Source of the DNA: Candidatus Poseidonia sp.
GTDB lineage: Archaea; Thermoplasmatota; Poseidoniia; Poseidoniales; Poseidoniaceae
Length of the DNA: 64,000 bases
Direction of reading: 5' to 3'
NCBI GenBank assembly: GCA_030829545.1
Contig: JAURAI010000003.1
Span: 62,001 to 126,000, forward strand
A program made the translations under genes and the position numbers. The notes under the pieces were generated by a model. The model did no database searches, had not been told where the DNA came from, and saw nothing but the letters and a program-made list of their open reading frames with translations. Numbering within the stretch: the stretch's first letter is position 1; every line of letters starts with the position of its first letter. Shown here piece by piece: positions 1-64,000 of the stretch.

Positions 1-1496
<1,496 letters not shown>

Positions 1497-1510
1497 TCAA
1501 AATTCACATC

Positions 1511-1550
1511 CCCCCCTATAAATTCTACTTACCATGAAGGGGTATAAACC
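1511..1550. promoter_or_regulatory. TATA-like boxes in the gyrB-aroD divergent spacer
   Basis: The 309-base spacer 1431-1739 has no credible gene. It holds two AT-rich boxes, TATAAATT at 1517-1524 and TATAAACC at 1543-1550. Read on the minus strand these are TTTATAGG and TTTATACC, suitably placed for gyrB transcription starting roughly at 1490-1515. Read on the plus strand, the second box would start transcription near 1570, at the foot of the hairpin described next. The rest of the spacer (1620-1739) shows nothing but a weak GTTAAGAA at 1710-1717, about 25 bases before the aroD ATG. Confidence 0.45.
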
Positions 1551-1556
1551 TACCTC

Positions 1557-1617
1557 TTTTTCACCATCAAAAACGACGCATTGAAAGCGAATTTGTGGCG
1601 TCGGAGAAGGTGAAAAA
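1557..1617. other. Imperfect two-part hairpin
   Basis: Outer arms TTTTTCACC (1557-1565) and GGTGAAAAA (1609-1617) are perfectly complementary over 9 bp. Inside them CGACGC (1574-1579) pairs with GCGTCG (1598-1603). Together they form a 61-base stem with an asymmetric internal loop and an 18-base apical loop. It starts about where a transcript from the TATAAACC box at 1543 would begin, so it could be a structured leader or small RNA upstream of aroD, or a protein-binding site between the divergent genes. No riboswitch family is recognised. Confidence 0.4.
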
Positions 1618-1739
1618 ACCATGATTTCTAAGAATCCAAAAGAGCATCACAATATTCCAATGTTTGAACTCCAAAATCCCCGAGCTTTGGCTACTATTTG
1701 ATACGAGAGCGTTAAGAAGAGGACACGGGTGGGCAATGC

Positions 1740-2537
1740 ATGGCTGAACCGCAGATTTGTGCATCCCTTGAAGGTACAACTGTCAAAGAGATGGCTGACG
1801 AAGCAGCGCGTGCAAACATTGCAGGCGCAGATTTAGTTGAAGTCCGATTTGATCGACTCTACCTCAAGAAGCCCGAACCCAACAAGGTTGAAGATGAAAA
1901 TGGAGAAATCCGACACGTCATGCCTCCAGAGGATGAATGGCATGTTCGAGACATGTCTGACGTGGATGTCAGCGCAGCCCTCTCGTCAATCAAGGAAAGT
2001 ATTCCACTACCCGTTATCTTCACCGTTCGCCCTCGTGACGAAGGTGGGTTTTTCCCAGGCGCTGATGAGGAGCGATATGAAATTCTTCGCCAAGGAATCA
2101 CTTCAACGGTGAAATCTGTTGACCTTGAATTGTCGATTCCTGAAGGAGTTCGCACCGAATTGCTTGACCTTGCTGCATCAAATAACGTACAAGTCATCTC
2201 TTCCATTCACGACACAAGCACGACTCCCAGCGCTGATGAATTGACGGCAATGGTTGCTGAACACTCCAAAGAAGGCGAGATGTTCAAGTTCTGTGGAACT
2301 GTTAACGACCATCAAGATGCGCTGCAAATCGTAGAAGCATGTCATGAATTGAAGGATTCAAGCCACACCTACTCTCTGATGGCTTTGGGCAACGGTGGCG
2401 ACTGGGCACGACTCCATGCCCCGGTATTGGGCCAAACAATGGTGTACGCCACGCTCCGTTCTGAATTCAAACTCTCCAACAAGGGTCTTGTGAACATCCG
2501 TGATCTCAAGAATGCTTGGACATTGATGGAATACTGA
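1740..2537 (+). CDS. aroD: 3-dehydroquinate dehydratase, type I
   Basis: Converts 3-dehydroquinate to 3-dehydroshikimate, step three of the shikimate pathway, through a lysine Schiff base. The 265-residue protein has the type I landmarks: EVRFDRL (34-40), TVRPRDEGG (95-103), the catalytic His in SSIHD (His157) and the Schiff-base Lys in MFKF (Lys183), with the C-terminal MALGNGG region replacing the usual MG..G..SR. An acidic insertion of about 30 residues (roughly 43-75) between strands one and two is longer than in compact bacterial enzymes. A GGGTGGG stretch about six bases upstream supports the ATG at 1740. No other shikimate gene is adjacent. Confidence 0.88.
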   Translation: MAEPQICASLEGTTVKEMADEAARANIAGADLVEVRFDRLYLKKPEPNKVEDENGEIRHVMPPEDEWHVRDMSDVDVSAALSSIKESIPLPVIFTVRPRDEGGFFPGADEERYEILRQGITSTVKSVDLELSIPEGVRTELLDLAASNNVQVISSIHDTSTTPSADELTAMVAEHSKEGEMFKFCGTVNDHQDALQIVEACHELKDSSHTYSLMALGNGGDWARLHAPVLGQTMVYATLRSEFKLSNKGLVNIRDLKNAWTLMEY

Positions 2538-2545
2538 ATCTAGCC

Positions 2546-3577
2546 CTATTCGTCCTCTGCGTGGACGTCCATGGCTCGTTGCTCCATGAGTGGGACCGTC
2601 GTGGTTGCTTCATCGTTTGAGTCGCCCATGCCTGCATTCATGTAGCGGCTGTTCAAGATGAATGGCGTGGCAATGAGAGCAGCCATTGCTCCAAAGAAGA
2701 CCAGAGGGACGGTCCATGGGGGCAAGATGAGCGTGCGCTCAGTTGGCATGACCGTCACATCTGCAACTACATTTGTCTCGGGTGCTGGTGCATCACCATC
2801 ATGCGTGTTGTCCCACGTATCCACGACCAGATAGAAATCCTGCCATTCTGACCCTCCAAAGAGAGACGAGTAGAGTTCTGGGCCATCCATCGAAACTGAA
2901 AACGTCACCTCAGAAGTCTGTTCGTATTGATGGACGTCGCGATATGTTTGCCATCCTGCAGGGCTGAAACTCCTCCATTCTGGAGGGATGTCGCTCAATG
3001 CATTCAATTCATCAACTCCAAAATCATCCCAAAAGCTGTAGGAATTATGAGATATATCATAGATTTCTTCATAAAGACGGTATTGAGAAGTGGTCAGCAA
3101 GTATACATCACCCTCAACAGGCGTGCTCACGCCGTCTTCGATACTCTGCAATGTTACGCAAAAGGTTGTCCTGTAATCACTTGATAGATTGAAACGCAAG
3201 GCTCCAACGCTGTCATTACCTATTTCCATACTCATGTAGTGGCCAGAGGTCAACGGTTCAAGAGCGGGGAGAGGCCAGGTTGGATTGTACATCCAAGACT
3301 CCTCAGGACCTTGGCCCTCTGACGAGGAATCCGTTTGCTCGGCAGGTGGCTCTTTTTCATCCCCGTCCCCGAGATCTCCTGGAGCAAACATTTCATCATC
3401 GAAAAACCAGACCTCATTTGGAACCATGGCGTGGCGGTGGACTGTTTCATTCCAGCGCACGGGTTCAACTTCACCTGAGCAACCTGTTGCTGCTTGAGCC
3501 TTGATGCTCCATTGCCCACTCACAAGAAGTGGCATGAGAAGCACGGCGGCTAGGAAAAAAGAGACCTTACGCACCAC
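2546..3577 (-). CDS. Secreted, C-terminally anchored membrane protein, function unknown
   Basis: No family recognised. The 343 residues comprise a signal peptide (FFLAAVLLMPLLVSGQ, residues 7-22), an extracellular region of about 260 residues rich in aromatic and acidic residues, one transmembrane segment near 290-312 and a short acidic cytoplasmic tail ending in AEDE. Residues 75-95 form an acidic/Ser/Gln low-complexity linker. The start is a GTG, with a second in-frame GTG immediately after it (3574) that is better spaced from a GGTGA Shine-Dalgarno. It lies 46 bases downstream of the PKD metalloprotease on the same strand and shares its topology, so the two are probably co-transcribed and may act together at the cell surface; that is inference. 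Confidence 0.7.
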   Translation of the reverse strand: MVRKVSFFLAAVLLMPLLVSGQWSIKAQAATGCSGEVEPVRWNETVHRHAMVPNEVWFFDDEMFAPGDLGDGDEKEPPAEQTDSSSEGQGPEESWMYNPTWPLPALEPLTSGHYMSMEIGNDSVGALRFNLSSDYRTTFCVTLQSIEDGVSTPVEGDVYLLTTSQYRLYEEIYDISHNSYSFWDDFGVDELNALSDIPPEWRSFSPAGWQTYRDVHQYEQTSEVTFSVSMDGPELYSSLFGGSEWQDFYLVVDTWDNTHDGDAPAPETNVVADVTVMPTERTLILPPWTVPLVFFGAMAALIATPFILNSRYMNAGMGDSNDEATTTVPLMEQRAMDVHAEDE

Positions 3578-3622
3578 TTCACCACATCGTTACCAACGGA
3601 GGCGGCTTTAGGACATGTCGCT

Positions 3623-6600
3623 TCATCGGCGACGAAGCGGCCTGACATAGCCACTTTCATCACTTCTACGTTCATCTTTTGAGAGTATTTTTGGCGCCGG
3701 TGGCGGCATGTGATGGTCCATGCCCAGCAAACCACCTTGAGATTCAACATGCTCGATGTCAGTGTAGGTTTCTGCTGCTTCTTTGGCTTCCTCTTCCAAG
3801 ACACTTGGCTCTCGCATGACCAGCCATCCAAGGACCAGGGCGACGACGATCAGTCCAATGAATGTTGCAAGTTCCGAACCGGCATCGGCAAGCCATGATT
3901 TCCATTCGTCTGCGCTGAAATCTGACAGTGAGGGAGGACCTTCTGGTTCTGGGACTACCTCAACATCTTCGGTGAGTGTAGCACATTGACCCAATCCATC
4001 GCATACCTCTACCAAGAGGGTGTAGTATCCGACCTCTTCGTAGGTGTAAATGGCCCTCACCAATGAGCCAGCAATCGGTTCAGTCCAATCGTCCTGAGAA
4101 TTACCGTTCTCGTCCGCATCAACTTCAATGTCGAAATCCCACCGCACCGAGTATTCCGTGAGGATTCGCTCGTCACGTTCCATGATGGAACCATCATTGA
4201 CATCTAAGTCTCTATAGATTTCCATTTCCGATCCGGACTCATAGTCCGACACATTGGCTGAGAAAGAGTTTGATGAGCCAACAAAGATATCTTCGGGCAA
4301 GTAGATCTCAGTAATTTCAGGAGGATGGTCAACGACGACAGTAAAGGATTGACGCATGACGTCTCCAGTTCCAAAGGCGTCTCGGACCGTCAGCGTAACG
4401 GTATAGGTCCCGGGGAGTGCGTAGCCATGCCAAGGTGATGCACCGTGCTCGAGAGGCGTAGCATCTCCGAAGTCCCACGTATATTCGACCAAACCATTCC
4501 ATTCTGGTGAGGCTTGTTCAAAGGGCACATATTTCCCTTCAAATTGACGGTCTCCATCCCGAGTGCCTGCTGAATCAAAGTAGAGCAAATTACCAGGGGA
4601 GGTGACCACAGCGCCGTTTTCGTCAAAGGTATGTGACCACGAATCGACGACAGTCCCTTCAGGGAATGCGGTGGTGGTGGTAATGATGGACCCGTTGATG
4701 TACCCGTCAAGAATTCGTAGTTGGATAATCGGCAAAGGATTGGAGATACGAACAGTCATTGTTCTTGGGAAACTTTCTACGCCATCCTTGTCCGTGACGA
4801 TCAAAACAACGGTATGCTCGCCGGGAGTGGTGAAACTGTGAGTCACTTGAGGGCGGTCTCCAAAGGTTCCATCGGAGAAACTCCAGTTCCATACTTCGAT
4901 GTCGGTATGGTCCCCGACCAATCCGTCAGGGTCTCTGCTATCCAATCCGTCAAAGATGTAGGGGGCGTCGACTTCACCGTCTTCTTCCCTAAAGTCAACA
5001 GCTTCGGATTGTGTCCGAACATCGAAGTGAGCAAATGGCATCTGATTGAGAACAGTGATGGTAAGAACTGCGGTTACCTGACTTCCATCATCATCGGTAA
5101 CCGTCAGCGTAACGGTTTTGTTACCCGGTGAATCCCATGCAAGAACTGGATTTGCATTGTTGCTGACGACATTGCTGTAATCATCTGTACGCAATGGCGT
5201 GCCCAGACCCAAACGTACGCCGCCATCAAAGGTCCACGCATAATTGACGATTTCGCCATCGTCGTCTTCGAAAACGTCTGGCATCACCAATGAAGTGTAG
5301 GTCATGGTCGTCATCAATTCGGCATAGATTTGGACTGGCAATCGGTTGTTGACGTGTACCTGAATGGTCTTTTGTCCAGTATTGTAACCGTCGGAAACAC
5401 TCACCGTTAGATTGTAAGTGATGTTTTCGCCATCGATATCTCCCCATTCATGTTGCTGGGAATAAGCACCAATGCCACTGTCCATGGTCCCGTCACCCCA
5501 ATCCCAGCTAAAGTCAAGGAATTCTGTAGGAACGTTGTCTACGGTTCTTCCTGCGGAGAAGAGGATGCGCTGGTTGGTAAGCAAGGTAATCTCTTGGTCA
5601 ATGACAACGTTGTTGACTGTGATGATCGGGATAGGATCGGTTTGGTCTGTAACATTGATTTCGTGAACTTGGGTTTCAGACCATGTGCCTCCTTGGTCCA
5701 TCACTCGAAGGGTTGCGTTGAATACCCCGACCTCGCTGTAAGAACGAAGTGGAGATTTCAAATTGGACGAACCATTGTCTCCAAATGTCCATGCATAGGC
5801 CGTAGGTGCGTCCATGTAGGGCAGACTATTGTTGTCAAGAGACAGTCCCCAAGCATCAAAACCATTGCCGAGGAATTGTATGTTTTCCCATGTTTGAGAT
5901 TCGTTGAGCGACACCGTTCCGTTGGCTACTGGTTTCATGTTGCTAAGACTTTGAGGAGAGGTTTGAATGGAATCAACCATATCACCAAGCATGTCTTTCA
6001 TGACCATTGCAAAGGAGTACTGGTCGCTCTTGTGAGCAGTAAAGTAGACTTGACCGGGGACATCAACACCGCCTCCTGCCGAGATACGGTCGGTGATGGT
6101 GTCAACAACACTTCCTGAACTGTCTCGAACCGAAATCTCAACGTCTAAATCCTCAAAGAAGGCGTTTGAAAGGACGTTATAATTGATTTCAATGGTATCG
6201 TCCAAGCCATCACCGTCTCGGTCACCGAGAACGGTATTGTTGAGCGTCATGGTGGCTGGCGAGGTGATTCGCGCCGCTTCGATATCGACAACGCCAGTTG
6301 GATAGGAAGGGCCGCATGATGTGTAATCGCAGTCTGCGATGGTGCTTGCGTACCAGGTGATCACCCAGACCTCATCGGTCAAGTTTCCAAAGCCCGGGAC
6401 AAGCCCTGTGGCGACATTGTTGACAAAGTTGAGGTCGGAAACGCTCCACAAACCGTCAGAGGTAGCCTTGGTCACGATGACACCGTCAAATTGACTGACA
6501 TCTGCCGTCAGCCTGAGGGTCAGGGGAGCGGGTGAGGCAGAACCTGGAGTAAATTGGAAGGAACGAATGCCCCAGCCTTCGACACTGTTTCCGGTAGAAG

Positions 6601-7816
6601 ACCAAGGTGCTGCCCAATCACTGTTGATTTCTGTTGGTTGAGCACGGCAGAAGGCACCACCGGTACAAACTGCGTTAAGATCCAAATTTGGATATCCGTA
6701 GATGCCCTGATCCGAATCCAAGGTCGCTGCGATGCTGAAGTTAGCGAAAATCTCGCCCATCGTTCGGCCCAAGAGCCCTACTTGACCCGCTTGAGGAGAA
6801 AGAGCGAGGTTCTCCACTCCTTTACCACCTGTCGCAGAATCTTGAACCAGTTGCCGAACCGCTGGCCCACCGCCCAGATGCTCTGCAAGGTACATGGTGA
6901 ACATGTAACCTGCTCCGTAATCTGCAATACGTTGGTTCCACCAACGCACCGATTGTTCAGGAGCGGCTGTCCACGCATTGACGTGGCCTGTGAGCGTGGA
7001 GTCTGCTCCGAAGCAGAGATAGATGGCTACATCCGCATTGCCTTCATCAATCCACAAATTTTCGTAAGGGTCAAGGGCATTGTGGAGCAGATGTTCGAGT
7101 TCGTGAGCGAGGATGGATTTCCCCCACGCTAGGGTGATGTCTGCAAAGTCAACGAAGACGGATTCCCTTGAACTTGCAAAAGAGGGTGCAAAATAACCGC
7201 CCGTGTTGTATGCGCCATCAATGTCGTAAATGATGATTTGAACCTGGCAGTTGTTGTCGACATCTGGGGGTGCAAGGCCTCGACCGTCTTGGTAGTCCTT
7301 GCCGTAGTAAGTGGTCATGGTTGGATAGATGGTCGAGTCCCAGGTGCTTGCGAGGTTGTTGAGGACCGTTGAGGAGAGGGTTCGGCCGCTTTGAACAATG
7401 AATGCGACACTGTTGGTTGTCTTGGCCACATAGGCCGAAATTTGGCCGGCTGCTGTACCGACACTGAGTGTGTCGCCAACCACGTGAGGGGTGCATGCAC
7501 GTCCCGCTGCGCGCCCGGATGTAGCGTCAACCACCATGTCTTCGACGCCAGGACGCCCCGCATCGATCCATGCCTGTCGCATGAATTGTGTTGCAGAAAC
7601 AACGGGGGCTTCCTCGTGAATAAACAAATACTCACTTCCTTCACTGGGGTCAAATTCATCGAGATCCCCGATGGCTTCTCCTCCAGCCGTGTAAGTTGAA
7701 GATTGACCCGTGTCATCTCCCGTATTATCGGCCTGAGCCAACGCTACAGGACCAAGGCTTGCGAAGAGCAAAATTGAGATGAAGAGAAAGGCTGGACTGG
7801 TGCGTTGTTCCGACAT
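3623..7816 (-). CDS. Membrane-anchored PKD-repeat zinc metalloprotease
   Basis: Predicted extracellular peptidase of 1397 residues. After a signal peptide (residues 7-28) comes a catalytic region with AHELEHLLH, a HExxH zinc site near residues 240-250, and WIDEGNAD about 13 residues further on, whose Glu is the likely third ligand (gluzincin pattern). The preceding VQIIIYDIDG and GGYF segments resemble the M30 hyicolysin-type family. A calcium-type DGDGLDD motif follows, then about six PKD-like domains recognised by WTFGD, WDWGD, WSFSD, WDFGD cores and T.TVTVxD-type ends. One transmembrane helix (TFIGLIVVALVLGWLVM) and a basic cytoplasmic tail close the protein. The ATG at 7816 is preceded by AAGGTGGAAC; an in-frame start nine codons upstream lacks such support. 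PKD domains usually mediate binding of substrates or surface polymers, so a role in protein or particle degradation is likely. Confidence 0.85.
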   Translation of the reverse strand: MSEQRTSPAFLFISILLFASLGPVALAQADNTGDDTGQSSTYTAGGEAIGDLDEFDPSEGSEYLFIHEEAPVVSATQFMRQAWIDAGRPGVEDMVVDATSGRAAGRACTPHVVGDTLSVGTAAGQISAYVAKTTNSVAFIVQSGRTLSSTVLNNLASTWDSTIYPTMTTYYGKDYQDGRGLAPPDVDNNCQVQIIIYDIDGAYNTGGYFAPSFASSRESVFVDFADITLAWGKSILAHELEHLLHNALDPYENLWIDEGNADVAIYLCFGADSTLTGHVNAWTAAPEQSVRWWNQRIADYGAGYMFTMYLAEHLGGGPAVRQLVQDSATGGKGVENLALSPQAGQVGLLGRTMGEIFANFSIAATLDSDQGIYGYPNLDLNAVCTGGAFCRAQPTEINSDWAAPWSSTGNSVEGWGIRSFQFTPGSASPAPLTLRLTADVSQFDGVIVTKATSDGLWSVSDLNFVNNVATGLVPGFGNLTDEVWVITWYASTIADCDYTSCGPSYPTGVVDIEAARITSPATMTLNNTVLGDRDGDGLDDTIEINYNVLSNAFFEDLDVEISVRDSSGSVVDTITDRISAGGGVDVPGQVYFTAHKSDQYSFAMVMKDMLGDMVDSIQTSPQSLSNMKPVANGTVSLNESQTWENIQFLGNGFDAWGLSLDNNSLPYMDAPTAYAWTFGDNGSSNLKSPLRSYSEVGVFNATLRVMDQGGTWSETQVHEINVTDQTDPIPIITVNNVVIDQEITLLTNQRILFSAGRTVDNVPTEFLDFSWDWGDGTMDSGIGAYSQQHEWGDIDGENITYNLTVSVSDGYNTGQKTIQVHVNNRLPVQIYAELMTTMTYTSLVMPDVFEDDDGEIVNYAWTFDGGVRLGLGTPLRTDDYSNVVSNNANPVLAWDSPGNKTVTLTVTDDDGSQVTAVLTITVLNQMPFAHFDVRTQSEAVDFREEDGEVDAPYIFDGLDSRDPDGLVGDHTDIEVWNWSFSDGTFGDRPQVTHSFTTPGEHTVVLIVTDKDGVESFPRTMTVRISNPLPIIQLRILDGYINGSIITTTTAFPEGTVVDSWSHTFDENGAVVTSPGNLLYFDSAGTRDGDRQFEGKYVPFEQASPEWNGLVEYTWDFGDATPLEHGASPWHGYALPGTYTVTLTVRDAFGTGDVMRQSFTVVVDHPPEITEIYLPEDIFVGSSNSFSANVSDYESGSEMEIYRDLDVNDGSIMERDERILTEYSVRWDFDIEVDADENGNSQDDWTEPIAGSLVRAIYTYEEVGYYTLLVEVCDGLGQCATLTEDVEVVPEPEGPPSLSDFSADEWKSWLADAGSELATFIGLIVVALVLGWLVMREPSVLEEEAKEAAETYTDIEHVESQGGLLGMDHHMPPPAPKILSKDERRSDESGYVRPLRRR

Positions 7817-7851
7817 ATGTTCCACCTTGTTGAATCGCTGCACGGATTCCC

Positions 7852-7881
7852 AATTTAACGAAACGAAAGGAGGTATTTAAG
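7852..7881. promoter_or_regulatory. Divergent promoter between the PKD protease and M28 peptidase
   Basis: On the plus strand TATTTAAG at 7874-7881 sits about 25 bases before the M28 ATG (7904), which would give an almost leaderless transcript, although GGTGGAGG is also present as a possible ribosome site. On the minus strand a GTTAAATT box near 7852-7860 is suitably placed for the PKD protease start at 7816. The two secreted peptidases may therefore share one control region. Confidence 0.5.
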
Positions 7882-7903
7882 AGTCCGTGGTGGAGGCATC
7901 ATC

Positions 7904-9106
7904 ATGGCTCATTCTGCCCCACCACGATGGTTGGGGTACGCAAAAGGGTTCATGCTCGCCCTTATCCTCTTGTTTTCGGCTGCCTTGAGCCCAGTTCAAG
8001 GCGAAAACTCATTCGTTGAAAATCAAATCGACCTGTGTGAATTCATGGAGTCATTGGAATTTAACGGAACACATGCCAACGAAACCGTACAGTGGCAAGT
8101 TGACATAGGCCCTCGCACGCCAGGCTCCACTGCATCTGCGCTCTTGCGTGCCAATTTCACTGCTGAAACAGAACGGCTGGGCTATACGGTTTCTGAATCA
8201 AACCATACGAGCCATGGCATTGAGTTCACCAACCTCTTTGCCCGATGGAATTCTTCTACTGAAAACGCAGATCAATTGGTTCTCTCTGCACATTATGACT
8301 CCCGAAACATCGCCGACCAAGATGCAAATGAAAGCAATCGGAGCAAGCCTGTGCCTGGGGCGAATGATGCGGCAAGTGGAGCTGCTGTATTACTGGAATT
8401 GGCACGTCTCATACCATCCATGAACCTCACCTACGACGTGGTCCTGTTCTGGAACGATGCAGAGGACCAAAACAACAACTACACTGAGGGAGCCAAAGCA
8501 TGGGCGGGCAACCTTACTTCAGAAGAGCAAGAACGAACCAAGGCCTTTGTGCTGCTTGATATGGTTGGTGATGCCGACCTACAATTGCACAATGTAGTTC
8601 CTGGAAATGATACTCTCAAGGAACGAATTGTGGTCATGGCTGAAGGTTTGGGGATGGTTGATGGTGTCGAGGATTGTCTTGGTCAGCCCGGCCAAGATAT
8701 TCTTCGGTATTCAACGGTCGTGGGCGTCTTGGACGACCATGTCCACCCTCATGAACTCGGCATTCCTAGTATCGACCTCATGGATACCGTGTACGGTGAA
8801 CCAAAGTTTGGGACCTTTGGAACCTATTGGCATACAATGGAAGACACTCCCGACAAGGTCAGTGCCGAATCACTCGCCCATGTTGGTCACTTGGTTGAAC
8901 TCGGTTTGAGAACGAATGCATTCATCATCGAAGAGGCCTCAAGCAACCCTGACCAGAGCAGTCTTGATGAGGATCAAGAACAATCTACGCCAACACCGAT
9001 TGAAAAAGAAGAGGGTAACAAGGGCCTTGCCTACGTTGCGATGTTCGCATTCTTTTCAGTGATGGTTCTCCTCTCTTACTTTGAATGGACCACAAAACGT
9101 CGCTGA
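7904..9106 (+). CDS. Membrane-anchored M28 family metallopeptidase
   Basis: Predicted extracellular di-zinc aminopeptidase or glutaminyl-cyclase-like hydrolase. The 400-residue protein has an N-terminal signal/anchor (residues 14-33), the M28 domain (about 55-330) and a C-terminal transmembrane helix (about 374-392) with a short basic tail. Metal ligands are all present: His130 in SAHYDSR, Asp155 in GANDAASG, the Glu187-Asp188 pair in WNDAEDQ (general base and ligand), Asp223 in LLDMVGDAD and His310 in YWHTMEDT. VDIGPRTPGS is the usual N-terminal substrate-edge motif. It is divergent from the PKD protease and could complete peptide breakdown begun by it. Exact specificity cannot be read from sequence. 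Confidence 0.9.
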   Translation: MAHSAPPRWLGYAKGFMLALILLFSAALSPVQGENSFVENQIDLCEFMESLEFNGTHANETVQWQVDIGPRTPGSTASALLRANFTAETERLGYTVSESNHTSHGIEFTNLFARWNSSTENADQLVLSAHYDSRNIADQDANESNRSKPVPGANDAASGAAVLLELARLIPSMNLTYDVVLFWNDAEDQNNNYTEGAKAWAGNLTSEEQERTKAFVLLDMVGDADLQLHNVVPGNDTLKERIVVMAEGLGMVDGVEDCLGQPGQDILRYSTVVGVLDDHVHPHELGIPSIDLMDTVYGEPKFGTFGTYWHTMEDTPDKVSAESLAHVGHLVELGLRTNAFIIEEASSNPDQSSLDEDQEQSTPTPIEKEEGNKGLAYVAMFAFFSVMVLLSYFEWTTKRR

Positions 9107-9173
9107 AAAGGCGCGGTTTTTGAGGGAAGGGGTATTATCCGCGCATGCTATCGGAGAACACGGAGGGCAGCCT

Positions 9174-10034
9174 ATGGACGACGATGACCGCGAGCGGCGA
9201 ATGAAAGCCCTGCGTGAACGCGTTCAAGCCAAAAAGGCAGAAGGCGCTCTCATTGAGGACAACAACGAATTGGTTGTGGACCAAACGGTGTACGAAGAAA
9301 CTGTTGTCGTTAAGGAACAGGAACCAGAACAAGATTGGTTCGCTATGGCAGACAGGGACGCCGACCGATGGCGAAACCTTGCCGCATCCTTAATCATGAT
9401 TGGAAGTATCTTGGGTATGCTAAGTGGTGCATTGATTCTACAAGGCAATCCAACAGAATTGCTCAACACATCTCTGTTTGCAGAACGGTCAACTGTGGAC
9501 ATCTCTGGCACAGCGCTTGAAGATGTTGAGGGTTATGGTGTAGAAAACGTCACCGTTGAGCTTCTTGAAGCATCCAATCGCGCCCTCCTGCAAACCACCT
9601 TCACCGACCAATATGGCTATTTTACCATCAATAATGTCACTCAAGAAATCCATATCATCGTCTTTTCAAAAGAGGGCTATACAAGCGTTGAGCGGACTTT
9701 CACCCCAGATAATGCCGGCCTGGACCCGGTGACCATGAAACCTGGAAACGGTACTCGAATGGAAAACGACGATCAGGCCACATCGGGATTTACTCTTGAA
9801 AACGCTGTCACGCTCTCAAGTGCTATCGGTTTGCTGACCATTACAACGGCCTTTTTCGGTGTTCAATCAGCGGTTGAAATTCGCAGAGGCAAGCGATACC
9901 GACGAAGCCAATACCTTGCGGGCGTAGCACTCTTTAGCCGAGGATTAATATTGGTTGGACCCGCCTTAATCCTGTTCGGGATGGTTGTCAATGTCTTTGC
10001 CCGAGACGATTTTGAAGACCGACGAGAGGATTGA
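9174..10034 (+). CDS. Membrane protein with carboxypeptidase-regulatory-like domain
   Basis: About 286 residues. A charged cytoplasmic N-terminus (residues 1-70, MDDDDRERR onward) is followed by a transmembrane helix (about 76-95), an extracellular domain with VDISGTALEDVEGYGVENV, TFTDQYGYFTINNV and a following Val-rich strand pattern, and two further transmembrane helices near 205-285. The middle part resembles the beta-sandwich CarboxypepD_reg/PEGA-type domain often used to display or transport ligands. The ATG at 9174 follows GGAGGGCAGCC; an upstream in-frame ATG at 9081 would overlap the M28 gene and has no ribosome site. Its stop (10032-10034) lies just before the tmk start, indicating co-translation. 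No enzymatic role is evident. Confidence 0.72.
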   Translation: MDDDDRERRMKALRERVQAKKAEGALIEDNNELVVDQTVYEETVVVKEQEPEQDWFAMADRDADRWRNLAASLIMIGSILGMLSGALILQGNPTELLNTSLFAERSTVDISGTALEDVEGYGVENVTVELLEASNRALLQTTFTDQYGYFTINNVTQEIHIIVFSKEGYTSVERTFTPDNAGLDPVTMKPGNGTRMENDDQATSGFTLENAVTLSSAIGLLTITTAFFGVQSAVEIRRGKRYRRSQYLAGVALFSRGLILVGPALILFGMVVNVFARDDFEDRRED

Positions 10035-10036
10035 GC

Positions 10037-11404
10037 ATGTACCTGATTTCTGTCGAAGGGGGCGACGGTTCGGGAAAAGGCGAAGCAGCCCGTATTTTGG
10101 GTGAATTACTGAGCGAATTCCCCTTCCCAGAAGTCGTGATGACTCATGAGCCACGACGGCACAGTGAACTCGGAAAATTAGCCCTCTCTTCAGTTAAACT
10201 CGGGGACAAAACGCCCCTCGAGGAAGCCGGTCTCTTTGCTGCGGACCGACTCGACCACTCCCACACCATCATCCGCCCGCTCCTCGCATCGGGCGCCGTG
10301 GTGATTTCGGATCGGAACATTCACTCATCGCTGATTTACCAAGGCGTGGTGGGTGATTTGGGTCTTGAACAGGTAGCCAAAATGAATGCGGCTGCGATGA
10401 TTCCCGACCTCGTATTCTGGATTGATTGTGACCCTGCTAAAGCCATGAAGCGGATCAAATCAGGCACCTTGAGAATGACCAGCCAAAAACAGGAATATTT
10501 TGAAACTCAAGAAATTCAAACCACCATTCGCAAAGGATTCCATGAACTGTTTGGCGAAGGCAGTAATGTTCCAGCACCTTTCAATCAATGCCATGTCGTT
10601 GGCCCAATCATGAACGAGGGGGGATTGGACGAACTGCGTAAAGAATTACGCTCAGAACTTCGTCGATTCTTCAACCGAAAGCCCGCACCACTCAATGTCG
10701 ACAGAGACGAAGTTGACCGCAGTTTGCTCAATCGTCTGGTCTACGATGTCAAGAAGCAACAGCGCCTTCCAGGAGCCCCTCAAGAAAAAACTGCCATCCA
10801 TGTTGGTTGGTTAAGCGGGAAATCTCCCGCACAATGGATGCAGGATGCAGAGGACCATTGGCCGCTTGAATCCGCCCAAGACCACGACGTACCTACCTCT
10901 CCAATGGCCCATTCCTGCTGGTCCATCCTCGGGACACTCTCGCTGATGGTTGGTTCGAGCGAAGTACCTCGTTTGCACGCATCGCTCGGACCCGTTCGAA
11001 TGGTCACGCAGCGTCATACCCAGCGCCTGGTCAAGTGGCTTTTAGCAGAACACTGGATTCACAAACAACAAAACCACGTTCCCTTTGCTGACGCCCAATT
11101 GTTCAAACTCCGAGATGAGCGTTTAGGCTTCTCAAGACTCACACTGGCGATGTGGCCGCTTCGTAATGCGCTCGCCTCCTGGCGCAGGGCGAATGCAACG
11201 GCGTCCTGGACCGATGCGTTACAAGACATCTTTGCCGTTGAAGATGGGAAAGATCTCTCGTCTACACTCCGCAAGGCAGTCCACGACATCAATCAGCGTT
11301 TGGCGATTTTGACAAGCGGGCACGAGGGCTGTCCTTTGCCCCAAACTGCGGCGGAATTGGTCGTTTGGTGGTCGATGCCACCACCTGCTCACTCTGCTTC
11401 TTGA
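10037..11404 (+). CDS. tmk: Thymidylate kinase fused to an unrecognised C-terminal domain
   Basis: The N-terminal ~205 residues are a dTMP kinase, which phosphorylates dTMP to dTDP: P-loop EGGDGSGKG (residues 7-15), dTMP-binding THEPRR near 38, the DR motif in SDRNIHSSLIYQG near 95, and a lid segment around 150-170. Family members end at about 200-215 residues, but this protein continues for another ~245 residues (from RRFFNRKPAP onward) with Trp- and His-rich helical sequence that I do not recognise. The ATG at 10037 is chosen over an in-frame TTG two codons upstream; it begins directly after the preceding stop, with GAGAGGA as ribosome site. The 3' end overlaps the convergent DUF2085 gene by 16 bases. 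Confidence 0.85.
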   Translation: MYLISVEGGDGSGKGEAARILGELLSEFPFPEVVMTHEPRRHSELGKLALSSVKLGDKTPLEEAGLFAADRLDHSHTIIRPLLASGAVVISDRNIHSSLIYQGVVGDLGLEQVAKMNAAAMIPDLVFWIDCDPAKAMKRIKSGTLRMTSQKQEYFETQEIQTTIRKGFHELFGEGSNVPAPFNQCHVVGPIMNEGGLDELRKELRSELRRFFNRKPAPLNVDRDEVDRSLLNRLVYDVKKQQRLPGAPQEKTAIHVGWLSGKSPAQWMQDAEDHWPLESAQDHDVPTSPMAHSCWSILGTLSLMVGSSEVPRLHASLGPVRMVTQRHTQRLVKWLLAEHWIHKQQNHVPFADAQLFKLRDERLGFSRLTLAMWPLRNALASWRRANATASWTDALQDIFAVEDGKDLSSTLRKAVHDINQRLAILTSGHEGCPLPQTAAELVVWWSMPPPAHSAS

Positions 11405-12156
11405 GCGGGTTCAGTGGTGGCCAAAACAAACTTCGCATCTCCCGGGAGAAGCACGTTTGCTGCTCCAACAAAAGCGTCAGCTCGAGCTGCAAACATGCTG
11501 CACATCAAAATGCCGAGGCCGAATCCGAACGGCAGTCCGGTGATGATTCGCTTAAGATTGTCAGACTCATAGCTGGTCAGCAACTGTAGAAAGCCATCGA
11601 AAATAAGTGGCGAACAAAGAAGGAGTCCACAGCCAATCCAGAGCAGAGTTCTCCGGTTGTTTTTGTAGGTCGATTCCAGTATGGATTCGGGAAGGAGAGA
11701 CAGGCATGTATCACGTACAGTCCAACGATTCCAGCCACGTTGAGTGAACATGACTCCAGCAAGAATCATCCCTGCAAAAATCCCCAAATCACGTGTGCAC
11801 ACTGGAAGTTGATTGTCGTTTAATACCCACGAACGCTCGTGCTTTTGATGGCAGTTTAAATCCCCGAATGCATAAACAAAACCGGCATAGGGGTTCATTT
11901 CACTCCAGTGATATCCCTCGTGAAGATGGTCATCACCTTGGTTTTGAGCGATTCCTTCGTTACCTGATGAGCCCCAGCCTTCATCGTCAAAGAAATCAAA
12001 GGCATTCGCTCGCCCATCAACATTGGTCACTGTTCCGGGTTCGAGCGTCAATGGAGCGAGGAAAAAAGAAATGAAAATGAAACCACAAATGCCGAGGATC
12101 CAGCGACCAATCTTTTTCTCCCTGTTCCGGTGAGCAAGGCCGTTCGGCTCCATCAT
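11389..12156 (-). CDS. DUF2085 family membrane protein
   Basis: The DUF2085 signature is clear: CHQKHERSW, a short loop, then PVCTRDLGIFAG, and later FDGFLQLLTSYESDN followed by RIITGLPFGFGLG. The function of the family is unknown; the two conserved Cys and the His suggest a metal or redox site at the membrane. About 255 residues with an N-terminal transmembrane helix, an Asp/Gly/His-rich external loop (residues about 40-90), and three further hydrophobic segments. Start is uncertain: ATG at 12156 (followed by a second ATG at 12153) is preferred; in-frame upstream codons reach 12210 but would overlap the divergent gene. Convergent with tmk. Confidence 0.72.
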   Translation of the reverse strand: MMEPNGLAHRNREKKIGRWILGICGFIFISFFLAPLTLEPGTVTNVDGRANAFDFFDDEGWGSSGNEGIAQNQGDDHLHEGYHWSEMNPYAGFVYAFGDLNCHQKHERSWVLNDNQLPVCTRDLGIFAGMILAGVMFTQRGWNRWTVRDTCLSLLPESILESTYKNNRRTLLWIGCGLLLCSPLIFDGFLQLLTSYESDNLKRIITGLPFGFGLGILMCSMFAARADAFVGAANVLLPGDAKFVLATTEPAQEAE

Positions 12157-12233
12157 CCGTCCACGCTCTACACCTCTATGAGGCATTCGCTCCGGAGAGC
12201 AAGTCTTCAATGGTCAGTCAACCTCGCCACTGC

Positions 12234-12866
12234 ATGGCCGAGCCACTCACTCCGAGAATTGGGTTGCTCACCGGCCTGCAGGCTGGTGCGTTCATCGGCC
12301 TCTTCCTCGGGTTTTCACTTGCGGTTGTCTCTGCTTTAACCAACCCCGATGCACTGAAGCGCTTGGTGCAATTAATGTGTATCACACCACTTGCTTGTGC
12401 TGTTCTTTTAGGACCTCTTCTCGGCCTTCGTCGCGCCCCGATGGTGAGTACTGAAGACCCCTTGGGCGAGGTAAGGCAATGCCTCGAACGATTCAGTGAA
12501 GGCCAAAGCCGTTGGCGCTCTTTGAGTCATGTGCGAAGCGATGGAAGGACCGTGCGCATTGATTTGCACAATTCCAAACAACCCCTCGCCATCGTTGCTG
12601 CTAGCATTGAGATGACCGACCGCTTCCCGATAAGATACATCGTTGGACGTGGTGAATCAAGAAGCCGTGAGCCCATGCTGCGAGGACAAGTACTCGCCTT
12701 CATTGAACAACGAGTCGATTTGAACAGAAGACGCCGCACCTCATCCTCAATTGAAGTGATGCCCGCATCCGTTATTGAACACATGGAGGCCACCCACCAC
12801 ATGCACCGTCGCCTCTTCTACCTCTTGCCGATTATCCTCTTCTTCGCATGGCTTGAGATGCGCTGA
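12234..12866 (+). CDS. Small membrane protein, function unknown
   Basis: Not recognised. About 210 residues: two N-terminal transmembrane helices (residues about 10-35 and 47-66), a soluble region rich in Arg/Glu with RSDGRTVRIDL and beta-strand character, and one C-terminal helix (FYLLPIILFFAWLEM). The layout suggests a cytoplasmic domain held between membrane segments. The ATG at 12234 is chosen because it precedes the first hydrophobic segment closely; an in-frame ATG at 12210 is possible. It is followed after 43 bases by the HEAT-repeat gene on the same strand, so the two may form an operon with the M61 peptidase. Confidence 0.6.
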   Translation: MAEPLTPRIGLLTGLQAGAFIGLFLGFSLAVVSALTNPDALKRLVQLMCITPLACAVLLGPLLGLRRAPMVSTEDPLGEVRQCLERFSEGQSRWRSLSHVRSDGRTVRIDLHNSKQPLAIVAASIEMTDRFPIRYIVGRGESRSREPMLRGQVLAFIEQRVDLNRRRRTSSSIEVMPASVIEHMEATHHMHRRLFYLLPIILFFAWLEMR

Positions 12867-12909
12867 TAGCCGCGCAAGAGGCTATGAGGGAGCGCTCCTT
12901 CCCTTATCC

Positions 12910-13902
12910 ATGGCCAACGACATCGGACGTGCAATGGCTCGATTAAAGCATCGAGACATACGCACCCGTAGACGAGCTGTGCGAACCTTGTTTGAACAAG
13001 ATGACCCTCAAACATTGGAAGCATTTGAGTCTCTTTTGGACGATGAAGACCCCTGGTTTGTATCAAAGGCACTTGAAGCCTACCGCATGTGGAGTCAATC
13101 CCAAGGAGCCGATTCTGTTCGAACACTGCTCGACCATGTCTCTACGGACGTCAGAAGAGTGGGTGCGAATCTCCTATCATCTCACGGAGAGGACGGTGCT
13201 GTCATCGCCCTATCATGCCTCAATGATTCAGATGGTGTTGTTCAGAAGAAGGCTGCTCAAGCCCTCCTTCATCATCCATCAAGCCAAGGTCTTGAAGCAT
13301 TGCTCACTCACCAACATGAAGCCATCATCTCCATCGGCATGCGCCACCCTCACCTTGGGCTTGAGCAAGTAAAACAAGGACTTCATCACACTTCAAAAAT
13401 TGTCAGGAAAGCGGCCCTATCAGCCGTATTTGAACATAATTTCTCCATTGAATTTGAATCGTTGAAGGCCTTTTTTGATGAAGACATTGAAGCAGTCAAT
13501 ATTGTCATTTGGATTGCCCAACAAAAGCCCGAACAATTGGACAGTTTCACACAACAAATCAAATCTCACCACGTTCGAGAATTGGCAACATACCTCCGCA
13601 AGAACGTGCAGGATTCCAAGGACCCCTTGGTCCTATCACTCGTCGAAGGCGGCATCTTGTCTCCCATCGCTCGTTGGCTTTTGGTTCAAGGCTCGCAGGA
13701 AGATGAGTTGCGATGGGACATGATTCGAGATCAGAGGCTTGACATCATTGAACGCTCGAAATTACTCGAGCGGTTGATTGGGCGAGCCGGTGACGCCAAT
13801 GTACAGGAACAAGTCGAGTTATTCATGCAATCAAGCCCTCCACCATTGCTACGCGTGGCGTGCGAGAACCTATCAACCGCCGCAAGTGAACTTCGTTCAT
13901 GA
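12910..13902 (+). CDS. HEAT-repeat protein
   Basis: Likely a protein-protein interaction scaffold. The 330 residues are almost entirely paired helices with HEAT/PBS-lyase-type spacing: RHRDIRTRRRAV-like pairs, DDEDPWFVSKALEAY, STDVRRVGANLL, DSDGVVQKKAAQALL and TSKIVRKAALSAV. There is no signal peptide and no catalytic motif. The ATG at 12910 begins at the first repeat (MANDIGRAMARL); longer in-frame upstream sequence overlaps the previous gene and is low-complexity Ser/Arg. The stop overlaps the M61 start by four bases (ATGA), so the two proteins are translationally coupled and probably work in the same process. Confidence 0.8.
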   Translation: MANDIGRAMARLKHRDIRTRRRAVRTLFEQDDPQTLEAFESLLDDEDPWFVSKALEAYRMWSQSQGADSVRTLLDHVSTDVRRVGANLLSSHGEDGAVIALSCLNDSDGVVQKKAAQALLHHPSSQGLEALLTHQHEAIISIGMRHPHLGLEQVKQGLHHTSKIVRKAALSAVFEHNFSIEFESLKAFFDEDIEAVNIVIWIAQQKPEQLDSFTQQIKSHHVRELATYLRKNVQDSKDPLVLSLVEGGILSPIARWLLVQGSQEDELRWDMIRDQRLDIIERSKLLERLIGRAGDANVQEQVELFMQSSPPPLLRVACENLSTAASELRS

Positions 13903-15713
13903 GCAGCAAGCACTCGGGCCTCGTCTTTACCGCTGATGCCACAAATGGACAGAAGCACCACTTGGCCACAGGGATTCGCATCGAAGGCCCCTTCACCTCC
14001 ACACGCCTCATCCTCCGATTCCCTCGCTGGGTGCCTGGATCTTACTTCTTGAGAGAACCAATCCAACACATGTTTGATTTTGGCGCAGTCGACCAAGATG
14101 AAAAAGAACTCACTTGGAAACGGATTGACGTCGATGGTATTGCGATACAGGTGCCAAAATCAGTCACATCGCTGAACATCACCTACACGCTCTTTGCCAA
14201 GGAATTATCCGTTCGTTCAAATCATTTGGATGCGACGCACTTGCACCTTATGCCGCCCTTTACGTGGTTTCTTCCCGTGAAAGGCATTGACATGGAACGT
14301 CTCGATGCCACCCATCAAGTTGAGATCACCGCGCCTGAAACTTGGACTCCAGCGACTCAGTTAGAAGCTGTTGAAGACATCAAGAAAGGTGAAGCGAGAC
14401 TTTGGAAATTTACGACCCCCAACCGAGATTATTTGATTGACAGCATCATTGAAGTGAACCCCAACGAGGTGATTCAAACCGTTGTAGACGGACGAGTTCA
14501 CAACTTGAAATGGTGGGATAGTGGGGGGCATGTTCCCAATCAAGAGCGCCTTGAAACCTTCGTAAAGGATACGGAGAAGATTATCAAGGAACACTTTGCT
14601 CTGTTCGGTACACCCAACTGGCCCGATTACACCACCGTTTTGCACCTCACGGAGAAGGCGCGAGGTGGCCTTGAACACATGAATTCACAAACCTCGATGA
14701 TGCCTCGGCAATGTCTCTTCCCGCATCATGAAGATGAATACAGAGATCTTGTGAGTCTTTTTTCGCACGAATACCTCCATCAGTGGAATGTGAAACGACT
14801 GCGACCCAAAAACTTCCTTGATTATGATTTGCAAAAGGAAACCCATACCGACTTACTTTGGTGGTTTGAGGGAGGCACATCATGGCTTGGCGATATGCTG
14901 TGCGTACGTTCTGGTGCGTGGACTGAGGATGATTGGCGTAAGGATTTCGCTCGTAAAATGAAACGCCACATGCAAAGCAACGGTATGAGCAAAGAATCCT
15001 TGGCAGAATCAAGCCATGACGCTTGGATACACCTCTATAGAAGCGGGCCTTACACGCGTGAAAGCCAAATATCATATTATCTCGAAGGAGAATTAGCACT
15101 CATGTGCCTTGACGTTGAATTACGTCGTCGTAGCAAGGACGAATTCGGGGCCTGCGACCTCATTGCAGAAGTGTGCCAACGCTTTTCATTAGGTGCGGAT
15201 TCACCCGACGGCGTAGGCGTGGACTATACCACGATTCGTGACACACTCAAGCAAGTTCCCGGAGGGAAGTCAATGGGGCCTTATCTCGACCGCCTCGTAA
15301 AGCATCGACACGCCCCGAATATCCTCCATGCGTTGAAGTTTTTCCGCCTGCAATTGATTCCGGATTCCAAGGATACCGAAGAAAAGGCATGGTTGGGCAT
15401 CAACACCCGAGAACACAACGGCAGTGTACAAATCACCACCTATCATTCAGAGTCACCCCTGCGTGAACTCACAGAGGTTGGCGATGAACTTCTGGCAATT
15501 GATAGCGTGAGAATCAGGTCCACTGCGCACTTGCAGCGATTGTTGAAAGGAAGAATTGGTGATTCGGTAACTCTCGAGATGACGCACGAGGGTATTTTGC
15601 GAGAGGTCAACCTCGAATTGCCCTCCTCACCGCGCCATGGAGTCATGCTGAAAGGAAAGGGTAACGCCCGATGGGCTGCATGGATTAGGACCCGTCAAAG
15701 GATGGAAGAGTGA
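13899..15713 (+). CDS. M61 family (glycyl aminopeptidase-like) metallopeptidase with PDZ domain
   Basis: The 604-residue protein has an N-terminal beta domain (1-170), a thermolysin-like catalytic domain and a C-terminal PDZ domain (about 510-590). The zinc site is FSHEYLHQWNVKRLRP (His290, Glu291, His294) with the third ligand in WWFEGGTSW (Glu324); GGLEHMNSQ near 256-264 is the substrate-edge motif of the M1/M61 clan. M61 members cleave N-terminal Gly or Ala, and PDZ domains usually bind C-termini. No signal peptide is evident, so a cytoplasmic location is likely, unlike the secreted peptidases at 3.6-9.1 kb. It is coupled to the HEAT-repeat gene by a 4-base overlap and overlaps the convergent SerK-like gene by 29 bases. 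Confidence 0.9.
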   Translation: MSSKHSGLVFTADATNGQKHHLATGIRIEGPFTSTRLILRFPRWVPGSYFLREPIQHMFDFGAVDQDEKELTWKRIDVDGIAIQVPKSVTSLNITYTLFAKELSVRSNHLDATHLHLMPPFTWFLPVKGIDMERLDATHQVEITAPETWTPATQLEAVEDIKKGEARLWKFTTPNRDYLIDSIIEVNPNEVIQTVVDGRVHNLKWWDSGGHVPNQERLETFVKDTEKIIKEHFALFGTPNWPDYTTVLHLTEKARGGLEHMNSQTSMMPRQCLFPHHEDEYRDLVSLFSHEYLHQWNVKRLRPKNFLDYDLQKETHTDLLWWFEGGTSWLGDMLCVRSGAWTEDDWRKDFARKMKRHMQSNGMSKESLAESSHDAWIHLYRSGPYTRESQISYYLEGELALMCLDVELRRRSKDEFGACDLIAEVCQRFSLGADSPDGVGVDYTTIRDTLKQVPGGKSMGPYLDRLVKHRHAPNILHALKFFRLQLIPDSKDTEEKAWLGINTREHNGSVQITTYHSESPLRELTEVGDELLAIDSVRIRSTAHLQRLLKGRIGDSVTLEMTHEGILREVNLELPSSPRHGVMLKGKGNARWAAWIRTRQRMEE

Positions 15714-16146
15714 GCAATTCATCAAGAGAAATGAAGATCGGCGGAGTATCGTCTGCCATTGTGTGACGGCTGGTCTTGGGCGGAAACAAGGCATCTGAAA
15801 GGCTCATTTCAATCACGTCCTCCTTGGTCAATTGGTCACGTCCGGACCCTGGCCAAACATCGACTGAAATCGAATCGTTGCCCATGTAGTCGACGCAAAT
15901 CGCTGGAACACGCTTGAGATCAAGGAGTTGTGCTATGGAAAAGCGGTGATGTCCGTCCAAGATAGCCCCGGTTCGCTGGTCGACGATGAGGGGTTTGGTA
16001 TAGCCACCCCATCGACGCGTCATGTCAAGCAATTTATCGCGATTCCGAGATTTGACCTCCTCGTGGGGTTTGAGCCATGAAACTGGGACAAGCTCGACAT
16101 CACCTTCCGACCATTCCATAGAGGGGGGGCAGCGGCATTGTGCCAT
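15685..16146 (-). CDS. ParB/sulfiredoxin-fold protein, SerK-like
   Basis: A 153-residue single-domain protein of the ParB/Srx superfamily. LKPHEEV near residues 26-32, VDQRTGAILDGHHRF (55-69), the VPAICVDYM strand, and ALFPPKTSRH near the C-terminus match the pattern of archaeal free-serine kinase SerK, which phosphorylates serine with ADP, rather than DNA-partitioning ParB, which has an extra helix-turn-helix domain. SerK proteins are usually longer, so this is either a minimal version or a related phosphotransferase. The acid residues after KPH are kept, so activity is plausible. It is divergent from the CCA gene (gap 46 bases), with a possible internal start at 16119. Confidence 0.62.
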   Translation of the reverse strand: MAQCRCPPSMEWSEGDVELVPVSWLKPHEEVKSRNRDKLLDMTRRWGGYTKPLIVDQRTGAILDGHHRFSIAQLLDLKRVPAICVDYMGNDSISVDVWPGSGRDQLTKEDVIEMSLSDALFPPKTSRHTMADDTPPIFISLDELLTLPSFDGS

Positions 16147-16192
16147 AATGCTTTTTCAACCAAAGCGATACATGTCAACAAGAGGAGAGCGT

Positions 16193-17557
16193 ATGGAGTT
16201 ACCCAAACCGTTACGCTCGGCCAAAGAAGCAGACTTGGTCGGTGAGCCTTGCCCACCCAATCTTTTGCGTTGGTTGGCCACACTCCCTGCCAGAGTTATC
16301 GAAATCCTTGACCGTCTCGCTGAGCAAGGCCATGGAGCTTGGTTAGTAGGTGGTTGCGTGCGCGATGCTTGGTTCGGCGACGAGGTAGGCGATATTGACA
16401 TCTGCAGCACGTGCCCTCCCGAAGAGATGTTGAATCTCTTTGGAAATGATGCTATTCCAACGGGCGTTGAATTTGGAACCGTGACCATCAAGGGAGATGG
16501 TGAGCACTTCGAAGTCACCACGCTTCGAACTGAATCTCAATATCGCGATGGACGGCATCCTGAACAGGTTGAATGGGGTACATCGCTACAGGAGGACCTC
16601 TCGCGACGGGATTTCACCATCAACAGCATGGCCGTTGACGTTGCAAGGGGTTTACTCTACGACCCTTTTGAAGGAAAGGCCGATATGGAAGCCAACATCA
16701 TACGCACCGTAGGAAATGCTCAACTCCGTTGCGAAGAAGACTCATTGAGAATTTTACGAGCCTATCGCTTTCTTGAACGGGGGACAGGTCAACTTTGGCG
16801 CATGGAGCCTGCACTCAAAGAGGCCATTCAACTTCACAGCAAACGTCTCGACATGGTCGCGATAGAACGTCGTTGGAATGAAGTCAAAAAAATCCTGATG
16901 AAATCAGGGGCGGGGAAGATTCTCCACACGATGATGGAAGATGGCGTTTTGAAGTACATATTCCCCCATTGTCAATTCATCAGCCCCAAGATTTTTGATG
17001 CGATGGACCGAGATGCTGTGAAGGAACTAACAGTTCCTCAACGGCTTTCTCTTCTTCTCGTCGAATACAAACCAAAAGTTGTGTTTGAAGCCATGAAATT
17101 CCTCAAGACCTCAAAAACCACGATGAAAGATACCTGCCGTTTCCACGAACTGTTGCGTCATCTACCTCAACCGATGGCTGGTGAGCTGCGGGTCTTCCGG
17201 CATTGTCTTGGACAGGATGCCGCGCCCCATCTGATGCTTCGCACGGTATTGAGCACCATTGGAGTCACCATTCACGGAATGCCCCAAATGAATGTTGAGG
17301 ATATTGACAAAATTACCGCAATGTGGGACACACTCCAACCCTCAAGAGCCCCCTCCCAATGCCTTGTCGACGGGCATTGGATGATATCCCGAAGCGGGGT
17401 CGGCCAAGGGATTCGGTTGGGACGTTTGAAGGAATGGCTTCACCGAATCCAGATCGAAAAAGACATCGATGACCGATTGATGCTTGAACGAGAATTATCA
17501 CTTCTGCCCTTCAATCATGGCGACCATGAGCATTGGCCAAAGTTACAATTCCCATGA
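16193..17557 (+). CDS. cca: CCA tRNA nucleotidyltransferase, class II (bacterial type)
   Basis: Adds or repairs the 3'-CCA of tRNAs. The 454-residue protein has the class II (PcnB/bacterial Cca) head: WLVGGCVRDAWFG (50-62) and the metal-binding GDIDI (Asp67, Asp69), FEVTTLRTE, EDLSRRDFTINSMA and the DSLRILRAYRFLER motif. Poly(A) polymerase of the same family is the alternative; a tail of about 250 helical residues is compatible with either. Archaea normally use the unrelated class I enzyme, so this looks like a bacterial acquisition. Start at 16193 is fixed by AGAGGAGAGC just upstream; an extended frame upstream overlaps the SerK-like gene antisense and is not conserved-looking. Confidence 0.85.
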   Translation: MELPKPLRSAKEADLVGEPCPPNLLRWLATLPARVIEILDRLAEQGHGAWLVGGCVRDAWFGDEVGDIDICSTCPPEEMLNLFGNDAIPTGVEFGTVTIKGDGEHFEVTTLRTESQYRDGRHPEQVEWGTSLQEDLSRRDFTINSMAVDVARGLLYDPFEGKADMEANIIRTVGNAQLRCEEDSLRILRAYRFLERGTGQLWRMEPALKEAIQLHSKRLDMVAIERRWNEVKKILMKSGAGKILHTMMEDGVLKYIFPHCQFISPKIFDAMDRDAVKELTVPQRLSLLLVEYKPKVVFEAMKFLKTSKTTMKDTCRFHELLRHLPQPMAGELRVFRHCLGQDAAPHLMLRTVLSTIGVTIHGMPQMNVEDIDKITAMWDTLQPSRAPSQCLVDGHWMISRSGVGQGIRLGRLKEWLHRIQIEKDIDDRLMLERELSLLPFNHGDHEHWPKLQFP

Positions 17558-17604
17558 ACACTTGACGGCATCAAATTGATGTGAGCGTTTGTTCTGCACT
17601 TACC

Positions 17605-18669
17605 ATGAGCGGAACGATAGTACTCCCTGAGCAACAAGTTTTCAATGCCCGCGTCAGTGCGATTCAATCACGCATTGAGGCTATCAGTGGCCAGAATCGA
17701 ATGGCTAAACTTCTCAACGATAATTTTCGAAATTGGCTCGCAAATTCATCCATGTCACCACTGAATCTCACCCTGGAGTTGGACAAGGACAGCAACGGCC
17801 TTATTTCAGGAGATGAATTTGCTGGCCTGCTAGGGAAAATGACCGGTGAACGTCCTCCGGATTGGGTCATTGAATTGGTCTTTTCATTCGTCCAAGCCAA
17901 GCCTGAAACTGGAATTCCTCTCGCGGATTGGATGGCATTCATGGCTGCAAATGGATTGGAGGTACCCGAACATTTGTTCGCAAAGAAAGTTGAGATCACC
18001 GGAAGTATTCACACAACGGCGGAGGAATTTGTCGTCAACGATGAAATTACAGTGACCGTTTCCTTTTCGGACGATGTGGATGGATATTCCATCAAAGCGA
18101 CAGAATCCAACAGCGGCCAAGTCGAAGAATTCTTCACTCCTTTGGCTGAGATGGATTCACCTACTGGAGACCAATTCATGCTTCAACCCGATGAAGAGGG
18201 CCTCTACCAAGTTGAACTTCTTCATCTTGGTATTCGCCTCAGCATGGTGGAAATGAACATCCTTCAACCGGTAGAAGAAGAACAAGAAGAAGTTGAACCT
18301 GAAGTTGCAACGCATTCTAAACACGAAGAAGAAGCTCATGAAGAAATTCTTGTCGTTGACGAAGGCCTGGGAGGATTCATCACAGAACTCAATAACACCA
18401 AACTCAAAAGCGAAGCACGTGCACTCATTGAGAAGAGTTCAGCGTACAGAATTAACGGGCTCATCAAATCGACAGCAACCACGCTCTTAGGAGATGGCGA
18501 CCACAGAAACGGAACAACCGTTGCATGTGACATCGGAGATGGCTTCGTTCTAGAGGTGATGATGAAACACGGTGAGCGCTTGTTTGAAGCGGGACAACCT
18601 GCCTCCATCCATGCTGCGCCTCATGATTGGTCAGTTGCTACACGCAGACTAATTTGTAAAGAACTCTAG
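17605..18669 (+). CDS. EF-hand protein with acidic linker, function unknown
   Basis: About 354 residues. DKDSNGLISGDEF near residues 60-72 is a canonical EF-hand calcium loop (Asp, Asp, Asn-Gly, Ile, Glu at ligand positions). A beta-rich region (about 130-220) follows, then an acidic Glu-rich stretch (about 222-255, EEEQEEVEPEV) and a C-terminal helical/beta domain (about 260-354) with IEKSSAYRINGLIKSTATT. No signal peptide or transmembrane segment is evident. Start is uncertain: ATG at 17605 or the GTG at 17581, neither with a strong ribosome site. Only one EF loop is clear, so calcium binding is likely but pairing with a second hand is not seen. Confidence 0.65.
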   Translation: MSGTIVLPEQQVFNARVSAIQSRIEAISGQNRMAKLLNDNFRNWLANSSMSPLNLTLELDKDSNGLISGDEFAGLLGKMTGERPPDWVIELVFSFVQAKPETGIPLADWMAFMAANGLEVPEHLFAKKVEITGSIHTTAEEFVVNDEITVTVSFSDDVDGYSIKATESNSGQVEEFFTPLAEMDSPTGDQFMLQPDEEGLYQVELLHLGIRLSMVEMNILQPVEEEQEEVEPEVATHSKHEEEAHEEILVVDEGLGGFITELNNTKLKSEARALIEKSSAYRINGLIKSTATTLLGDGDHRNGTTVACDIGDGFVLEVMMKHGERLFEAGQPASIHAAPHDWSVATRRLICKEL

Positions 18670-18673
18670 ATGA

Positions 18674-19843
18674 TTACTTCAGCGCACGAGCAATCACGAT
18701 ACGTTGCACTTCTTGTGTTCCTTCGTAGATTTGAGTGATCTTCGCATCTCGGAAGAAGCGCTCAACTGGGAACTCCTTGGTGTAACCGTATCCTCCGAGC
18801 ACTTGGATGGCACGTTCAGAGACCCACATTGCCGTATCTCCAGCAAAGAGTTTGGCCATACTCGCCTCTCGAGAATGTCTTGGTCCATCTGCATGGTAGT
18901 GTTGTTCCTTGGTCCATGCCGCTTTGTAGACCATCAAGCGAGCCGCATCGATTTGAGTAGCCATGTCGGCCAAATAAGCCATGATCATTTGATGATATGC
19001 GATTGGTTTGCCGAATGCCTCTCGCTCGTGTGCGTATTTCAAAGCAGATTCGTACGCACCTTGAGCGATACCCAAGGCCTGTGCTGCAATGCCAATACGA
19101 CTGTTGTCAAGAGCATTCATAGCGATGGGGAAGCCATTGCCTACGCCTTTGATGACGTTTGCAATTGGAACCTTGCAGTCGTTGAGAACGAGTGTGCAGG
19201 TATCGGATGACCGAATTCCGAGTTTATCCTCTTTCTTGCCAACTGAATAGCCTTCGAAATCTGCATCAACGATGAAGGCGGTTGTTCCGCCATGCTTCTT
19301 GACACCGTAGTCCGGATGGTCGACATCTTTGGCAAAGAGAACAATCAGACGGGCTTGGGCTCCGTTGGTAACCCACATTTTTTCTCCGTTGAGGATGTAA
19401 TGTGAACCGTCATCGGAGAGTTTGGCTTTGCAGGACATGGCGGCTGCATCTGTACCAGCACCAGCTTCAGAAAGTGAGTAAGCGCCTACTTCCCCTGCTG
19501 CGAGCCTTGGCAGGTATGTTTCCTTCTGATATTCATCGCCGTGCAGCGCAATGGTCATCGAACACAATCCAACGTGAACGCAAAACATCACGGCGAAGGA
19601 CGGGTCAACGCGCGCAAGTTCTTCGATGATGATGGCTTCGGATATATCGTCGATTGGAGAGCCTCCGTACGCTTCTGGAATGGTGATTCCATGGAGTCCA
19701 AAGTCAAGGAAGGCTTGCCATTCCTCGCTGGGAGGGATTTGATGTTGGTCACGGTGTTCAACCGTTGGAGCAAGGACCGTTTCTGCGAAGTCGCGAACCA
19801 TCTCTCGAATCATTTTTTGTTCGTCGGTTTCACTAAAATTCAC
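18674..19843 (-). CDS. Acyl-CoA dehydrogenase
   Basis: FAD enzyme for the first step of fatty or branched-chain acyl-CoA beta-oxidation. About 389 residues, normal for short-chain acyl-CoA dehydrogenases. Visible signatures: GAYSLSEAGAGTDAAAM (family signature 1), WVTNG flavin-binding strand, KLGIRSSDTC, GNGFPIAMNALDNSRIGIAAQALG, and the C-terminal QVLGGYGYTKEFPVERFFRD signature 2. The catalytic base is the Glu in IYEGTQEVQR. A GTG at 19843 with GGTGAGCGA ahead of it gives the family N-terminus (NFSETDEQKMIREMVRDF); longer upstream in-frame ATGs (19924, 19978) add sequence unlike the family. Electron-transfer partners are not in the window. Confidence 0.93.
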   Translation of the reverse strand: MNFSETDEQKMIREMVRDFAETVLAPTVEHRDQHQIPPSEEWQAFLDFGLHGITIPEAYGGSPIDDISEAIIIEELARVDPSFAVMFCVHVGLCSMTIALHGDEYQKETYLPRLAAGEVGAYSLSEAGAGTDAAAMSCKAKLSDDGSHYILNGEKMWVTNGAQARLIVLFAKDVDHPDYGVKKHGGTTAFIVDADFEGYSVGKKEDKLGIRSSDTCTLVLNDCKVPIANVIKGVGNGFPIAMNALDNSRIGIAAQALGIAQGAYESALKYAHEREAFGKPIAYHQMIMAYLADMATQIDAARLMVYKAAWTKEQHYHADGPRHSREASMAKLFAGDTAMWVSERAIQVLGGYGYTKEFPVERFFRDAKITQIYEGTQEVQRIVIARALK

Positions 19844-19961
19844 TCGCTCACCAGCCCTTCCCACATAGCCGAGTTTCTTAACCCGTTTGTTTGATTTGAG
19901 AAACACTCCATTCCTCAAGTTCATATACCACGTGAGGAAGGCGCGAGTAGGAGAGATAGTG

Positions 19962-20387
19962 ATGGACGACGAAATCATTGAATTCGTTATTGCTCAAGAC
20001 CGCAAATATTCTATGGAGCATTTGTGGTTTCAACAGAAAGAACAGCGACTCATGATTGGAGTTAGCGAATTTTTAAGGGTCGAAATTGGTGACATCCTTC
20101 GTGTTATTTTACCGCAGGCTGACACCGAAGTCGACGAAGGCGGCAGTTTGTTCTCATTGTGGACAGCGGACGAAAAGATTGCATTGACATCCCCTTTTTC
20201 AGGTGTCATTTCAGATGTCAACGGTGAAGTTGAGATCAACCCCGACTTGGTCAACGACTCTGCATACAACGACGGATGGGTCATCCTCCTCGCACCACAC
20301 GAATTGGAAATGAATCCCGATGACAAACAATTCCTTGAGAATCTTCTCGACCACAACGAATACGTAGAATACCTTGCCGAACTTTGA
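19962..20387 (+). CDS. GcvH-like lipoyl-domain protein
   Basis: A 141-residue relative of glycine cleavage H protein. IGVSEFLRVEIGDILRVILP, the TADEKIAL segment, SPFSGVISDVNGEV and the LVNDSAYNDGWVILL tail follow the H-protein pattern. The Lys in DEKIAL aligns with the lipoyl-lysine of the usual ESVKA motif, so lipoylation is plausible, but the surrounding Ser/Val are changed and an extra acidic C-terminus (about 30 residues) is present. No other glycine-cleavage gene is nearby, so it may serve another lipoyl-dependent system. ATG at 19962 follows GTAGGAGAG; a TATA-like CATATACC lies near 19922. Divergent from the acyl-CoA dehydrogenase. Confidence 0.78.
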   Translation: MDDEIIEFVIAQDRKYSMEHLWFQQKEQRLMIGVSEFLRVEIGDILRVILPQADTEVDEGGSLFSLWTADEKIALTSPFSGVISDVNGEVEINPDLVNDSAYNDGWVILLAPHELEMNPDDKQFLENLLDHNEYVEYLAEL

Positions 20388-20524
20388 GTTCAAGCACTGA
20401 TTCCGTTACGTTTGCCTGCATCGTTGGAAAGAGAAGGTTATTTCCCATCAAATAGAATATTTCCATCCCTTTCAGCGTTGGATATCTCCTCAAGGCTGAT
20501 TAACAACGACACTCTCCTTGAGAC

Positions 20525-21100
20525 ATGACCGAAGCGATGAGGGAACTGCGTAAGAGTCTCGAGACTGCACCCGTCATTTGGAAAGGCGATTACCCATACT
20601 TCATCCATCCCGTTACCGATGGTGTACCAAGGATGAATCCTGACGTCCTCCACGCCATTACCGAATTGGTATCACAACGAGTGGATTGGTCCAAGGTCGA
20701 TTTACTCCTTGGCATTGAGGCCATGGGACTGCCCTTAACCGCACCCCTGAGCATGGCCACGAGAATTCCACTTGTCATCGCTCGAAAGCGAGAGTACGGA
20801 CTCGAGGGTGAAGTGAAAATTGACCAGTCCACTGGCTACTCAAAGGGCACCATGTACCTCAACAATATCAACGAAGGCGAGCGAATCGCTATTCTCGATG
20901 ACGTTCTGTCAACCGGTGGAACGCTTGAAGCAGTGATCGAAGGTGTTCGACGAGCGAAAGCAGAGGTGACCGAAGTTATCGCCGTTGTCGAAAAGGGACC
21001 TGGTTTGAAGCGACTTCAGTCCCTGTACCCCAAAATTAGGATACAGTCCCTCGTTCGTTTGGAGATGGACGGAGATAAAGTGGTCCTTCTTGACGATTGA
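20525..21100 (+). CDS. hpt: Archaeal-type hypoxanthine/guanine phosphoribosyltransferase
   Basis: Salvages purine bases by transfer of phosphoribosyl from PRPP. The 191-residue length and YPYFIHPVTDGVPRMNP near 23-40 are typical of archaeal HPRT. The PRPP-binding loop is AILDDVLSTGGTL (about 121-133, two acidic residues then Ser-Thr-Gly-Gly). LLGIEAMGLPLTAPL is the PPi loop region and ARKREYGLEGE the flexible loop. Adenine specificity (Apt) is the main alternative because the families are closely related. The gene precedes dph2 by 44 bases on the same strand. Confidence 0.85.
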   Translation: MTEAMRELRKSLETAPVIWKGDYPYFIHPVTDGVPRMNPDVLHAITELVSQRVDWSKVDLLLGIEAMGLPLTAPLSMATRIPLVIARKREYGLEGEVKIDQSTGYSKGTMYLNNINEGERIAILDDVLSTGGTLEAVIEGVRRAKAEVTEVIAVVEKGPGLKRLQSLYPKIRIQSLVRLEMDGDKVVLLDD

Positions 21101-21144
21101 TGCTCCAACGGTTGCATTCATGAGGGAGTGGCGTCGCCCCTGTC

Positions 21145-22269
21145 ATGGGGAAGCGCATGGATTTGGACCGTCACGATTTCGAACTCGATGAGTTGATGGA
21201 ACGCATACGAGCGAATGACAACCGCCTCATAGCACTTCAAGTTCCTGAAGGATTGAAAATGCAAGCCTTGGAAATGATGGATACGATTGAGACGGAAACC
21301 AGTGCACAAGTTGTCCTAGCTGCTGACCCTTGCTACGGTGCCTGTGATCTCGTGCACGACAAGATGCAACTCATGGGCGTGGAAATGGTTGCACACATGG
21401 GCCATTCCCAAATGAACATCGATTCGGGCATGCCTACACAATTCATCAACGTCACCTACAAGGGAGACCCCGAACTTCAGCCAGTCATCCCTTGGCTTGA
21501 ACAGCACAGAGCCATGGCTCAACAACGCCTTGCTGCACAAGACGCTCCCGACTCAACGATGAGCGAAGAAGAGGCTCAAGAACGATTCATGGACGCTGTG
21601 GGCCGTATGGCGCCCCTCACCAACACCAAACTTGGCTTGGTCGGCTCCATCCAGCATCTTCACTTGCTTCCTGAATTCCATGACCGTCTCGAAAAGGCTG
21701 GCTTTGATGTCACCATCCCTATCGGCGGCGCTCGCTTGTCCTTCCCCGGGCAGGTGCTCGGGTGCAATTACTCCGGTGATGACCCGAGCATTGGACACTA
21801 CCTCTTCCTCGGAAGCGGTGACTTTCATCCGATTGGTCTCGTCCTCCATACCGGCAAGCCATTGGCCATGTTGGACCCTTATACCGGAGACGCAGAGGAG
21901 ATGTCGCTTGAGCGCATCGAGCGCATCCTACGCCAGCGCTTCGGCCTCATCATGAGCGTTCAAGATGCGAATTCATTTGGAATCCTCATCGGAGAAAAGC
22001 CTGGTCAGATGCGCAGAACACTCGCCTTGCGAATGAAGCGCATGTTGGCTCAACACGGAAAGAAGGGTTACTTGCTGGCGCTTGAACACGTCGGACCGGA
22101 ACTCATTGACTTCTATCCGGTGGACGCATTCGTGAACACTGCTTGCCCCCGCATCGCAATTGATGATGCCGTGAAGTATCGCAAACCCCTCATCACACCT
22201 TTTGAGCTCGAAGTTGCCTTGGGTGAGAAGAAATGGGAATTGGGCTACCAATTTGACGAAATTCCTTGA
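21145..22269 (+). CDS. dph2: Diphthamide biosynthesis radical enzyme Dph2
   Basis: Transfers the 3-amino-3-carboxypropyl group of S-adenosylmethionine to a histidine of elongation factor 2, the first step of diphthamide formation, using a non-canonical [4Fe-4S] radical mechanism. The three cluster cysteines are in LAADPCYGACDL (around Cys60-65), GQVLGCNYSG (mid-protein) and FVNTACPRIAID (near 330). LGSGDFHPIGL and IGEKPGQ match archaeal Dph2. Length 374 is slightly above the usual ~330-350 because of an acidic segment around residues 118-145 (APDSTMSEEEAQERF). ATG at 21157 is an alternative start four codons in. Confidence 0.93.
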   Translation: MGKRMDLDRHDFELDELMERIRANDNRLIALQVPEGLKMQALEMMDTIETETSAQVVLAADPCYGACDLVHDKMQLMGVEMVAHMGHSQMNIDSGMPTQFINVTYKGDPELQPVIPWLEQHRAMAQQRLAAQDAPDSTMSEEEAQERFMDAVGRMAPLTNTKLGLVGSIQHLHLLPEFHDRLEKAGFDVTIPIGGARLSFPGQVLGCNYSGDDPSIGHYLFLGSGDFHPIGLVLHTGKPLAMLDPYTGDAEEMSLERIERILRQRFGLIMSVQDANSFGILIGEKPGQMRRTLALRMKRMLAQHGKKGYLLALEHVGPELIDFYPVDAFVNTACPRIAIDDAVKYRKPLITPFELEVALGEKKWELGYQFDEIP

Positions 22270-22296
22270 TTGGCCCTGATTCAACAGAAGAAATCA

Positions 22297-22310
22297 GGCG
22301 TTCCAACGCC
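22297..22310. promoter_or_regulatory. 14-bp palindrome upstream of cdc6
   Basis: GGCGTTCCAACGCC is a perfect palindrome 49 bases before the cdc6 ATG. It contains the TTCCA core seen in archaeal origin recognition boxes, but not the full box with its G-rich end. It could be a Cdc6 autoregulatory or origin-related site. A terminator for dph2 is less likely because no T tract follows. Confidence 0.3.
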
Positions 22311-22358
22311 AATGTGAACCACATCTTTTAGAACGGTTGACATCAGCATTCTCATGAT

Positions 22359-23561
22359 ATGGCAGACTATCTTGACCGCATTGGAGCGGGGTTCATCATC
22401 GCTCATCCAGAGTTCTTGGATTACGATCATGTTCCTGAGGAGCTCGTAGGCCGAGAGGATATCCAATCCGAGCTGGCTTCAAAATTCTCTGCCTTAGCAT
22501 CACCGCAGGGAGCAGCCAGAGCCGTCATCACCGGTCCAGTGGGAAGCGGGAAAACCGTTCTCGCCAAAACCTTCTGTCGCGACCTTCAGCGTCATCTGTC
22601 CGGAAAAAGGGAACTGAAAGTGGCGCACATCAACTGTCGAAATGCATCGACGAGCATGCGTGTTGCCCAGCGAATCTTGCATCAATTCGACCCTGGACAC
22701 CCAGACCGTGGACTTTCGATGGGCGAACTGCTCCTCAGTTTACGAAAAATGCTACGACGAACATCGACCCATCTGATCATTGTGCTTGACGAAGTCGACC
22801 ATATGTTGCGCCGGTCCGGGGATGAATTGCTCTATCAATTGCTTCGCATTGATGAGGACCAAGAGGGAACTGGCAGCGTATCCATCATTCTCATCAGCCA
22901 AGAACAAGTGTTGGATGTGCTTGAAACCGCCGTTCTTTCAAAATTTGGCCAATCCAATCACCTCCGCATACCTTCCTACGATGTCAATGGCCTTGAGGCC
23001 ATCATCCGACAGCGGGCGAAGGCTGCACTGGTGGCCGGCACGTGGACCGACGGCATACTCCGGCTGTTGGCCGAAAAAGCCGCTCCGGGTGGAGATGCCC
23101 GACGCGGCATTGAATTCCTCGCCAGTGCAGCAGAACGCTGTGAGTTCCGTCAAGACGAACACAGCATCAAAGAGATCAGCATTGATGACATCAACGCTCT
23201 CAACGATACGCTCGCTGTGGATACGATTACAAAACTCGAGATTGTCGACGACCTCTCCGGTCAAGAAATGCTCGCACTGCTGGCGATGTGTCGGCGGCTC
23301 AAGACAGAAGAATCCATGACGATGGGTGACGTGGAGAAACTGTACACTGTGGTCTGTGAAGAGTATGAACAGCGACCGAAAAGTCACACGACGCTTTGGA
23401 AATACATCAAAGCGATCGAGGTGCAAGGCGTTATCGAATCACGCGTGGCAACCGTCCCCGGAGGGCGTGGCCGTACGACGCACATGAGCATGCCTCATTT
23501 CCTCCCGGCAGACCTCGCAAGTCGCCTTGAGTTGCTTCTTCCAAAGCGATTACGCCGCTGA
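22359..23561 (+). CDS. cdc6: Orc1/Cdc6 replication initiator
   Basis: AAA+ protein that binds replication origins and loads the MCM helicase. The 400 residues include VGREDIQSELASKF (sensor of the Cdc6 N-terminus), Walker A GPVGSGKT (59-66), Walker B LIIVLDEVD (Asp144-Glu145), sensor 1 SIILISQE, the sensor 2 region PGGDARRGIEFLASA near 245-260, and a C-terminal winged-helix domain (about 310-400) with the beta-wing in VATVPGGRGRTTHMS. All catalytic residues are intact. Archaeal cdc6 genes often lie beside an origin; the 89-base spacer upstream has only one small palindrome, so an origin here is possible but not shown. Confidence 0.93.
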   Translation: MADYLDRIGAGFIIAHPEFLDYDHVPEELVGREDIQSELASKFSALASPQGAARAVITGPVGSGKTVLAKTFCRDLQRHLSGKRELKVAHINCRNASTSMRVAQRILHQFDPGHPDRGLSMGELLLSLRKMLRRTSTHLIIVLDEVDHMLRRSGDELLYQLLRIDEDQEGTGSVSIILISQEQVLDVLETAVLSKFGQSNHLRIPSYDVNGLEAIIRQRAKAALVAGTWTDGILRLLAEKAAPGGDARRGIEFLASAAERCEFRQDEHSIKEISIDDINALNDTLAVDTITKLEIVDDLSGQEMLALLAMCRRLKTEESMTMGDVEKLYTVVCEEYEQRPKSHTTLWKYIKAIEVQGVIESRVATVPGGRGRTTHMSMPHFLPADLASRLELLLPKRLRR

Positions 23562-23587
23562 AGAAATCCTCACGGCAGACGATGGGG

Positions 23588-23595
23588 CTAAATAC
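23588..23595 (+). promoter_or_regulatory. TATA-like box for the S6e operon
   Basis: CTAAATAC lies 37-44 bases before the rps6e ATG in a 70-base spacer after cdc6. It predicts a short leader that still contains the GAGAGGTG ribosome site. It is the only AT-rich box in the spacer. Confidence 0.45.
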
Positions 23596-23631
23596 GGGTC
23601 GTGAGTCGGAGAAATCCCGAGAGGTGCTACT

Positions 23632-24120
23632 ATGGCTGGTAACGATGCTGAATTTATTGCAGTGGTCAACGATACAGACCCGAAGAACGGCGGAAAATCC
23701 TACGCTTTGAAAATCACAGGAAACAACCACGCTCAGATTTTAGGCAAGCGCATCGGCGATGTTGTTGACGGAATTTTCGTGGGCGAGGGTGACAAAACCC
23801 TTTCCGGATACAAATTGGAAATCACTGGCGGCTCCGATAAAACTGGAACGCCCCTTCGTCGAGACCTCGATGGAGGCTCACGCCAATCCATTCTCGTCAC
23901 CCAATCTACGGGTTACAAGGGTGAAGTGGTCGTCCACAAGAAAAAGGGCGGCGACAAGAAGCGATTCCGCTACAAGCCTGACGGTCTTCGTCGACGACGA
24001 AACTTCCGTGGCAACACCATTACTCAAGACACCCGACAAATCAACCTGAAAGTTGTTGAGTCCGGTAAGAAAACCCTCAACGCCATCCTTGCTACTGAAG
24101 CTGAAGAAGCAGCGGAGTGA
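23632..24120 (+). CDS. rps6e: Ribosomal protein S6e
   Basis: Small-subunit protein found in archaea and eukaryotes. The 162 residues show the family core: KSYALKITGNNHAQILGKRIGD-type start (split here at residues 22-43), SGYKLEITGGSDKTGTPLRRD and the GGSRQSILVTQSTGY strand, then a basic segment DGLRRRRNFRGNTI and an acidic AEEAAE tail. GAGAGGTG precedes the ATG. It leads an rps6e-aif2g-PIN cluster, a gene order common in archaea, so it is probably co-transcribed with them as a translation operon. Confidence 0.95.
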   Translation: MAGNDAEFIAVVNDTDPKNGGKSYALKITGNNHAQILGKRIGDVVDGIFVGEGDKTLSGYKLEITGGSDKTGTPLRRDLDGGSRQSILVTQSTGYKGEVVVHKKKGGDKKRFRYKPDGLRRRRNFRGNTITQDTRQINLKVVESGKKTLNAILATEAEEAAE

Positions 24121-24159
24121 ACCCGAGAGGGCGTTCGTTGAGGATGAGGAGGGGGAAGC

Positions 24160-25398
24160 ATGGCACGAGAGCTTCCCGCACAACCTGAAGTCAACATTGG
24201 ACTTGTAGGTCACGTTGACCACGGTAAAACCACCCTCACTCAAGCGCTTTCAGGTGTTTGGACCGATACCCACTCTGAAGAGCGTAAGCGTGGTATCTCA
24301 ATCAAACTTGGATATGCTGATACGGCATTCTACAAAGACGATAGCGAACAGTACTATGCAACGGGAAAGCGCCCCGATGGAGGCGAAGACGTCCCCAAAG
24401 AATTGCAGCGTGTTGTTTCATTTGTTGATGCACCAGGTCACGAGACCTTGATGGCGATTATGATCACAGGGGCTTCAATCATGGACGGTGCCATGCTGAT
24501 GGTTGCTGCCAATGAGACCTGCCCACAACCTCAAACACGTGAGCATTTGATGGCCCTTGAAATGGCCAACATTGAGAACATCGTCATTGTGCAGAACAAA
24601 ATTGACCTTGTGACACGTGAGCGAGCGATGGAGTCCCACAATGAAATCAAGGAATTCCTCAAGGGCACCATTGCTGAAAACGCTCCAATTATTCCAGTCT
24701 CAGCGCACCACGACGTCAACCTTGACATTTTGATTCAAGCCATCGAAGCAACCATCCCAACACCTGACCGTTCTGCCGACAAGCGCTCCATCATGCATGT
24801 TGCACGCTCTTTTGACATCAACCGACCCGGTACTCGCCCTGCCAAACTGAAAGGTGGCGTCATCGGAGGAAGCATCGTGGAAGGTGAATTCAAAGAAGGC
24901 GACGAGGTCATCATCGGCCCAGGTCGTAAAATTGAGAAAGGAAACAAATCATCTTGGGAACCTATTCACGCTGTAGTAAGCAGCATGCAGGGCGGTGGCC
25001 GTAATCTTGAATCCATGCATGCTGGTGGCTTGTGTGGCATGGCAACTTACCTTGACCCGTCCATAACGACCTCGGACAATCTCTCCGGGCAGGTCGTTGC
25101 TCGAAAGGGGCAACTTCCAGAAGTTCATTCCTCCATCAGCATCAGTGTCAATTTGATGTCGCACATGGTATCTGGTGATGGAGAGGCTCCTGAGAAGATA
25201 CAGCCGCTGCGAAATAACGAGATGCTGATGCTCAACGTCGCTACTGCAACTTCCGTCGGCGTTACCCGAAGCGCTGAGAAAAGCCGAACCAATTTGGACC
25301 TACGACTGCCTATTTGCGCCGATAAGGGTCAACGCATCTCACTCTCACGACGCATTGGTTCACGCTGGCGACTTATCGGCTACGGAACCATTGAATGA
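24160..25398 (+). CDS. eif2g: Translation initiation factor aIF2 gamma subunit
   Basis: GTPase subunit of the heterotrimer that carries initiator Met-tRNA to the small ribosomal subunit. G1 GHVDHGKT (17-24), G3 DAPGH (90-94), G4 NKID (146-149), and the SxHSEERKRGISIKLGYAD switch region are intact; domains II and III follow to residue 412 with normal length. The zinc-knuckle loop after the switch region, which in many archaeal homologues holds two CxxC pairs, is here AFYKDDSEQYYATGKRPDGGE with no cysteine, so zinc binding is lost. GAGGAGGGGGAAGC precedes the ATG. Confidence 0.96.
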   Translation: MARELPAQPEVNIGLVGHVDHGKTTLTQALSGVWTDTHSEERKRGISIKLGYADTAFYKDDSEQYYATGKRPDGGEDVPKELQRVVSFVDAPGHETLMAIMITGASIMDGAMLMVAANETCPQPQTREHLMALEMANIENIVIVQNKIDLVTRERAMESHNEIKEFLKGTIAENAPIIPVSAHHDVNLDILIQAIEATIPTPDRSADKRSIMHVARSFDINRPGTRPAKLKGGVIGGSIVEGEFKEGDEVIIGPGRKIEKGNKSSWEPIHAVVSSMQGGGRNLESMHAGGLCGMATYLDPSITTSDNLSGQVVARKGQLPEVHSSISISVNLMSHMVSGDGEAPEKIQPLRNNEMLMLNVATATSVGVTRSAEKSRTNLDLRLPICADKGQRISLSRRIGSRWRLIGYGTIE

Positions 25399-25408
25399 GG
25401 CAAGAGGC

Positions 25409-25786
25409 ATGCAAGCAGTTCTCATCGACGCGTGTGGATGGGCTGCATGCATTGATGCCAAATTGAACATCCAACATGAGATGGAGGCCTTGCTCGGTCC
25501 CTGTGAATGGTTGCTGATTCCAAAGGTACTCGAGGAACTCGTCGACCTCGAACATCAACGTCCCGCTGGCAAAGGATTACTCCTTGACTTGCTACGATCG
25601 AAATCAACCCTCATTGGTGAAGAGCACATCGGCCATACCGACGATCTTCTTCTTGAATTTGCTAAGGAACATCAGGCTGCAACACTTACGGTGGATACCG
25701 AATTGAAGCGACGTCTCTTTGAGGCAAACCTTCGTGTCCTTGAAGTCAAACAGGCGAAGTATCTCCACCTTGTTGATTTGCTATAG
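25409..25786 (+). CDS. PIN-domain RNase-like protein
   Basis: A 125-residue PIN domain: VLIDACGW (first Asp near residue 6), a mid-protein PKVLEELVDLEH with acidic residues, HTDDLLLEFA and TLTVDTELKRRL supplying the remaining metal-binding acids. It belongs to the archaeal stand-alone PIN group related to Fcf1/Utp24, commonly encoded beside aIF2 gamma and inferred to act in rRNA or RNA processing. No antitoxin gene is adjacent, which argues against a VapC toxin. ATG at 25409 follows GAGGCAAGAGG and lies 10 bases after the aIF2 gamma stop. Confidence 0.85.
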   Translation: MQAVLIDACGWAACIDAKLNIQHEMEALLGPCEWLLIPKVLEELVDLEHQRPAGKGLLLDLLRSKSTLIGEEHIGHTDDLLLEFAKEHQAATLTVDTELKRRLFEANLRVLEVKQAKYLHLVDLL

Positions 25787-25791
25787 AAGCG

Positions 25792-26091
25792 TTAAGGTAG
25801 CGTGAACAGGACGTCGTCTCCATGACCGTCTAGCCAACCGATTTTCACGCCAGCATCAATCCACGCATGCGCATAATTGATAGCACCGAAGGCACGAACA
25901 AGGTCACCTTGCTTGGCGAAATGTTGAGCATCTGATGCATAATCATCGGCCATCCTCAGCATCACGGCTAATTGTTGACCTTCTGCTGAAGCTGGTTCAA
26001 CGAGTGGGGTTGCCTTATCACGTGCCCGAGTTGTGATGTCGAGATACTTCTCAACGCGCTCAAGGGTTACATGATCCATGGATTCACTCAT
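25792..26091 (-). CDS. DUF357 family protein
   Basis: A 99-residue archaeal helical protein of unknown function. Its signature is clear: MADDYASDAQHFAKQGDLVR followed by AFGAINYAHAWIDAGVKIGWL. The gene start overlaps the stop of the upstream beta-propeller gene by four bases, and that gene overlaps the AAA/winged-helix gene by one base, so all three are co-translated. This context offers a functional link that the DUF alone does not. It is convergent with the PIN gene, with only five bases between them. Confidence 0.85.
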   Translation of the reverse strand: MSESMDHVTLERVEKYLDITTRARDKATPLVEPASAEGQQLAVMLRMADDYASDAQHFAKQGDLVRAFGAINYAHAWIDAGVKIGWLDGHGDDVLFTLP

Positions 26092-27140
26092 TCGCCACCC
26101 TCCTTTTGCCGTTTGAGGAGACGACGTGCGTCTTCACTCCTTCCAAGTGCTTCATACAATTCAATGGCCAAGGATAATTTCCCAAGGTCTTCTGCTTCCT
26201 GTGCTCGTAGGAACATTTGGCGTCGCTCGTCCCAATTCCTTGCCATGGCTGCTTCTGCAACCGCCTTGTATCTGCCTTCACGCTCTGCTTCTGCGAGATG
26301 AGGAGCAGTCCATCGACGAATCAGCCCATCGCGTGTACCTGTTGCCATGGCGTCTGGGGTACACAGCACCAAGAGGTCACCGAGGTTCATACTCTGAGTT
26401 AGAGGCAAGGGTACTTCTTCAACCGGTTCAACGGTGCTCATTGAATGAAGATGACCTTCAATGCCTAGTACCCACCAGCCATCGCCTGTTCGAACACCCT
26501 CCATCGGTTCAAGGGACGTTGTTTCCAATCGTTCCAAATGGTCCCAACCGAAGGGGTGCGGAACACCTTCCCACAATCCTCCGTCACCGCTCTGTAAGAG
26601 CAGACGTCCGTCTTTGAGTTGAGAGCACCAACTCCATGAGCGATCTTCCAACTTACGCTTCTTATCGTCTCCAGTAATTCTGCCGCACCAGAGAGCACCA
26701 CTGGTATCTTGCCACAGAAGGTGCTCACGGTCGAGCCATCCCACCAATCGACGAATGGGGCCGGTCTCGACGCGTCGGATGCCACGCCCTTCATTGGAAA
26801 AAAGGTGCAATTGGCCTCGACGGCCTGCAAGTACCCAACCCCCACCTGGCCGGTGAGCGAGGTCACTGAATCCACCAGGTGCGCTTCTGCCTTCGTGCAC
26901 CATGGCCCCCGTTGAGCTGTTCATGAGATAGAATCCGTGTGCAGCAAGCAGGCCAATCGTCCCTCCAGAGGCTACAGCGGCATGGACTTTGAACGGTACT
27001 TCAACTCGCCAACGAATACTTCCATCCGCTTCCAGAAGGGTCAAATTCAATCCTGCACTTACCAATACGCCACCTTCTGCAGCAGCCATGGCGGCAATTC
27101 TTGCGTCTGCTTGCCAGGACCAAGCAACGTTCCACGACAT
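26088..27140 (-). CDS. Beta-propeller (WD40/PQQ-like) protein with helical C-terminus
   Basis: About 350 residues without signal peptide. Repeated blade-like units of about 40 residues carry small-residue turns followed by Trp or aromatic strands: EGGVLVSAGLNLTLLEADGS, GGGWVLAGRRGQLHLFSNEG, DTSGALWCGRI, KDGRLLLQSGDGGLWEG, GDGWWVLGIEGHLHSM and TRDGLIRRW. Residues about 285-345 form TPR-like helices (AIELYEALGRSEDARRLL). Both parts are protein-interaction modules, so a scaffold role for its operon partners is a reasonable inference. The TAATG junction at 27138-27142 couples it to the AAA/winged-helix gene, and it overlaps DUF357 downstream. Confidence 0.75.
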   Translation of the reverse strand: MSWNVAWSWQADARIAAMAAAEGGVLVSAGLNLTLLEADGSIRWRVEVPFKVHAAVASGGTIGLLAAHGFYLMNSSTGAMVHEGRSAPGGFSDLAHRPGGGWVLAGRRGQLHLFSNEGRGIRRVETGPIRRLVGWLDREHLLWQDTSGALWCGRITGDDKKRKLEDRSWSWCSQLKDGRLLLQSGDGGLWEGVPHPFGWDHLERLETTSLEPMEGVRTGDGWWVLGIEGHLHSMSTVEPVEEVPLPLTQSMNLGDLLVLCTPDAMATGTRDGLIRRWTAPHLAEAEREGRYKAVAEAAMARNWDERRQMFLRAQEAEDLGKLSLAIELYEALGRSEDARRLLKRQKEGGE

Positions 27141-29011
27141 TAGAACTCACCTCCATTGAGTCCGCCCCAAGCAATTAATTGAGCACGAGCGGTTTGAGTA
27201 AGTTGGTAATTACGTGAACGGCCGACCTGCCTGACCTGCAAAATCCCATGCTTCAGCAGACGATTGCTGATTTGTGAAAGTCGGGCTCGCTTGATTCCAA
27301 GATGGCCAAGCATTTCCTTGTCTGAGGGAGAATAAGAGCGTTGATGGGCCATACTGACCACATAAGCATCCCTCATGTTCAATGAATTCAATTGGTTTTT
27401 GTTCAAGGGGTAGGTCTCCTTGGAACCTAACTGGGCCTGCTGCCGAGATTCAAAGAATTTCATGATGGAAGGGTCCAAACTTGTTCCACTGGCATTTCTT
27501 GTCCCTCCAAGGTTGGCAACAATCTCTGCGAAAAGTTGCACGAGTTCGCTTTGTGAATGAACGTGACTCGTGACGTTCTCAGATGAGAATTCCGCAACTG
27601 GCTGTTCATTGATATCTTCGTGTTCAGCAATCGGTTCGGGAATAAAATCGATTTCTTCAACGAGCCCAATCTCATCGTGAATCAATTCTGCACCGTTGAG
27701 GTCCTCAAGTTCATCCTCAGGCAATTCAGGAGTTTCAATGGCAACCCAATACTGATTCCCCTTTTCACTCACGACGGAATGCTGCACATTTTCCTCGAAA
27801 TCAGGATCGCTTTCTTCCTTTGTGATTTGCTTACTGTGTGCTTTATTTCGTTGTGCCAATCGTCCAAATGGACCTGTTGGGATTGATGAGCCACCGCCGT
27901 ATTCAGGCGCTGAAGCGTCGATAATTGGGGTTGTAAATGGCGCAGGTTGCAGGGGCTCATCTGATTCTTTCGCCTCAGCCAATTCAGTCATGTTCAAATC
28001 AAAGAGATCCCCAAATGCACTTTCTTCAACCTCGTTCGTATCATCACGTTCGGTCCAAGGCTGAGATGCATCAATAATATCGGTCTTGAAAGCCAAGGAG
28101 GATTCAATCTCCTCATCATCAGGGGTTGAAGGCAAGAAATCATCCATCTCAACGGTATAAGTCGCGTCATTGGTCTCTTGAACAGGAGCACTCATGATTT
28201 GACCCAACGTACTTGGCCCGTCTCTTGGAAGCAATTTTGCCGATGTATCCACTTCAGTTCGGCCAAGTCCGACGCCTTCATCCATACGAAGGGAATCAAC
28301 CGCATTACGCAACATCGTGATGATGGCTGCGGGGAAACCATCGCCCTCCTCAAGCAGTTTTGTTGCATCCTGAAAGGTGAAATCGCTTTCACTGACCCCC
28401 AACGAAGCCAGCCGTTGCTTGACAAGAGCAACAACATCTGACGGAGTAAAGGGGTGCAAAGGCAAGCGTTCGTAGGTATCCACGACACCTTTGGGGAGTT
28501 GATGGCGTTCTCGAGCCTCACAAACCAATATTACGACCGCTTTAAGTCGTTCAATGCTTGATTGAGCATCACGCAAGGCCACCTTGAGGATTGAAAGATC
28601 ACTCGCTGGAACATCGATCACAATCATCGGAAGTTTGTTGTTAAAACCGTACATTTCAGCGACCAATTGGTTCACCAATTCAACGCGACCGGAAGGTGCT
28701 TCAGCGCCCAACAATTGCTTGTAAATCATGTCAAGCAGGGCTTTAGCGGGATTGATGGCGGGAAGATGCTCGATTGAAGCATAAGCGCCCGCATAGGGCT
28801 TGAGGCATCGAACCAGCGATGTCCGACCAGAACCAAGTGGGCCGGTTAGCATGATACGCCGCGCTGACCCAAGGCGGAGATAATTCTTGAGTCGGTTGAA
28901 CACTTCATCGCGACCAACCATTTTCCCAAGCTCCCCTGGTTCAAGGGGGCGAATCGAAAATGGATTCTCATTGAGGAGTGGGAGCCCGTAAGCATAGCTT
29001 TGCTTAACCAT
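27140..29011 (-). CDS. AAA-type ATPase-like protein with Arg in Walker A and a winged helix
   Basis: About 623 residues. The N-terminal domain (25-260) resembles Orc1/Cdc6 and STAND-type AAA modules: MVGRDEVFNRL, then Walker A TGPLGSGRTS in which the essential Lys is Arg63, and a weak Walker B (MIVIDVPASD) lacking the DE pair. ATP hydrolysis is therefore doubtful. A long acidic linker (about 270-510) follows, then a C-terminal winged-helix DNA-binding domain (about 545-615: SPSDKEMLGHLGIKRARLSQ, SNRLLKHGILQVRQVGRSRN). A TATA-like GATATACT at 29031-29038 lies about 24 bases before the ATG at 29011, suggesting a leaderless transcript. Divergent from HMG-CoA reductase across an array of ATTAACGC sites, which it might bind. 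Confidence 0.75.
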   Translation of the reverse strand: MVKQSYAYGLPLLNENPFSIRPLEPGELGKMVGRDEVFNRLKNYLRLGSARRIMLTGPLGSGRTSLVRCLKPYAGAYASIEHLPAINPAKALLDMIYKQLLGAEAPSGRVELVNQLVAEMYGFNNKLPMIVIDVPASDLSILKVALRDAQSSIERLKAVVILVCEARERHQLPKGVVDTYERLPLHPFTPSDVVALVKQRLASLGVSESDFTFQDATKLLEEGDGFPAAIITMLRNAVDSLRMDEGVGLGRTEVDTSAKLLPRDGPSTLGQIMSAPVQETNDATYTVEMDDFLPSTPDDEEIESSLAFKTDIIDASQPWTERDDTNEVEESAFGDLFDLNMTELAEAKESDEPLQPAPFTTPIIDASAPEYGGGSSIPTGPFGRLAQRNKAHSKQITKEESDPDFEENVQHSVVSEKGNQYWVAIETPELPEDELEDLNGAELIHDEIGLVEEIDFIPEPIAEHEDINEQPVAEFSSENVTSHVHSQSELVQLFAEIVANLGGTRNASGTSLDPSIMKFFESRQQAQLGSKETYPLNKNQLNSLNMRDAYVVSMAHQRSYSPSDKEMLGHLGIKRARLSQISNRLLKHGILQVRQVGRSRNYQLTQTARAQLIAWGGLNGGEF

Positions 29012-29030
29012 GGCCGAGCAACTGAACCCT

Positions 29031-29038
29031 AGTATATC
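29031..29038 (-). promoter_or_regulatory. TATA-like box for the AAA/winged-helix gene
   Basis: GATATACT on the minus strand, about 24 bases upstream of the ATG at 29011 with no ribosome site between them, the geometry expected for a leaderless archaeal transcript. Confidence 0.5.
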
Positions 29039-29070
29039 ATCTTTGAGCAAATCAACACGACAGGCAAAGC

Positions 29071-29173
29071 CGTTAACTCATGTTAATCATTAAGCGGAGC
29101 GGTATTTCAATTCTGAATTAACGCATCATTAACGCTAGATTAACGCGTTAATTTATCCGTTAAAAGCGTTAAT
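29071..29173. repeat. Phased ATTAACGC/GCGTTAAT site array
   Basis: Three exact ATTAACGC copies start at 29117, 29128 and 29139, an 11-bp period. The third forms a 14-bp perfect palindrome ATTAACGCGTTAAT (29139-29152) with an inverted copy; a further inverted GCGTTAAT lies at 29166-29173, 21 bp on, with a partial CGTTAA at 29158. Upstream, CGTTAA (29071), GTTAAT (29082) and ATTAAGCG (29089) are diverged copies. The sites therefore face one side of the helix, as expected for cooperative binding of a regulator or an origin-type initiator. The array lies between the divergent AAA/winged-helix and HMG-CoA reductase genes. Confidence 0.8.
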
Positions 29174-29251
29174 TCGCCCGCCCCGAGGTGAGATGTTAGA
29201 GGCGATTGATTCAAGGAACGGTTCGGCCACCCAAGGCATGAGGAATCACTG

Positions 29252-30547
29252 ATGCCAGTTGAAAACAGCCGATTCAAAGGGTTCTACAATCATTCTGTAG
29301 AAGAACGCCGCAATCTCATTGCCAAAGCTGCAGGCTTGGATAGTGCACATGTAGAGGCCCTCGCCGCCCACGGTGAACTGGATGAGGCTGCTGCAAGTCG
29401 AATGATTGAAAACGTCATTGGGACGATGTCCTTACCCGTAGGAGTTGCAACAAACTTTGTCATCGATGGCGAGCATTACGTGATTCCATTTTGCCTTGAG
29501 GAATCAAGTGTCGTGGCTGCTGCATCAAACATGGCCAAACGATGCCTTGCAAAGGGTGGCTTCAGGACACAAAACGATGACCCGGTGATGATCGGTCAAT
29601 TACAAATGCTCGATATCAATGACATTTCTGTGGCTTCATCGGCTATTTTGGCGGCAAAAGAGGACTTAATTTCATTTTGCAACGACATACCGTCTCGCAT
29701 GATCTCGCTTGGAGGTGGGTGCAAGGACATCCAAATCCGAGAGATTTCAACCTCACTGGGACCCATGATGATCGTCCACCTCCTTGTTGACTGCCGTGAC
29801 GCTATGGGTGCGAATGCCGTCAACACGATGGCCGAGCGTGTTGCTCCGCAACTTGAACAACTCACTGGCGGACGAGCCCATCTTAGAATCCTATCAAATC
29901 TCGCAAGCCATCGACTTGCACGTGTTGAAGCCACCTTTACCCCCGAAGAGATGGCCTCAAATGGAGAACGTGAAGACGGTCTTGCAGTGATTGAAGGCAT
30001 TCTCGAAGCACAAGCCTTTGCAGTGAGTGACCCGTACAGGGCTGCAACGCATAACAAAGGCATCATGAACGCCATTAGCAGTATCGCCCTGGCATGTGGA
30101 CAAGACTGGCGTGCGATTGAAGCAGGATGTCACGCCTATACGTCTCTTGAGCACGGTCAATACACCTCCATGTCAACGTGGACACAACATGAAGACGGAG
30201 ACCTCGTTGGTTCGATGGTCTTGCCCATGGCAGTAGGCATTGTTGGTGGAGCCTCCAAGGTACACCCTGCTGCGAAGGCGAATCTAGCCATCCTCGGCGT
30301 CACATCAGCGCAGGAATTGGCTGGAATCATGCTGTGTGGTGGCCTCGCACAAAATTTGGGCGCATTACGAGCCCTGTCTACAAAGGGTATCCAAGCAGGT
30401 CACATGAAACTCCATGCAAAAAACATGGCTGTGAGTGCCGGAGCAGTTGGCGATGAGATAGAAATCCTCGCTACACGAGTTCAGGCCTACGAAGGTGCCC
30501 GCACTCAATCAATGGTCGAAGCATGGCTCAAAGAGATGCGTTCGTGA
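29252..30547 (+). CDS. mvaA: HMG-CoA reductase, class II
   Basis: Reduces 3-hydroxy-3-methylglutaryl-CoA to mevalonate for isoprenoid (archaeal lipid) synthesis. The 431-residue length and motifs are those of the class II bacterial-type enzyme (Pseudomonas mevalonii group): ENVIGTMSLPVGVATNF (Glu53), DAMGANAVN (183-191), NKGIMN (Lys269), DWRAIEAG (Asp285) and GHMKLHAKNMA (383-393, catalytic His). Class I enzymes of most archaea have a different pattern. Ribosome site GAGG lies a few bases before the ATG. A divergent, multi-site control region precedes it. Convergent with scpB, five bases apart. Confidence 0.93.
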   Translation: MPVENSRFKGFYNHSVEERRNLIAKAAGLDSAHVEALAAHGELDEAAASRMIENVIGTMSLPVGVATNFVIDGEHYVIPFCLEESSVVAAASNMAKRCLAKGGFRTQNDDPVMIGQLQMLDINDISVASSAILAAKEDLISFCNDIPSRMISLGGGCKDIQIREISTSLGPMMIVHLLVDCRDAMGANAVNTMAERVAPQLEQLTGGRAHLRILSNLASHRLARVEATFTPEEMASNGEREDGLAVIEGILEAQAFAVSDPYRAATHNKGIMNAISSIALACGQDWRAIEAGCHAYTSLEHGQYTSMSTWTQHEDGDLVGSMVLPMAVGIVGGASKVHPAAKANLAILGVTSAQELAGIMLCGGLAQNLGALRALSTKGIQAGHMKLHAKNMAVSAGAVGDEIEILATRVQAYEGARTQSMVEAWLKEMRS

Positions 30548-30552
30548 TAAGT

Positions 30553-31167
30553 TCATTCTTCCTCACTTACTGGAAGGGGAGCCTGAATTGTACCTGAATC
30601 TTCACTTTCTTCCTGAAGAATTTGTTTTCGTTCACCAAGTTCATCCAAGAGCCCGGAGGATTGAACTTGTTCTCGAAACCACGCCTTTACCTTTTTCCGG
30701 TCAGTGTGAGGACAACCAAAGGCTTCTGAGAAACGACGGGTTGTAGAGAGGCGACGTGTATTTCCATCTTTGCGCCGATCTACCATGCCGAGTTGGGCCA
30801 ATTCACGAACATAATCGTACGCTTTTTGCCCCAATAATTCCACAAGCCGTGACTGCGGCATTGGCTGGTGATAGGCAATCAATGCTGCAGCCTTGAGCAA
30901 CTTAGGCGGCATGTCGGTTTTAGCATCCTTTGGAAGATGTGATGCAATACTCGGTTTGACCTCAAGAGCCCAACGTTCACCCACTGCTGCAAGTTGCAGG
31001 GACCCGACCTTACGTCGTTTGATGGTAGCTTGAAGGGAATAGAGACAATCGAGCATTTCATCCTCGTCATAGCCCAATGCCTGGGATAACTCACCAGTGG
31101 ACATGGATTTACCGGAACTAAACAAGGTCGCCTCAATAAGCGTTTCAAGTGGCAATTCTGTCATCAT
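30553..31167 (-). CDS. scpB: Chromosome segregation and condensation protein ScpB
   Basis: Winged-helix partner of the SMC-kleisin condensin. The 204 residues carry the ScpB pattern: LIEATLFSSGKSMSTGELSQ at the N-terminus, LKAAALIAYHQPMPQSRLVE and the YDYVRELAQLGMVDRRKDG wing of the second winged helix, then an acidic tail. Third gene of smc-scpA-scpB; nine bases follow the scpA stop. A strong AAGGAGGTGA precedes tandem ATGs at 31167 and 31164. Confidence 0.9.
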   Translation of the reverse strand: MMTELPLETLIEATLFSSGKSMSTGELSQALGYDEDEMLDCLYSLQATIKRRKVGSLQLAAVGERWALEVKPSIASHLPKDAKTDMPPKLLKAAALIAYHQPMPQSRLVELLGQKAYDYVRELAQLGMVDRRKDGNTRRLSTTRRFSEAFGCPHTDRKKVKAWFREQVQSSGLLDELGERKQILQEESEDSGTIQAPLPVSEEE

Positions 31168-31176
31168 TTCACCTCC

Positions 31177-32370
31177 TTATTCAACCAGCCATTCGTGGTC
31201 GCTGAAATCTGATTCTGAAGGTGCTTCCTCCAGACGCTCTTTCTGTGCGATAGCATCCAAGCGAGCCTGCCGCCGAGTCGCCTTCTCTTCTGCTACCCGT
31301 GCACGCTCAGCAATGGCTTCCATTCGGTGCACAGAGCCTGTAGCATCACCCTCAATGCCGTCTGAATCTTCAGCCATCAAGGACTCAATTTCGTCCAACA
31401 CTTCTTGAAAGTTATCAAGATTTGGCCAAAGATCTTCGATCATAATGGCTTCGAGTGCCTCACCATCTTGAGAGATACTTGCCATGCGGCGATGGGTCAG
31501 AAATAATCCAGCGATGAAGGAAGCAACGAATGCTTCACTGTCAGGATCGTGGAGTTGGTCGCCAAAAGTCGAGGTGAGGATCGGTTTGAGTTTCACCATC
31601 ACATCAACGAGTCGTACTGAGGACGAACCAGCTTCCTCGCAGGTGGATTTGAGTGCTCTCCAACAACGCTCAATATCCCCTTCAAGGTCTTCATTGTGCA
31701 TGCGACCTCCAACATTGGCAAGGTATTCACTGAGTTCACGTTGATGTTCAATTCGGTTCAATTCACGTTGCTGCAAGGCTTCCGCATCATCTGCTGCATC
31801 CTTGAATGCTGACAGCAATTCACCAAGGGTCACCGGCCTGCCCTCATCACGGCGAACACGTCCGTCAAATAACGAGGGTAAGATTTCGTCAGCCTCGCCT
31901 TCGAGAATGGATTGTGTGAAGAAATAGGCCTCATCGTCATAGTCCGATTCCCAACCAAAGCCAAGGTCCTCTTCCCATGTATCCTCTTCATCTTGCAGTT
32001 GTATTCGGTCAAACAGCGTAGCTGATTGCTGGTGCAACACCTCCCACGAAAGTCGAATTAATCTTCCACAAGCAGGTAAATCGAGGTTTTCATCATCCTT
32101 CACGCGTAGAGCGAAGACATTCAAAAATGCGGAAAGGTCAACATTCCAAGGGTCAAATTCTTCCTCTCGGACCAGTGAAAGTACCAACGCAACCGAGCGG
32201 TCAAAGGGGTCGTGAAGACTTTGATGCTCCGCTTCCTCAGTACCTGCGATGCTCACAATTCGCTGACTGAATTGTTCAGCATCTTGGCGCTCTTCACCCG
32301 ATGCAAGGAGCTGGTCGATGATGTCCTGTTGGAGGAACCATCGGTCAAGAACACCTTGTTGTTCAGCCAC
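31177..32370 (-). CDS. scpA: Kleisin-like segregation and condensation protein ScpA
   Basis: Bridges the two SMC heads. FDRSVALVLSLVREEEFDPW followed by NVDLSAFLNVFALRV near residues 57-95 is the ScpA N-terminal SMC-neck-binding region, and LIRLSWEVLHQQSATLF follows it. The C-terminal half (about 245-330) has the winged-helix-like VKLKPILTSTF segment. At 397 residues it is longer than bacterial ScpA (~250) because of an acidic central linker (about 130-240) and an Ala/Arg/Glu coiled-coil tail. The start is a GTG at 32370 with GAGGTGATT upstream; nine bases separate it from the smc stop. Confidence 0.85.
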   Translation of the reverse strand: MAEQQGVLDRWFLQQDIIDQLLASGEERQDAEQFSQRIVSIAGTEEAEHQSLHDPFDRSVALVLSLVREEEFDPWNVDLSAFLNVFALRVKDDENLDLPACGRLIRLSWEVLHQQSATLFDRIQLQDEEDTWEEDLGFGWESDYDDEAYFFTQSILEGEADEILPSLFDGRVRRDEGRPVTLGELLSAFKDAADDAEALQQRELNRIEHQRELSEYLANVGGRMHNEDLEGDIERCWRALKSTCEEAGSSSVRLVDVMVKLKPILTSTFGDQLHDPDSEAFVASFIAGLFLTHRRMASISQDGEALEAIMIEDLWPNLDNFQEVLDEIESLMAEDSDGIEGDATGSVHRMEAIAERARVAEEKATRRQARLDAIAQKERLEEAPSESDFSDHEWLVE

Positions 32371-32379
32371 ACAATCACC

Positions 32380-35300
32380 TCATGCCTCTTCCACTGATTC
32401 AATCGTTGCTTCTTCCGTGGAGTCATCATCCACGAGTTGATTGGCAACTTCTGCTCGCTCATTGATGTCCTCTGTCGTTTCCTGAGTTCGCTCAACCAGG
32501 CCGCCGAGGGCGGGTTCTTCTGGTGTTGAAAGGTGTGGTAGCAAACCTCCCAGACTTTGAGGCACGGCGAGGTCATCGGGAACCCGAGGCATGTCTTCTG
32601 TGGCCAAGACAGCATCTTTGATACGCGTTTCATTCTTGTCAGCGTCTTTCTGAGCCTCCTTAAGGGCGGCTTCACCAAGTGCAATCGCCCGTTCTCGGTC
32701 GAAATCAAGGATACGGCGACTGCATCCATCTCCACCGTGAGTGATGCCGATGTGATGGTCTGCCAATTTGAGCGATACTTTACGCAAGGTCACCATGATG
32801 AATTGAGCCCGCTTGCTGCGCTGACGGCACATCTTTGCGATTCGTTCTGCGTTGTAAGCGTCGAGATTCTGGTCAACTTCGTCAAAGTAGTAAAACGGAC
32901 TTGGATCGTAATCCTGAATGGCAAAGATGAGTGCAAGAGCAGCCATCGATTGCTCGCCGCCAGAAAGTTGTTGCCGGCTGACCTTGGATGATTTGCCTCG
33001 TGGCTGGGCCCAAAGTTCGAGCCCTGCCTTGAAGGGTTCGTCTGGATTTTCGAGGAAGAGTTCCCCTCGTCCACCATCGGAGAGTTCCTTGTAGGATTCT
33101 TTGAAATTTTCATTCACTTGTTCGAGCACGTCGATCAGGCGTTCCTTACGCTGAGATTCCAATTGTTCTGTAACATCAATCAAATCTTTTCTGCGCTTTT
33201 GGAGTGTTGCAAATTCATCCTTCATCAAGTCCAAACGTGCTTGACATGTTTCATATTGCTCAATGGCCATCATGTTGACGTTTCCAAAGCCTTCCATACG
33301 ACGCTGCAGGTGGCGTAGCTTTCGTTCAACTTCTGCCACATTCCCGAGGTTTTCAGGCATAGCAGTAAGGGAAAGCCCCGCCTCAATCAACTCTTGGCCC
33401 ATCAATTGAAGTTCACTCTCCCGTTCTGTGATGGTGCGGATGAGTTCGTCGGCCAAGCGACGGTTGTTCTGGGCCTTTGAAAGGCGTTCTTCATTTCTGA
33501 CGCGTAGTGTGGCGCGCTGTTCGGTCAATTCTTGACGCTCATCTTCGAGGCCTTGGTTTTCCTCAAGGTAAACGGCTTGCTCGTCTTTCTTGGCTTTGAG
33601 TGAAATCTGATCGGTTGCTAGTTCTGCTTGCAAATTATCAACACGTTCACTGCGTGCGAGGGCTGCGGCTTCAAAGGCTGTGACTCTGGCATCAATCTCG
33701 TTGACGCGGCGCAGAAGCAGTTCTTCATGCGCTGCTCCGTTGGAGATGGCTTCCTCAGCTTTTTCCTTGACGCCTGTGGCACTGACTCGCTTCAAATTTG
33801 CAGCATGCATTCGCTCGCGTAGGTGTTCAGGGCTGGCATCTTCGAGTTGTTGCTGTGCTGAACGTTGGGCTTCAACGACCGCCTCGTGTTGCTGCTGAGC
33901 TTCATCATGCGAGATGAGAGCCTTTTGTGCATCGATACGAAGTTGTTCCAATTTGTGCTCGAGGCCTGCACAGACCTCTTGCGCTTTCTTGTAGGCGGCG
34001 TTGATTTGTTTCTTTTCGGCGTTCATTTCTCGAACGGCGGTAGCGTGAGTATCATCGACCATTGCATTGATTTGTTGCCGGAGGCGTTGTTGGTTTTCCC
34101 TCGCTTCGCGAAGTGCTGCACGGACAGTTTCTTCCATCAATTCGTAACGCTGAACTTCGGCAGTGTATTTCTCAACATCCGATGCCCCTTGGATGCGTCC
34201 ACCAAAGGAAATCGACATCTTTCGTTGTGAACCTCCGACCATGGCGCCGCCTGCTTCGGTCAAGTCACCACGCAAGGTGACGAGGCGCACACCACCCATG
34301 TGCTTCCTTGCGGTCGCCATCGAATCAACCAGGAGCGTGTTTCGCAACACAAAACGTACGGCAATATCGATGCGTGGGTCATAATCGAGAAGTTCGTGAG
34401 CAAAACCGATCACTCCAGGCTTACGGGCAGTCATCACGGACTTACCGCCTGCCCGGGTATTGTTGAGTTTATTGAGAGGAAGGAAGGTGGCACGGCCAGC
34501 CTTGTTGGACGCTAGCCAGCGAATCGCTTGTGCGGCGTGCTCGTCGGATTCAACGACAACTGATGCCATACCAGCACCGATAGCCGTTGCAAGAGCAAGT
34601 TCGTGACCGTTGTCTTTTGGAGCACATAATTCCGCAATGGTGCCGATGATGCCTTCCAATTCTCCTCGGTCTCGAGCAGCGATAACGGCACTCGCACCGC
34701 CCGCTAAGCCCTTCGCTCCGGACTTTTGTTCCATTTCCGCTTTGGCGAGATTCAACGCACGCTCTGCTTCGCGGAGCTTGACCTCGACACGTGTTCGGTC
34801 TTCTCCAAGTTGAGCTTCTGCTTGTTGGGATTTGTTCAAAGCCGCAGCGAGGGCTTCTCGGTCGTATTCGGGTGCATCTTCTTTCAATTGCTGACCACGA
34901 AGGTCCAATTCGCCCAATGCTAGACGGAGTTCCTCCACCTCTTCTTGAGCGCTCGCAAGTTGTCCGCCAATCAGTTCGGCTTCGAGAGCAAAACGGTCCA
35001 CGTCGGATTGGGCAGAGGAGAGGGACTCCTGACTCGCTTCAACCTTGGACTGTGCATCAGTAAGGGCATTAGCTAAATCTTGATTCTTTTCACCCGCCGA
35101 TTCCAAGGCATGGCGAATGTTGACTTCTTCATCCTGAGCCTCTTTCAAATCCCTCAAGGCAGATTCGAGAGCATCATTCGCTGAACGAAGTTCATTTTGG
35201 AAGCGTTCAAGTTCTCCCTTGGCTTCTGTGCCTTGTTCAACCGTACTGCTCAATTCGATGGCTTCGTCCTCGTCTTCACGCTCAGCATCGCTGATTCGGT

Positions 35301-36255
35301 CGGTATTCAGTTCAATTCGAACTTGAAGTTCTTGGATTGCCTTTCCGAGTTCTGAGGTTTCCCCACCGGTCAATTTGTTGATCTCTTGTTGGAGTTCTGA
35401 AATCTTGTCGTCGAGTTCAAGGAGTAACTTTTCGCTTACAGTGTGCTCGTCAATGAGGTGTTGGCTTTCCGAAAGGTATCGGTCACGCTGCTCCACATGG
35501 AAATCCAATTCATTCTTCATGCTCGCATATCGCGATTGGAGAAGGAGGGTGTTGGTGCGTTGTATTTCATCAGCGACATCCTTGGCCTTTTGAGCCACAA
35601 CCTTCTCCTTTTCCAGCGTCGCAAGCCGGTCGAGTTGTTCCTTTTCCAATAAACCAATTCGCTCAAGATAAGTTTCCACCATTTCTTTTTGCTTGGTTGC
35701 TTTGCGGATTTCATCGTCATAAGATGTCACTCCTGCAACATTATCGAGGACCTTACGGCGTTCGTTGGCGGTCATTTTAGCCAGGCTGGTCACGTCACCT
35801 TGGAGGACGATATTGTATCCGTCTGGACGTGCATTGGCGGCACCGAGGAGACGATGAAACACCTTCTGCGTACTGTCCTCTCCGTTGAGCTGGTAGGTCG
35901 TGACTGGATTGTTTGATGCTGTCAGTCGGATGCGTCGCGACATGCGAATTTCCTCTTTATCCAAAGGCAGTCGGCGACGGCCATTACCCATGACTGGATT
36001 GGCAAAAACAAGCGTTACGCTGCAATCGCGTGCAGGCTTGGAGTTTTTTCCGCCATTGAAGATGAGGTCTGCTGAATTTTGAGCGCGAATAACACGGTTG
36101 GATTTAGGGCCCAGCACGAATTGAATCGCATCTCCACAATTCGATTTCCCTGAACCATTAGGTCCAGTAATCGCCGTGAAACCGCGGTCAAGAGGTACCG
36201 TAACCTCGCCCTTGAACGATTTGAAATTATTCACTTCAAGTGATTTTAGATACAT
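32380..36255 (-). CDS. smc: SMC chromosome condensation ATPase
   Basis: Condensin core ATPase of 1291 residues. Walker A GPNGSGKSN (31-39) lies in the N-terminal head; two long coiled coils flank a hinge at about 520-640 containing GIIGTIAELC and SVVVESDEHAAQAIRWL; the C-terminal head has signature QLSGGEQSMAALAL and Walker B YYFDEVDQNLD. All ATPase motifs are intact. An acidic extension of about 110 residues after the C-head (from HIGITHGGDGCSR on) is longer than usual. It heads the smc-scpA-scpB operon, so the full condensin is encoded. A palindromic site and TATA box lie directly upstream. Confidence 0.96.
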   Translation of the reverse strand: MYLKSLEVNNFKSFKGEVTVPLDRGFTAITGPNGSGKSNCGDAIQFVLGPKSNRVIRAQNSADLIFNGGKNSKPARDCSVTLVFANPVMGNGRRRLPLDKEEIRMSRRIRLTASNNPVTTYQLNGEDSTQKVFHRLLGAANARPDGYNIVLQGDVTSLAKMTANERRKVLDNVAGVTSYDDEIRKATKQKEMVETYLERIGLLEKEQLDRLATLEKEKVVAQKAKDVADEIQRTNTLLLQSRYASMKNELDFHVEQRDRYLSESQHLIDEHTVSEKLLLELDDKISELQQEINKLTGGETSELGKAIQELQVRIELNTDRISDAEREDEDEAIELSSTVEQGTEAKGELERFQNELRSANDALESALRDLKEAQDEEVNIRHALESAGEKNQDLANALTDAQSKVEASQESLSSAQSDVDRFALEAELIGGQLASAQEEVEELRLALGELDLRGQQLKEDAPEYDREALAAALNKSQQAEAQLGEDRTRVEVKLREAERALNLAKAEMEQKSGAKGLAGGASAVIAARDRGELEGIIGTIAELCAPKDNGHELALATAIGAGMASVVVESDEHAAQAIRWLASNKAGRATFLPLNKLNNTRAGGKSVMTARKPGVIGFAHELLDYDPRIDIAVRFVLRNTLLVDSMATARKHMGGVRLVTLRGDLTEAGGAMVGGSQRKMSISFGGRIQGASDVEKYTAEVQRYELMEETVRAALREARENQQRLRQQINAMVDDTHATAVREMNAEKKQINAAYKKAQEVCAGLEHKLEQLRIDAQKALISHDEAQQQHEAVVEAQRSAQQQLEDASPEHLRERMHAANLKRVSATGVKEKAEEAISNGAAHEELLLRRVNEIDARVTAFEAAALARSERVDNLQAELATDQISLKAKKDEQAVYLEENQGLEDERQELTEQRATLRVRNEERLSKAQNNRRLADELIRTITERESELQLMGQELIEAGLSLTAMPENLGNVAEVERKLRHLQRRMEGFGNVNMMAIEQYETCQARLDLMKDEFATLQKRRKDLIDVTEQLESQRKERLIDVLEQVNENFKESYKELSDGGRGELFLENPDEPFKAGLELWAQPRGKSSKVSRQQLSGGEQSMAALALIFAIQDYDPSPFYYFDEVDQNLDAYNAERIAKMCRQRSKRAQFIMVTLRKVSLKLADHHIGITHGGDGCSRRILDFDRERAIALGEAALKEAQKDADKNETRIKDAVLATEDMPRVPDDLAVPQSLGGLLPHLSTPEEPALGGLVERTQETTEDINERAEVANQLVDDDSTEEATIESVEEA

Positions 36256-36269
36256 CCCTATCCCTCTCA

Positions 36270-36325
36270 GTAAGGAAACAAGCCCTTACCTTATTTCTTG
36301 CACCCGTTCCTTACAGCCTTTAAAG
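36270..36325 (-). promoter_or_regulatory. smc promoter with GTAAGG/CCTTAC operator-like sites
   Basis: On the minus strand CTTTAAAGG (36317-36325) is a TATA-like box about 65 bases before the smc ATG. Downstream, in the expected start/leader region, GTAAGG (36270-36275) and CCTTAC (36284-36289) form a 6-8-6 inverted repeat, and a third CCTTAC lies at 36309-36314 next to the TATA box. Such placement suits a repressor or autoregulator. Ribosome site GAGAGGGATAGGG lies near the ATG. Confidence 0.45.
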
Positions 36326-36389
36326 AATGCGAATAATCACGGCTCAGTCACGCGGTTTTCAGACCCCTAGAAGCGAAGCCGAAGAGGGT

Positions 36390-37145
36390 TCAAAAGACGC
36401 CTAATTGATTGCATTTCTTACACCCTGCACCTTGACAATAAGGGCAGGTGGCCATCACGAGAATTTTACTTCGGCGGCGTTTCATTGCGAGATTTTTATC
36501 GCGTTGAAGGAAACGGGAGCGTTCGACTCGATCCAATGCCTTCTCGTCATGCTTCTCTTTGCTGAATGAACCTCGGAATACTCCTGCTTTTTGTCGCCTT
36601 CGCTCTAATTTGTCACGGGTTTGAACAACAGCTTCTGCCTCCCAATATTTTGGCCCACGCATGAGGAATGCCCCAAGGGCAGCGAACGATATTTGAACAA
36701 TCCACGGAGAAATTTCGAACGGGAAGAAATCCGCAAGTGATTCGGAGGATGCAGAAGATGGCAGGACGCCTAACCGGTCCAATATCGCCAGTGAAAAGAA
36801 CATACAACCAACGATGAACCCTGCTTTTCGCAAACGCTTGGCCCAGGCTTTGTTCTGTGGCAATTCCAAACGCCCAGCAAGCAGGATAACCAATCCTTCA
36901 GCAAGCATCAACAAGTCCGCTCCGGACCATTCACCTTGTTCACCGAGACAAAAGGAGGTGTTCATGGTCTCGAGGTCGTTTTCAATGGTCTCAAATCCAC
37001 AGGCGGGGTCTGCCATCATCATCACATCGAGTTTGTACCCTTCCGCTCCGTTGACCGCCATTGGCGCTACAGCACCGAATTGAACATTGGCGAGGACAAA
37101 CAGGACGATGGCTCCACCGACGACTGTTCCTAGGATTCTACGCAT
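36390..37145 (-). CDS. Membrane protein with C-terminal zinc-ribbon-like motif
   Basis: About 251 residues; family not recognised. An N-terminal transmembrane or signal helix (TVVGGAIVLFVLANVQF), an extracellular region with two cysteines (ADPACGF, SFCLGE), three further hydrophobic segments (about 80-95, 110-128, 148-165), and a basic cytoplasmic tail ending in CPYCQGAGCKKC, a DnaJ-type CxxCxGxGxxxC zinc cluster. The tail could bind RNA, DNA or a client protein. Start codon is uncertain: ATG 37145 is preferred, with ATG 37157 and TTG 37163 in frame. Divergent from nadB. Confidence 0.65.
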   Translation of the reverse strand: MRRILGTVVGGAIVLFVLANVQFGAVAPMAVNGAEGYKLDVMMMADPACGFETIENDLETMNTSFCLGEQGEWSGADLLMLAEGLVILLAGRLELPQNKAWAKRLRKAGFIVGCMFFSLAILDRLGVLPSSASSESLADFFPFEISPWIVQISFAALGAFLMRGPKYWEAEAVVQTRDKLERRRQKAGVFRGSFSKEKHDEKALDRVERSRFLQRDKNLAMKRRRSKILVMATCPYCQGAGCKKCNQLGVF

Positions 37146-37269
37146 CGCTCGCCCCATCCTCAACCAAAGGAATGGACTTCATAGTGATATCGCGAAGCAG
37201 AAGCATCTCAAGCTAGCCATCAGCATGAAGAAGGATGAGGTTGAGGCAGGAGCATCCCGAGGTTTTGAC

Positions 37270-38907
37270 ATGGCCCACATCGTCATCATCGGCAGCGGAA
37301 TTGCCGGACTTTTTGCAGCAGGCACGCTTGCTGATGCTGGTCACCGAGTCACCGTTGTCACCAAGCAGCGAACGAAGGATTCCTCCACCAATTGGGCGCA
37401 GGGTGGAATCGCTGCCATTTTAGACAAAACCAATGCTGATGAAATGGAAGCACACGTCCGAGATACTCTTGCATCAGGTGACGGCCATTGTGATGAAGCA
37501 ACGGTCCGAGCCATTATTTCCGATGCAGGCGAGCGGATTCGGGATTTGATACGGATTGGGGTTGAATTCGAAAAAGAGGTTGATGGCTCATTTTCCTTGG
37601 CCAAGGAAGGCGGTCATTCAACACCGCGTATTCTTCATGCAAAAGACGCTACAGGGAAGGAAATTGAGCGGGCGCTTTCGGCTTATGCAGAGGCCCATGA
37701 AATGATCAAATTGCGCCCCAATACCTTGGCCATTGACCTCATTCAACGAGTCCACAGCCAACCAGAACAAGGCATCGCAGGCGTATGGTGCCTTGACCAA
37801 GTGAGTCAAGAAGTTCTGACCATCGAAGCCGATGCAATCATCCTTGCAACCGGTGGTGTTGGACGCTTATGGAAGCAAACAACCAATCCCTCAGTTGCCA
37901 CAGGCGATGGTTTAGCGATGGCCTATAGAGCGGGTGCTTGCGTGAAAGATTTGGCCTTCATTCAATTCCACCCCACTGCGTTACATTCGTCATATGCGCG
38001 TCCTTTCCTCATCAGTGAAGCCTTGCGTGGCGAAGGTGCAGTTTTACTTGATCATCAAGGCCTAAAGGACTGGAAGCACGCTTGCTTGGAGGCAGAGAAT
38101 AATGGAAACGACGCCCCCTCCCCAGAAGGATATTCTTTCACCTATGATCATTCGCATCACGGGTCAATGGCCACCCGAGATATTGTTGCAAGAGCCATCG
38201 ATCAGCAACTCAAGAAAAACGCTCAAACACACGTCTACCTCATTACCTCACATCTCGATATCCACCTCCTCAAGGATAAATTTCCGACCATCACCAAGCG
38301 CCTGGCAATGGAAGCGATGGAAATCGGAAAAGACCCCATTCCCGTTGTACCCGCTGCCCACTACATGGTAGGGGGCATACGAGTGGACGAAATTGGACGA
38401 GCCTATGTGCGGGACCAAGAAGAAAACATGCCACATCTCTATGCCATTGGCGAGGTCGCCTGTACCGGCATGCATGGAGCCAACCGGCTTGCATCAAACA
38501 GTTTACTGGAGGCAGTGGTCTATGCACACCGTGTTGCAACACATTTGATTCAATCTCCCCCTGAAGTCTATGAAGGCACACATCCGACGTGGCGAGCTGA
38601 TGGTACAACCAATCTTGAGGAACATGCAACGGTGGCTCACGACCGTATGAGTTTGGTCAATACCATGTCACAAGAAGTAGGTATTGTTCGTACCAATCAA
38701 CGCCTCAAACGAGCAAAACGTCGCCTCTCACTCTTTGAACAAGAAATTGACCTCATTTGGAGAGCATCCCGACCCGCCCGAGAGATTGTGGAGTTACGCA
38801 ACCTCGCCCTTATTGGAGGGCTTGTCGTTGAGGATGCCTTGGCCCAAAATGCCAATGCTGGATTGCATTACAACATTGACCTCATCAAGGATGACAAGCG
38901 AGAATGA
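37270..38907 (+). CDS. nadB: L-aspartate oxidase
   Basis: FAD enzyme oxidising L-aspartate to iminoaspartate, first step of de novo NAD synthesis. The 545 residues begin with the dinucleotide-binding GSGIAGLFAAG (8-18), followed by STNWAQGGIAA, GVEFEKEVDG, EGGHSTPRILHAKDATG (FAD/substrate region), IQFHPTALH and SEALRGEGAVLLD. HYMVGGIRVDE and GANRLASNSLLEAVVY complete the succinate dehydrogenase-family FAD domain. This sequence fits NadB better than SdhA. Start ATG 37270 follows CCGAGGTTTTGAC; upstream in-frame ATGs (37225, 37087) add unrelated residues. Quinolinate synthase (nadA) and nadC are not visible. Convergent overlap of 23 bases with panE. Confidence 0.9.
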   Translation: MAHIVIIGSGIAGLFAAGTLADAGHRVTVVTKQRTKDSSTNWAQGGIAAILDKTNADEMEAHVRDTLASGDGHCDEATVRAIISDAGERIRDLIRIGVEFEKEVDGSFSLAKEGGHSTPRILHAKDATGKEIERALSAYAEAHEMIKLRPNTLAIDLIQRVHSQPEQGIAGVWCLDQVSQEVLTIEADAIILATGGVGRLWKQTTNPSVATGDGLAMAYRAGACVKDLAFIQFHPTALHSSYARPFLISEALRGEGAVLLDHQGLKDWKHACLEAENNGNDAPSPEGYSFTYDHSHHGSMATRDIVARAIDQQLKKNAQTHVYLITSHLDIHLLKDKFPTITKRLAMEAMEIGKDPIPVVPAAHYMVGGIRVDEIGRAYVRDQEENMPHLYAIGEVACTGMHGANRLASNSLLEAVVYAHRVATHLIQSPPEVYEGTHPTWRADGTTNLEEHATVAHDRMSLVNTMSQEVGIVRTNQRLKRAKRRLSLFEQEIDLIWRASRPAREIVELRNLALIGGLVVEDALAQNANAGLHYNIDLIKDDKRE

Positions 38908-39814
38908 GCGAGGTCATGAGTTGATTCACGGGCACCTCGAGTCCGTGATTTTCTGCTAAACGGACAATTGCTTGGTTTAGCGATGCAATTTCCGTTGCCT
39001 TTCCTCGCTTGATGTCTTGGAGCATGCTGCATGAATTTTCACTCGTCGTCTCAAGGACGTGGCGAAGTTGCTGTTCAAAACCGACTTCATCAACGACATT
39101 GATGCGTTCCAATCGAGCCACCTTTGCCGCCTCCCTGTAAATGGTCATGCAAGCATCGAACAATCCGGGGGCGAGAAGGGCTCCGTTTTTCACACCGGCT
39201 AAGGCAGCCAGGGGGTTAATGGATAAATTCAGCATGACTTTGCCCCAAATCATTTCGGCGGCATCATTCATCAGTACCGGCGAAAGACCTGCAGAATCAA
39301 TTGCCTCAAGGAGACTCTCCACCACCTCAGCCGAAGGTCCAAAAGGTGTTGAAGCAATGTGAAGTTCGCCTTTTCCGGCCCAATGAACGGTTCCATCGCT
39401 TTCTTTGTAGGCACCATGCGTAGTGGTTGCGGCAAGCGTCCGATGTTGGCCAATGTGTTGAGCAAGAGTTTGGACATGGCCGAGTCCGTTTGAAACGGTC
39501 AATGCGATACCTGTTTTCTTAAGCAAGGTTTCAGCCAGTGGGGCAAGGGTAGCCACATCGTAGGCCTTACAGGCGATCATGACGATGTCTGTGCCACCTA
39601 GAAGTTCCTCAGGAAGTGGTAATTCTTCAACCGAATGCAAAAAGCGTTGTGAGGGTTGTGAATCAATATTGAAACCATTGACTTGAAGGCCCTCAAGAAG
39701 GACTTGAGCGCCACGTTCTCCTCTTCCGTGGAGGTGGATTTCATGAAGGGTTTGTGCTAGTGACGCCCCAAGTAGAGTTCCTATCGAACCGATTCCAAGA
39801 ATGGAAATACGCAT
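38885..39814 (-). CDS. panE: 2-dehydropantoate 2-reductase (ketopantoate reductase)
   Basis: NADPH-dependent reduction of ketopantoate to pantoate for coenzyme A synthesis. 309 residues, the usual length: N-terminal Rossmann ILGIGSIGTLLGASLAQ (4-20), ACKAYD with the conserved Lys near 83, TVSNGLGH, the catalytic Lys in IWGKVMLNLSINPL, and ENSCSMLQDIKRGKATEI. No other CoA gene is close. The next gene downstream (39824-42355, upstream on this strand) ends nine bases before the start, so the two may be co-transcribed. Confidence 0.88.
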   Translation of the reverse strand: MRISILGIGSIGTLLGASLAQTLHEIHLHGRGERGAQVLLEGLQVNGFNIDSQPSQRFLHSVEELPLPEELLGGTDIVMIACKAYDVATLAPLAETLLKKTGIALTVSNGLGHVQTLAQHIGQHRTLAATTTHGAYKESDGTVHWAGKGELHIASTPFGPSAEVVESLLEAIDSAGLSPVLMNDAAEMIWGKVMLNLSINPLAALAGVKNGALLAPGLFDACMTIYREAAKVARLERINVVDEVGFEQQLRHVLETTSENSCSMLQDIKRGKATEIASLNQAIVRLAENHGLEVPVNQLMTSLILACHP

Positions 39815-39823
39815 AGAAATACC

Positions 39824-42355
39824 TCATGGATAACTGGCCAAGTGGAGAACTACCGTGCCCGCATCGTAGGTCACCCACATGGTTGCTAGCGGTTCTTGAG
39901 GTGGTGAAAGGGTCAATGCAGTGCTGCCTGGCGCGAGTGATGAGCCATCCCAATCATGTGTCCAGTCATCTCCAAACCCTCCTTCTCTTGCCAAACGGAA
40001 TGGTATTGATTCGTTGGTTGGATTGTGGAAGGTGATTGAATCCATGCCGCCATTGATGAAGGTGCCCTCGTAGGCAATCGCCCAAGGCGTGGTCCAAAAT
40101 CGGGTGGTTGAGTTCATCCATGTCACAAGGAGTTCGGGGCCCTCCATGACTGTAAAATTCAATCGAGGGTAGGGGGAGAATGTGTCATCACACACGGTGA
40201 TATTGGCCCCATTCTCTACGTGAAGGGTCAAATTTTGATCCCCATCAATGACTGGAAGTGAGCCTACTGAGCGAATGCTTGTATCCCACACCCAAGCACC
40301 ATCTGAAGGTCGGGCGGGTGGACTGACACTGGCGTTGATGGGGCAGAATGCTTCATTCTCTAGCAAGACCCCTCCCTCGCTCAACAGAGCCCCCCATGAC
40401 TGAGAATGATTGCCGGTAATAACCCAGCCTTCTTCTGGAACGTAGGCGACACGGGGTCCTTGAGCGGGCAATAGCGGCTCAAAGGTGTCGTTGTTGATGT
40501 GGAGAGTGGCCATGCTCGGTTCAAAGACAAGTGGGTCAAGACCGCGTAGGCAAAATACATCTGGAGCCTCAAGGTACGATGCATTCATGCCAATTTGGTT
40601 GTCGATTTGAACGAGATTAGTTTGGAGTCCCTCGAGTTGAGATTCCATGACACTTATGTTGAGTTCATCGGATTGGATGATATCGCCATAAAGATCAACG
40701 CAACGCAATACCGCATCTCCAGATTCAACGTCATACCATGTCTCAGACGGTACAACTTCGAGAGCCGGGCGGACCTGCATGGGCTCGACATAGTAATCAT
40801 CATTCATTTCAACGACGTATGAGAAGTTGGCAGCAGTTGGTGCCAGTGGGCCGCTCCAGGTGAGATTGACCCAGAATACGGCTGTTCGTTGAGGCAAGAG
40901 GTCTGACCCACAACCAAAGCCATTGAACTGGCGGGTTGATTCGCCATCACAATCCCATTCAACTTCCCAGTTCGTTCGTTCTTGTTCAAAGAGAGCATGT
41001 ATGGCGTATGGTTGGCGTAAGGATGACGGATTTGTAATACGGACTTCGTTATGCGAAGTCCACGTCATGTTGTCATCAACTACTGCCAACTCAGGCGAGA
41101 GGAGGGTGTAAGACATCTCAGCGTCCCATGATTCGTCGTGAAGAACGGGTTGTTGAGCAGGCAACAAGAAAAGGAAGATGATGAGCAAGAGCATCCCCAT
41201 CTTTCGATGATCTTCTTCGCTCAAGCCCGATGTCTCGTCCAAAATGAGTGGAATACGGATGTCGTTGCCAAAGAAAAAGAGAAGCGGTAACAAGAGCGCC
41301 AAGACAAGATACCACAGCGAAAAGCCAGCGAAAACATCGAATAAATATGCGAAAAGGAGAATGGTCACAAAGAGAAGGCTCTGGGTGCTTGAGCTCCTCG
41401 CATCAAAAAGACCCATTCTCGCAATCAACAGTCGACCTCCTGGGAAGGTTGGAATTGGCAATAGAGAAATCCAAGAGAATAAAATCAGCATTCCGCCTGC
41501 ATGAACCCATGGATGAGCCCAAGCCATGCGAATCATGGAATCCTCGGCGATGAATTCTGTTGCGATGAGACTCAGGAATACGGGTGAGACCGTGATCAGT
41601 GGCATGGTTGTTGACTCAAGGTATTCGGGCGTGAGGCCGATGCCCAGCATGAGGAGGATAATTCCAGCAACTGCGAGAACAAGTGGGACTGAAAGAGCAG
41701 TATGCCCCAACGCAGCCCTGTTGGGCCACGGACGTGCATCCATTCTTGGCATGGTCGGAATCAGGAGGATGCCGAACGGCCAAAAGAGCCATTCTGCTGG
41801 GAACAGTCCCAAGGCATACAGGGCGATGGTGAAATCGGGAACCGGCATGATGTGCCCGCTACGAACACCAAAGCGACGAGCGATGCGTCGTTGAAGGAAC
41901 GATGCCAACAGCAAAACAGCAACGATGGGCAAGGTATAGCCAACGAGGGCATCGACGAATGAAGAAGCATGAAACCAACCACCTTCGGGGCGAACGGATT
42001 GCATCCAGACATCGCCCGCAAGGGTGAGCGTCAAGAGAGAAAGCATCCAGAAGAGAAGGACGTTGTTGAGGCGAGGAAATTGGCGCTCCGGGGCAGGGAA
42101 AACGGTCAACACCCAATCATCATCACGAGTTAATTTCGTCATCCAACCCAATCGTTCGAGATGCTTATTGATGGTACTCAATTCATCATGTATGTCCTCG
42201 CCTTCCATGGGCATGATGCACCATGATGGCCACCTGCCACCGTTTTCGCTGAGAATATGAACGTAGGTTGAGAGGATGGACTCAAGCAAATCATGCTGTG
42301 ACCAAGCACGCTTGTGATGCGGCAGTGAATCTTCTACGGTGAGGGACTCGTCCAT
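39824..42355 (-). CDS. S2P/M50-like membrane pseudoprotease with large C-terminal beta-rich region
   Basis: 843 residues. After an N-terminal soluble domain (1-95), about ten transmembrane segments (98-405) follow, then a long predicted extracellular region (about 410-843). Several segments match the EGY-like site-2 protease family: RRIARRFGV (156-164), PNRAALGHTALSVPLVL (211-227, family PNRkALFDxxxAGP), and HPWVHAGGMLILFSW followed by SLLPIPTFPGG (281-307). However, the HExxH expected just before ARRFGV reads ASFLQ (151-155), and the metal-binding Asp of LPIgqLDGG reads Pro305. Catalytic activity is therefore lost. A scaffold or regulated-intramembrane adaptor role is plausible. The extracellular part has no recognised domain. 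Confidence 0.65.
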   Translation of the reverse strand: MDESLTVEDSLPHHKRAWSQHDLLESILSTYVHILSENGGRWPSWCIMPMEGEDIHDELSTINKHLERLGWMTKLTRDDDWVLTVFPAPERQFPRLNNVLLFWMLSLLTLTLAGDVWMQSVRPEGGWFHASSFVDALVGYTLPIVAVLLLASFLQRRIARRFGVRSGHIMPVPDFTIALYALGLFPAEWLFWPFGILLIPTMPRMDARPWPNRAALGHTALSVPLVLAVAGIILLMLGIGLTPEYLESTTMPLITVSPVFLSLIATEFIAEDSMIRMAWAHPWVHAGGMLILFSWISLLPIPTFPGGRLLIARMGLFDARSSSTQSLLFVTILLFAYLFDVFAGFSLWYLVLALLLPLLFFFGNDIRIPLILDETSGLSEEDHRKMGMLLLIIFLFLLPAQQPVLHDESWDAEMSYTLLSPELAVVDDNMTWTSHNEVRITNPSSLRQPYAIHALFEQERTNWEVEWDCDGESTRQFNGFGCGSDLLPQRTAVFWVNLTWSGPLAPTAANFSYVVEMNDDYYVEPMQVRPALEVVPSETWYDVESGDAVLRCVDLYGDIIQSDELNISVMESQLEGLQTNLVQIDNQIGMNASYLEAPDVFCLRGLDPLVFEPSMATLHINNDTFEPLLPAQGPRVAYVPEEGWVITGNHSQSWGALLSEGGVLLENEAFCPINASVSPPARPSDGAWVWDTSIRSVGSLPVIDGDQNLTLHVENGANITVCDDTFSPYPRLNFTVMEGPELLVTWMNSTTRFWTTPWAIAYEGTFINGGMDSITFHNPTNESIPFRLAREGGFGDDWTHDWDGSSLAPGSTALTLSPPQEPLATMWVTYDAGTVVLHLASYP

Positions 42356-42419
42356 TCATCTGCCCCCCTTGTCAAACCGGTGAGGCCCATCCCCCATGAA
42401 TCCCTCGTTGAGGAAAGGC

Positions 42420-43037
42420 TCACTTATTCTTGAACCGCTTCAAGCGGAAGGTCTCTTCTCGCTCCATTTCTTCAAGGCGAAGTTGGATGAAGACCCTCGC
42501 TTCTTCGAGTTCTGGAATGACCTTGAATTCCAAAGCATTGACACGCCGTTTGGTGGCCTCAATTTCAGCCAGAAGGCGCTTCAAAGTGGCTTCCATTTCA
42601 GAAGCCTTCACGATTTTTTCAATCAATTCACTGAAGGAATCGCTTGCCTCATCGATGTAGGGCGAGGAACCGATAAATCCGATACCTCGCTCTGCAAAGG
42701 TCGACTTGAGATTGGTTCCCGTGACGCTGGGAACGACGACACCCATGATGTTACGGCGCTCAACTTCAACCTCGGGATGCGCTGAGTTAGCAATGGCGGC
42801 GGCTCGAACGGCCAAACCACCTTCAATGGCATTGGCGAGGTCAATCCGTGTTTTTGCCAACGAGTAGGCTGCGGTTAGATCTCGCTTTGCTTCAATCATT
42901 TCTGCGAGAAGTTGCCTGAATTCGTGAAACAATCCGTCTCGCTTCATTTTCAGAAGTTTGTAACCGTTTTTGGTTTGTTTGATACGCCCCTTGAGCTTGA
43001 TGAGTTCGCTGCGGGTTGGTTTAATGTCCAATGCCAT
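42420..43037 (-). CDS. atpD: A-type ATP synthase subunit D
   Basis: Central-stalk subunit of the archaeal A1Ao ATP synthase. The 205 residues (MALDIKPTRSELIKLKGRIK start) form the usual long two-helix coiled coil with a short central globular part and a basic end (TFRLKRFKNK). ATG at 43037 follows GAGGTGAGATCG; an upstream in-frame GTG is less likely. Last gene of the atpHIKECFABD run. Confidence 0.94.
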   Translation of the reverse strand: MALDIKPTRSELIKLKGRIKQTKNGYKLLKMKRDGLFHEFRQLLAEMIEAKRDLTAAYSLAKTRIDLANAIEGGLAVRAAAIANSAHPEVEVERRNIMGVVVPSVTGTNLKSTFAERGIGFIGSSPYIDEASDSFSELIEKIVKASEMEATLKRLLAEIEATKRRVNALEFKVIPELEEARVFIQLRLEEMEREETFRLKRFKNK

Positions 43038-43071
43038 CGATCTCACCTCGTTCTTTGTTCACCGTTGTCGT

Positions 43072-44451
43072 TCACTCGCGGTTGTCAGGGTGGTACTTTT
43101 CAATCCACTTTTGGTCAAGACGAACGAGATATTTGGTATCGATGGATGACATCAACGTCCAACACAAATCAAGCGTTTCCTCAATTGAACGGTCCTCATC
43201 ACGAGTTTGGCGAAGGAACTTGTCTTCAAAGACGCCGGAGAAGTCAAGCAATTGCTTGTCACGCTCGTTGAGTGCATCTTCACCAACAATGGCGACGAGC
43301 CCACGAAGTTCACGTCCTTGGGCGTACGCAGCGTACATCTGGTCGGAAACGGACTTGTGGTCTTCACGAGTGGTCTTCTCTCCGATACAGGAACCCATCA
43401 GTCGTGAAAGAGATGGCAGAACGTTGATCGGCGGATAGATACCCTGTTGGTGCAATTCACGGGAAATCACAATTTGGCCTTCAGTGATGTAACCAGACAA
43501 ATCCGGGATTGGGTGAGTGATATCGTCACCAGGCATGGTTAGAATTGGGAATTGTGTGATTGAACCCTTCTTTCCTTTCACGATACCTGCACGCTCGTAG
43601 AGCATGGCCAAGTCAGTATACATGTAACCGGGGTAACCACGACGGCCGGGAACTTCTTCACGGGCTGCACCGATTTGTCGCAGTGCATCGCAATAGTTGG
43701 TCATGTCAGTGTAAATGACCAGAACGTGGTAGTCCTTCTCAAAGGCGAGGTACTCAGCGGCCGTAAGGGCGAGACGAGGTGTAATGATTCGCTCAACAGC
43801 AGGGTCGTCGGCAAGGTTGACGAACAACACAGCGTTTTCGAGGGCACCGGTTCGTTCCAAATCAGAACGGAAGAAATTGTATTCTTCAGCGGTGATTCCC
43901 ATAGCACAGAACACAACAATAAATTCTTCATCAGAATCCTTGAGTTTGGCTTGACGAGCAATTTGCAACGCAATGTCGTTGTGCGGAAGACCAGATGCTG
44001 AGAAAATCGGCAACTTCTGCCCACGCACGAGACTCGTACAAAGGTCGATGGCTGAAACACCCGTTTGAATGAAATCATTTGGGCTCTGTCGGCTGTAAGG
44101 GTTGATAGCAGCACCAATGATGTCTGCTTTCTCGTCAGCAACGATTTCAGGTCCACCGTCACGAGGACGTCCTGCACCGTCGAGAATTCGTCCGACGAGA
44201 TCGGTACTTACGGGGAGTTTGAAAACATCGCCCATGAAGGTAACACCGGTTTCTCGGTTGATTTTGGCAGTTCCTTCAAACACTTGGACAATCACCAAGT
44301 CGTCGGAAGTGTCGAGCACTTGTCCGTTCTTGATGTCGCCATTTGCAAGGCGGAGCGTTACAATTTCACCAAAGGCAACGGGTTCAGTTTTGTTCAAAAA
44401 GACCAGTGGTCCCTTGACGTCAGTAATGGTTCGGTATTCTTTTCCAGTCAT
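43072..44451 (-). CDS. atpB: A-type ATP synthase subunit B
   Basis: Non-catalytic nucleotide-binding subunit of the A1 hexamer. 459 residues starting [16 protein letters not shown]; key stretches are [20 protein letters not shown] where the catalytic-subunit P-loop is replaced, [18 protein letters not shown] and [20 protein letters not shown]. The ATG at 44451 is preceded by GAGGATTGAC; upstream in-frame starts overlap atpA. 34 bases before atpD. Confidence 0.96.
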
Positions 44452-44464
44452 GTCAATCCTCTCC

Positions 44465-46204
44465 TCAGTTGCTCTCCACCGCATCGGCAATTTCATCGTT
44501 CATCTTCTTGACCATGGAATCAATACGGTCAATGTATCCTTTCTCAAAGCGACCACGCATGAGGTCGGAGCGAGCAGGAACGTTGACGACATCGTTCAAC
44601 AGTGCACCGTCCGCCATGGCGCTCTTTGCAGCGTCTTGGAAGGACAGGATGGCTTTGGCCATGTGATATTGCAAGTGAATGTCGCAGTAGGCATCAACGT
44701 CGTGGAAGCCGTTTTGTTGCAAGAAGAATTCACGGATCATACGAGCGACTTCAAGGGTGAGTTGCTGGTCCACAGGAAGTGCATCGGAACCAACGAGTTG
44801 AACGATTTCTTGAAGTTCAGACTCAATTTGAAGCAGACCACTGATTTGCGTTCGGATTTCAGGGAAATCTTGAGCAATGTTATCGCGGAACCACTGGTCC
44901 AAGCTTTGTGGGTACAAGGAATAGGAATTCAACCAGTTGATTGCTGGGAAGTGACGTTGACGAGCCAATCCTGCATCAAGCCCCCAGAACACCTTCACAA
45001 TTCGAAGTGTACCTTGGGAAACCGGTTCGGAGATGTCACCGCCAGGAGGCGAAACAGCACCGATAACGGTGACGGAGCCGTCATCGCCGTTGAGTGTCTC
45101 AACACGGCCTGCACGTTCGTAGAACTCTGCAATCCGAGATGAAAGGTAAGCGGGGTATCCTTCTTCACCGGGCATCTCTTCCAAACGTGATGAAATTTCA
45201 CGCATTGCTTCTGCCCATCGAGAGGTTGAGTCGGCCATGAGCGCAACGTCATAGCCCATATCACGGAAGTATTCTGCAATGGTGATTCCAGTGTAAACAG
45301 ATGCTTCTCGGGCTGCGACAGGCATGTTGGATGTGTTGGCAATCATCACCGTTCGCTCCATGAGGGGCTTTCCAGTGTTTGGATCAATCAAGTGAGGGAA
45401 TTCGTCCAACACTTCTGTCATCTCGTTTCCACGCTCTCCACACCCGATGTACACCACAAGTTGGGCATCGGAGTACTTTGCAAGCGACTGTTGTGTAACG
45501 GTCTTACCGGATCCGAATGGACCAGGGATGCCAGCTGCACCACCTTTTGCGAGTGGGAACAAGAAGTCAAGAATTCGCATTCCAGTAACAAGCGGAGTGT
45601 CAGGTGCGTACTTCTGTTGGAAGGGGCGAGGGGTTCGCACGGGCCACTTCTGCATCATCTGCATCTCCGTACCATCTTCGAGCACACACACAGTCTGTGT
45701 CACGTTGAAATCACCCGATTCAATCGATTTCACAGTACCGCTGACTGTTGGAGGGACCATGATTTTGTGGATAATCGTGTCAGTTTCTTGAACGTGACCA
45801 ATCACTTGGCCGCCGACCACTTCATCGCCGACAGCGACTTGTGGCTCAAAAGTCCAAATCTTTTCGAGGTCAAAAGCATCTGCGTCAACACCACGAGTGA
45901 TGAACACACCCATTTCCTTCTCAAGGGTAGGGAGAGGGCGCTGGATACCGTCGTAAATTTGAGTCAAGAGACCGGGTCCCAATGATACAGAGAGTGTTTC
46001 TTCTGTGTTCAACACGGGCTCACCTGGACGAATACCCGAGGTGTCTTCGTACACTTGGATGACGGCTTTTTCGCCGTGCAGTTCAATCACTTCACCCATA
46101 AGACCTTCGTGGCCAACCCGTACAACGTCATACATTGCTGCGCTCATGCCAGTGGCGGTCACGACGGGCCCCGAAATTCGGTAAATTACTCCTTCATTGC
46201 TCAT
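44465..46204 (-). CDS. atpA: A-type ATP synthase catalytic subunit A
   Basis: Catalytic subunit (579 residues). Walker A GPFGSGKT (228-235), the archaeal/V-type insertion region (about 105-200), Walker [20 protein letters not shown], and the [11 protein letters not shown] segment are intact. [20 protein letters not shown] matches the A/V-type family. No intein is present. CAGGAGATG precedes the ATG; 13 bases separate its stop from atpB's start. Confidence 0.97.
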
Positions 46205-46232
46205 TTTTTCATCTCCTGGTTTGGTTGGAAGT

Positions 46233-46532
46233 TCACTTCCACAAATCGACTCCTATTGCTTTGCGGATGGTGTCTCGCAAAGCGGTGTCTTCCTCCGTAC
46301 CGATGCCAAGAACGGTAGGAGAAACAGACGCAGAGAGTTGATTGCGCAACCGCTCTGGCAAGTCGGCAAGCATGGCGGAGTCGACCACCACGATACCAAC
46401 TGACTTGTTGTTGAGTAGGGAACGAAGGGTTGAGTGCAATGCCTCATCACCTTCGGGATTGTGCAGGTCTGAAAGACCTGCGAGTTGGAAGCCCAACGTG
46501 AATGCGGGGGAGCCTACGACTGAAATCTCCAT
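46233..46532 (-). CDS. atpF: A-type ATP synthase subunit F
   Basis: Central-stalk regulatory subunit, 99 residues. [18 protein letters not shown] at the N-terminus and the [19 protein letters not shown] strand-helix match the family Rossmann-like fold; the C-terminal helix is shown by [28 protein letters not shown] precedes the ATG. Confidence 0.9.
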
Positions 46533-46541
46533 AGTATCACC

Positions 46542-47582
46542 TCAAAGAACGTGTGCCTCCAGCACTTCGGAAGACAAACCAGCGAGACGACCGCGTACGA
46601 TCAATCGCAAATCTGAAACTTCCTGGACCTTCATGGCCACATAATGAATGATAGGCAGAGCCGATACGGGATGGAGGTAGCTCATCCGTTGCATCATAGC
46701 ATACTCTCGCGCTTTCATCCAAGTCACGATGGGGTCAAGGCTTCGTGTGGACGTCGCCTCCTGCAAGACACCTTCAAATTCGGTCATGTCAAATCGGTCG
46801 CCTGAACGAAGAAGGTCAAGCATGGCTTCACGGCCACCGGTTGCTATCGATGAGAACATCCGCTTGGGAATCAATCGTCCTCCTGGGATAAGCAGATGAA
46901 CGAGTTGCTCAGAGGCAATACCCGCTGAATCTGCTTCAAGGATGTTGACGATGTTACGATGGTCAATTTCTGCTGCAAACAGTCGCGATAGGAATCGAGC
47001 AGGTGCTCCCTTTGATTGAAGGAGAGCACGTTGGGATGCCGCATAGTAGTGACGATCAAGTGCGTCTTCATAGTCAGCAAGTGAACCGTCTTCAGGGACC
47101 TTGGCAAGTGCTGCGCCGAAGGACTTGCGTCGCATCAAAACGGCAGCAGATCTGAGGTCATCACAACTTTCTACAACCTTCAGCCATGGTGTGTTCACAT
47201 CATTGATTTCTGGAAGGATGCTGTTGCCAACTTCCTCAACCGAGACCTCGTTCTGAATTGCACGCAAGACTGCTTTTGCATTTTGGTATTCAAACCTCGA
47301 AGTGTAGATTTCAATCAGCGGACGAATGGTCCGATTCGACATGTTGACGATATCGGTGAGTTCACCCTCAAGATTGTGAGTGAGTGCTGCTTCAACCAAA
47401 TCCCCACCGCTGAGTTTACCAGCGTAGAGGTCAATTTCTGTTCGGTATCCAATGTCACCAACGGCCACCGTCAACTGGTCAACCGACTGGTTGATGAGTT
47501 GACGTAGACGAGCCCGGTCAGCCAGCTTTTGCCGTCGTGCCTTGGCACGTGAGACGACATAAGGGGTGTTTCCGAGCATCAT
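46542..47582 (-). CDS. atpC: A-type ATP synthase subunit C
   Basis: Funnel-shaped socket between the rotor ring and central stalk (V-type d homologue). About 346 residues, all helical; the KGAPARFLSRLFAAEIDHRN segment and AREYAMMQRMSYLHPVSALP are typical. ATG at 47582 follows GAAGAAGGTGA; the long upstream in-frame extension overlaps atpE and is not used. Its start lies within the final codons of, or immediately after, atpE. Confidence 0.9.
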   Translation of the reverse strand: MMLGNTPYVVSRAKARRQKLADRARLRQLINQSVDQLTVAVGDIGYRTEIDLYAGKLSGGDLVEAALTHNLEGELTDIVNMSNRTIRPLIEIYTSRFEYQNAKAVLRAIQNEVSVEEVGNSILPEINDVNTPWLKVVESCDDLRSAAVLMRRKSFGAALAKVPEDGSLADYEDALDRHYYAASQRALLQSKGAPARFLSRLFAAEIDHRNIVNILEADSAGIASEQLVHLLIPGGRLIPKRMFSSIATGGREAMLDLLRSGDRFDMTEFEGVLQEATSTRSLDPIVTWMKAREYAMMQRMSYLHPVSALPIIHYVAMKVQEVSDLRLIVRGRLAGLSSEVLEAHVL

Positions 47583-47596
47583 GATATTCACCTTCT

Positions 47597-48160
47597 TCAT
47601 CCAAACAGTGTTTCGTTGACAGTGGAGAGATTGTTGGACCATGCACGCTGCAACATGTTGTCGAAGCGCATGTCAAAGGACACAGAGCCATCTTCAGCCT
47701 CGAGGATAAATCCTCCAAGGCCTTCAACACTCTCAGCAACCTTACGGTCCCCAGCGGCCTTGGTAATGGCTGCTCGGTCAATTTCAACGGGTCGAATGAC
47801 AAATTTCCCCTTTGCCAACTTCTCAGATTCACTGAGCAGTGATTTCAGCAGTGCGGCTCGTCCTATCATGCCGGGATCGGCAATATGGTCTCTGGCAGCA
47901 TCAAGTGTAGCATCCAGAACCTTACGTCGAGCCACGAGGATGTCCTGTTGGTTCGATTGTCGGGCGCTGGCAACCAACTCGCGAGCGAGTTGGCCTGCTT
48001 CCTTTTCTGCACGCTGCTTCGCTTCAGTTTGCATGTCGCCGACCTTGGCTTCTGCATCAGCCAGCAATTGTTTGGCCTCTGCTTTCGCAGCCTTAATCAG
48101 CGCTTTCGCTTCTTTTTCAGCCGAAGCCGCAATGTCGTGGGCAAGTGTTTCTAATGTCAT
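47597..48160 (-). CDS. atpE: A-type ATP synthase subunit E
   Basis: Peripheral-stalk subunit, 187 residues. The N-terminal half is an Ala/Lys/Glu coiled coil (ASAEKEAKALIKAAKAEAKQ, then DAEAKVGDMQTEAK) that pairs with subunit H; the C-terminal half (about 100-187) is the globular head with GGFILEAEDGSVSFDM. GAAGGAGATGAATGA precedes the ATG. Confidence 0.92.
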   Translation of the reverse strand: MTLETLAHDIAASAEKEAKALIKAAKAEAKQLLADAEAKVGDMQTEAKQRAEKEAGQLARELVASARQSNQQDILVARRKVLDATLDAARDHIADPGMIGRAALLKSLLSESEKLAKGKFVIRPVEIDRAAITKAAGDRKVAESVEGLGGFILEAEDGSVSFDMRFDNMLQRAWSNNLSTVNETLFG

Positions 48161-48220
48161 TCATTCATCTCCTTCATCGTTCGTTCGATTGGGCCTTCGC
48201 CCAACGGAAACCGTTTCTCC

Positions 48221-48535
48221 TCAATTTCCGAGGAAAAGCGGAAGTGCACCGAGAATCACGATGGATTCTGGAAGAGCGGTGAAGATCAAAGCAACACCGA
48301 ACTTGCTGCCGTCCTCGGCAAGCATGCCGACAGCAGCGCTGCCGATAGCGGCTTGGGAGAATCCAGCACCGATGGCGGCAAGGCCAAGGGCTAGACCGAC
48401 ACCAACGTCGCCAGTCATTCCGTCAGTTGCACCCGAATCGGTTGTCTCTTCTGCAGCAACACCTTGGGCGACCAAGGCGAGCGTTAGCAAGACGATCAGT
48501 GTGCGTAGGCTTGTTTTTAGGGTATTCTTGTTCAT
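48221..48535 (-). CDS. atpK: A-type ATP synthase proteolipid (rotor c) subunit with signal peptide
   Basis: Membrane rotor subunit of 104 residues: a cleavable-looking signal peptide (LRTLIVLLTLALVAQGVAAE), a short acidic Ser/Thr/Gly linker, then one hairpin of two helices. Helix one has GLAAIGAGFSQAAIGSAA; helix two carries the ion-binding Glu in FTALPESIVILGALPLFL. The Gln of helix one and Glu-Ser of helix two are the kinds of residues that ligand sodium in some rings, so ion choice is open. AGGAGGTAGAAAA gives a strong ribosome site and fixes the start at 48535. Confidence 0.9.
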   Translation of the reverse strand: MNKNTLKTSLRTLIVLLTLALVAQGVAAEETTDSGATDGMTGDVGVGLALGLAAIGAGFSQAAIGSAAVGMLAEDGSKFGVALIFTALPESIVILGALPLFLGN

Positions 48536-48566
48536 TTTTCTACCTCCTAGTTTTTTGTCCGTGGGA

Positions 48567-50600
48567 CTATGATTGCCCCTCCGTATGGAGGGTGCGACCG
48601 CCGAGTGGGGTAAAAACCCGACCGGAGCCGTCGTAGAACTTGCCCATCCACTCAACGAAGTGGAGACGGGCTGCGTGGATGCTCGGAGAGAGCAAACCAA
48701 GTGCGAGAGCAAAGGCTTGAATGAGAAGGAAAAGAACAGCGCCAAAGATGATTTCGAGAACTCCGGCGCCAGTTGCTGTCATCATGTCCCACCCCATCAC
48801 GATGGAGACTTCTGCGATTTTGACACCTGCAACTCCAACGCCCATGACCCGGAGGTATGAGAGTGTGTTAGCGAGAAGGCCAAATGTTTCAATCGGACCC
48901 ATTATCAAACCGCCTGCCCAACCAAACTTCTCGAATACAGCAAGACCGATGATGAGGCAAACAATTCCAATGAGCACGGCAAGACCTGGCGTGGTTGGTG
49001 CAAAGACTGCATGGTCGCCCGTTAGGAATCCGTAAATGTGAACGAAACCGCCAGTGAGGATAATGATCCAGCTTCCTTTTTCAAAGAAAGCGGCAACGAG
49101 GCCGTGAGCCTTTGCAACATTGATGAAGCCAATGATAAAGCCGAGCATCAGATGGAATACGCCGAGATAGACGGACAGTAGCACGTAGTCCTGGAGCGCT
49201 CCTGTTGCTCGGTGGAACGGAATGTAGGTGTGGCTCATGCCCAGCGTACCGGTAATGAAGGTGGGGAGGTGCCCGTCAGTTGCCCCTTTTGTGAATTCAT
49301 ACAAAGGAGCAAGCGGAGACCATGATTCATCCCACACGAAGCCGAATCCTTCGGCAAATAACAATCCCCAAATGATGCACCATATGCCCATCCACTTCAG
49401 AATGGTGATGCCGTTTTTGACCACGGGATCGGCAGCGAAGGGCTTGGTACCAAGCCACATCCCCAAGAGGAGAATGACAAGGCCATATCCGAAATCGCCG
49501 AGAATAAGTCCGTAGATCATTGGGAAGGTGAACATCATCAGGGCCGTTGGGTCAAAGGAACCGTAGGTAGGGCGGCCCACCAAATCCACCATCAATTCGA
49601 AAGGCCGTGAAACCGGGTTGTTTTCAAGTGCAACTGGCGGAGAAGGTTCGTGGTGTTCTTCATGTCCGTCATGGTGGTGATGGTCGTTGACGAAGGCCTC
49701 GACTTCAACGTGAGAAGCGATGTTCTTCAAAGCAGAGCGGATGAAACCTTCCTTGGAGGATGGAACCCATGCATCAAGGGCAAATGCTTGTCCTGTGACG
49801 GCCATTTGTGTCGGAGCGGTGAAGACTTGGTCTTCCTTAGACAGGTATTCGTGGATGGCAAGCATGTTACGGGCGTTGTCATTTGCCCAACGATGCGCAT
49901 TTTCAGATGCTGCATGCATGCTTGAGAGAACTTCGGAGCGGCGTGCCGAGATTGTTTTGATGGCTTCGCTCGGCGTACCGTTCATGTCGGGAATTTGTAC
50001 CGCTTTGCCCCCTAATTCACCCAAGGCCATCTGAACTTCTGCAGATTGGCCAGGGAGACAGGCGACGGCCACGATGCCCGGCGCTGTTGCCATCTCGACC
50101 TTGGATGCGAGAGGGCCAAAAATACCTCGTGCTTTGCTTGATTTCTTTGTTTCTGAAACGAAGACTTCTACTCGGCCTGTACCCGTAAGCAATTCCAAAT
50201 CCATGTTGAGCGGGGCGAGGCGCTCAAGGAGTTTGAGTTGCTCGTCAAGGACCGAAAGTTCAGATTCTGCATCCCGTTGTTGATCGAGCAGGTCGAGACC
50301 ATGTTGGAGCTTCTCTGGGAAATCTCCAGCGAGCAATTCTTTGATACGAGCGAGAGGTACTGGCCCGTCTGCATTGACTGGATTGAAGGCAGATACGGCA
50401 GCACGTACTTTTGCGAGCAAGGCGCTGACGTTGTTGGCCTCATCACTTGCGATGGCTTGGCCGACTTGAACGCCGTCTTCGAAGTTTGAATAGGACTCAA
50501 CATGGACACATCCAGCCTTTGTGCAGGCTCGAAGCACCTCTTCCATGCGGTCAACTGGCGCGGCCACTGTCAAACGAGACATGGCCACGGTGTCAAACAT
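48567..50600 (-). CDS. atpI: A-type ATP synthase subunit I (a subunit)
   Basis: Stator membrane subunit providing the ion half-channels. 677 residues: cytoplasmic N-terminal half (1-330) with coiled coils and a His/Asp-rich loop near 306-320, then seven or eight transmembrane helices. Hallmarks are PTYGSFDPTALMMFTFPMIY, GDFGYGLVILLLG and NTLSYLRVMGVGVAGVKIAE, the last containing the essential Arg. GAGTGAGGTGACATC precedes the ATG. Confidence 0.95.
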   Translation of the reverse strand: MFDTVAMSRLTVAAPVDRMEEVLRACTKAGCVHVESYSNFEDGVQVGQAIASDEANNVSALLAKVRAAVSAFNPVNADGPVPLARIKELLAGDFPEKLQHGLDLLDQQRDAESELSVLDEQLKLLERLAPLNMDLELLTGTGRVEVFVSETKKSSKARGIFGPLASKVEMATAPGIVAVACLPGQSAEVQMALGELGGKAVQIPDMNGTPSEAIKTISARRSEVLSSMHAASENAHRWANDNARNMLAIHEYLSKEDQVFTAPTQMAVTGQAFALDAWVPSSKEGFIRSALKNIASHVEVEAFVNDHHHHDGHEEHHEPSPPVALENNPVSRPFELMVDLVGRPTYGSFDPTALMMFTFPMIYGLILGDFGYGLVILLLGMWLGTKPFAADPVVKNGITILKWMGIWCIIWGLLFAEGFGFVWDESWSPLAPLYEFTKGATDGHLPTFITGTLGMSHTYIPFHRATGALQDYVLLSVYLGVFHLMLGFIIGFINVAKAHGLVAAFFEKGSWIIILTGGFVHIYGFLTGDHAVFAPTTPGLAVLIGIVCLIIGLAVFEKFGWAGGLIMGPIETFGLLANTLSYLRVMGVGVAGVKIAEVSIVMGWDMMTATGAGVLEIIFGAVLFLLIQAFALALGLLSPSIHAARLHFVEWMGKFYDGSGRVFTPLGGRTLHTEGQS

Positions 50601-50609
50601 GATGTCACC

Positions 50610-50927
50610 TCACTCCGAAGTCAATCCGTTGACAACCATTTGCACGGCTTTGTCTTGATTTGCTGATGAGCTCTTCTGGATGGAAGAAACTTCTTTTGAC
50701 CCTTCTGCTTTGACGGAATCGGCTTCTGCCTGAGCACCGTCACGGGCTTCATCGAGAATTTTTTGTGTCATGGCAACGGAGTCTTCTGCTGCAGACTGTA
50801 CCATCTCAGAAGATTTCTTGCGAGCATCTGACATGATTTTTGCCGCTTCTTCTTGAGCGGCAGCAAGGCGGGATTCCGCGTCTTGCTCGGCGTTTTTGAT
50901 ACTGCGGAGGACGTCGACCATACCCAT
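50610..50927 (-). CDS. atpH: A-type ATP synthase subunit H (peripheral stalk)
   Basis: A 105-residue continuous coiled coil (VDVLRSIKNAEQDAESRLAA onward, rich in Ala, Glu, Ser) that pairs with subunit E in the peripheral stalk. First gene of the atp operon and nine bases from atpI. ATG at 50927 is preferred because AGGTG lies six bases upstream; a second ATG at 50921 is in frame. Confidence 0.85.
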   Translation of the reverse strand: MGMVDVLRSIKNAEQDAESRLAAAQEEAAKIMSDARKKSSEMVQSAAEDSVAMTQKILDEARDGAQAEADSVKAEGSKEVSSIQKSSSANQDKAVQMVVNGLTSE

Positions 50928-50961
50928 GTAGAACACCTGTTGATTCGCCTCAGCAAAAGGG

Positions 50962-50970
50962 GGTTTATCA
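50962..50970 (-). promoter_or_regulatory. TATA-like box for the atp operon
   Basis: TGATAAACC on the minus strand overlaps the stop of the upstream methyltransferase and lies about 35-43 bases before the atpH ATG. It could drive the operon on its own, but transcription from the upstream KaiC/methyltransferase genes on the same strand is also possible because the gap is only 40 bases. Confidence 0.35.
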
Positions 50971-51741
50971 GTCTAACGGGATTGGTTGCTGGCCCACTGT
51001 TTCAGGCTTCCTGCCACGGAATCGACTGGCCATTCCGAATGGATACAGCAGCCTTCCTTGAACATCTGTGAAGCCAACCTCCTTCATCATCTTGCGATAG
51101 TAACCATTTGTGCCATAATGAGTGTAACTCTTTGCGAGTCCTTTCCAAGGGTGGTTTTTTTCGCCCGTGATGATACGTGCCATAATTTGTACGACGGAAT
51201 TCATCCATAGGACGCCAAAGATTCCGTGCAATTTGTTAGCCTTACCAGCATCACAAATGACGAGTTGTCCGCCTGGCTTGAGGACTCGGAAGATCTCTTG
51301 GAGCCCTTGCTTTTTATCTTTAAAATCACGGAATGAGAAGAGGCAGAAGACCATGTCAAAGGTATTGTCAGGCAAGGGAATGGCTTCTGCAATGGCTTCG
51401 ACATACACTGCGGGAGGCTCCCCCCGTTGCTGCCTTGCCCCATCGACCCGTCGGCGAGCGGTTGCCAGCATTTCGGGAGAGGGATCAAGACAGGTCACGT
51501 CCAACCCAGTGAGGTCTTCCGCGAAGGAACCTGGGCCACATCCAACCTCGAGAACCTTCATTCCGGGCTTGGCATGCTGTCGGACATTTCGTCGCCAACG
51601 CCGATCCTGTCCGAAGGTCATCCAAGTATTGACCCGGTCGTAATTGGGAATGGTTGCCTCAAGTTGGCCCTCAAGTTCTTCCCATGCCTCTGGGTCAATG
51701 CCCGAGGGGTCGAATCCACCCGTCGCTGCGCGCTTGCCCAT
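50968..51741 (-). CDS. Class I SAM-dependent methyltransferase, UbiE/MenG-like
   Basis: 257 residues. The SAM-binding domain shows motif I VLEVGCGPGSFAEDL (62-76), an acidic motif after strand two (CLDPSPEML), post-I EAIAEAIPLPDNTFDMVFC and motif III EIFRVLKPGGQLVICDAGK. This order matches the UbiE/MenG quinone methyltransferase group, so respiratory quinone methylation is a reasonable guess for an aerobe with a haem-copper oxidase pathway; other small-molecule substrates are possible. The C-terminal KSYTHYGTNGYYRKMMKEVGF is also typical. Lies between the KaiC cluster and atp operon on the same strand. Confidence 0.75.
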   Translation of the reverse strand: MGKRAATGGFDPSGIDPEAWEELEGQLEATIPNYDRVNTWMTFGQDRRWRRNVRQHAKPGMKVLEVGCGPGSFAEDLTGLDVTCLDPSPEMLATARRRVDGARQQRGEPPAVYVEAIAEAIPLPDNTFDMVFCLFSFRDFKDKKQGLQEIFRVLKPGGQLVICDAGKANKLHGIFGVLWMNSVVQIMARIITGEKNHPWKGLAKSYTHYGTNGYYRKMMKEVGFTDVQGRLLYPFGMASRFRGRKPETVGQQPIPLD

Positions 51742-51798
51742 GCCTCTTGGGAAACCCCGACCGTTTTGGACATGTCGTTTGTTCCACGATACTTCGCA

Positions 51799-52602
51799 TC
51801 ATGCGATACGTTCGACCGTTTCGGGCGTAATACCCTCTTCTGGCGTCACGCGGAAGACCAAAATCTTCAGATTCTCAGGAGCGTTTCTAAACTTCGAAAC
51901 GATCATTGAATTTTCAAAATCTGTTCCGATGGTACGGACCTTGAACGAAAGGACCATGTCGGCGATGGATGACAATTCTTGTTTGATGGTCGGGTTCAAT
52001 CCATCTGTTGACACGGAAATCATCAGCAGACCGCGTACCATCTGTGCGTGAGCTTGGAGCATACGAACCATTGAAATGACTCGAGAAGGGTCTTCACGCT
52101 GCAAGAAGAAATCCAAATTGTCAAGCACTGCCCTGAAGTAAGGACCAAGACCCATGATTTCATTGGTTACTTCAGTCAGGTAGTCTTGACTGCTGTCGTC
52201 AACGAATCGAGTTTGGGCGAGACGTTGAATATCTGCCAGCTGAAAGCCCTCAAGACGGTACCTGCTTGCTAGCAGGTCGCGTTCGAGAACGTTGGCGTTG
52301 TACTCCTCACCGATGGTTCGGACATTGATATCAAGAGGCCAACTGTATTTTTTGAAGATACGAGTAATCTCTTGCTGCCCTTCATCTGTTGTGATGTACA
52401 ATGTGTTGTCAGGTTCTTCGGCAGGTGAAGTAAATTGTTTTGCAAATAATTCGCTCCCGGAACCGGTTTCAGTGAAAGCGATCATGGTAAAGCCTCTCGG
52501 GACGCCTCCGTTCATTTCATTGTCGAATTTAGGGACGCCAAAAGAGCCTACGGTGCCAAAGAACTCTTCGTCTTCAGGGTCAAAATCAAATTTTCTTGCC
52601 AT
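51799..52602 (-). CDS. KaiC/RecA-fold protein without a P-loop (third cluster member)
   Basis: 267 residues resembling a single KaiC domain: GTVGSFGVPKFDNEMNGGVP (16-35) is the usual GxxxLDxxxxGGxP lead, but the expected Walker A reads FTETGSGSELF (43-53), with Ser-Glu in place of Gly-Lys-Thr. A tail with NSMIVSKFRNAPENLKILVF and EEGITPETVERIA matches the KaiC C-terminal strand order. ATP binding is doubtful. It follows the second member by ten bases, with GTGAGGA as ribosome site. A regulatory partner of the intact KaiC encoded upstream is the likely role. Confidence 0.7.
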   Translation of the reverse strand: MARKFDFDPEDEEFFGTVGSFGVPKFDNEMNGGVPRGFTMIAFTETGSGSELFAKQFTSPAEEPDNTLYITTDEGQQEITRIFKKYSWPLDINVRTIGEEYNANVLERDLLASRYRLEGFQLADIQRLAQTRFVDDSSQDYLTEVTNEIMGLGPYFRAVLDNLDFFLQREDPSRVISMVRMLQAHAQMVRGLLMISVSTDGLNPTIKQELSSIADMVLSFKVRTIGTDFENSMIVSKFRNAPENLKILVFRVTPEEGITPETVERIA

Positions 52603-52612
52603 CTTTCATTCC

Positions 52613-53197
52613 TCACATTAAGACCACTTGGCCACGGTCAACAAGATCCGTGCAGTAGGTGTCAAGATTCGCCAAAACCAACGGTGGAGTTTGGTCCGGG
52701 ACGTTAAGAATCACCGAAAGCACCTCGCGCTGACGGAAGGTGTTGATGAACGTGTGGAGGTATTCCGCCAACATTCTGTCGTCGTTGTAAATGGCCAGAG
52801 CATTCACGCTATCAAGGAAGACAAAATTTCGTTGTGAAGTCACCGTTCGCAGTACATAGAGCGTGCGAAGAAGGGTGCTTTCAAGCATGATAGGACTGTC
52901 GATGAAGGTGATGTTCGGGTATTCCACATCAGTCCCACCCAACACACCTGATGAAACCAAGTCAAGGAAGTGGATGTTGGATACGTCAATACCGATGGCC
53001 TCGAAGGCCTGAATAATTTCAACAGCACCACGACTTGCGGAGATATACACGCCGCCCATCTCAAACATCTGCATGAGAGGAAGAATCGTACTCGCTGTCA
53101 CCATGAAAGAATTGGAAGTGCCAACCCTCACTTGAACGGCACTGCCCAAGGAAACCTGTGTAAGTTGTTCGGCGATACGTTGGTCAAGTTCAAACAT
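52613..53197 (-). CDS. RecA-fold protein without a P-loop (second cluster member)
   Basis: About 194 residues. Strand-helix order follows a RecA/KaiC core: GGVYISASRGAVEIIQAFEA, IDVSNIHFLDLVSS and the Walker B-like RNFVFLDSVNALAIYNDD. The region where Walker A should lie (strand one, about MEMGGVYISASRG) has no GKT. It resembles the minimal RecA-like proteins encoded beside KaiC in some archaea. Its ATG at 53197 is two bases after the KaiC stop, which implies tight co-translation. It has no transmembrane segment or additional domain. Confidence 0.65.
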   Translation of the reverse strand: MFELDQRIAEQLTQVSLGSAVQVRVGTSNSFMVTASTILPLMQMFEMGGVYISASRGAVEIIQAFEAIGIDVSNIHFLDLVSSGVLGGTDVEYPNITFIDSPIMLESTLLRTLYVLRTVTSQRNFVFLDSVNALAIYNDDRMLAEYLHTFINTFRQREVLSVILNVPDQTPPLVLANLDTYCTDLVDRGQVVLM

Positions 53198-53199
53198 GA

Positions 53200-53982
53200 T
53201 TATTGCCCCCATCTCGAGTTTTTATCACTGGACGCGCCCCATTTCAGCATCGGGATGAGCATCACGCCCAGCGGCGTTAATTCAATCGCATGCTTGGCAC
53301 GACTGTGGGCAGTTCCACGCATTTTAACCACCTGAAGGAACCGAAGCAAATGACCCATCCGCTCCGAGTCGCCCATGACGATAATGCCGTCTGCAATGGC
53401 TTCTTCTACACCAAAAGAAGACCAGTGAGCGTTTTCTGTTGCCGAGGTGATCTCAGAGATGAGGATGGTCGTGCAACCGAGCGTGGCCAATTTCTTCCCC
53501 AAGGTGAAGAGGAAGTCTCGAATCAATTGCTCAGACTTGATTTTGTAACAAAGCGTGGTCACTGAATCAATGACCAGGCGTGTCACCCCGATGGTGTTGA
53601 CGATGTCGACGATGGACTTGATGAGAGCGTGAACGTCGTCGAGGTCAAATGATGCCTTTTCAAGTCCGAGCCATGAATACAATACGTCCATGTCAAAGAC
53701 GTTGATGAGGCCTGAATCGACCATGTTCATATCAAAAAATGCGTATTGGCGAATGTTTTCAAGCAATTTGACCGATGGTTCCGTAGCAGTAAAGTGAGCG
53801 CATGCTTCGCCAGCCAATGCCCCCCGAACGAGAAACTCCATGGCCAAGGTGGTTTTTCCTGAGCCACATGTTCCAGCTGCTAGAACTGTTGAACCGTACG
53901 GGATGCCTCCGCGTAGAATTTCATCCAAACCGTGGATTCCTGTGATACATCGGTCTCGCGTGTAAATACTGGTGGATTGCAT
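53200..53982 (-). CDS. KaiC-family RecA-like ATPase (single domain)
   Basis: About 260 residues. Complete KaiC core: GIHGLDEILRGGIPYGS (15-31), Walker A AGTCGSGKTT (36-45), HFTATEPSVKLLENI where one acidic catalytic residue replaces the usual pair, Walker B RLVIDSVTTLCY and KMRGTAHSRAKHAIELTPLG at the C-terminus. Single-domain KaiC proteins act as ATP-dependent signalling or assembly switches in archaea; ArlH of the archaellum is one example. No KaiA/KaiB is present, so a clock is not implied. ATG at 53982 is chosen; upstream in-frame sequence (to 54036) adds an unlike tail. First of three RecA-fold genes. Confidence 0.85.
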   Translation of the reverse strand: MQSTSIYTRDRCITGIHGLDEILRGGIPYGSTVLAAGTCGSGKTTLAMEFLVRGALAGEACAHFTATEPSVKLLENIRQYAFFDMNMVDSGLINVFDMDVLYSWLGLEKASFDLDDVHALIKSIVDIVNTIGVTRLVIDSVTTLCYKIKSEQLIRDFLFTLGKKLATLGCTTILISEITSATENAHWSSFGVEEAIADGIIVMGDSERMGHLLRFLQVVKMRGTAHSRAKHAIELTPLGVMLIPMLKWGASSDKNSRWGQ

Positions 53983-54049
53983 GGGAACAAGAGAGAGGAT
54001 GGGCCGAGGGTTGATGAAATGTTTGTACACAATCAACGCAAAGCAGCCA

Positions 54050-55177
54050 TCAAGCCGGAGGTGTGTACTCGCCCGGAGTCGGCTCGTCTTGCAAACTCCA
54101 CGAACTCGATGAAAAACGATTGTTGCCGTCCCATTCCATGGATTGCCCTGTCACCATAAACAATCCCGTATTACCGCCCCATTCCACACGCATGACGTCA
54201 GAGGGGGTGATTTCAGCAAGTTGAGTGTAGCGAAGGCTCAACACACCTTGCCCGTCTGCAAGCCCGTCGAGTTGACCAACTCCGAGGAAGGAATATTGTC
54301 CAAGGTCAAGCACATGAGTGGCGTTGCCGGCCTCTTGGCTTGACACATCACCGGTCATGATCGAAACTGATTTTCCAGAAAGAGCACCTGATTGAAGCAA
54401 TAGGTTGGAAGATGTTGAGCCGCTCACGTGTTCGAGTGACCACCCCTTTAGGGAAATAGCAAAATCATTGGGGTTGTACACTTCAATCCATTCTGGCCCG
54501 CTTGACGATGGGCGCGCCATCACTTCAGTGACATGCAACTGGTTATTTTTACGACCTCCGTCATGTACTTCCAGAATCACTCGCAATCGTTCACCATCTT
54601 GCTGGAAGGAACGATAGGAGGTCGAAGATGAGGGGGCACTCCCGCGTTCGGTCCCTCCGGAAAACAAAACCAAGCCGGTACGGTCCGTGTTCGAACTCTC
54701 CTCAACCTGTATCTTGAGGTAGAGCGTCATGTCGCTATCGAGCCCCAAACCTGCCGCCATGCCTTCTTCTGTGACGTTATGAAGGGCAGTTACCCGCTCA
54801 AAGTCCAATCGATACCCCTGCATAATGCCCGCCTGAACGCGGCCGTCAGCAAGATCTTCGGCTGATGCAAGATGCCAAGATGCAGTGGCATTTCCGTAGT
54901 CAAGAGAACCCTCAAGAGAACCATCGAGAGGGACAAACCAACCTTCGCTTGATGTGAGCCGATCCAAGCCCATCGCTGCTGCTCGGTCCAATCGATCTAC
55001 ATCGGGGTCATTGGAGCCCATTTGCAATTGTGCAAGTGAGAGGAAAGCCGTCAATATCATCAAAAAAAGCGTAAAGGCAGATAGAAACTCAATGACCGCA
55101 GTCAATCCACCCTCGTCTCGCTCCGACGAGATTACCGGAGCCTTGCGCATGGTAGACCACAGTTGGCTGAGATTCAT
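54050..55177 (-). CDS. Pilin-like membrane protein with lamin-tail domain
   Basis: About 375 residues. A basic N-terminus (MNLSQLWSTMRKAPVISSER) leads to DEGGLTAVIEFL and a hydrophobic helix (to about residue 50), like the class III signal peptide and first helix of archaeal type IV pilins, though the acid is one place away from the usual +5. A long extracellular part follows; residues about 240-340 form a lamin-tail domain (LHVTEVMARPSSSGPEWIEV, then YNPNDFAISLKGWSLEHV). Start could also be 55150 or 55237. The KaiC gene begins 67 bases after its stop on the same strand, which recalls pilus/archaellum gene neighbourhoods with ArlH. Confidence 0.6.
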   Translation of the reverse strand: MNLSQLWSTMRKAPVISSERDEGGLTAVIEFLSAFTLFLMILTAFLSLAQLQMGSNDPDVDRLDRAAAMGLDRLTSSEGWFVPLDGSLEGSLDYGNATASWHLASAEDLADGRVQAGIMQGYRLDFERVTALHNVTEEGMAAGLGLDSDMTLYLKIQVEESSNTDRTGLVLFSGGTERGSAPSSSTSYRSFQQDGERLRVILEVHDGGRKNNQLHVTEVMARPSSSGPEWIEVYNPNDFAISLKGWSLEHVSGSTSSNLLLQSGALSGKSVSIMTGDVSSQEAGNATHVLDLGQYSFLGVGQLDGLADGQGVLSLRYTQLAEITPSDVMRVEWGGNTGLFMVTGQSMEWDGNNRFSSSSWSLQDEPTPGEYTPPA

Positions 55178-55244
55178 GAGGTTGCCGCAACACAGGTTCG
55201 TCAAAGGTGGGTTGCAAAAGAGTTTGATATCCCCCATGAAGATG

Positions 55245-55253
55245 AAAAATAGG
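55245..55253 (+). promoter_or_regulatory. TATA-like box for the large surface protein gene
   Basis: AAAAATAGG lies about 60 bases before the ATG at 55312, whose ribosome site GCGAGGAC is present. The spacer is shared with the divergent lamin-tail gene. Confidence 0.4.
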
Positions 55254-55311
55254 ACCTCTACCCTCCGTTTGGAGCGATGAGTCTTTGAAGCACGAATGCG
55301 AGGACAATACG

Positions 55312-58263
55312 ATGAGCGAGCGCAAGCCATGGGCGAAAACCAATTCAAAGGCCAGTTTTGGCTTCGTTCTCCTGCTCCTTTTGTCCACCCTTGGAGCGCT
55401 TCTTACAAGCCCAACCAGCAGCGCTGCTGTCTCGGGCTCGCTCGGTTTGACTGATTCGGTATCTCCCACTGAAGATTCGTGGTACTCTTCCTTTGACACC
55501 ATGACCTTTTCAGTCGAGGTCACCAACCTCTACGGGACACCGTCCGCGAGCGGCCGAGGTTTGGCATGGTATGTTTGCGAGGGCGAAGTCACATCATCGG
55601 CGTGCAAGTCAACTTTTGATGAAAAGGGACTCTTTTCCATCGGTAGTCTCCCCGGTTCCACCTCGTCCGTCTTCACCTCAACGGATACTTGGATTCCGGG
55701 AGGAAATGCACAAGGAATCTATACCGTCGTATTCGCCTTTGACCAAAACGACCAGAACCCCTCTGACGACGAATTGATCTTCAGCGCCAACATCACCAAT
55801 TTTTACGCTGACGCCATGGTCAACAACCAACACAACCCTCTTGAAAATATTGACAATTTAGCCATGTATAACGGCAGCAGTGTATTGAATACGGGTACTG
55901 ATTATACCTTCAATGCTCGAGGACAGGCAACGATTTGTGGAGGATGCTTCTTTGATGCAAACTTTGGCTGGCAACTTTGGGACACAAGCGATACAATGAT
56001 GTTGCGAGAAGCCTACAGAAATATATCAAATCTGGATGCATGGGGTGGAATGTCACCTTTCAACATCAACCTGCCATCCTTTTCATTCAACCAAGAAGGT
56101 GAATATATTCTCAAATGGGGCGTGTTTTCCAGCACAGGAAACCCCAACGGAGACCTGAACCCAACCAATAACATAGCATCGACGTTCTTGGTTCTCGATG
56201 ACAGCATCGACCTCCAAGTGGTGGATGTTTACCCCAGCCATAGTGCCCAAGCATCAACCTTCTATTACGGGACCGACCGTGTGAAGTCGGACATCCTCAA
56301 TCAAGGCAATATGTCGGTTGAAAACATTACAGCAGCCTTCGAAGTATACGACGGCCAATTCCAACTTGAAGTTCAAGATTCATGTGAGATACCAATAATC
56401 CACCCTGGTGAAAGCATCACCTGTTCATTCAACCTCACAACAACGGGTACCAGTCGCCTGTTGAGAGTTCAATTGCCCACCATTTATCAGGCAGGAGAAG
56501 ATGTTCGAATGGCTGACAACCTCTTTTCCTTCAACGCAGATGTCGAAACAGGTGCCATTAACCCCTACGTGCAAACCAACGCTCCGAACAACGTCTACGA
56601 GAGTTCGGATGATGTTGAACTGGTTGGTCGCTTCAGTAGCATTGCCTCTCAACCCCTCAACTACACATGGCGTGAAGGGTTCTACGTATGGGGCTACGGG
56701 CAAATGCTCAATGAAACAGGTGAAACCTTCGGACTCGGCCACCACAACATCACTCTCGAAGTGAGAGATCCCTTTGGCAACACGGAATATAGCTATGTTG
56801 AATTTGATGTCCTCAATTCAATTAACCTGAGCGTTGACCCGTACTGGACTGGCTATGCCGTCACCGAACAAGAGGCAGATTTCGAACATGAAATCGCTTT
56901 GCCTTACCTCGGCAGCAATTACGGCATCGGTGCAGGAAAATCACCGTTGATGATGATTTCAATTGACATCACATCAGTGAACGGGGATGAGATCGTGCTT
57001 CGTGAAATGAATATTGATTTGAATTTGAGTCAATTGCTTCCACCCAATATTGACCAATCAACCGTTGATTTGAGGTACCTTCCATCCCTCAATTCAACCA
57101 TCTGGACCTATATCGATGGCGTGGACACCTATTCAATTGACGAAGCCGGTACAGCAAGCCTCTCCCTCACCAAAGAAGGCGTGATTCTCATCGTTGGCGT
57201 CCTACCGGATACCAACGTCACGGTTGACAATCTAAATTGGACACGTATGTCTGCGGGGCAAATTGAACTGAATTGGACTGCGGTAGGAGACATCACAAAT
57301 CCATATGTTGGAGGCTGGAATATTTACAAGTTGCAAGGCCCAACAGGAACGACCTTTTTCCCAGACCCTCAAGCGGGCATCAGTGAATTCATTTGGGAAG
57401 AATTAACCAGCGATTCGCTTGTTACAACCATGCTCCTCACAGATGAAACATGGCTTGACCCTGAGCCTTTGCCAACTGGAATTTGTGCATCCTATGCCAT
57501 TATCCCAATTGACAGAGAAGGGAATCCAAATTATCAGATGGCTGAGATTGCTCGAATTGATGGGAATGCTGGCCTTCTATGTGGTGATGCTATCCCTCCA
57601 ACAACATCAATGATTCAATTCAATCACGAATGGAGTTTTACCAATGACACCGAGTGCTTTGATTACAAGAAAGATTGGTCGTTGTGCTATGTTGTGAACC
57701 TCACATGGACGTGGCCTGATCATGAAGCACAAGGGGAACTCACCTGGAATCTTTACCGATTGGAGTATGCTCCAAACAATGCCGACTTGAAATTCATCAA
57801 TCCGATTGCAACCGGACTCACAGGAACACCCGGAGAACAGGGTGCTTTCAACCAGAGCGGGATGCAAAATGACGGCATCCAACCCTACCGTACCTACTAC
57901 TACGTCCTCGCTCCTATTGACAGCGTAGGCAACGAACAATTGCTTGCGGACTATCCATCTGACAACATTGAACGCGTGTCGATACAAGATGACTGGTGGA
58001 CCTACAACCAACACCTCATCCCACCAGAGCCCGAACCACCTGAACCACCCCTTGGTATTCCATGGTTGCAAAAGTTAAACGATGCGACACAGGTCACTGA
58101 ATTCCAATTCGCTGGTTTTACCCTGCTCGGTATCTTCGTCCTCAATGCCATTTTACTACCACTCCTTCTCAAGAAACGAAAGCGCCTCAAGAGGATCATG
58201 GATGCACGAAAGCGCAACAGTTCAACGGCCTTCGACGACGATTTTGATGACTTCTTCGAATGA
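55312..58263 (+). CDS. Large secreted, membrane-anchored surface protein, function unknown
   Basis: About 983 residues. Signal peptide (FGFVLLLLLSTLGALLTSPTS), a series of extracellular beta-sandwich-like domains, a Pro/Glu-rich stalk (PPEPEPPEPPLG), a C-terminal transmembrane helix (FAGFTLLGIFVLNAILLPLLL) and a basic then acidic tail (DDDFDDFFE). Many N-x-S/T sites suggest glycosylation. Segments such as VKSDILNQGNMSVENIT resemble CARDB-type adhesive domains, and LNWTAVGDITNPYVGGWNIY resembles fibronectin type III; neither assignment is firm. No catalytic motif is visible. A surface adhesin or S-layer-associated protein is the likeliest role. Its stop is only four bases from the antisense tRNA-Ser. 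Confidence 0.72.
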   Translation: MSERKPWAKTNSKASFGFVLLLLLSTLGALLTSPTSSAAVSGSLGLTDSVSPTEDSWYSSFDTMTFSVEVTNLYGTPSASGRGLAWYVCEGEVTSSACKSTFDEKGLFSIGSLPGSTSSVFTSTDTWIPGGNAQGIYTVVFAFDQNDQNPSDDELIFSANITNFYADAMVNNQHNPLENIDNLAMYNGSSVLNTGTDYTFNARGQATICGGCFFDANFGWQLWDTSDTMMLREAYRNISNLDAWGGMSPFNINLPSFSFNQEGEYILKWGVFSSTGNPNGDLNPTNNIASTFLVLDDSIDLQVVDVYPSHSAQASTFYYGTDRVKSDILNQGNMSVENITAAFEVYDGQFQLEVQDSCEIPIIHPGESITCSFNLTTTGTSRLLRVQLPTIYQAGEDVRMADNLFSFNADVETGAINPYVQTNAPNNVYESSDDVELVGRFSSIASQPLNYTWREGFYVWGYGQMLNETGETFGLGHHNITLEVRDPFGNTEYSYVEFDVLNSINLSVDPYWTGYAVTEQEADFEHEIALPYLGSNYGIGAGKSPLMMISIDITSVNGDEIVLREMNIDLNLSQLLPPNIDQSTVDLRYLPSLNSTIWTYIDGVDTYSIDEAGTASLSLTKEGVILIVGVLPDTNVTVDNLNWTRMSAGQIELNWTAVGDITNPYVGGWNIYKLQGPTGTTFFPDPQAGISEFIWEELTSDSLVTTMLLTDETWLDPEPLPTGICASYAIIPIDREGNPNYQMAEIARIDGNAGLLCGDAIPPTTSMIQFNHEWSFTNDTECFDYKKDWSLCYVVNLTWTWPDHEAQGELTWNLYRLEYAPNNADLKFINPIATGLTGTPGEQGAFNQSGMQNDGIQPYRTYYYVLAPIDSVGNEQLLADYPSDNIERVSIQDDWWTYNQHLIPPEPEPPEPPLGIPWLQKLNDATQVTEFQFAGFTLLGIFVLNAILLPLLLKKRKRLKRIMDARKRNSSTAFDDDFDDFFE

Positions 58264-58267
58264 GATT

Positions 58268-58354
58268 TGGCGCGGCAGGGGAGATTCGAACTCCCGAGGT
58301 GAGACACCACTGGATTAGCAATCCAGCGCAATGGCCAGGCTATGCGACTGCCGC
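58268..58354 (-). tRNA. tRNA-Ser (anticodon GCT)
   Basis: Reads on the minus strand from GCGGCAG (58354-58348) to CTGCCGC (58278-58272), a perfect 7-bp acceptor stem. The anticodon arm CTGGA-TTGCTAA-TCCAG gives anticodon GCT (reads AGC/AGU). A long variable arm (GTGGTGTCTCACC region) marks a class II tRNA, consistent with serine. The T arm is GGGAG-TTCGAAT-CTCCC. Discriminator G is followed directly by CCA in the genome. No TATA box is seen upstream; the gene lies 78 bases after ctaB on the same strand and may be co-transcribed with it. Confidence 0.92.
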
Positions 58355-58432
58355 TCGCAAACTTGGCGACCCAAGGTCTTCTCATGAACATGACGGTGGT
58401 TGAGACTCCATTCCTTGAACCTGCCAGATGCG

Positions 58433-59452
58433 TCAAAGTGGGCCCAGTGGCCCAAGTACTGAGCTGGGAATGAAGATGATCAGAACCAGTGATAGGAACA
58501 TCCATCCGAGGTAATACAGGCTTCTGAAAAAGGACTTCGCTGCCTTCGGCATTCGACCGTTTTCATCAAAGGGTTCGTGTGGGTCAATCGCCCAGACAGA
58601 CGCGGCATACCAGAGGGTCAAGCCCCCGGAGAAAAAGGCCCAGAGAAGGGGAAGACCAGAATCAGGCCAGAAGCAGGGTGCTGAACCCAATAAAAAGAGC
58701 AACACGCAGTAGATCTTAGCCTGCTTGAGCGTATATTCAGGACCCTTGACCTCGTTCATCATGGGAATATTGACCTTGCCATATTCGCCGGACCGGTAAA
58801 GAGCAAGCGCCCAGAAATGCGGCGGCGTCCAAAGGAATATCAATAAAAAGAAGACCCATGGAATCGGAGAACCAAGGTCGAGCATGCTTCCTCCGGCTAT
58901 GGAATCTCCCGCTGCTGCAGCCCATCCAATCAAGGGAGGAGTTGCTCCTGCAATACCTCCGATGACAATGTTTTGGGGTGTACGGCGTTTGAGCCAAATC
59001 GAATAAACAAAGACGTAAAACAACACTGAAAATAACGACCAAAACGCTGCCTTCACGCTTACCAAGAGAAAGAGGCTCGAGCCGATCAGCGCGATGGCGG
59101 TTCCAAAAATCAAAGCAAAACGAGGTGTTGCATGACCCTGTGGGACAGGACGGTTCATCGTCCGACGCATGTGAGGGTCAATATCAGCATCATACCACAT
59201 GTTGATGGCGTTGGAGCCGCCAGCAGAAAGCGTCCCACCAACGACCGTAAGTGCGATGGTACCCAGCGTATCGGTCCATGAGCGATCAAGTAGGATGACA
59301 TCGTAACGTGCAAGGGTATCATGAACCAATATAGCACAAATCGCTGTGATTTGGAGCAGGACAATGACCCGGAGTTTCATCAATCGAATCATGACCTTCA
59401 AGAGACCAGGGTGTTCAAGCACAGGAAGCTCTGCAGCCTGTGATTCAGTCAT
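58433..59452 (-). CDS. ctaB: Protoheme IX farnesyltransferase (haem O synthase)
   Basis: UbiA-family membrane enzyme that adds a farnesyl group to haem B, giving haem O for haem-copper oxidases. 339 residues with about nine transmembrane helices. The substrate-binding motif is NMWYDADIDPHMRRTMNRP (about residues 85-103), and FLWTPPHFWALALYRSGEYG is the family-specific second motif. Its ATG overlaps the ctaA stop by four bases. Confidence 0.95.
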   Translation of the reverse strand: MTESQAAELPVLEHPGLLKVMIRLMKLRVIVLLQITAICAILVHDTLARYDVILLDRSWTDTLGTIALTVVGGTLSAGGSNAINMWYDADIDPHMRRTMNRPVPQGHATPRFALIFGTAIALIGSSLFLLVSVKAAFWSLFSVLFYVFVYSIWLKRRTPQNIVIGGIAGATPPLIGWAAAAGDSIAGGSMLDLGSPIPWVFFLLIFLWTPPHFWALALYRSGEYGKVNIPMMNEVKGPEYTLKQAKIYCVLLFLLGSAPCFWPDSGLPLLWAFFSGGLTLWYAASVWAIDPHEPFDENGRMPKAAKSFFRSLYYLGWMFLSLVLIIFIPSSVLGPLGPL

Positions 59453-60519
59453 TCTTGCTCAGCTCCAATGCTGCGAATTGATTGTGAACAAAAGCGCATA
59501 CAGAACATCAAAAAGACGGCTGATAGGAATGCTCCAACGCCAACTACGAGGTGAAGGAGAGAAAGCCACTCAGGGAAATCTCCGACCTTCGCGAAGACGA
59601 TGTAAGAACCTCCGACCATGACATTGACCAGCCAAATGCCGGTCGTTATTTCCCCGAACCGAACCAATTCCTTCGCCCCCTCTCGGCCTTCGGAAGACGT
59701 TCGGAGGTTAGAAACTCCGAGAATCAGCACCAAACCGACCACAAGAGCACCAAAACGATGGATCATTTGGATGAAAATCCCCGGCCCTTCGAGAGAAGGG
59801 AGGAAGGAACCTTGACATTGAGGCCATCCCGTTGGGAAACCAACCGAGCAACTTTGGTTGTACTGCCCTCCCGCAGAAGATGAAACCCAAGCACCAAGAA
59901 CCAACAACAGGCCAACAGCACCTGCCATTGCGTTGGCTCGGGAGGTGTGGGCGTTCACGAAATCCACAGGCGAGCGGAGGAATGCCCATTGTGCTCCCTC
60001 ACGTATTCTCATTTCCATGAATTGCCACAGCAAGCCCGCAGTAAAGATACAAGCCAAGGAAAGATGAAGCGCAACGGTCCAATCTGCATTGTCATAGCGC
60101 ACCGTAATGTATCCTGCTGTGGCTTGAATGGCCAACAAAACTGCTGAGAAAACCGAACTTTGAACCACACGTTTTCCATAGGTCTCCTGTGATTTCAGTG
60201 CCAGGAGCACGTTGTAGATGATGGGAAGAGCGATGAGCCCGACCAACAACCGGTGGAACCACTCAACAAAAATTTGGAAGGTGGTGTAACGATGGTCCTC
60301 GCCTCTGGAATCAATTTCCTCAGGGTTCGCATCCCAATAGGCCTCCTGGTCTTCTTCAGATACATCGAAATGCCAGGTTCCAAAGCAGGTAGGCCATTCT
60401 GGACAGGACTCCCCTGCATCGTTGATTCGAATGCTGCCCCCTACGATGACAATGAGCAGAGCCATGACGGCCAGAACCAGCGGGAGGGTTGACGGGCGAC
60501 GCCAAACCGACTGTTCCAT
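59449..60519 (-). CDS. ctaA: Haem A synthase (CtaA/COX15 family)
   Basis: Oxidises haem O to haem A for cytochrome oxidase. About 356 residues, eight transmembrane helices. Haem-ligand His candidates are in FVEWFHRLLVG, DWTVALHLSLA, MIHRFGALVVG and LSLLHLVVGVG. SCPEWPTCFG near 34-43 and QSCSVGFPTGWPQC carry the paired loop cysteines, a pattern of CtaA types with disulphides. The ATG at 60519 gives the family N-terminus; a longer upstream frame does not. First gene of the ctaA-ctaB pair. Divergent from the thioredoxin-like gene. Confidence 0.92.
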   Translation of the reverse strand: MEQSVWRRPSTLPLVLAVMALLIVIVGGSIRINDAGESCPEWPTCFGTWHFDVSEEDQEAYWDANPEEIDSRGEDHRYTTFQIFVEWFHRLLVGLIALPIIYNVLLALKSQETYGKRVVQSSVFSAVLLAIQATAGYITVRYDNADWTVALHLSLACIFTAGLLWQFMEMRIREGAQWAFLRSPVDFVNAHTSRANAMAGAVGLLLVLGAWVSSSAGGQYNQSCSVGFPTGWPQCQGSFLPSLEGPGIFIQMIHRFGALVVGLVLILGVSNLRTSSEGREGAKELVRFGEITTGIWLVNVMVGGSYIVFAKVGDFPEWLSLLHLVVGVGAFLSAVFLMFCMRFCSQSIRSIGAEQE

Positions 60520-60552
60520 GTTGCACCGTGGGAGCAGACCCCTTTTGAACAA

Positions 60553-61482
60553 ATGCCTCCACCCCTGTGCATGGGGTCGGCCTTTCGCATGGCTTTGATG
60601 ATGACCGTTTTGTTGTGCATCCCATCCTATCTTTCTCAATCTCAACCCGTTGAACAAAACTCAGAGCCAATTCAAGGCCAACTCCTTGATGTCCGCTACC
60701 TCTCCTACGAATGTCTGACCGCTTCAACATGTGAGCCAACGCAACCAGATCACCTCATTGAATACTTCAGTGCCGTTTGGTGTGACCCTTGCCTACAAGT
60801 TTCGGACCAATTGAACAACCACAGTGAAAACATAAGCGTGATTCTTCAGCATCACCCCTCGGCATTGGACGAAACCTTTCTGTCCGATTCAAAATTACGG
60901 TTTGACCTCGAATACCGCTTGCTCTTTTATCCGTCCATCGTCGTTGATGGGTCCTTCCTTCTCACAGGCTCACGCCAAGCCATGGACCTCAACACCACCA
61001 TGGACAACTCAACCACAAATTGGAGTGGTTTTGATTCTATAGAATATGTCAATGGGACACTTTCTTGGAATGCTTCAACCGGTGAAGTCGTTCGGATTTG
61101 GCAACTCGAACCAACACCTCATACCAGTCTTAACCGAACCCATACCAACCTCGCTCGGCAACTCGTGACGGTCCCGTTGAATGCTTCATCGGTTACCATT
61201 GAGACGAGAGATTTACCTGCAAATACCACTTTTGTCGTCATGCTCGAAAACGAGGGTATTCGTCAACTCAGCGCAGGTTCATTAGCACCTACTGGCCTTG
61301 TTGATGTCAGTCCAGACGACGACATGGCGACTGCCCAAGTATCATCATTATCTCCTTCAAATCTCGCCCTTATCGTTGCTGCCTTCCTCATCGCTCTGTT
61401 GGCCCCGGCATTTGTCCTCCAACGCAATATCATGGTCGGGGGCCGTCAACAAGATGTCCCAACGAGACAGGCAGAGGAGTGA
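60553..61482 (+). CDS. Extracytoplasmic thioredoxin-fold protein
   Basis: 309 residues with an N-terminal signal/anchor (ALMMTVLLCIPSYLS), a thioredoxin-like domain having the redox pair CDPC in YFSAVWCDPCLQVS (about 72-85) and the cis-Pro strand region in LLFYPSIVVDGSFLL, a beta-rich segment with many N-x-S/T sites, and a C-terminal transmembrane helix (LALIVAAFLIALLAPAFVL). Divergent from ctaA across only 33 bases, which fits a role in oxidase assembly or disulphide handling outside the cell; this is inference. Alternative ATGs at 60571 and 60589 are in frame. Confidence 0.72.
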   Translation: MPPPLCMGSAFRMALMMTVLLCIPSYLSQSQPVEQNSEPIQGQLLDVRYLSYECLTASTCEPTQPDHLIEYFSAVWCDPCLQVSDQLNNHSENISVILQHHPSALDETFLSDSKLRFDLEYRLLFYPSIVVDGSFLLTGSRQAMDLNTTMDNSTTNWSGFDSIEYVNGTLSWNASTGEVVRIWQLEPTPHTSLNRTHTNLARQLVTVPLNASSVTIETRDLPANTTFVVMLENEGIRQLSAGSLAPTGLVDVSPDDDMATAQVSSLSPSNLALIVAAFLIALLAPAFVLQRNIMVGGRQQDVPTRQAEE

Positions 61483-61543
61483 GGTAGGTTCAAAAAGAGT
61501 AGGTCACTCGGCTACTTGCGAATTACGTTCGCAGGTGCCCACC

Positions 61544-61795
61544 ATGGTCAAGCCAGCCCGACTCCACACACGATTTGAACGAGCACGAATTATTGGCGCC
61601 CGCGCCCTCCAAATTGGAATGGGTGCCCCTCTCTACGCCACGGAAGAAATTCTCCGGGACGAGTTCAAGGAAGAGCTTGTTTCCCTCTACGGCCTTGAAG
61701 AAGCTGCTATTCGTTTCGTTCTCGACCCACTCAAGATCGCTCTCTATGAATATGAGAATCACTTGATTCCCATCGACATTGACCCTCACGAATGA
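61544..61795 (+). CDS. rpoK: RNA polymerase subunit K (Rpb6 homologue)
   Basis: 83 residues. TRFERARIIGARALQIGMGA at 9-28 is the invariant RpoK/Rpb6 core that contacts the large subunit, followed by the C-terminal IPIDIDPHE. Archaeal-type RNA polymerase subunit, so strong evidence for the domain. Start at 61544 follows GCAGGTGCCCACC; upstream in-frame sequence is out of register with the preceding gene. Ten bases overlap with the convergent tryptophan dioxygenase. Confidence 0.93.
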   Translation: MVKPARLHTRFERARIIGARALQIGMGAPLYATEEILRDEFKEELVSLYGLEEAAIRFVLDPLKIALYEYENHLIPIDIDPHE

Positions 61796-62892
61796 GCAGA
61801 GCCATCTGAGGAAAAGCCGTAAAATTCGGCCTCCTTGACATCGGGTAATTGATTCCTCTTGACCAATAAGGTGCGAACCGCCCATAGGTCAACGAAGACG
61901 CGATATTTTGTCGTAGCGTCAAGGTAATCAACGCCGCTTGAGCCGCCTGTCCCCATTCGCCGCCCGATCATCCGTTCGACCATGCGAGCATGATGGGTCC
62001 TGAAGAGCAACATGGCTTGTTCGAGTTCAACAAAACTGTCGATGAGTCGTCGTGGCCATGACAACAGAGGTAAATCACGATATGATTCGATGAAGAGAAG
62101 ACCTGCACGCGCTCTGTGGAGCATTCCGTCAGGCAAGAGGAAGGCTTCTGCTCCAATGCGGCTGGATTCAATACGTGGACGCACACTCGCCTCGTCTCCG
62201 TGGCCAATGGCCACCATGTGGGCAATGACATCCTCTCCATGGAGTTGCATAGCCTCAAGGTGTCCTGCAATGTATTCCATGACTGATTCATGGTCACCCT
62301 CTGAGTCGGGAGTCGAACCGTGAATAGGCGTTCTTGCCAACCAAGCAATCAATGCATCATTGAGGGAAGGTGACTCATGGGTGTTGTGAAAATCCTCCAG
62401 CGCTTGTTGTGGAACCTTGCCTTCCTGAGCCAATTTCTCCATGTGTGCCAGTGGGTCCATTCCTCCAACACGCTGCTCTTGTTCCAGTCCCAGAAGGACT
62501 TCAAGTTCACGCATTTGCCACGATTCAAATCCTGAAGAGGTCCCCAACCGGTCTCTGAAAGCAAGGAAATCCTGAGGTGCAAGTGTTTCCATCACCTTCC
62601 ACTGGTCTGCTAGGAGCCGAAAGATTTCACTCACTCGCTCAAGATGCCTGACAATCTTGGGAATTGTATGTTCTTCGACTTTGTCCTGAACAAGGAGTTC
62701 GCGAGCTTCTTTGAGTTCTCTCAGGATTAACTTGAACCATAACTCAAAAGTTTGGTGAACGACGATGAAATGCAGTTCATCGTGAGATGGCGCAGGCGAA
62801 TAACCTTCTGGACCATCTTGCAATTTCAACAAGGATTCAAGTTGCAGGTAATTCCCGTATGTCATTCGGTGAGAGGGGGGGTTGCCGACCAT
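61786..62892 (-). CDS. kynA: Tryptophan 2,3-dioxygenase
   Basis: Haem enzyme that opens the tryptophan indole ring to N-formylkynurenine with O2. About 368 residues. Signatures: TYGNYLQLESLLKLQ near the N-terminus, HDELHFIVVHQTFELWFKLI (about 37-56, substrate-binding His) and FRTHHARMVERMIGRRMG followed by TGGSSGVDYL (haem-side region). No kynureninase or formamidase is in the window. Rare in archaea, common in aerobic bacteria. ATG 62892 is preferred; ATG 62865 and an upstream GTG at 62916 are alternatives. Confidence 0.93.
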   Translation of the reverse strand: MVGNPPSHRMTYGNYLQLESLLKLQDGPEGYSPAPSHDELHFIVVHQTFELWFKLILRELKEARELLVQDKVEEHTIPKIVRHLERVSEIFRLLADQWKVMETLAPQDFLAFRDRLGTSSGFESWQMRELEVLLGLEQEQRVGGMDPLAHMEKLAQEGKVPQQALEDFHNTHESPSLNDALIAWLARTPIHGSTPDSEGDHESVMEYIAGHLEAMQLHGEDVIAHMVAIGHGDEASVRPRIESSRIGAEAFLLPDGMLHRARAGLLFIESYRDLPLLSWPRRLIDSFVELEQAMLLFRTHHARMVERMIGRRMGTGGSSGVDYLDATTKYRVFVDLWAVRTLLVKRNQLPDVKEAEFYGFSSDGSAHS

Positions 62893-63052
62893 GATGTGTC
62901 TTGTGACAGAGACCACATGAACCCTTCACTCCCTTCCATAAGCGATACGCCTTCAAACGGTGATTTCTTCTCCGCCATGCAAGCAAGTTCAACCACACCC
63001 AGATAGGGAATGACGACATAACCCTCATAGAGCGAATACGAAACCCCTCCTT

Positions 63053-64000
63053 ATGGGCGTACCATTAGAAGCAGTGCGAAACTGGCTCGCCGACTATGAT
63101 AAAGACTCCATAACCATTGGTGTCGTTGCCTCGCACTCCTCTCTTCAGATCCTCCACGGTGCCCGTCAAGAGGGATTCAAAACCCTCGGCATCGCGGTCG
63201 GGGAAAATCGACGTCGCTTCTACAAGGCCTTCCCAGGAGCAGATCCTGACGAATGGCTCATGCTCGATGACTATCGTGAAATGCTTGACCATGCAGAATG
63301 GTTTCGTGAAAAGAACGTGATTCTTGTTCCACATGGCTCTCTGGTCGAATATCTTGGAGCGACAAACTTCAGAAGTTTGAATGTTCCAACCTTCGGTAAT
63401 CGTAACATCTTGCACTGGGAAAGCAGCCGTGCTCTGCAGCGCCAATGGTTGGAAAGCGGAGGCTGCACAATGCCACAAGTTATCGAAGACCCGCACAAGA
63501 TCGATGGCCCAGTGATTGTCAAATATGCAGGAGCAAAGGGAGGAAGAGGTTACTTCATTGCCCGAGATTATCGAGACTTCCGCCGAAACGTCGACATTGA
63601 AGAAGAATTTACCATCCAAGAATATGTCCTAGGGTGCCGCTACTACCTGCATTTCTTCTTTGACCCTCTTTCAAAGGACGGTTACCAAGTCCAAGGACGG
63701 GGCGCACATGCAGGAAAATCACTTGGCCGGCTTGAATTACTTTCAATGGACCGTCGTGATGAGAGCAACGTTGATGAATTTTACAAATTAGGTTCCCTGC
63801 GTGACCTCCGTGAAATGTCACTGGAACCTTCCTTTGTCGTCACGGGCAACCAACCAGTTGTCATTCGTGAATCTCTGTTGCCAAAGGCCTTTGAAATGGC
63901 TGAAGGAACCGTTGCTGCATCCTACAACCTTGAGGAAGAATCTCGGGGAATGCTCGGACCATTCTGCCTCGAGACCATTGTGACAGACCAACTTGAATTC
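63053..64000 (+). CDS. purP: IMP biosynthesis enzyme PurP (3' end outside window)
   Basis: ATP-grasp formate-AICAR ligase that makes FAICAR from formate in archaeal purine synthesis. 316 residues are visible of about 340-360; the frame runs through base 64000. IGVVASHSSLQILHGARQEG (22-41) is the PurP N-terminal AMP-binding motif; VIVKYAGAKGGRGYFIA is the ATP-grasp strand and YYLHFFFDPL the archaeal PurP substrate region. ATG at 63053 gives this complete start. Archaea use PurP in place of bacterial PurH transformylase, so this supports the domain assignment. The 160-base spacer upstream contains no clear gene. Confidence 0.9.
   Translation, partial: MGVPLEAVRNWLADYDKDSITIGVVASHSSLQILHGARQEGFKTLGIAVGENRRRFYKAFPGADPDEWLMLDDYREMLDHAEWFREKNVILVPHGSLVEYLGATNFRSLNVPTFGNRNILHWESSRALQRQWLESGGCTMPQVIEDPHKIDGPVIVKYAGAKGGRGYFIARDYRDFRRNVDIEEEFTIQEYVLGCRYYLHFFFDPLSKDGYQVQGRGAHAGKSLGRLELLSMDRRDESNVDEFYKLGSLRDLREMSLEPSFVVTGNQPVVIRESLLPKAFEMAEGTVAASYNLEEESRGMLGPFCLETIVTDQLEF

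Follow-up and report, generated by a model that had tools for sequence, protein, structure and literature searches.

The window, by which we mean the whole 64-kb stretch of DNA analysed, contains a 240-bp spacer between a gene for an AAA/winged-helix protein (gene aaa-wh, product AAA-WH) and the divergent gene for HMG-CoA reductase (HMGR). This spacer holds eight half-sites (Table 1). The full half-site reads (A/T)TTAACGC, and its core in the array is TAACG/CGTTA. Six of the half-sites make up a distal block, in which three forward half-sites 11 bp apart are followed by three inverted ones spaced 12 and then 9 bp apart (together 21 bp), the forward and inverted halves joining in the 14-bp palindrome ATTAACGCGTTAAT (29139-29152). 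The other two, both inverted, form a promoter-proximal pair with a 10-bp step (29071-29086). The distal block lies 106 to 162 bp and the proximal block 60 to 75 bp before the aaa-wh start codon. Exact copies of ATTAACGC are found at 29117, 29128 and 29139 on the forward strand and at 29145 and 29166 on the reverse strand. The initial annotation had described three exact copies at an 11-bp period, a 14-bp palindrome and an inverted copy 21 bp further on, all of which were recovered. The diverged copies that it reported upstream correspond to the proximal pair, and its list of sites overlooked the inverted CGTTAA at 29158-29163.

Table 1. Positions of the array, its half-sites and the surrounding genes in the window
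Feature	Position	Strand	Remarks
cdc6	22359-23561		passes TIGR02928; ~5.6 kb from the array
Third operon gene, DUF357 protein	25792-26091	-	Pfam PF04010; overlaps the preceding gene
Second aaa-wh operon gene, 350 aa	26088-27140	-	abuts/overlaps aaa-wh; beside it in most relatives
aaa-wh, 623 aa	27140-29011	-	product is the likely binder
Putative core promoter of the aaa-wh operon, TATA-like GATATAC	29032-29046	-	21-35 bp before the ATG; block conserved in spacers
Proximal half-site A, CGTTAA on + strand	29071-29076	-	60 bp before the AAA-WH start codon
Proximal half-site B, TGTTAA on + strand	29081-29086	-	10 bp from site A
Half-site 1, ATTAACGC	29117-29124	+	TAAC core here in 27/27 Poseidoniaceae spacers
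Half-site 2, ATTAACGC	29128-29135	+	11 bp after site 1; 27-spacer comparison
Half-site 3, left arm of palindrome ATTAACGCGTTAAT	29139-29146	+	27-spacer comparison
Half-site 4, right arm of palindrome ATTAACGCGTTAAT	29145-29152	-	27-spacer comparison
Half-site 5, CCGTTAAA on + strand (CGTTAA 29158-29163)	29157-29164	-	less perfect; 12 bp after site 4
Half-site 6, GCGTTAAT on + strand	29166-29173	-	9 bp after site 5, 21 bp after site 4
Conserved block GCGATTGATTCAAGGAAC, possible core promoter of HMGR	29203-29220	+	outside the array
HMG-CoA reductase, divergent neighbour	29252-30547	+	Pfam PF00368, E 1.6e-105

Because a TATA-like block about 25 bp before the aaa-wh ATG is conserved, the aaa-wh transcript is probably leaderless. 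On the HMGR side of the spacer, relatives carry a block like GCGATTGATTCAAGGAAC, about as far from the HMGR ATG as in the window. The genes downstream of aaa-wh abut or overlap at their starts and stops, and on this basis aaa-wh, a gene that we call WD-like and a DUF357 gene appear to form a three-gene operon. The product of the second of these genes has no Pfam or NCBIfam match; it was called WD-like from appearance alone, as a putative repeat propeller.

The divergent aaa-wh/HMGR pair is kept in every examined locus that holds both genes, in both families (Poseidoniaceae and Thalassarchaeaceae). The initial annotation had placed cdc6 about 6 kb away, close to the distance in Table 1; in nearly all genomes the gene lies ~3.5-7 kb from the array, in conserved synteny and not adjacent to it. 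After HMGR come scpB, scpA and smc, and the array sits between cdc6 and scpB-scpA-smc across the order. The wider gene order at 20525-38907 (prt-dph2-cdc6-rps6e-IF2gamma-PIN-DUF357-WD-like-aaa-wh-HMGR-scpB-scpA-smc-nadB) forms a syntenic block in Poseidoniaceae that Thalassarchaeaceae retain for the most part, and in it an isoprenoid gene stands between genes for the initiator and for condensin. The gene between scpB and smc (31177-32370) has no Pfam match and was named ScpA from context alone. In one Thalassarchaeaceae clade (L037, L038 and L041, positions ~1-370), cdc6 lies ~110-130 bp behind DUF357 and is co-directional with the aaa-wh operon.

Conservation and uniqueness of the array

The pattern TAAC-N7-TAAC-N7-TAACGCGTTA-N7-CGTTA-N4-CGTTA is invariant in all 27 distinct Poseidoniaceae spacers from genera g1 and g2, nine of which have TAACG loosened to TAACA at the first site, the second or both. 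The core columns of this comparison reach 2.0 bits, a value meaning no more than that all 27 spacers fit, these columns having been set by the search pattern itself. The bases between the sites average 0.77 bits over the 27 spacers, which indicates that spacing, and not sequence, is what is kept there. Measured to inferred start codons, the array begins 107 bp before the AAA-WH ATG in 19 spacers, 108 bp in seven and 118 bp in one, whereas 13 different distances, from 63 to 122 bp, separate it from the HMGR ATG. The spacer with 118 bp is longer by exactly one 11-bp step, with its proximal pair unmoved. Because the distance to aaa-wh is fixed and that to HMGR is variable, the array belongs to the aaa-wh side of the spacer. 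A fixed position of the sites relative to the regulator's own gene, as looked for in an autoregulatory operator, is found in all 27 spacers and also within other clades.

Elsewhere in Poseidoniaceae, some genera have the start of the block at 106-110 and others at 129-159. In Thalassarchaeaceae it starts mostly near 141, with the half-site kept and the order and orientation of the sites changed; in one clade the half-sites are locked relative to aaa-wh at 141/146/152/169/194/205. From the twenty extra spacers we left out L255, L256, L272 and L273, which were wrongly anchored on an HMGR motif, and L274, which had no anchor. Distal half-sites are gained or lost in genera g6, g8 and g9 (L262, L264, L265, L266), numbering three to six, and the spacing is largely kept. 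Of 142 genomes, 104 carry the 11-bp tandem TTAACG-N5-TTAACG, almost always next to aaa-wh. A Rayleigh test on array position by genus or clade gave R 0.51 at 10.5 bp (p ~0.009); its values being hand-picked and non-independent, we kept it out of the main argument. Alignment in relatives had been set beforehand as a test of the initial annotation, with absent or unphased sites counting against it; the array proved to be present and rigidly spaced across the order, in keeping with the helical phasing claimed for it. The regions upstream of two Marine Group III HMGR genes carry no such array.

The array also stands out from chance expectation. ATTAACGC occurs six times in the window against 0.89 expected, and none of the shuffles gave six. 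In the source genome (1.63 Mb, 28 contigs) it occurs 22 times, five of them in the array, against 16 for the reversed control, and a pattern search of the same 1.63 Mb found no second cluster. We further scanned 2.06 Mb of genome G002, 174 kb of G000, 260 kb of G004 and 400 kb of G128 with a half-site weight matrix, taking as a cluster at least three half-sites within 60 bp. The array was the sole such cluster in these stretches, and five simulated genomes gave at most two half-sites per cluster. The half-site is not enriched genome-wide, with 379 occurrences in G002 against 506-583 in simulations that keep dinucleotide content alone. The scan for site clusters proposed in the initial annotation thus returned the array alone in the sequence scanned. 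A single cluster is as expected for a locally acting protein; a counterpoint is that eight half-sites are many for a regulator targeting its own promoter alone. We found no description of the array element, or of AAA-WH in MGII, in the openly licensed literature, and literature on STAND proteins and partition arrays offered nothing of direct use.

The AAA/winged-helix protein

AAA-WH consists of a degenerate AAA+ domain (residues ~8-248), an acidic and mostly disordered linker of ~290 residues, and a C-terminal winged helix (~538-618). The AAA+ domain is predicted with a mean pLDDT of 92 and the winged helix with pLDDT mostly >90. Of 39 aligned orthologues, 38 have the arginine-substituted P-loop that the initial annotation had pointed out in this protein, GSGR(T/S)S, and the Walker B aspartate is not followed by an acidic residue. 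Because the P-loop lysine is replaced by arginine and the Walker B aspartate lacks a following acidic residue, ATP hydrolysis by AAA-WH appears doubtful. The best conserved part of the protein is the winged helix, where SPSD, RLSQI and GR.R are invariant in all 39 sequences, RLSQI lying in the recognition helix.

Among 243 Thermoplasmatota genomes, AAA-WH was found in Poseidoniales alone, and matches outside the order are short P-loop or HTH stretches. Searches of Pfam, NCBIfam and PDB by sequence and fold yielded generic AAA+ matches and no specific family; the protein in the window matched AAA_16 alone, below cutoff. The Orc1/Cdc6 models TIGR02928, Cdc6_C and Cdc6_lid were not matched by AAA-WH, and ORC-CDC6-like was matched weakly in 9 of 39. 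Foldseek aligned the AAA+ part to ORC, Cdc6, RFC, Hda and TnsC at E ~1e-6 with TM up to 0.63 and no clear favourite, and the predicted structure places this part in the initiator/clamp-loader group with no clear closest family. The protein has the predicted fold combination of Orc1/Cdc6, an initiator/clamp-loader-group AAA+ domain plus a winged helix, but lacks the intact Walker A (GxxGxGKT) and Walker B (DE) motifs of that family. The true Cdc6 of these genomes carries GSGKT and DEVD, and in a profile comparison with it only the AAA part of AAA-WH aligned (probability 52%).

Readings of the array

The array is a real, order-wide and precisely built regulatory element, whose parts are new and whose general kind is known. 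With somewhat better than even confidence, we read it as a cooperative, helically organised operator of the aaa-wh/WD-like/DUF357 operon, most likely bound by AAA-WH itself. The restriction of the cluster to a single locus, its fixed position at the promoter and a conserved DNA-binding domain of the same taxonomic range all fit an operator bound by AAA-WH. Since the array and aaa-wh always occur together within the order, co-conservation by itself cannot name the binder, and it is from sequence that we infer both the binding and the oligomerisation of AAA-WH. The winged helix would read the half-site, the degenerate AAA+ part would hold several AAA-WH subunits side by side on the phased sites, and the distal six-site and proximal two-site blocks would jointly influence the core promoter (about -21 to -35) and so determine how much AAA-WH is made. 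The arrangement of the sites would allow either repression or activation. Repression is the commoner outcome of autoregulation; activation may also be considered because the proximal pair of Poseidoniaceae lies upstream of the putative promoter. In genus g9 and some Thalassarchaeaceae, half-sites abut the inferred promoter elements.

Among known systems, MalT, a bacterial STAND NTPase whose DNA-binding part is a LuxR-type HTH, multimerises on short phased promoter sites. The aaa-wh locus resembles those of MalT-type STAND activators in pairing an ATPase and DNA-binding domain with several short phased sites near a promoter. AAA-WH differs in that its ATPase domain is an AAA+ of the initiator/clamp-loader group, its P-loop is degenerate and its DNA-binding domain is a winged helix, and the Pfam model nSTAND1 gave weak matches in 19 of 39 AAA-WH proteins (best E 2.6e-5) and none for the protein in the window. 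If our preferred reading is correct, an AAA+ protein with a degenerate ATP site that forms an operator-bound assembly in an archaeon would be an unusual regulator. In the surface ocean the archaea of the Poseidoniales (Marine Group II) are very abundant; none has been cultured, and their gene control is little known. An order-restricted protein together with a site whose spacing is kept over two families, the bases between its half-sites having drifted, makes a defined pair for in vitro testing.

The initial annotation had suggested that the winged-helix protein might control both itself and mevalonate synthesis. The first part of this proposal is supported, the array being locked to aaa-wh, and the joint control of HMGR gains no support from the spacing to that gene, which varies freely. 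We consider it fairly unlikely that the array is a shared operator chiefly for HMGR and isoprenoid lipid synthesis, with AAA-WH as a pathway regulator and autoregulation as a by-product. The constant divergent pairing speaks for such a role, as does the array being the sole cluster in the sequence scanned, which leaves HMGR as the only other promoter in reach. Bacterial pairs of this kind are also known: for CrtR of Corynebacterium (PMC5401885), the regulator gene is divergent from an isoprenoid synthesis gene, as aaa-wh is, although CrtR is a small MarR protein and AAA-WH is a 623-aa AAA+ protein whose array is not spaced to HMGR. We nevertheless downgraded joint HMGR control as the main role because of the variable spacing. 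Moreover, the conserved block closest to the HMGR start falls outside the array, Marine Group III has HMGR without the array, and the neighbourhood also keeps cdc6 and smc-scpAB, so that the linkage to HMGR is not special. AAA-WH may still act on HMGR in addition, this being the only other promoter nearby.

It is distinctly unlikely, in our view, that the aaa-wh operator is bound instead by another transcription factor encoded elsewhere. A trans-acting regulator would likewise leave the array fixed to the aaa-wh promoter, and the case for AAA-WH as the binder comes from sequence. However, a regulator encoded elsewhere would normally have more than one clustered target and no other was found in the sequence scanned, and AAA-WH itself carries a conserved DNA-binding domain and occurs in the same taxa as the array.

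Because cdc6 lies a few kilobases away and scpB-scpA-smc follow HMGR, we also considered sites of replication or segregation. At plasmid partition loci of the parC/ParR type, ~11-bp phased iterons lie at the promoter of the binder's operon, which is autoregulated; the binder there, ParR, has a ribbon-helix-helix fold and acts together with an actin-like motor. The aaa-wh locus likewise has ~11-bp phased sites at the promoter of the presumed binder's operon, but no motor gene was recognised there. We give still less weight to the array being a chromosome-maintenance site (centromere-like or SMC-loading) that is bound by AAA-WH, with promoter control secondary as in plasmid partition loci. The single site per genome as far as scanned, the position between cdc6 and scpB-scpA-smc, the predicted initiator/clamp-loader AAA+ fold and the iteron arrays of centromeres such as parC would all suit it, but the operon has no recognisable ParA-, ParB- or SegAB-like protein, the catalytic residues usual in the P-loop and Walker B are missing from AAA-WH, and locking to the promoter suffices to explain the conservation. 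The broader idea that AAA-WH and the array form a single-copy, Poseidoniales-specific nucleoprotein locus (centromere-like or for replication control), coupling chromosome maintenance to its own expression, is likewise distinctly improbable. A chromosome-maintenance site, if that is what the array were, would open chromosome maintenance as a subject in Poseidoniales.

Strand skew around the array

The initial annotation had also entertained iterons of a replication origin and suggested computing skew across the region. We examined skew, both raw and coding-strand-corrected at fourfold sites, in G002 (full 2.06-Mb scaffold), G004, G000 and G128, which cover both families. Corrected T/A skew has the same sign on both sides of the array in each of the four, so no strand-skew sign switch was found at the array in these genomes, and corrected G/C differences across it are compatible with zero, with a marginal exception in G002 at 80 kb (95% interval 0.002 to 0.106). 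In G002, a scaffold with ten 100-base gaps where misjoins are possible, the T/A signal is positive to the left and to the right of the array (695 kb), more weakly so on the right, and the single sharp switch of corrected T/A skew lies at ~1.22 Mb (L171-L172, G002:C1 ~1217000-1228000). The raw GC-skew minimum of this genome at 654 kb was considered as support for an origin and set aside, no sign change being seen there once the coding strand was corrected for. By the usual sign convention, the switch at ~1.22 Mb resembles a terminus more than it does an origin. G128 has its cumulative GC-skew minimum at 104-113 kb and carries the array at 208.5 kb.

The check therefore gave no skew switch at the array, and the suggestion of origin iterons is probably wrong. 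That Cdc6, or AAA-WH as a second initiator, uses the half-sites as origin recognition boxes is very unlikely: the nearby cdc6, the G002 cumulative GC-skew minimum 40 kb from the array and the fact that archaeal origins typically contain repeats to which initiators bind (PMC5333045) are outweighed by the constant T/A sign at the array in four genomes, a G128 minimum ~100 kb away, the sharp switch elsewhere in G002 and an array position locked to the AAA-WH start codon. We call the origin reading disfavoured, and nothing stronger, because scaffold misjoins are possible and genomes with multiple origins can hide a weak one. The locus resembles archaeal Orc1/Cdc6 with origin recognition boxes in its AAA+ and winged-helix domains, its repeats in two orientations and the true cdc6 close by; it differs in the substitution of arginine for the P-loop lysine, the long disordered linker, the profile match limited to the AAA part, and the absence of a skew switch at the array. 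Around the contig's GC-skew minimum in G128, a Thalassarchaeaceae genome (G128:C1 ~104000-114000, L240), intergenic gaps of 250-290 bp lie beside an FtsZ-looking gene, making this a candidate origin region.
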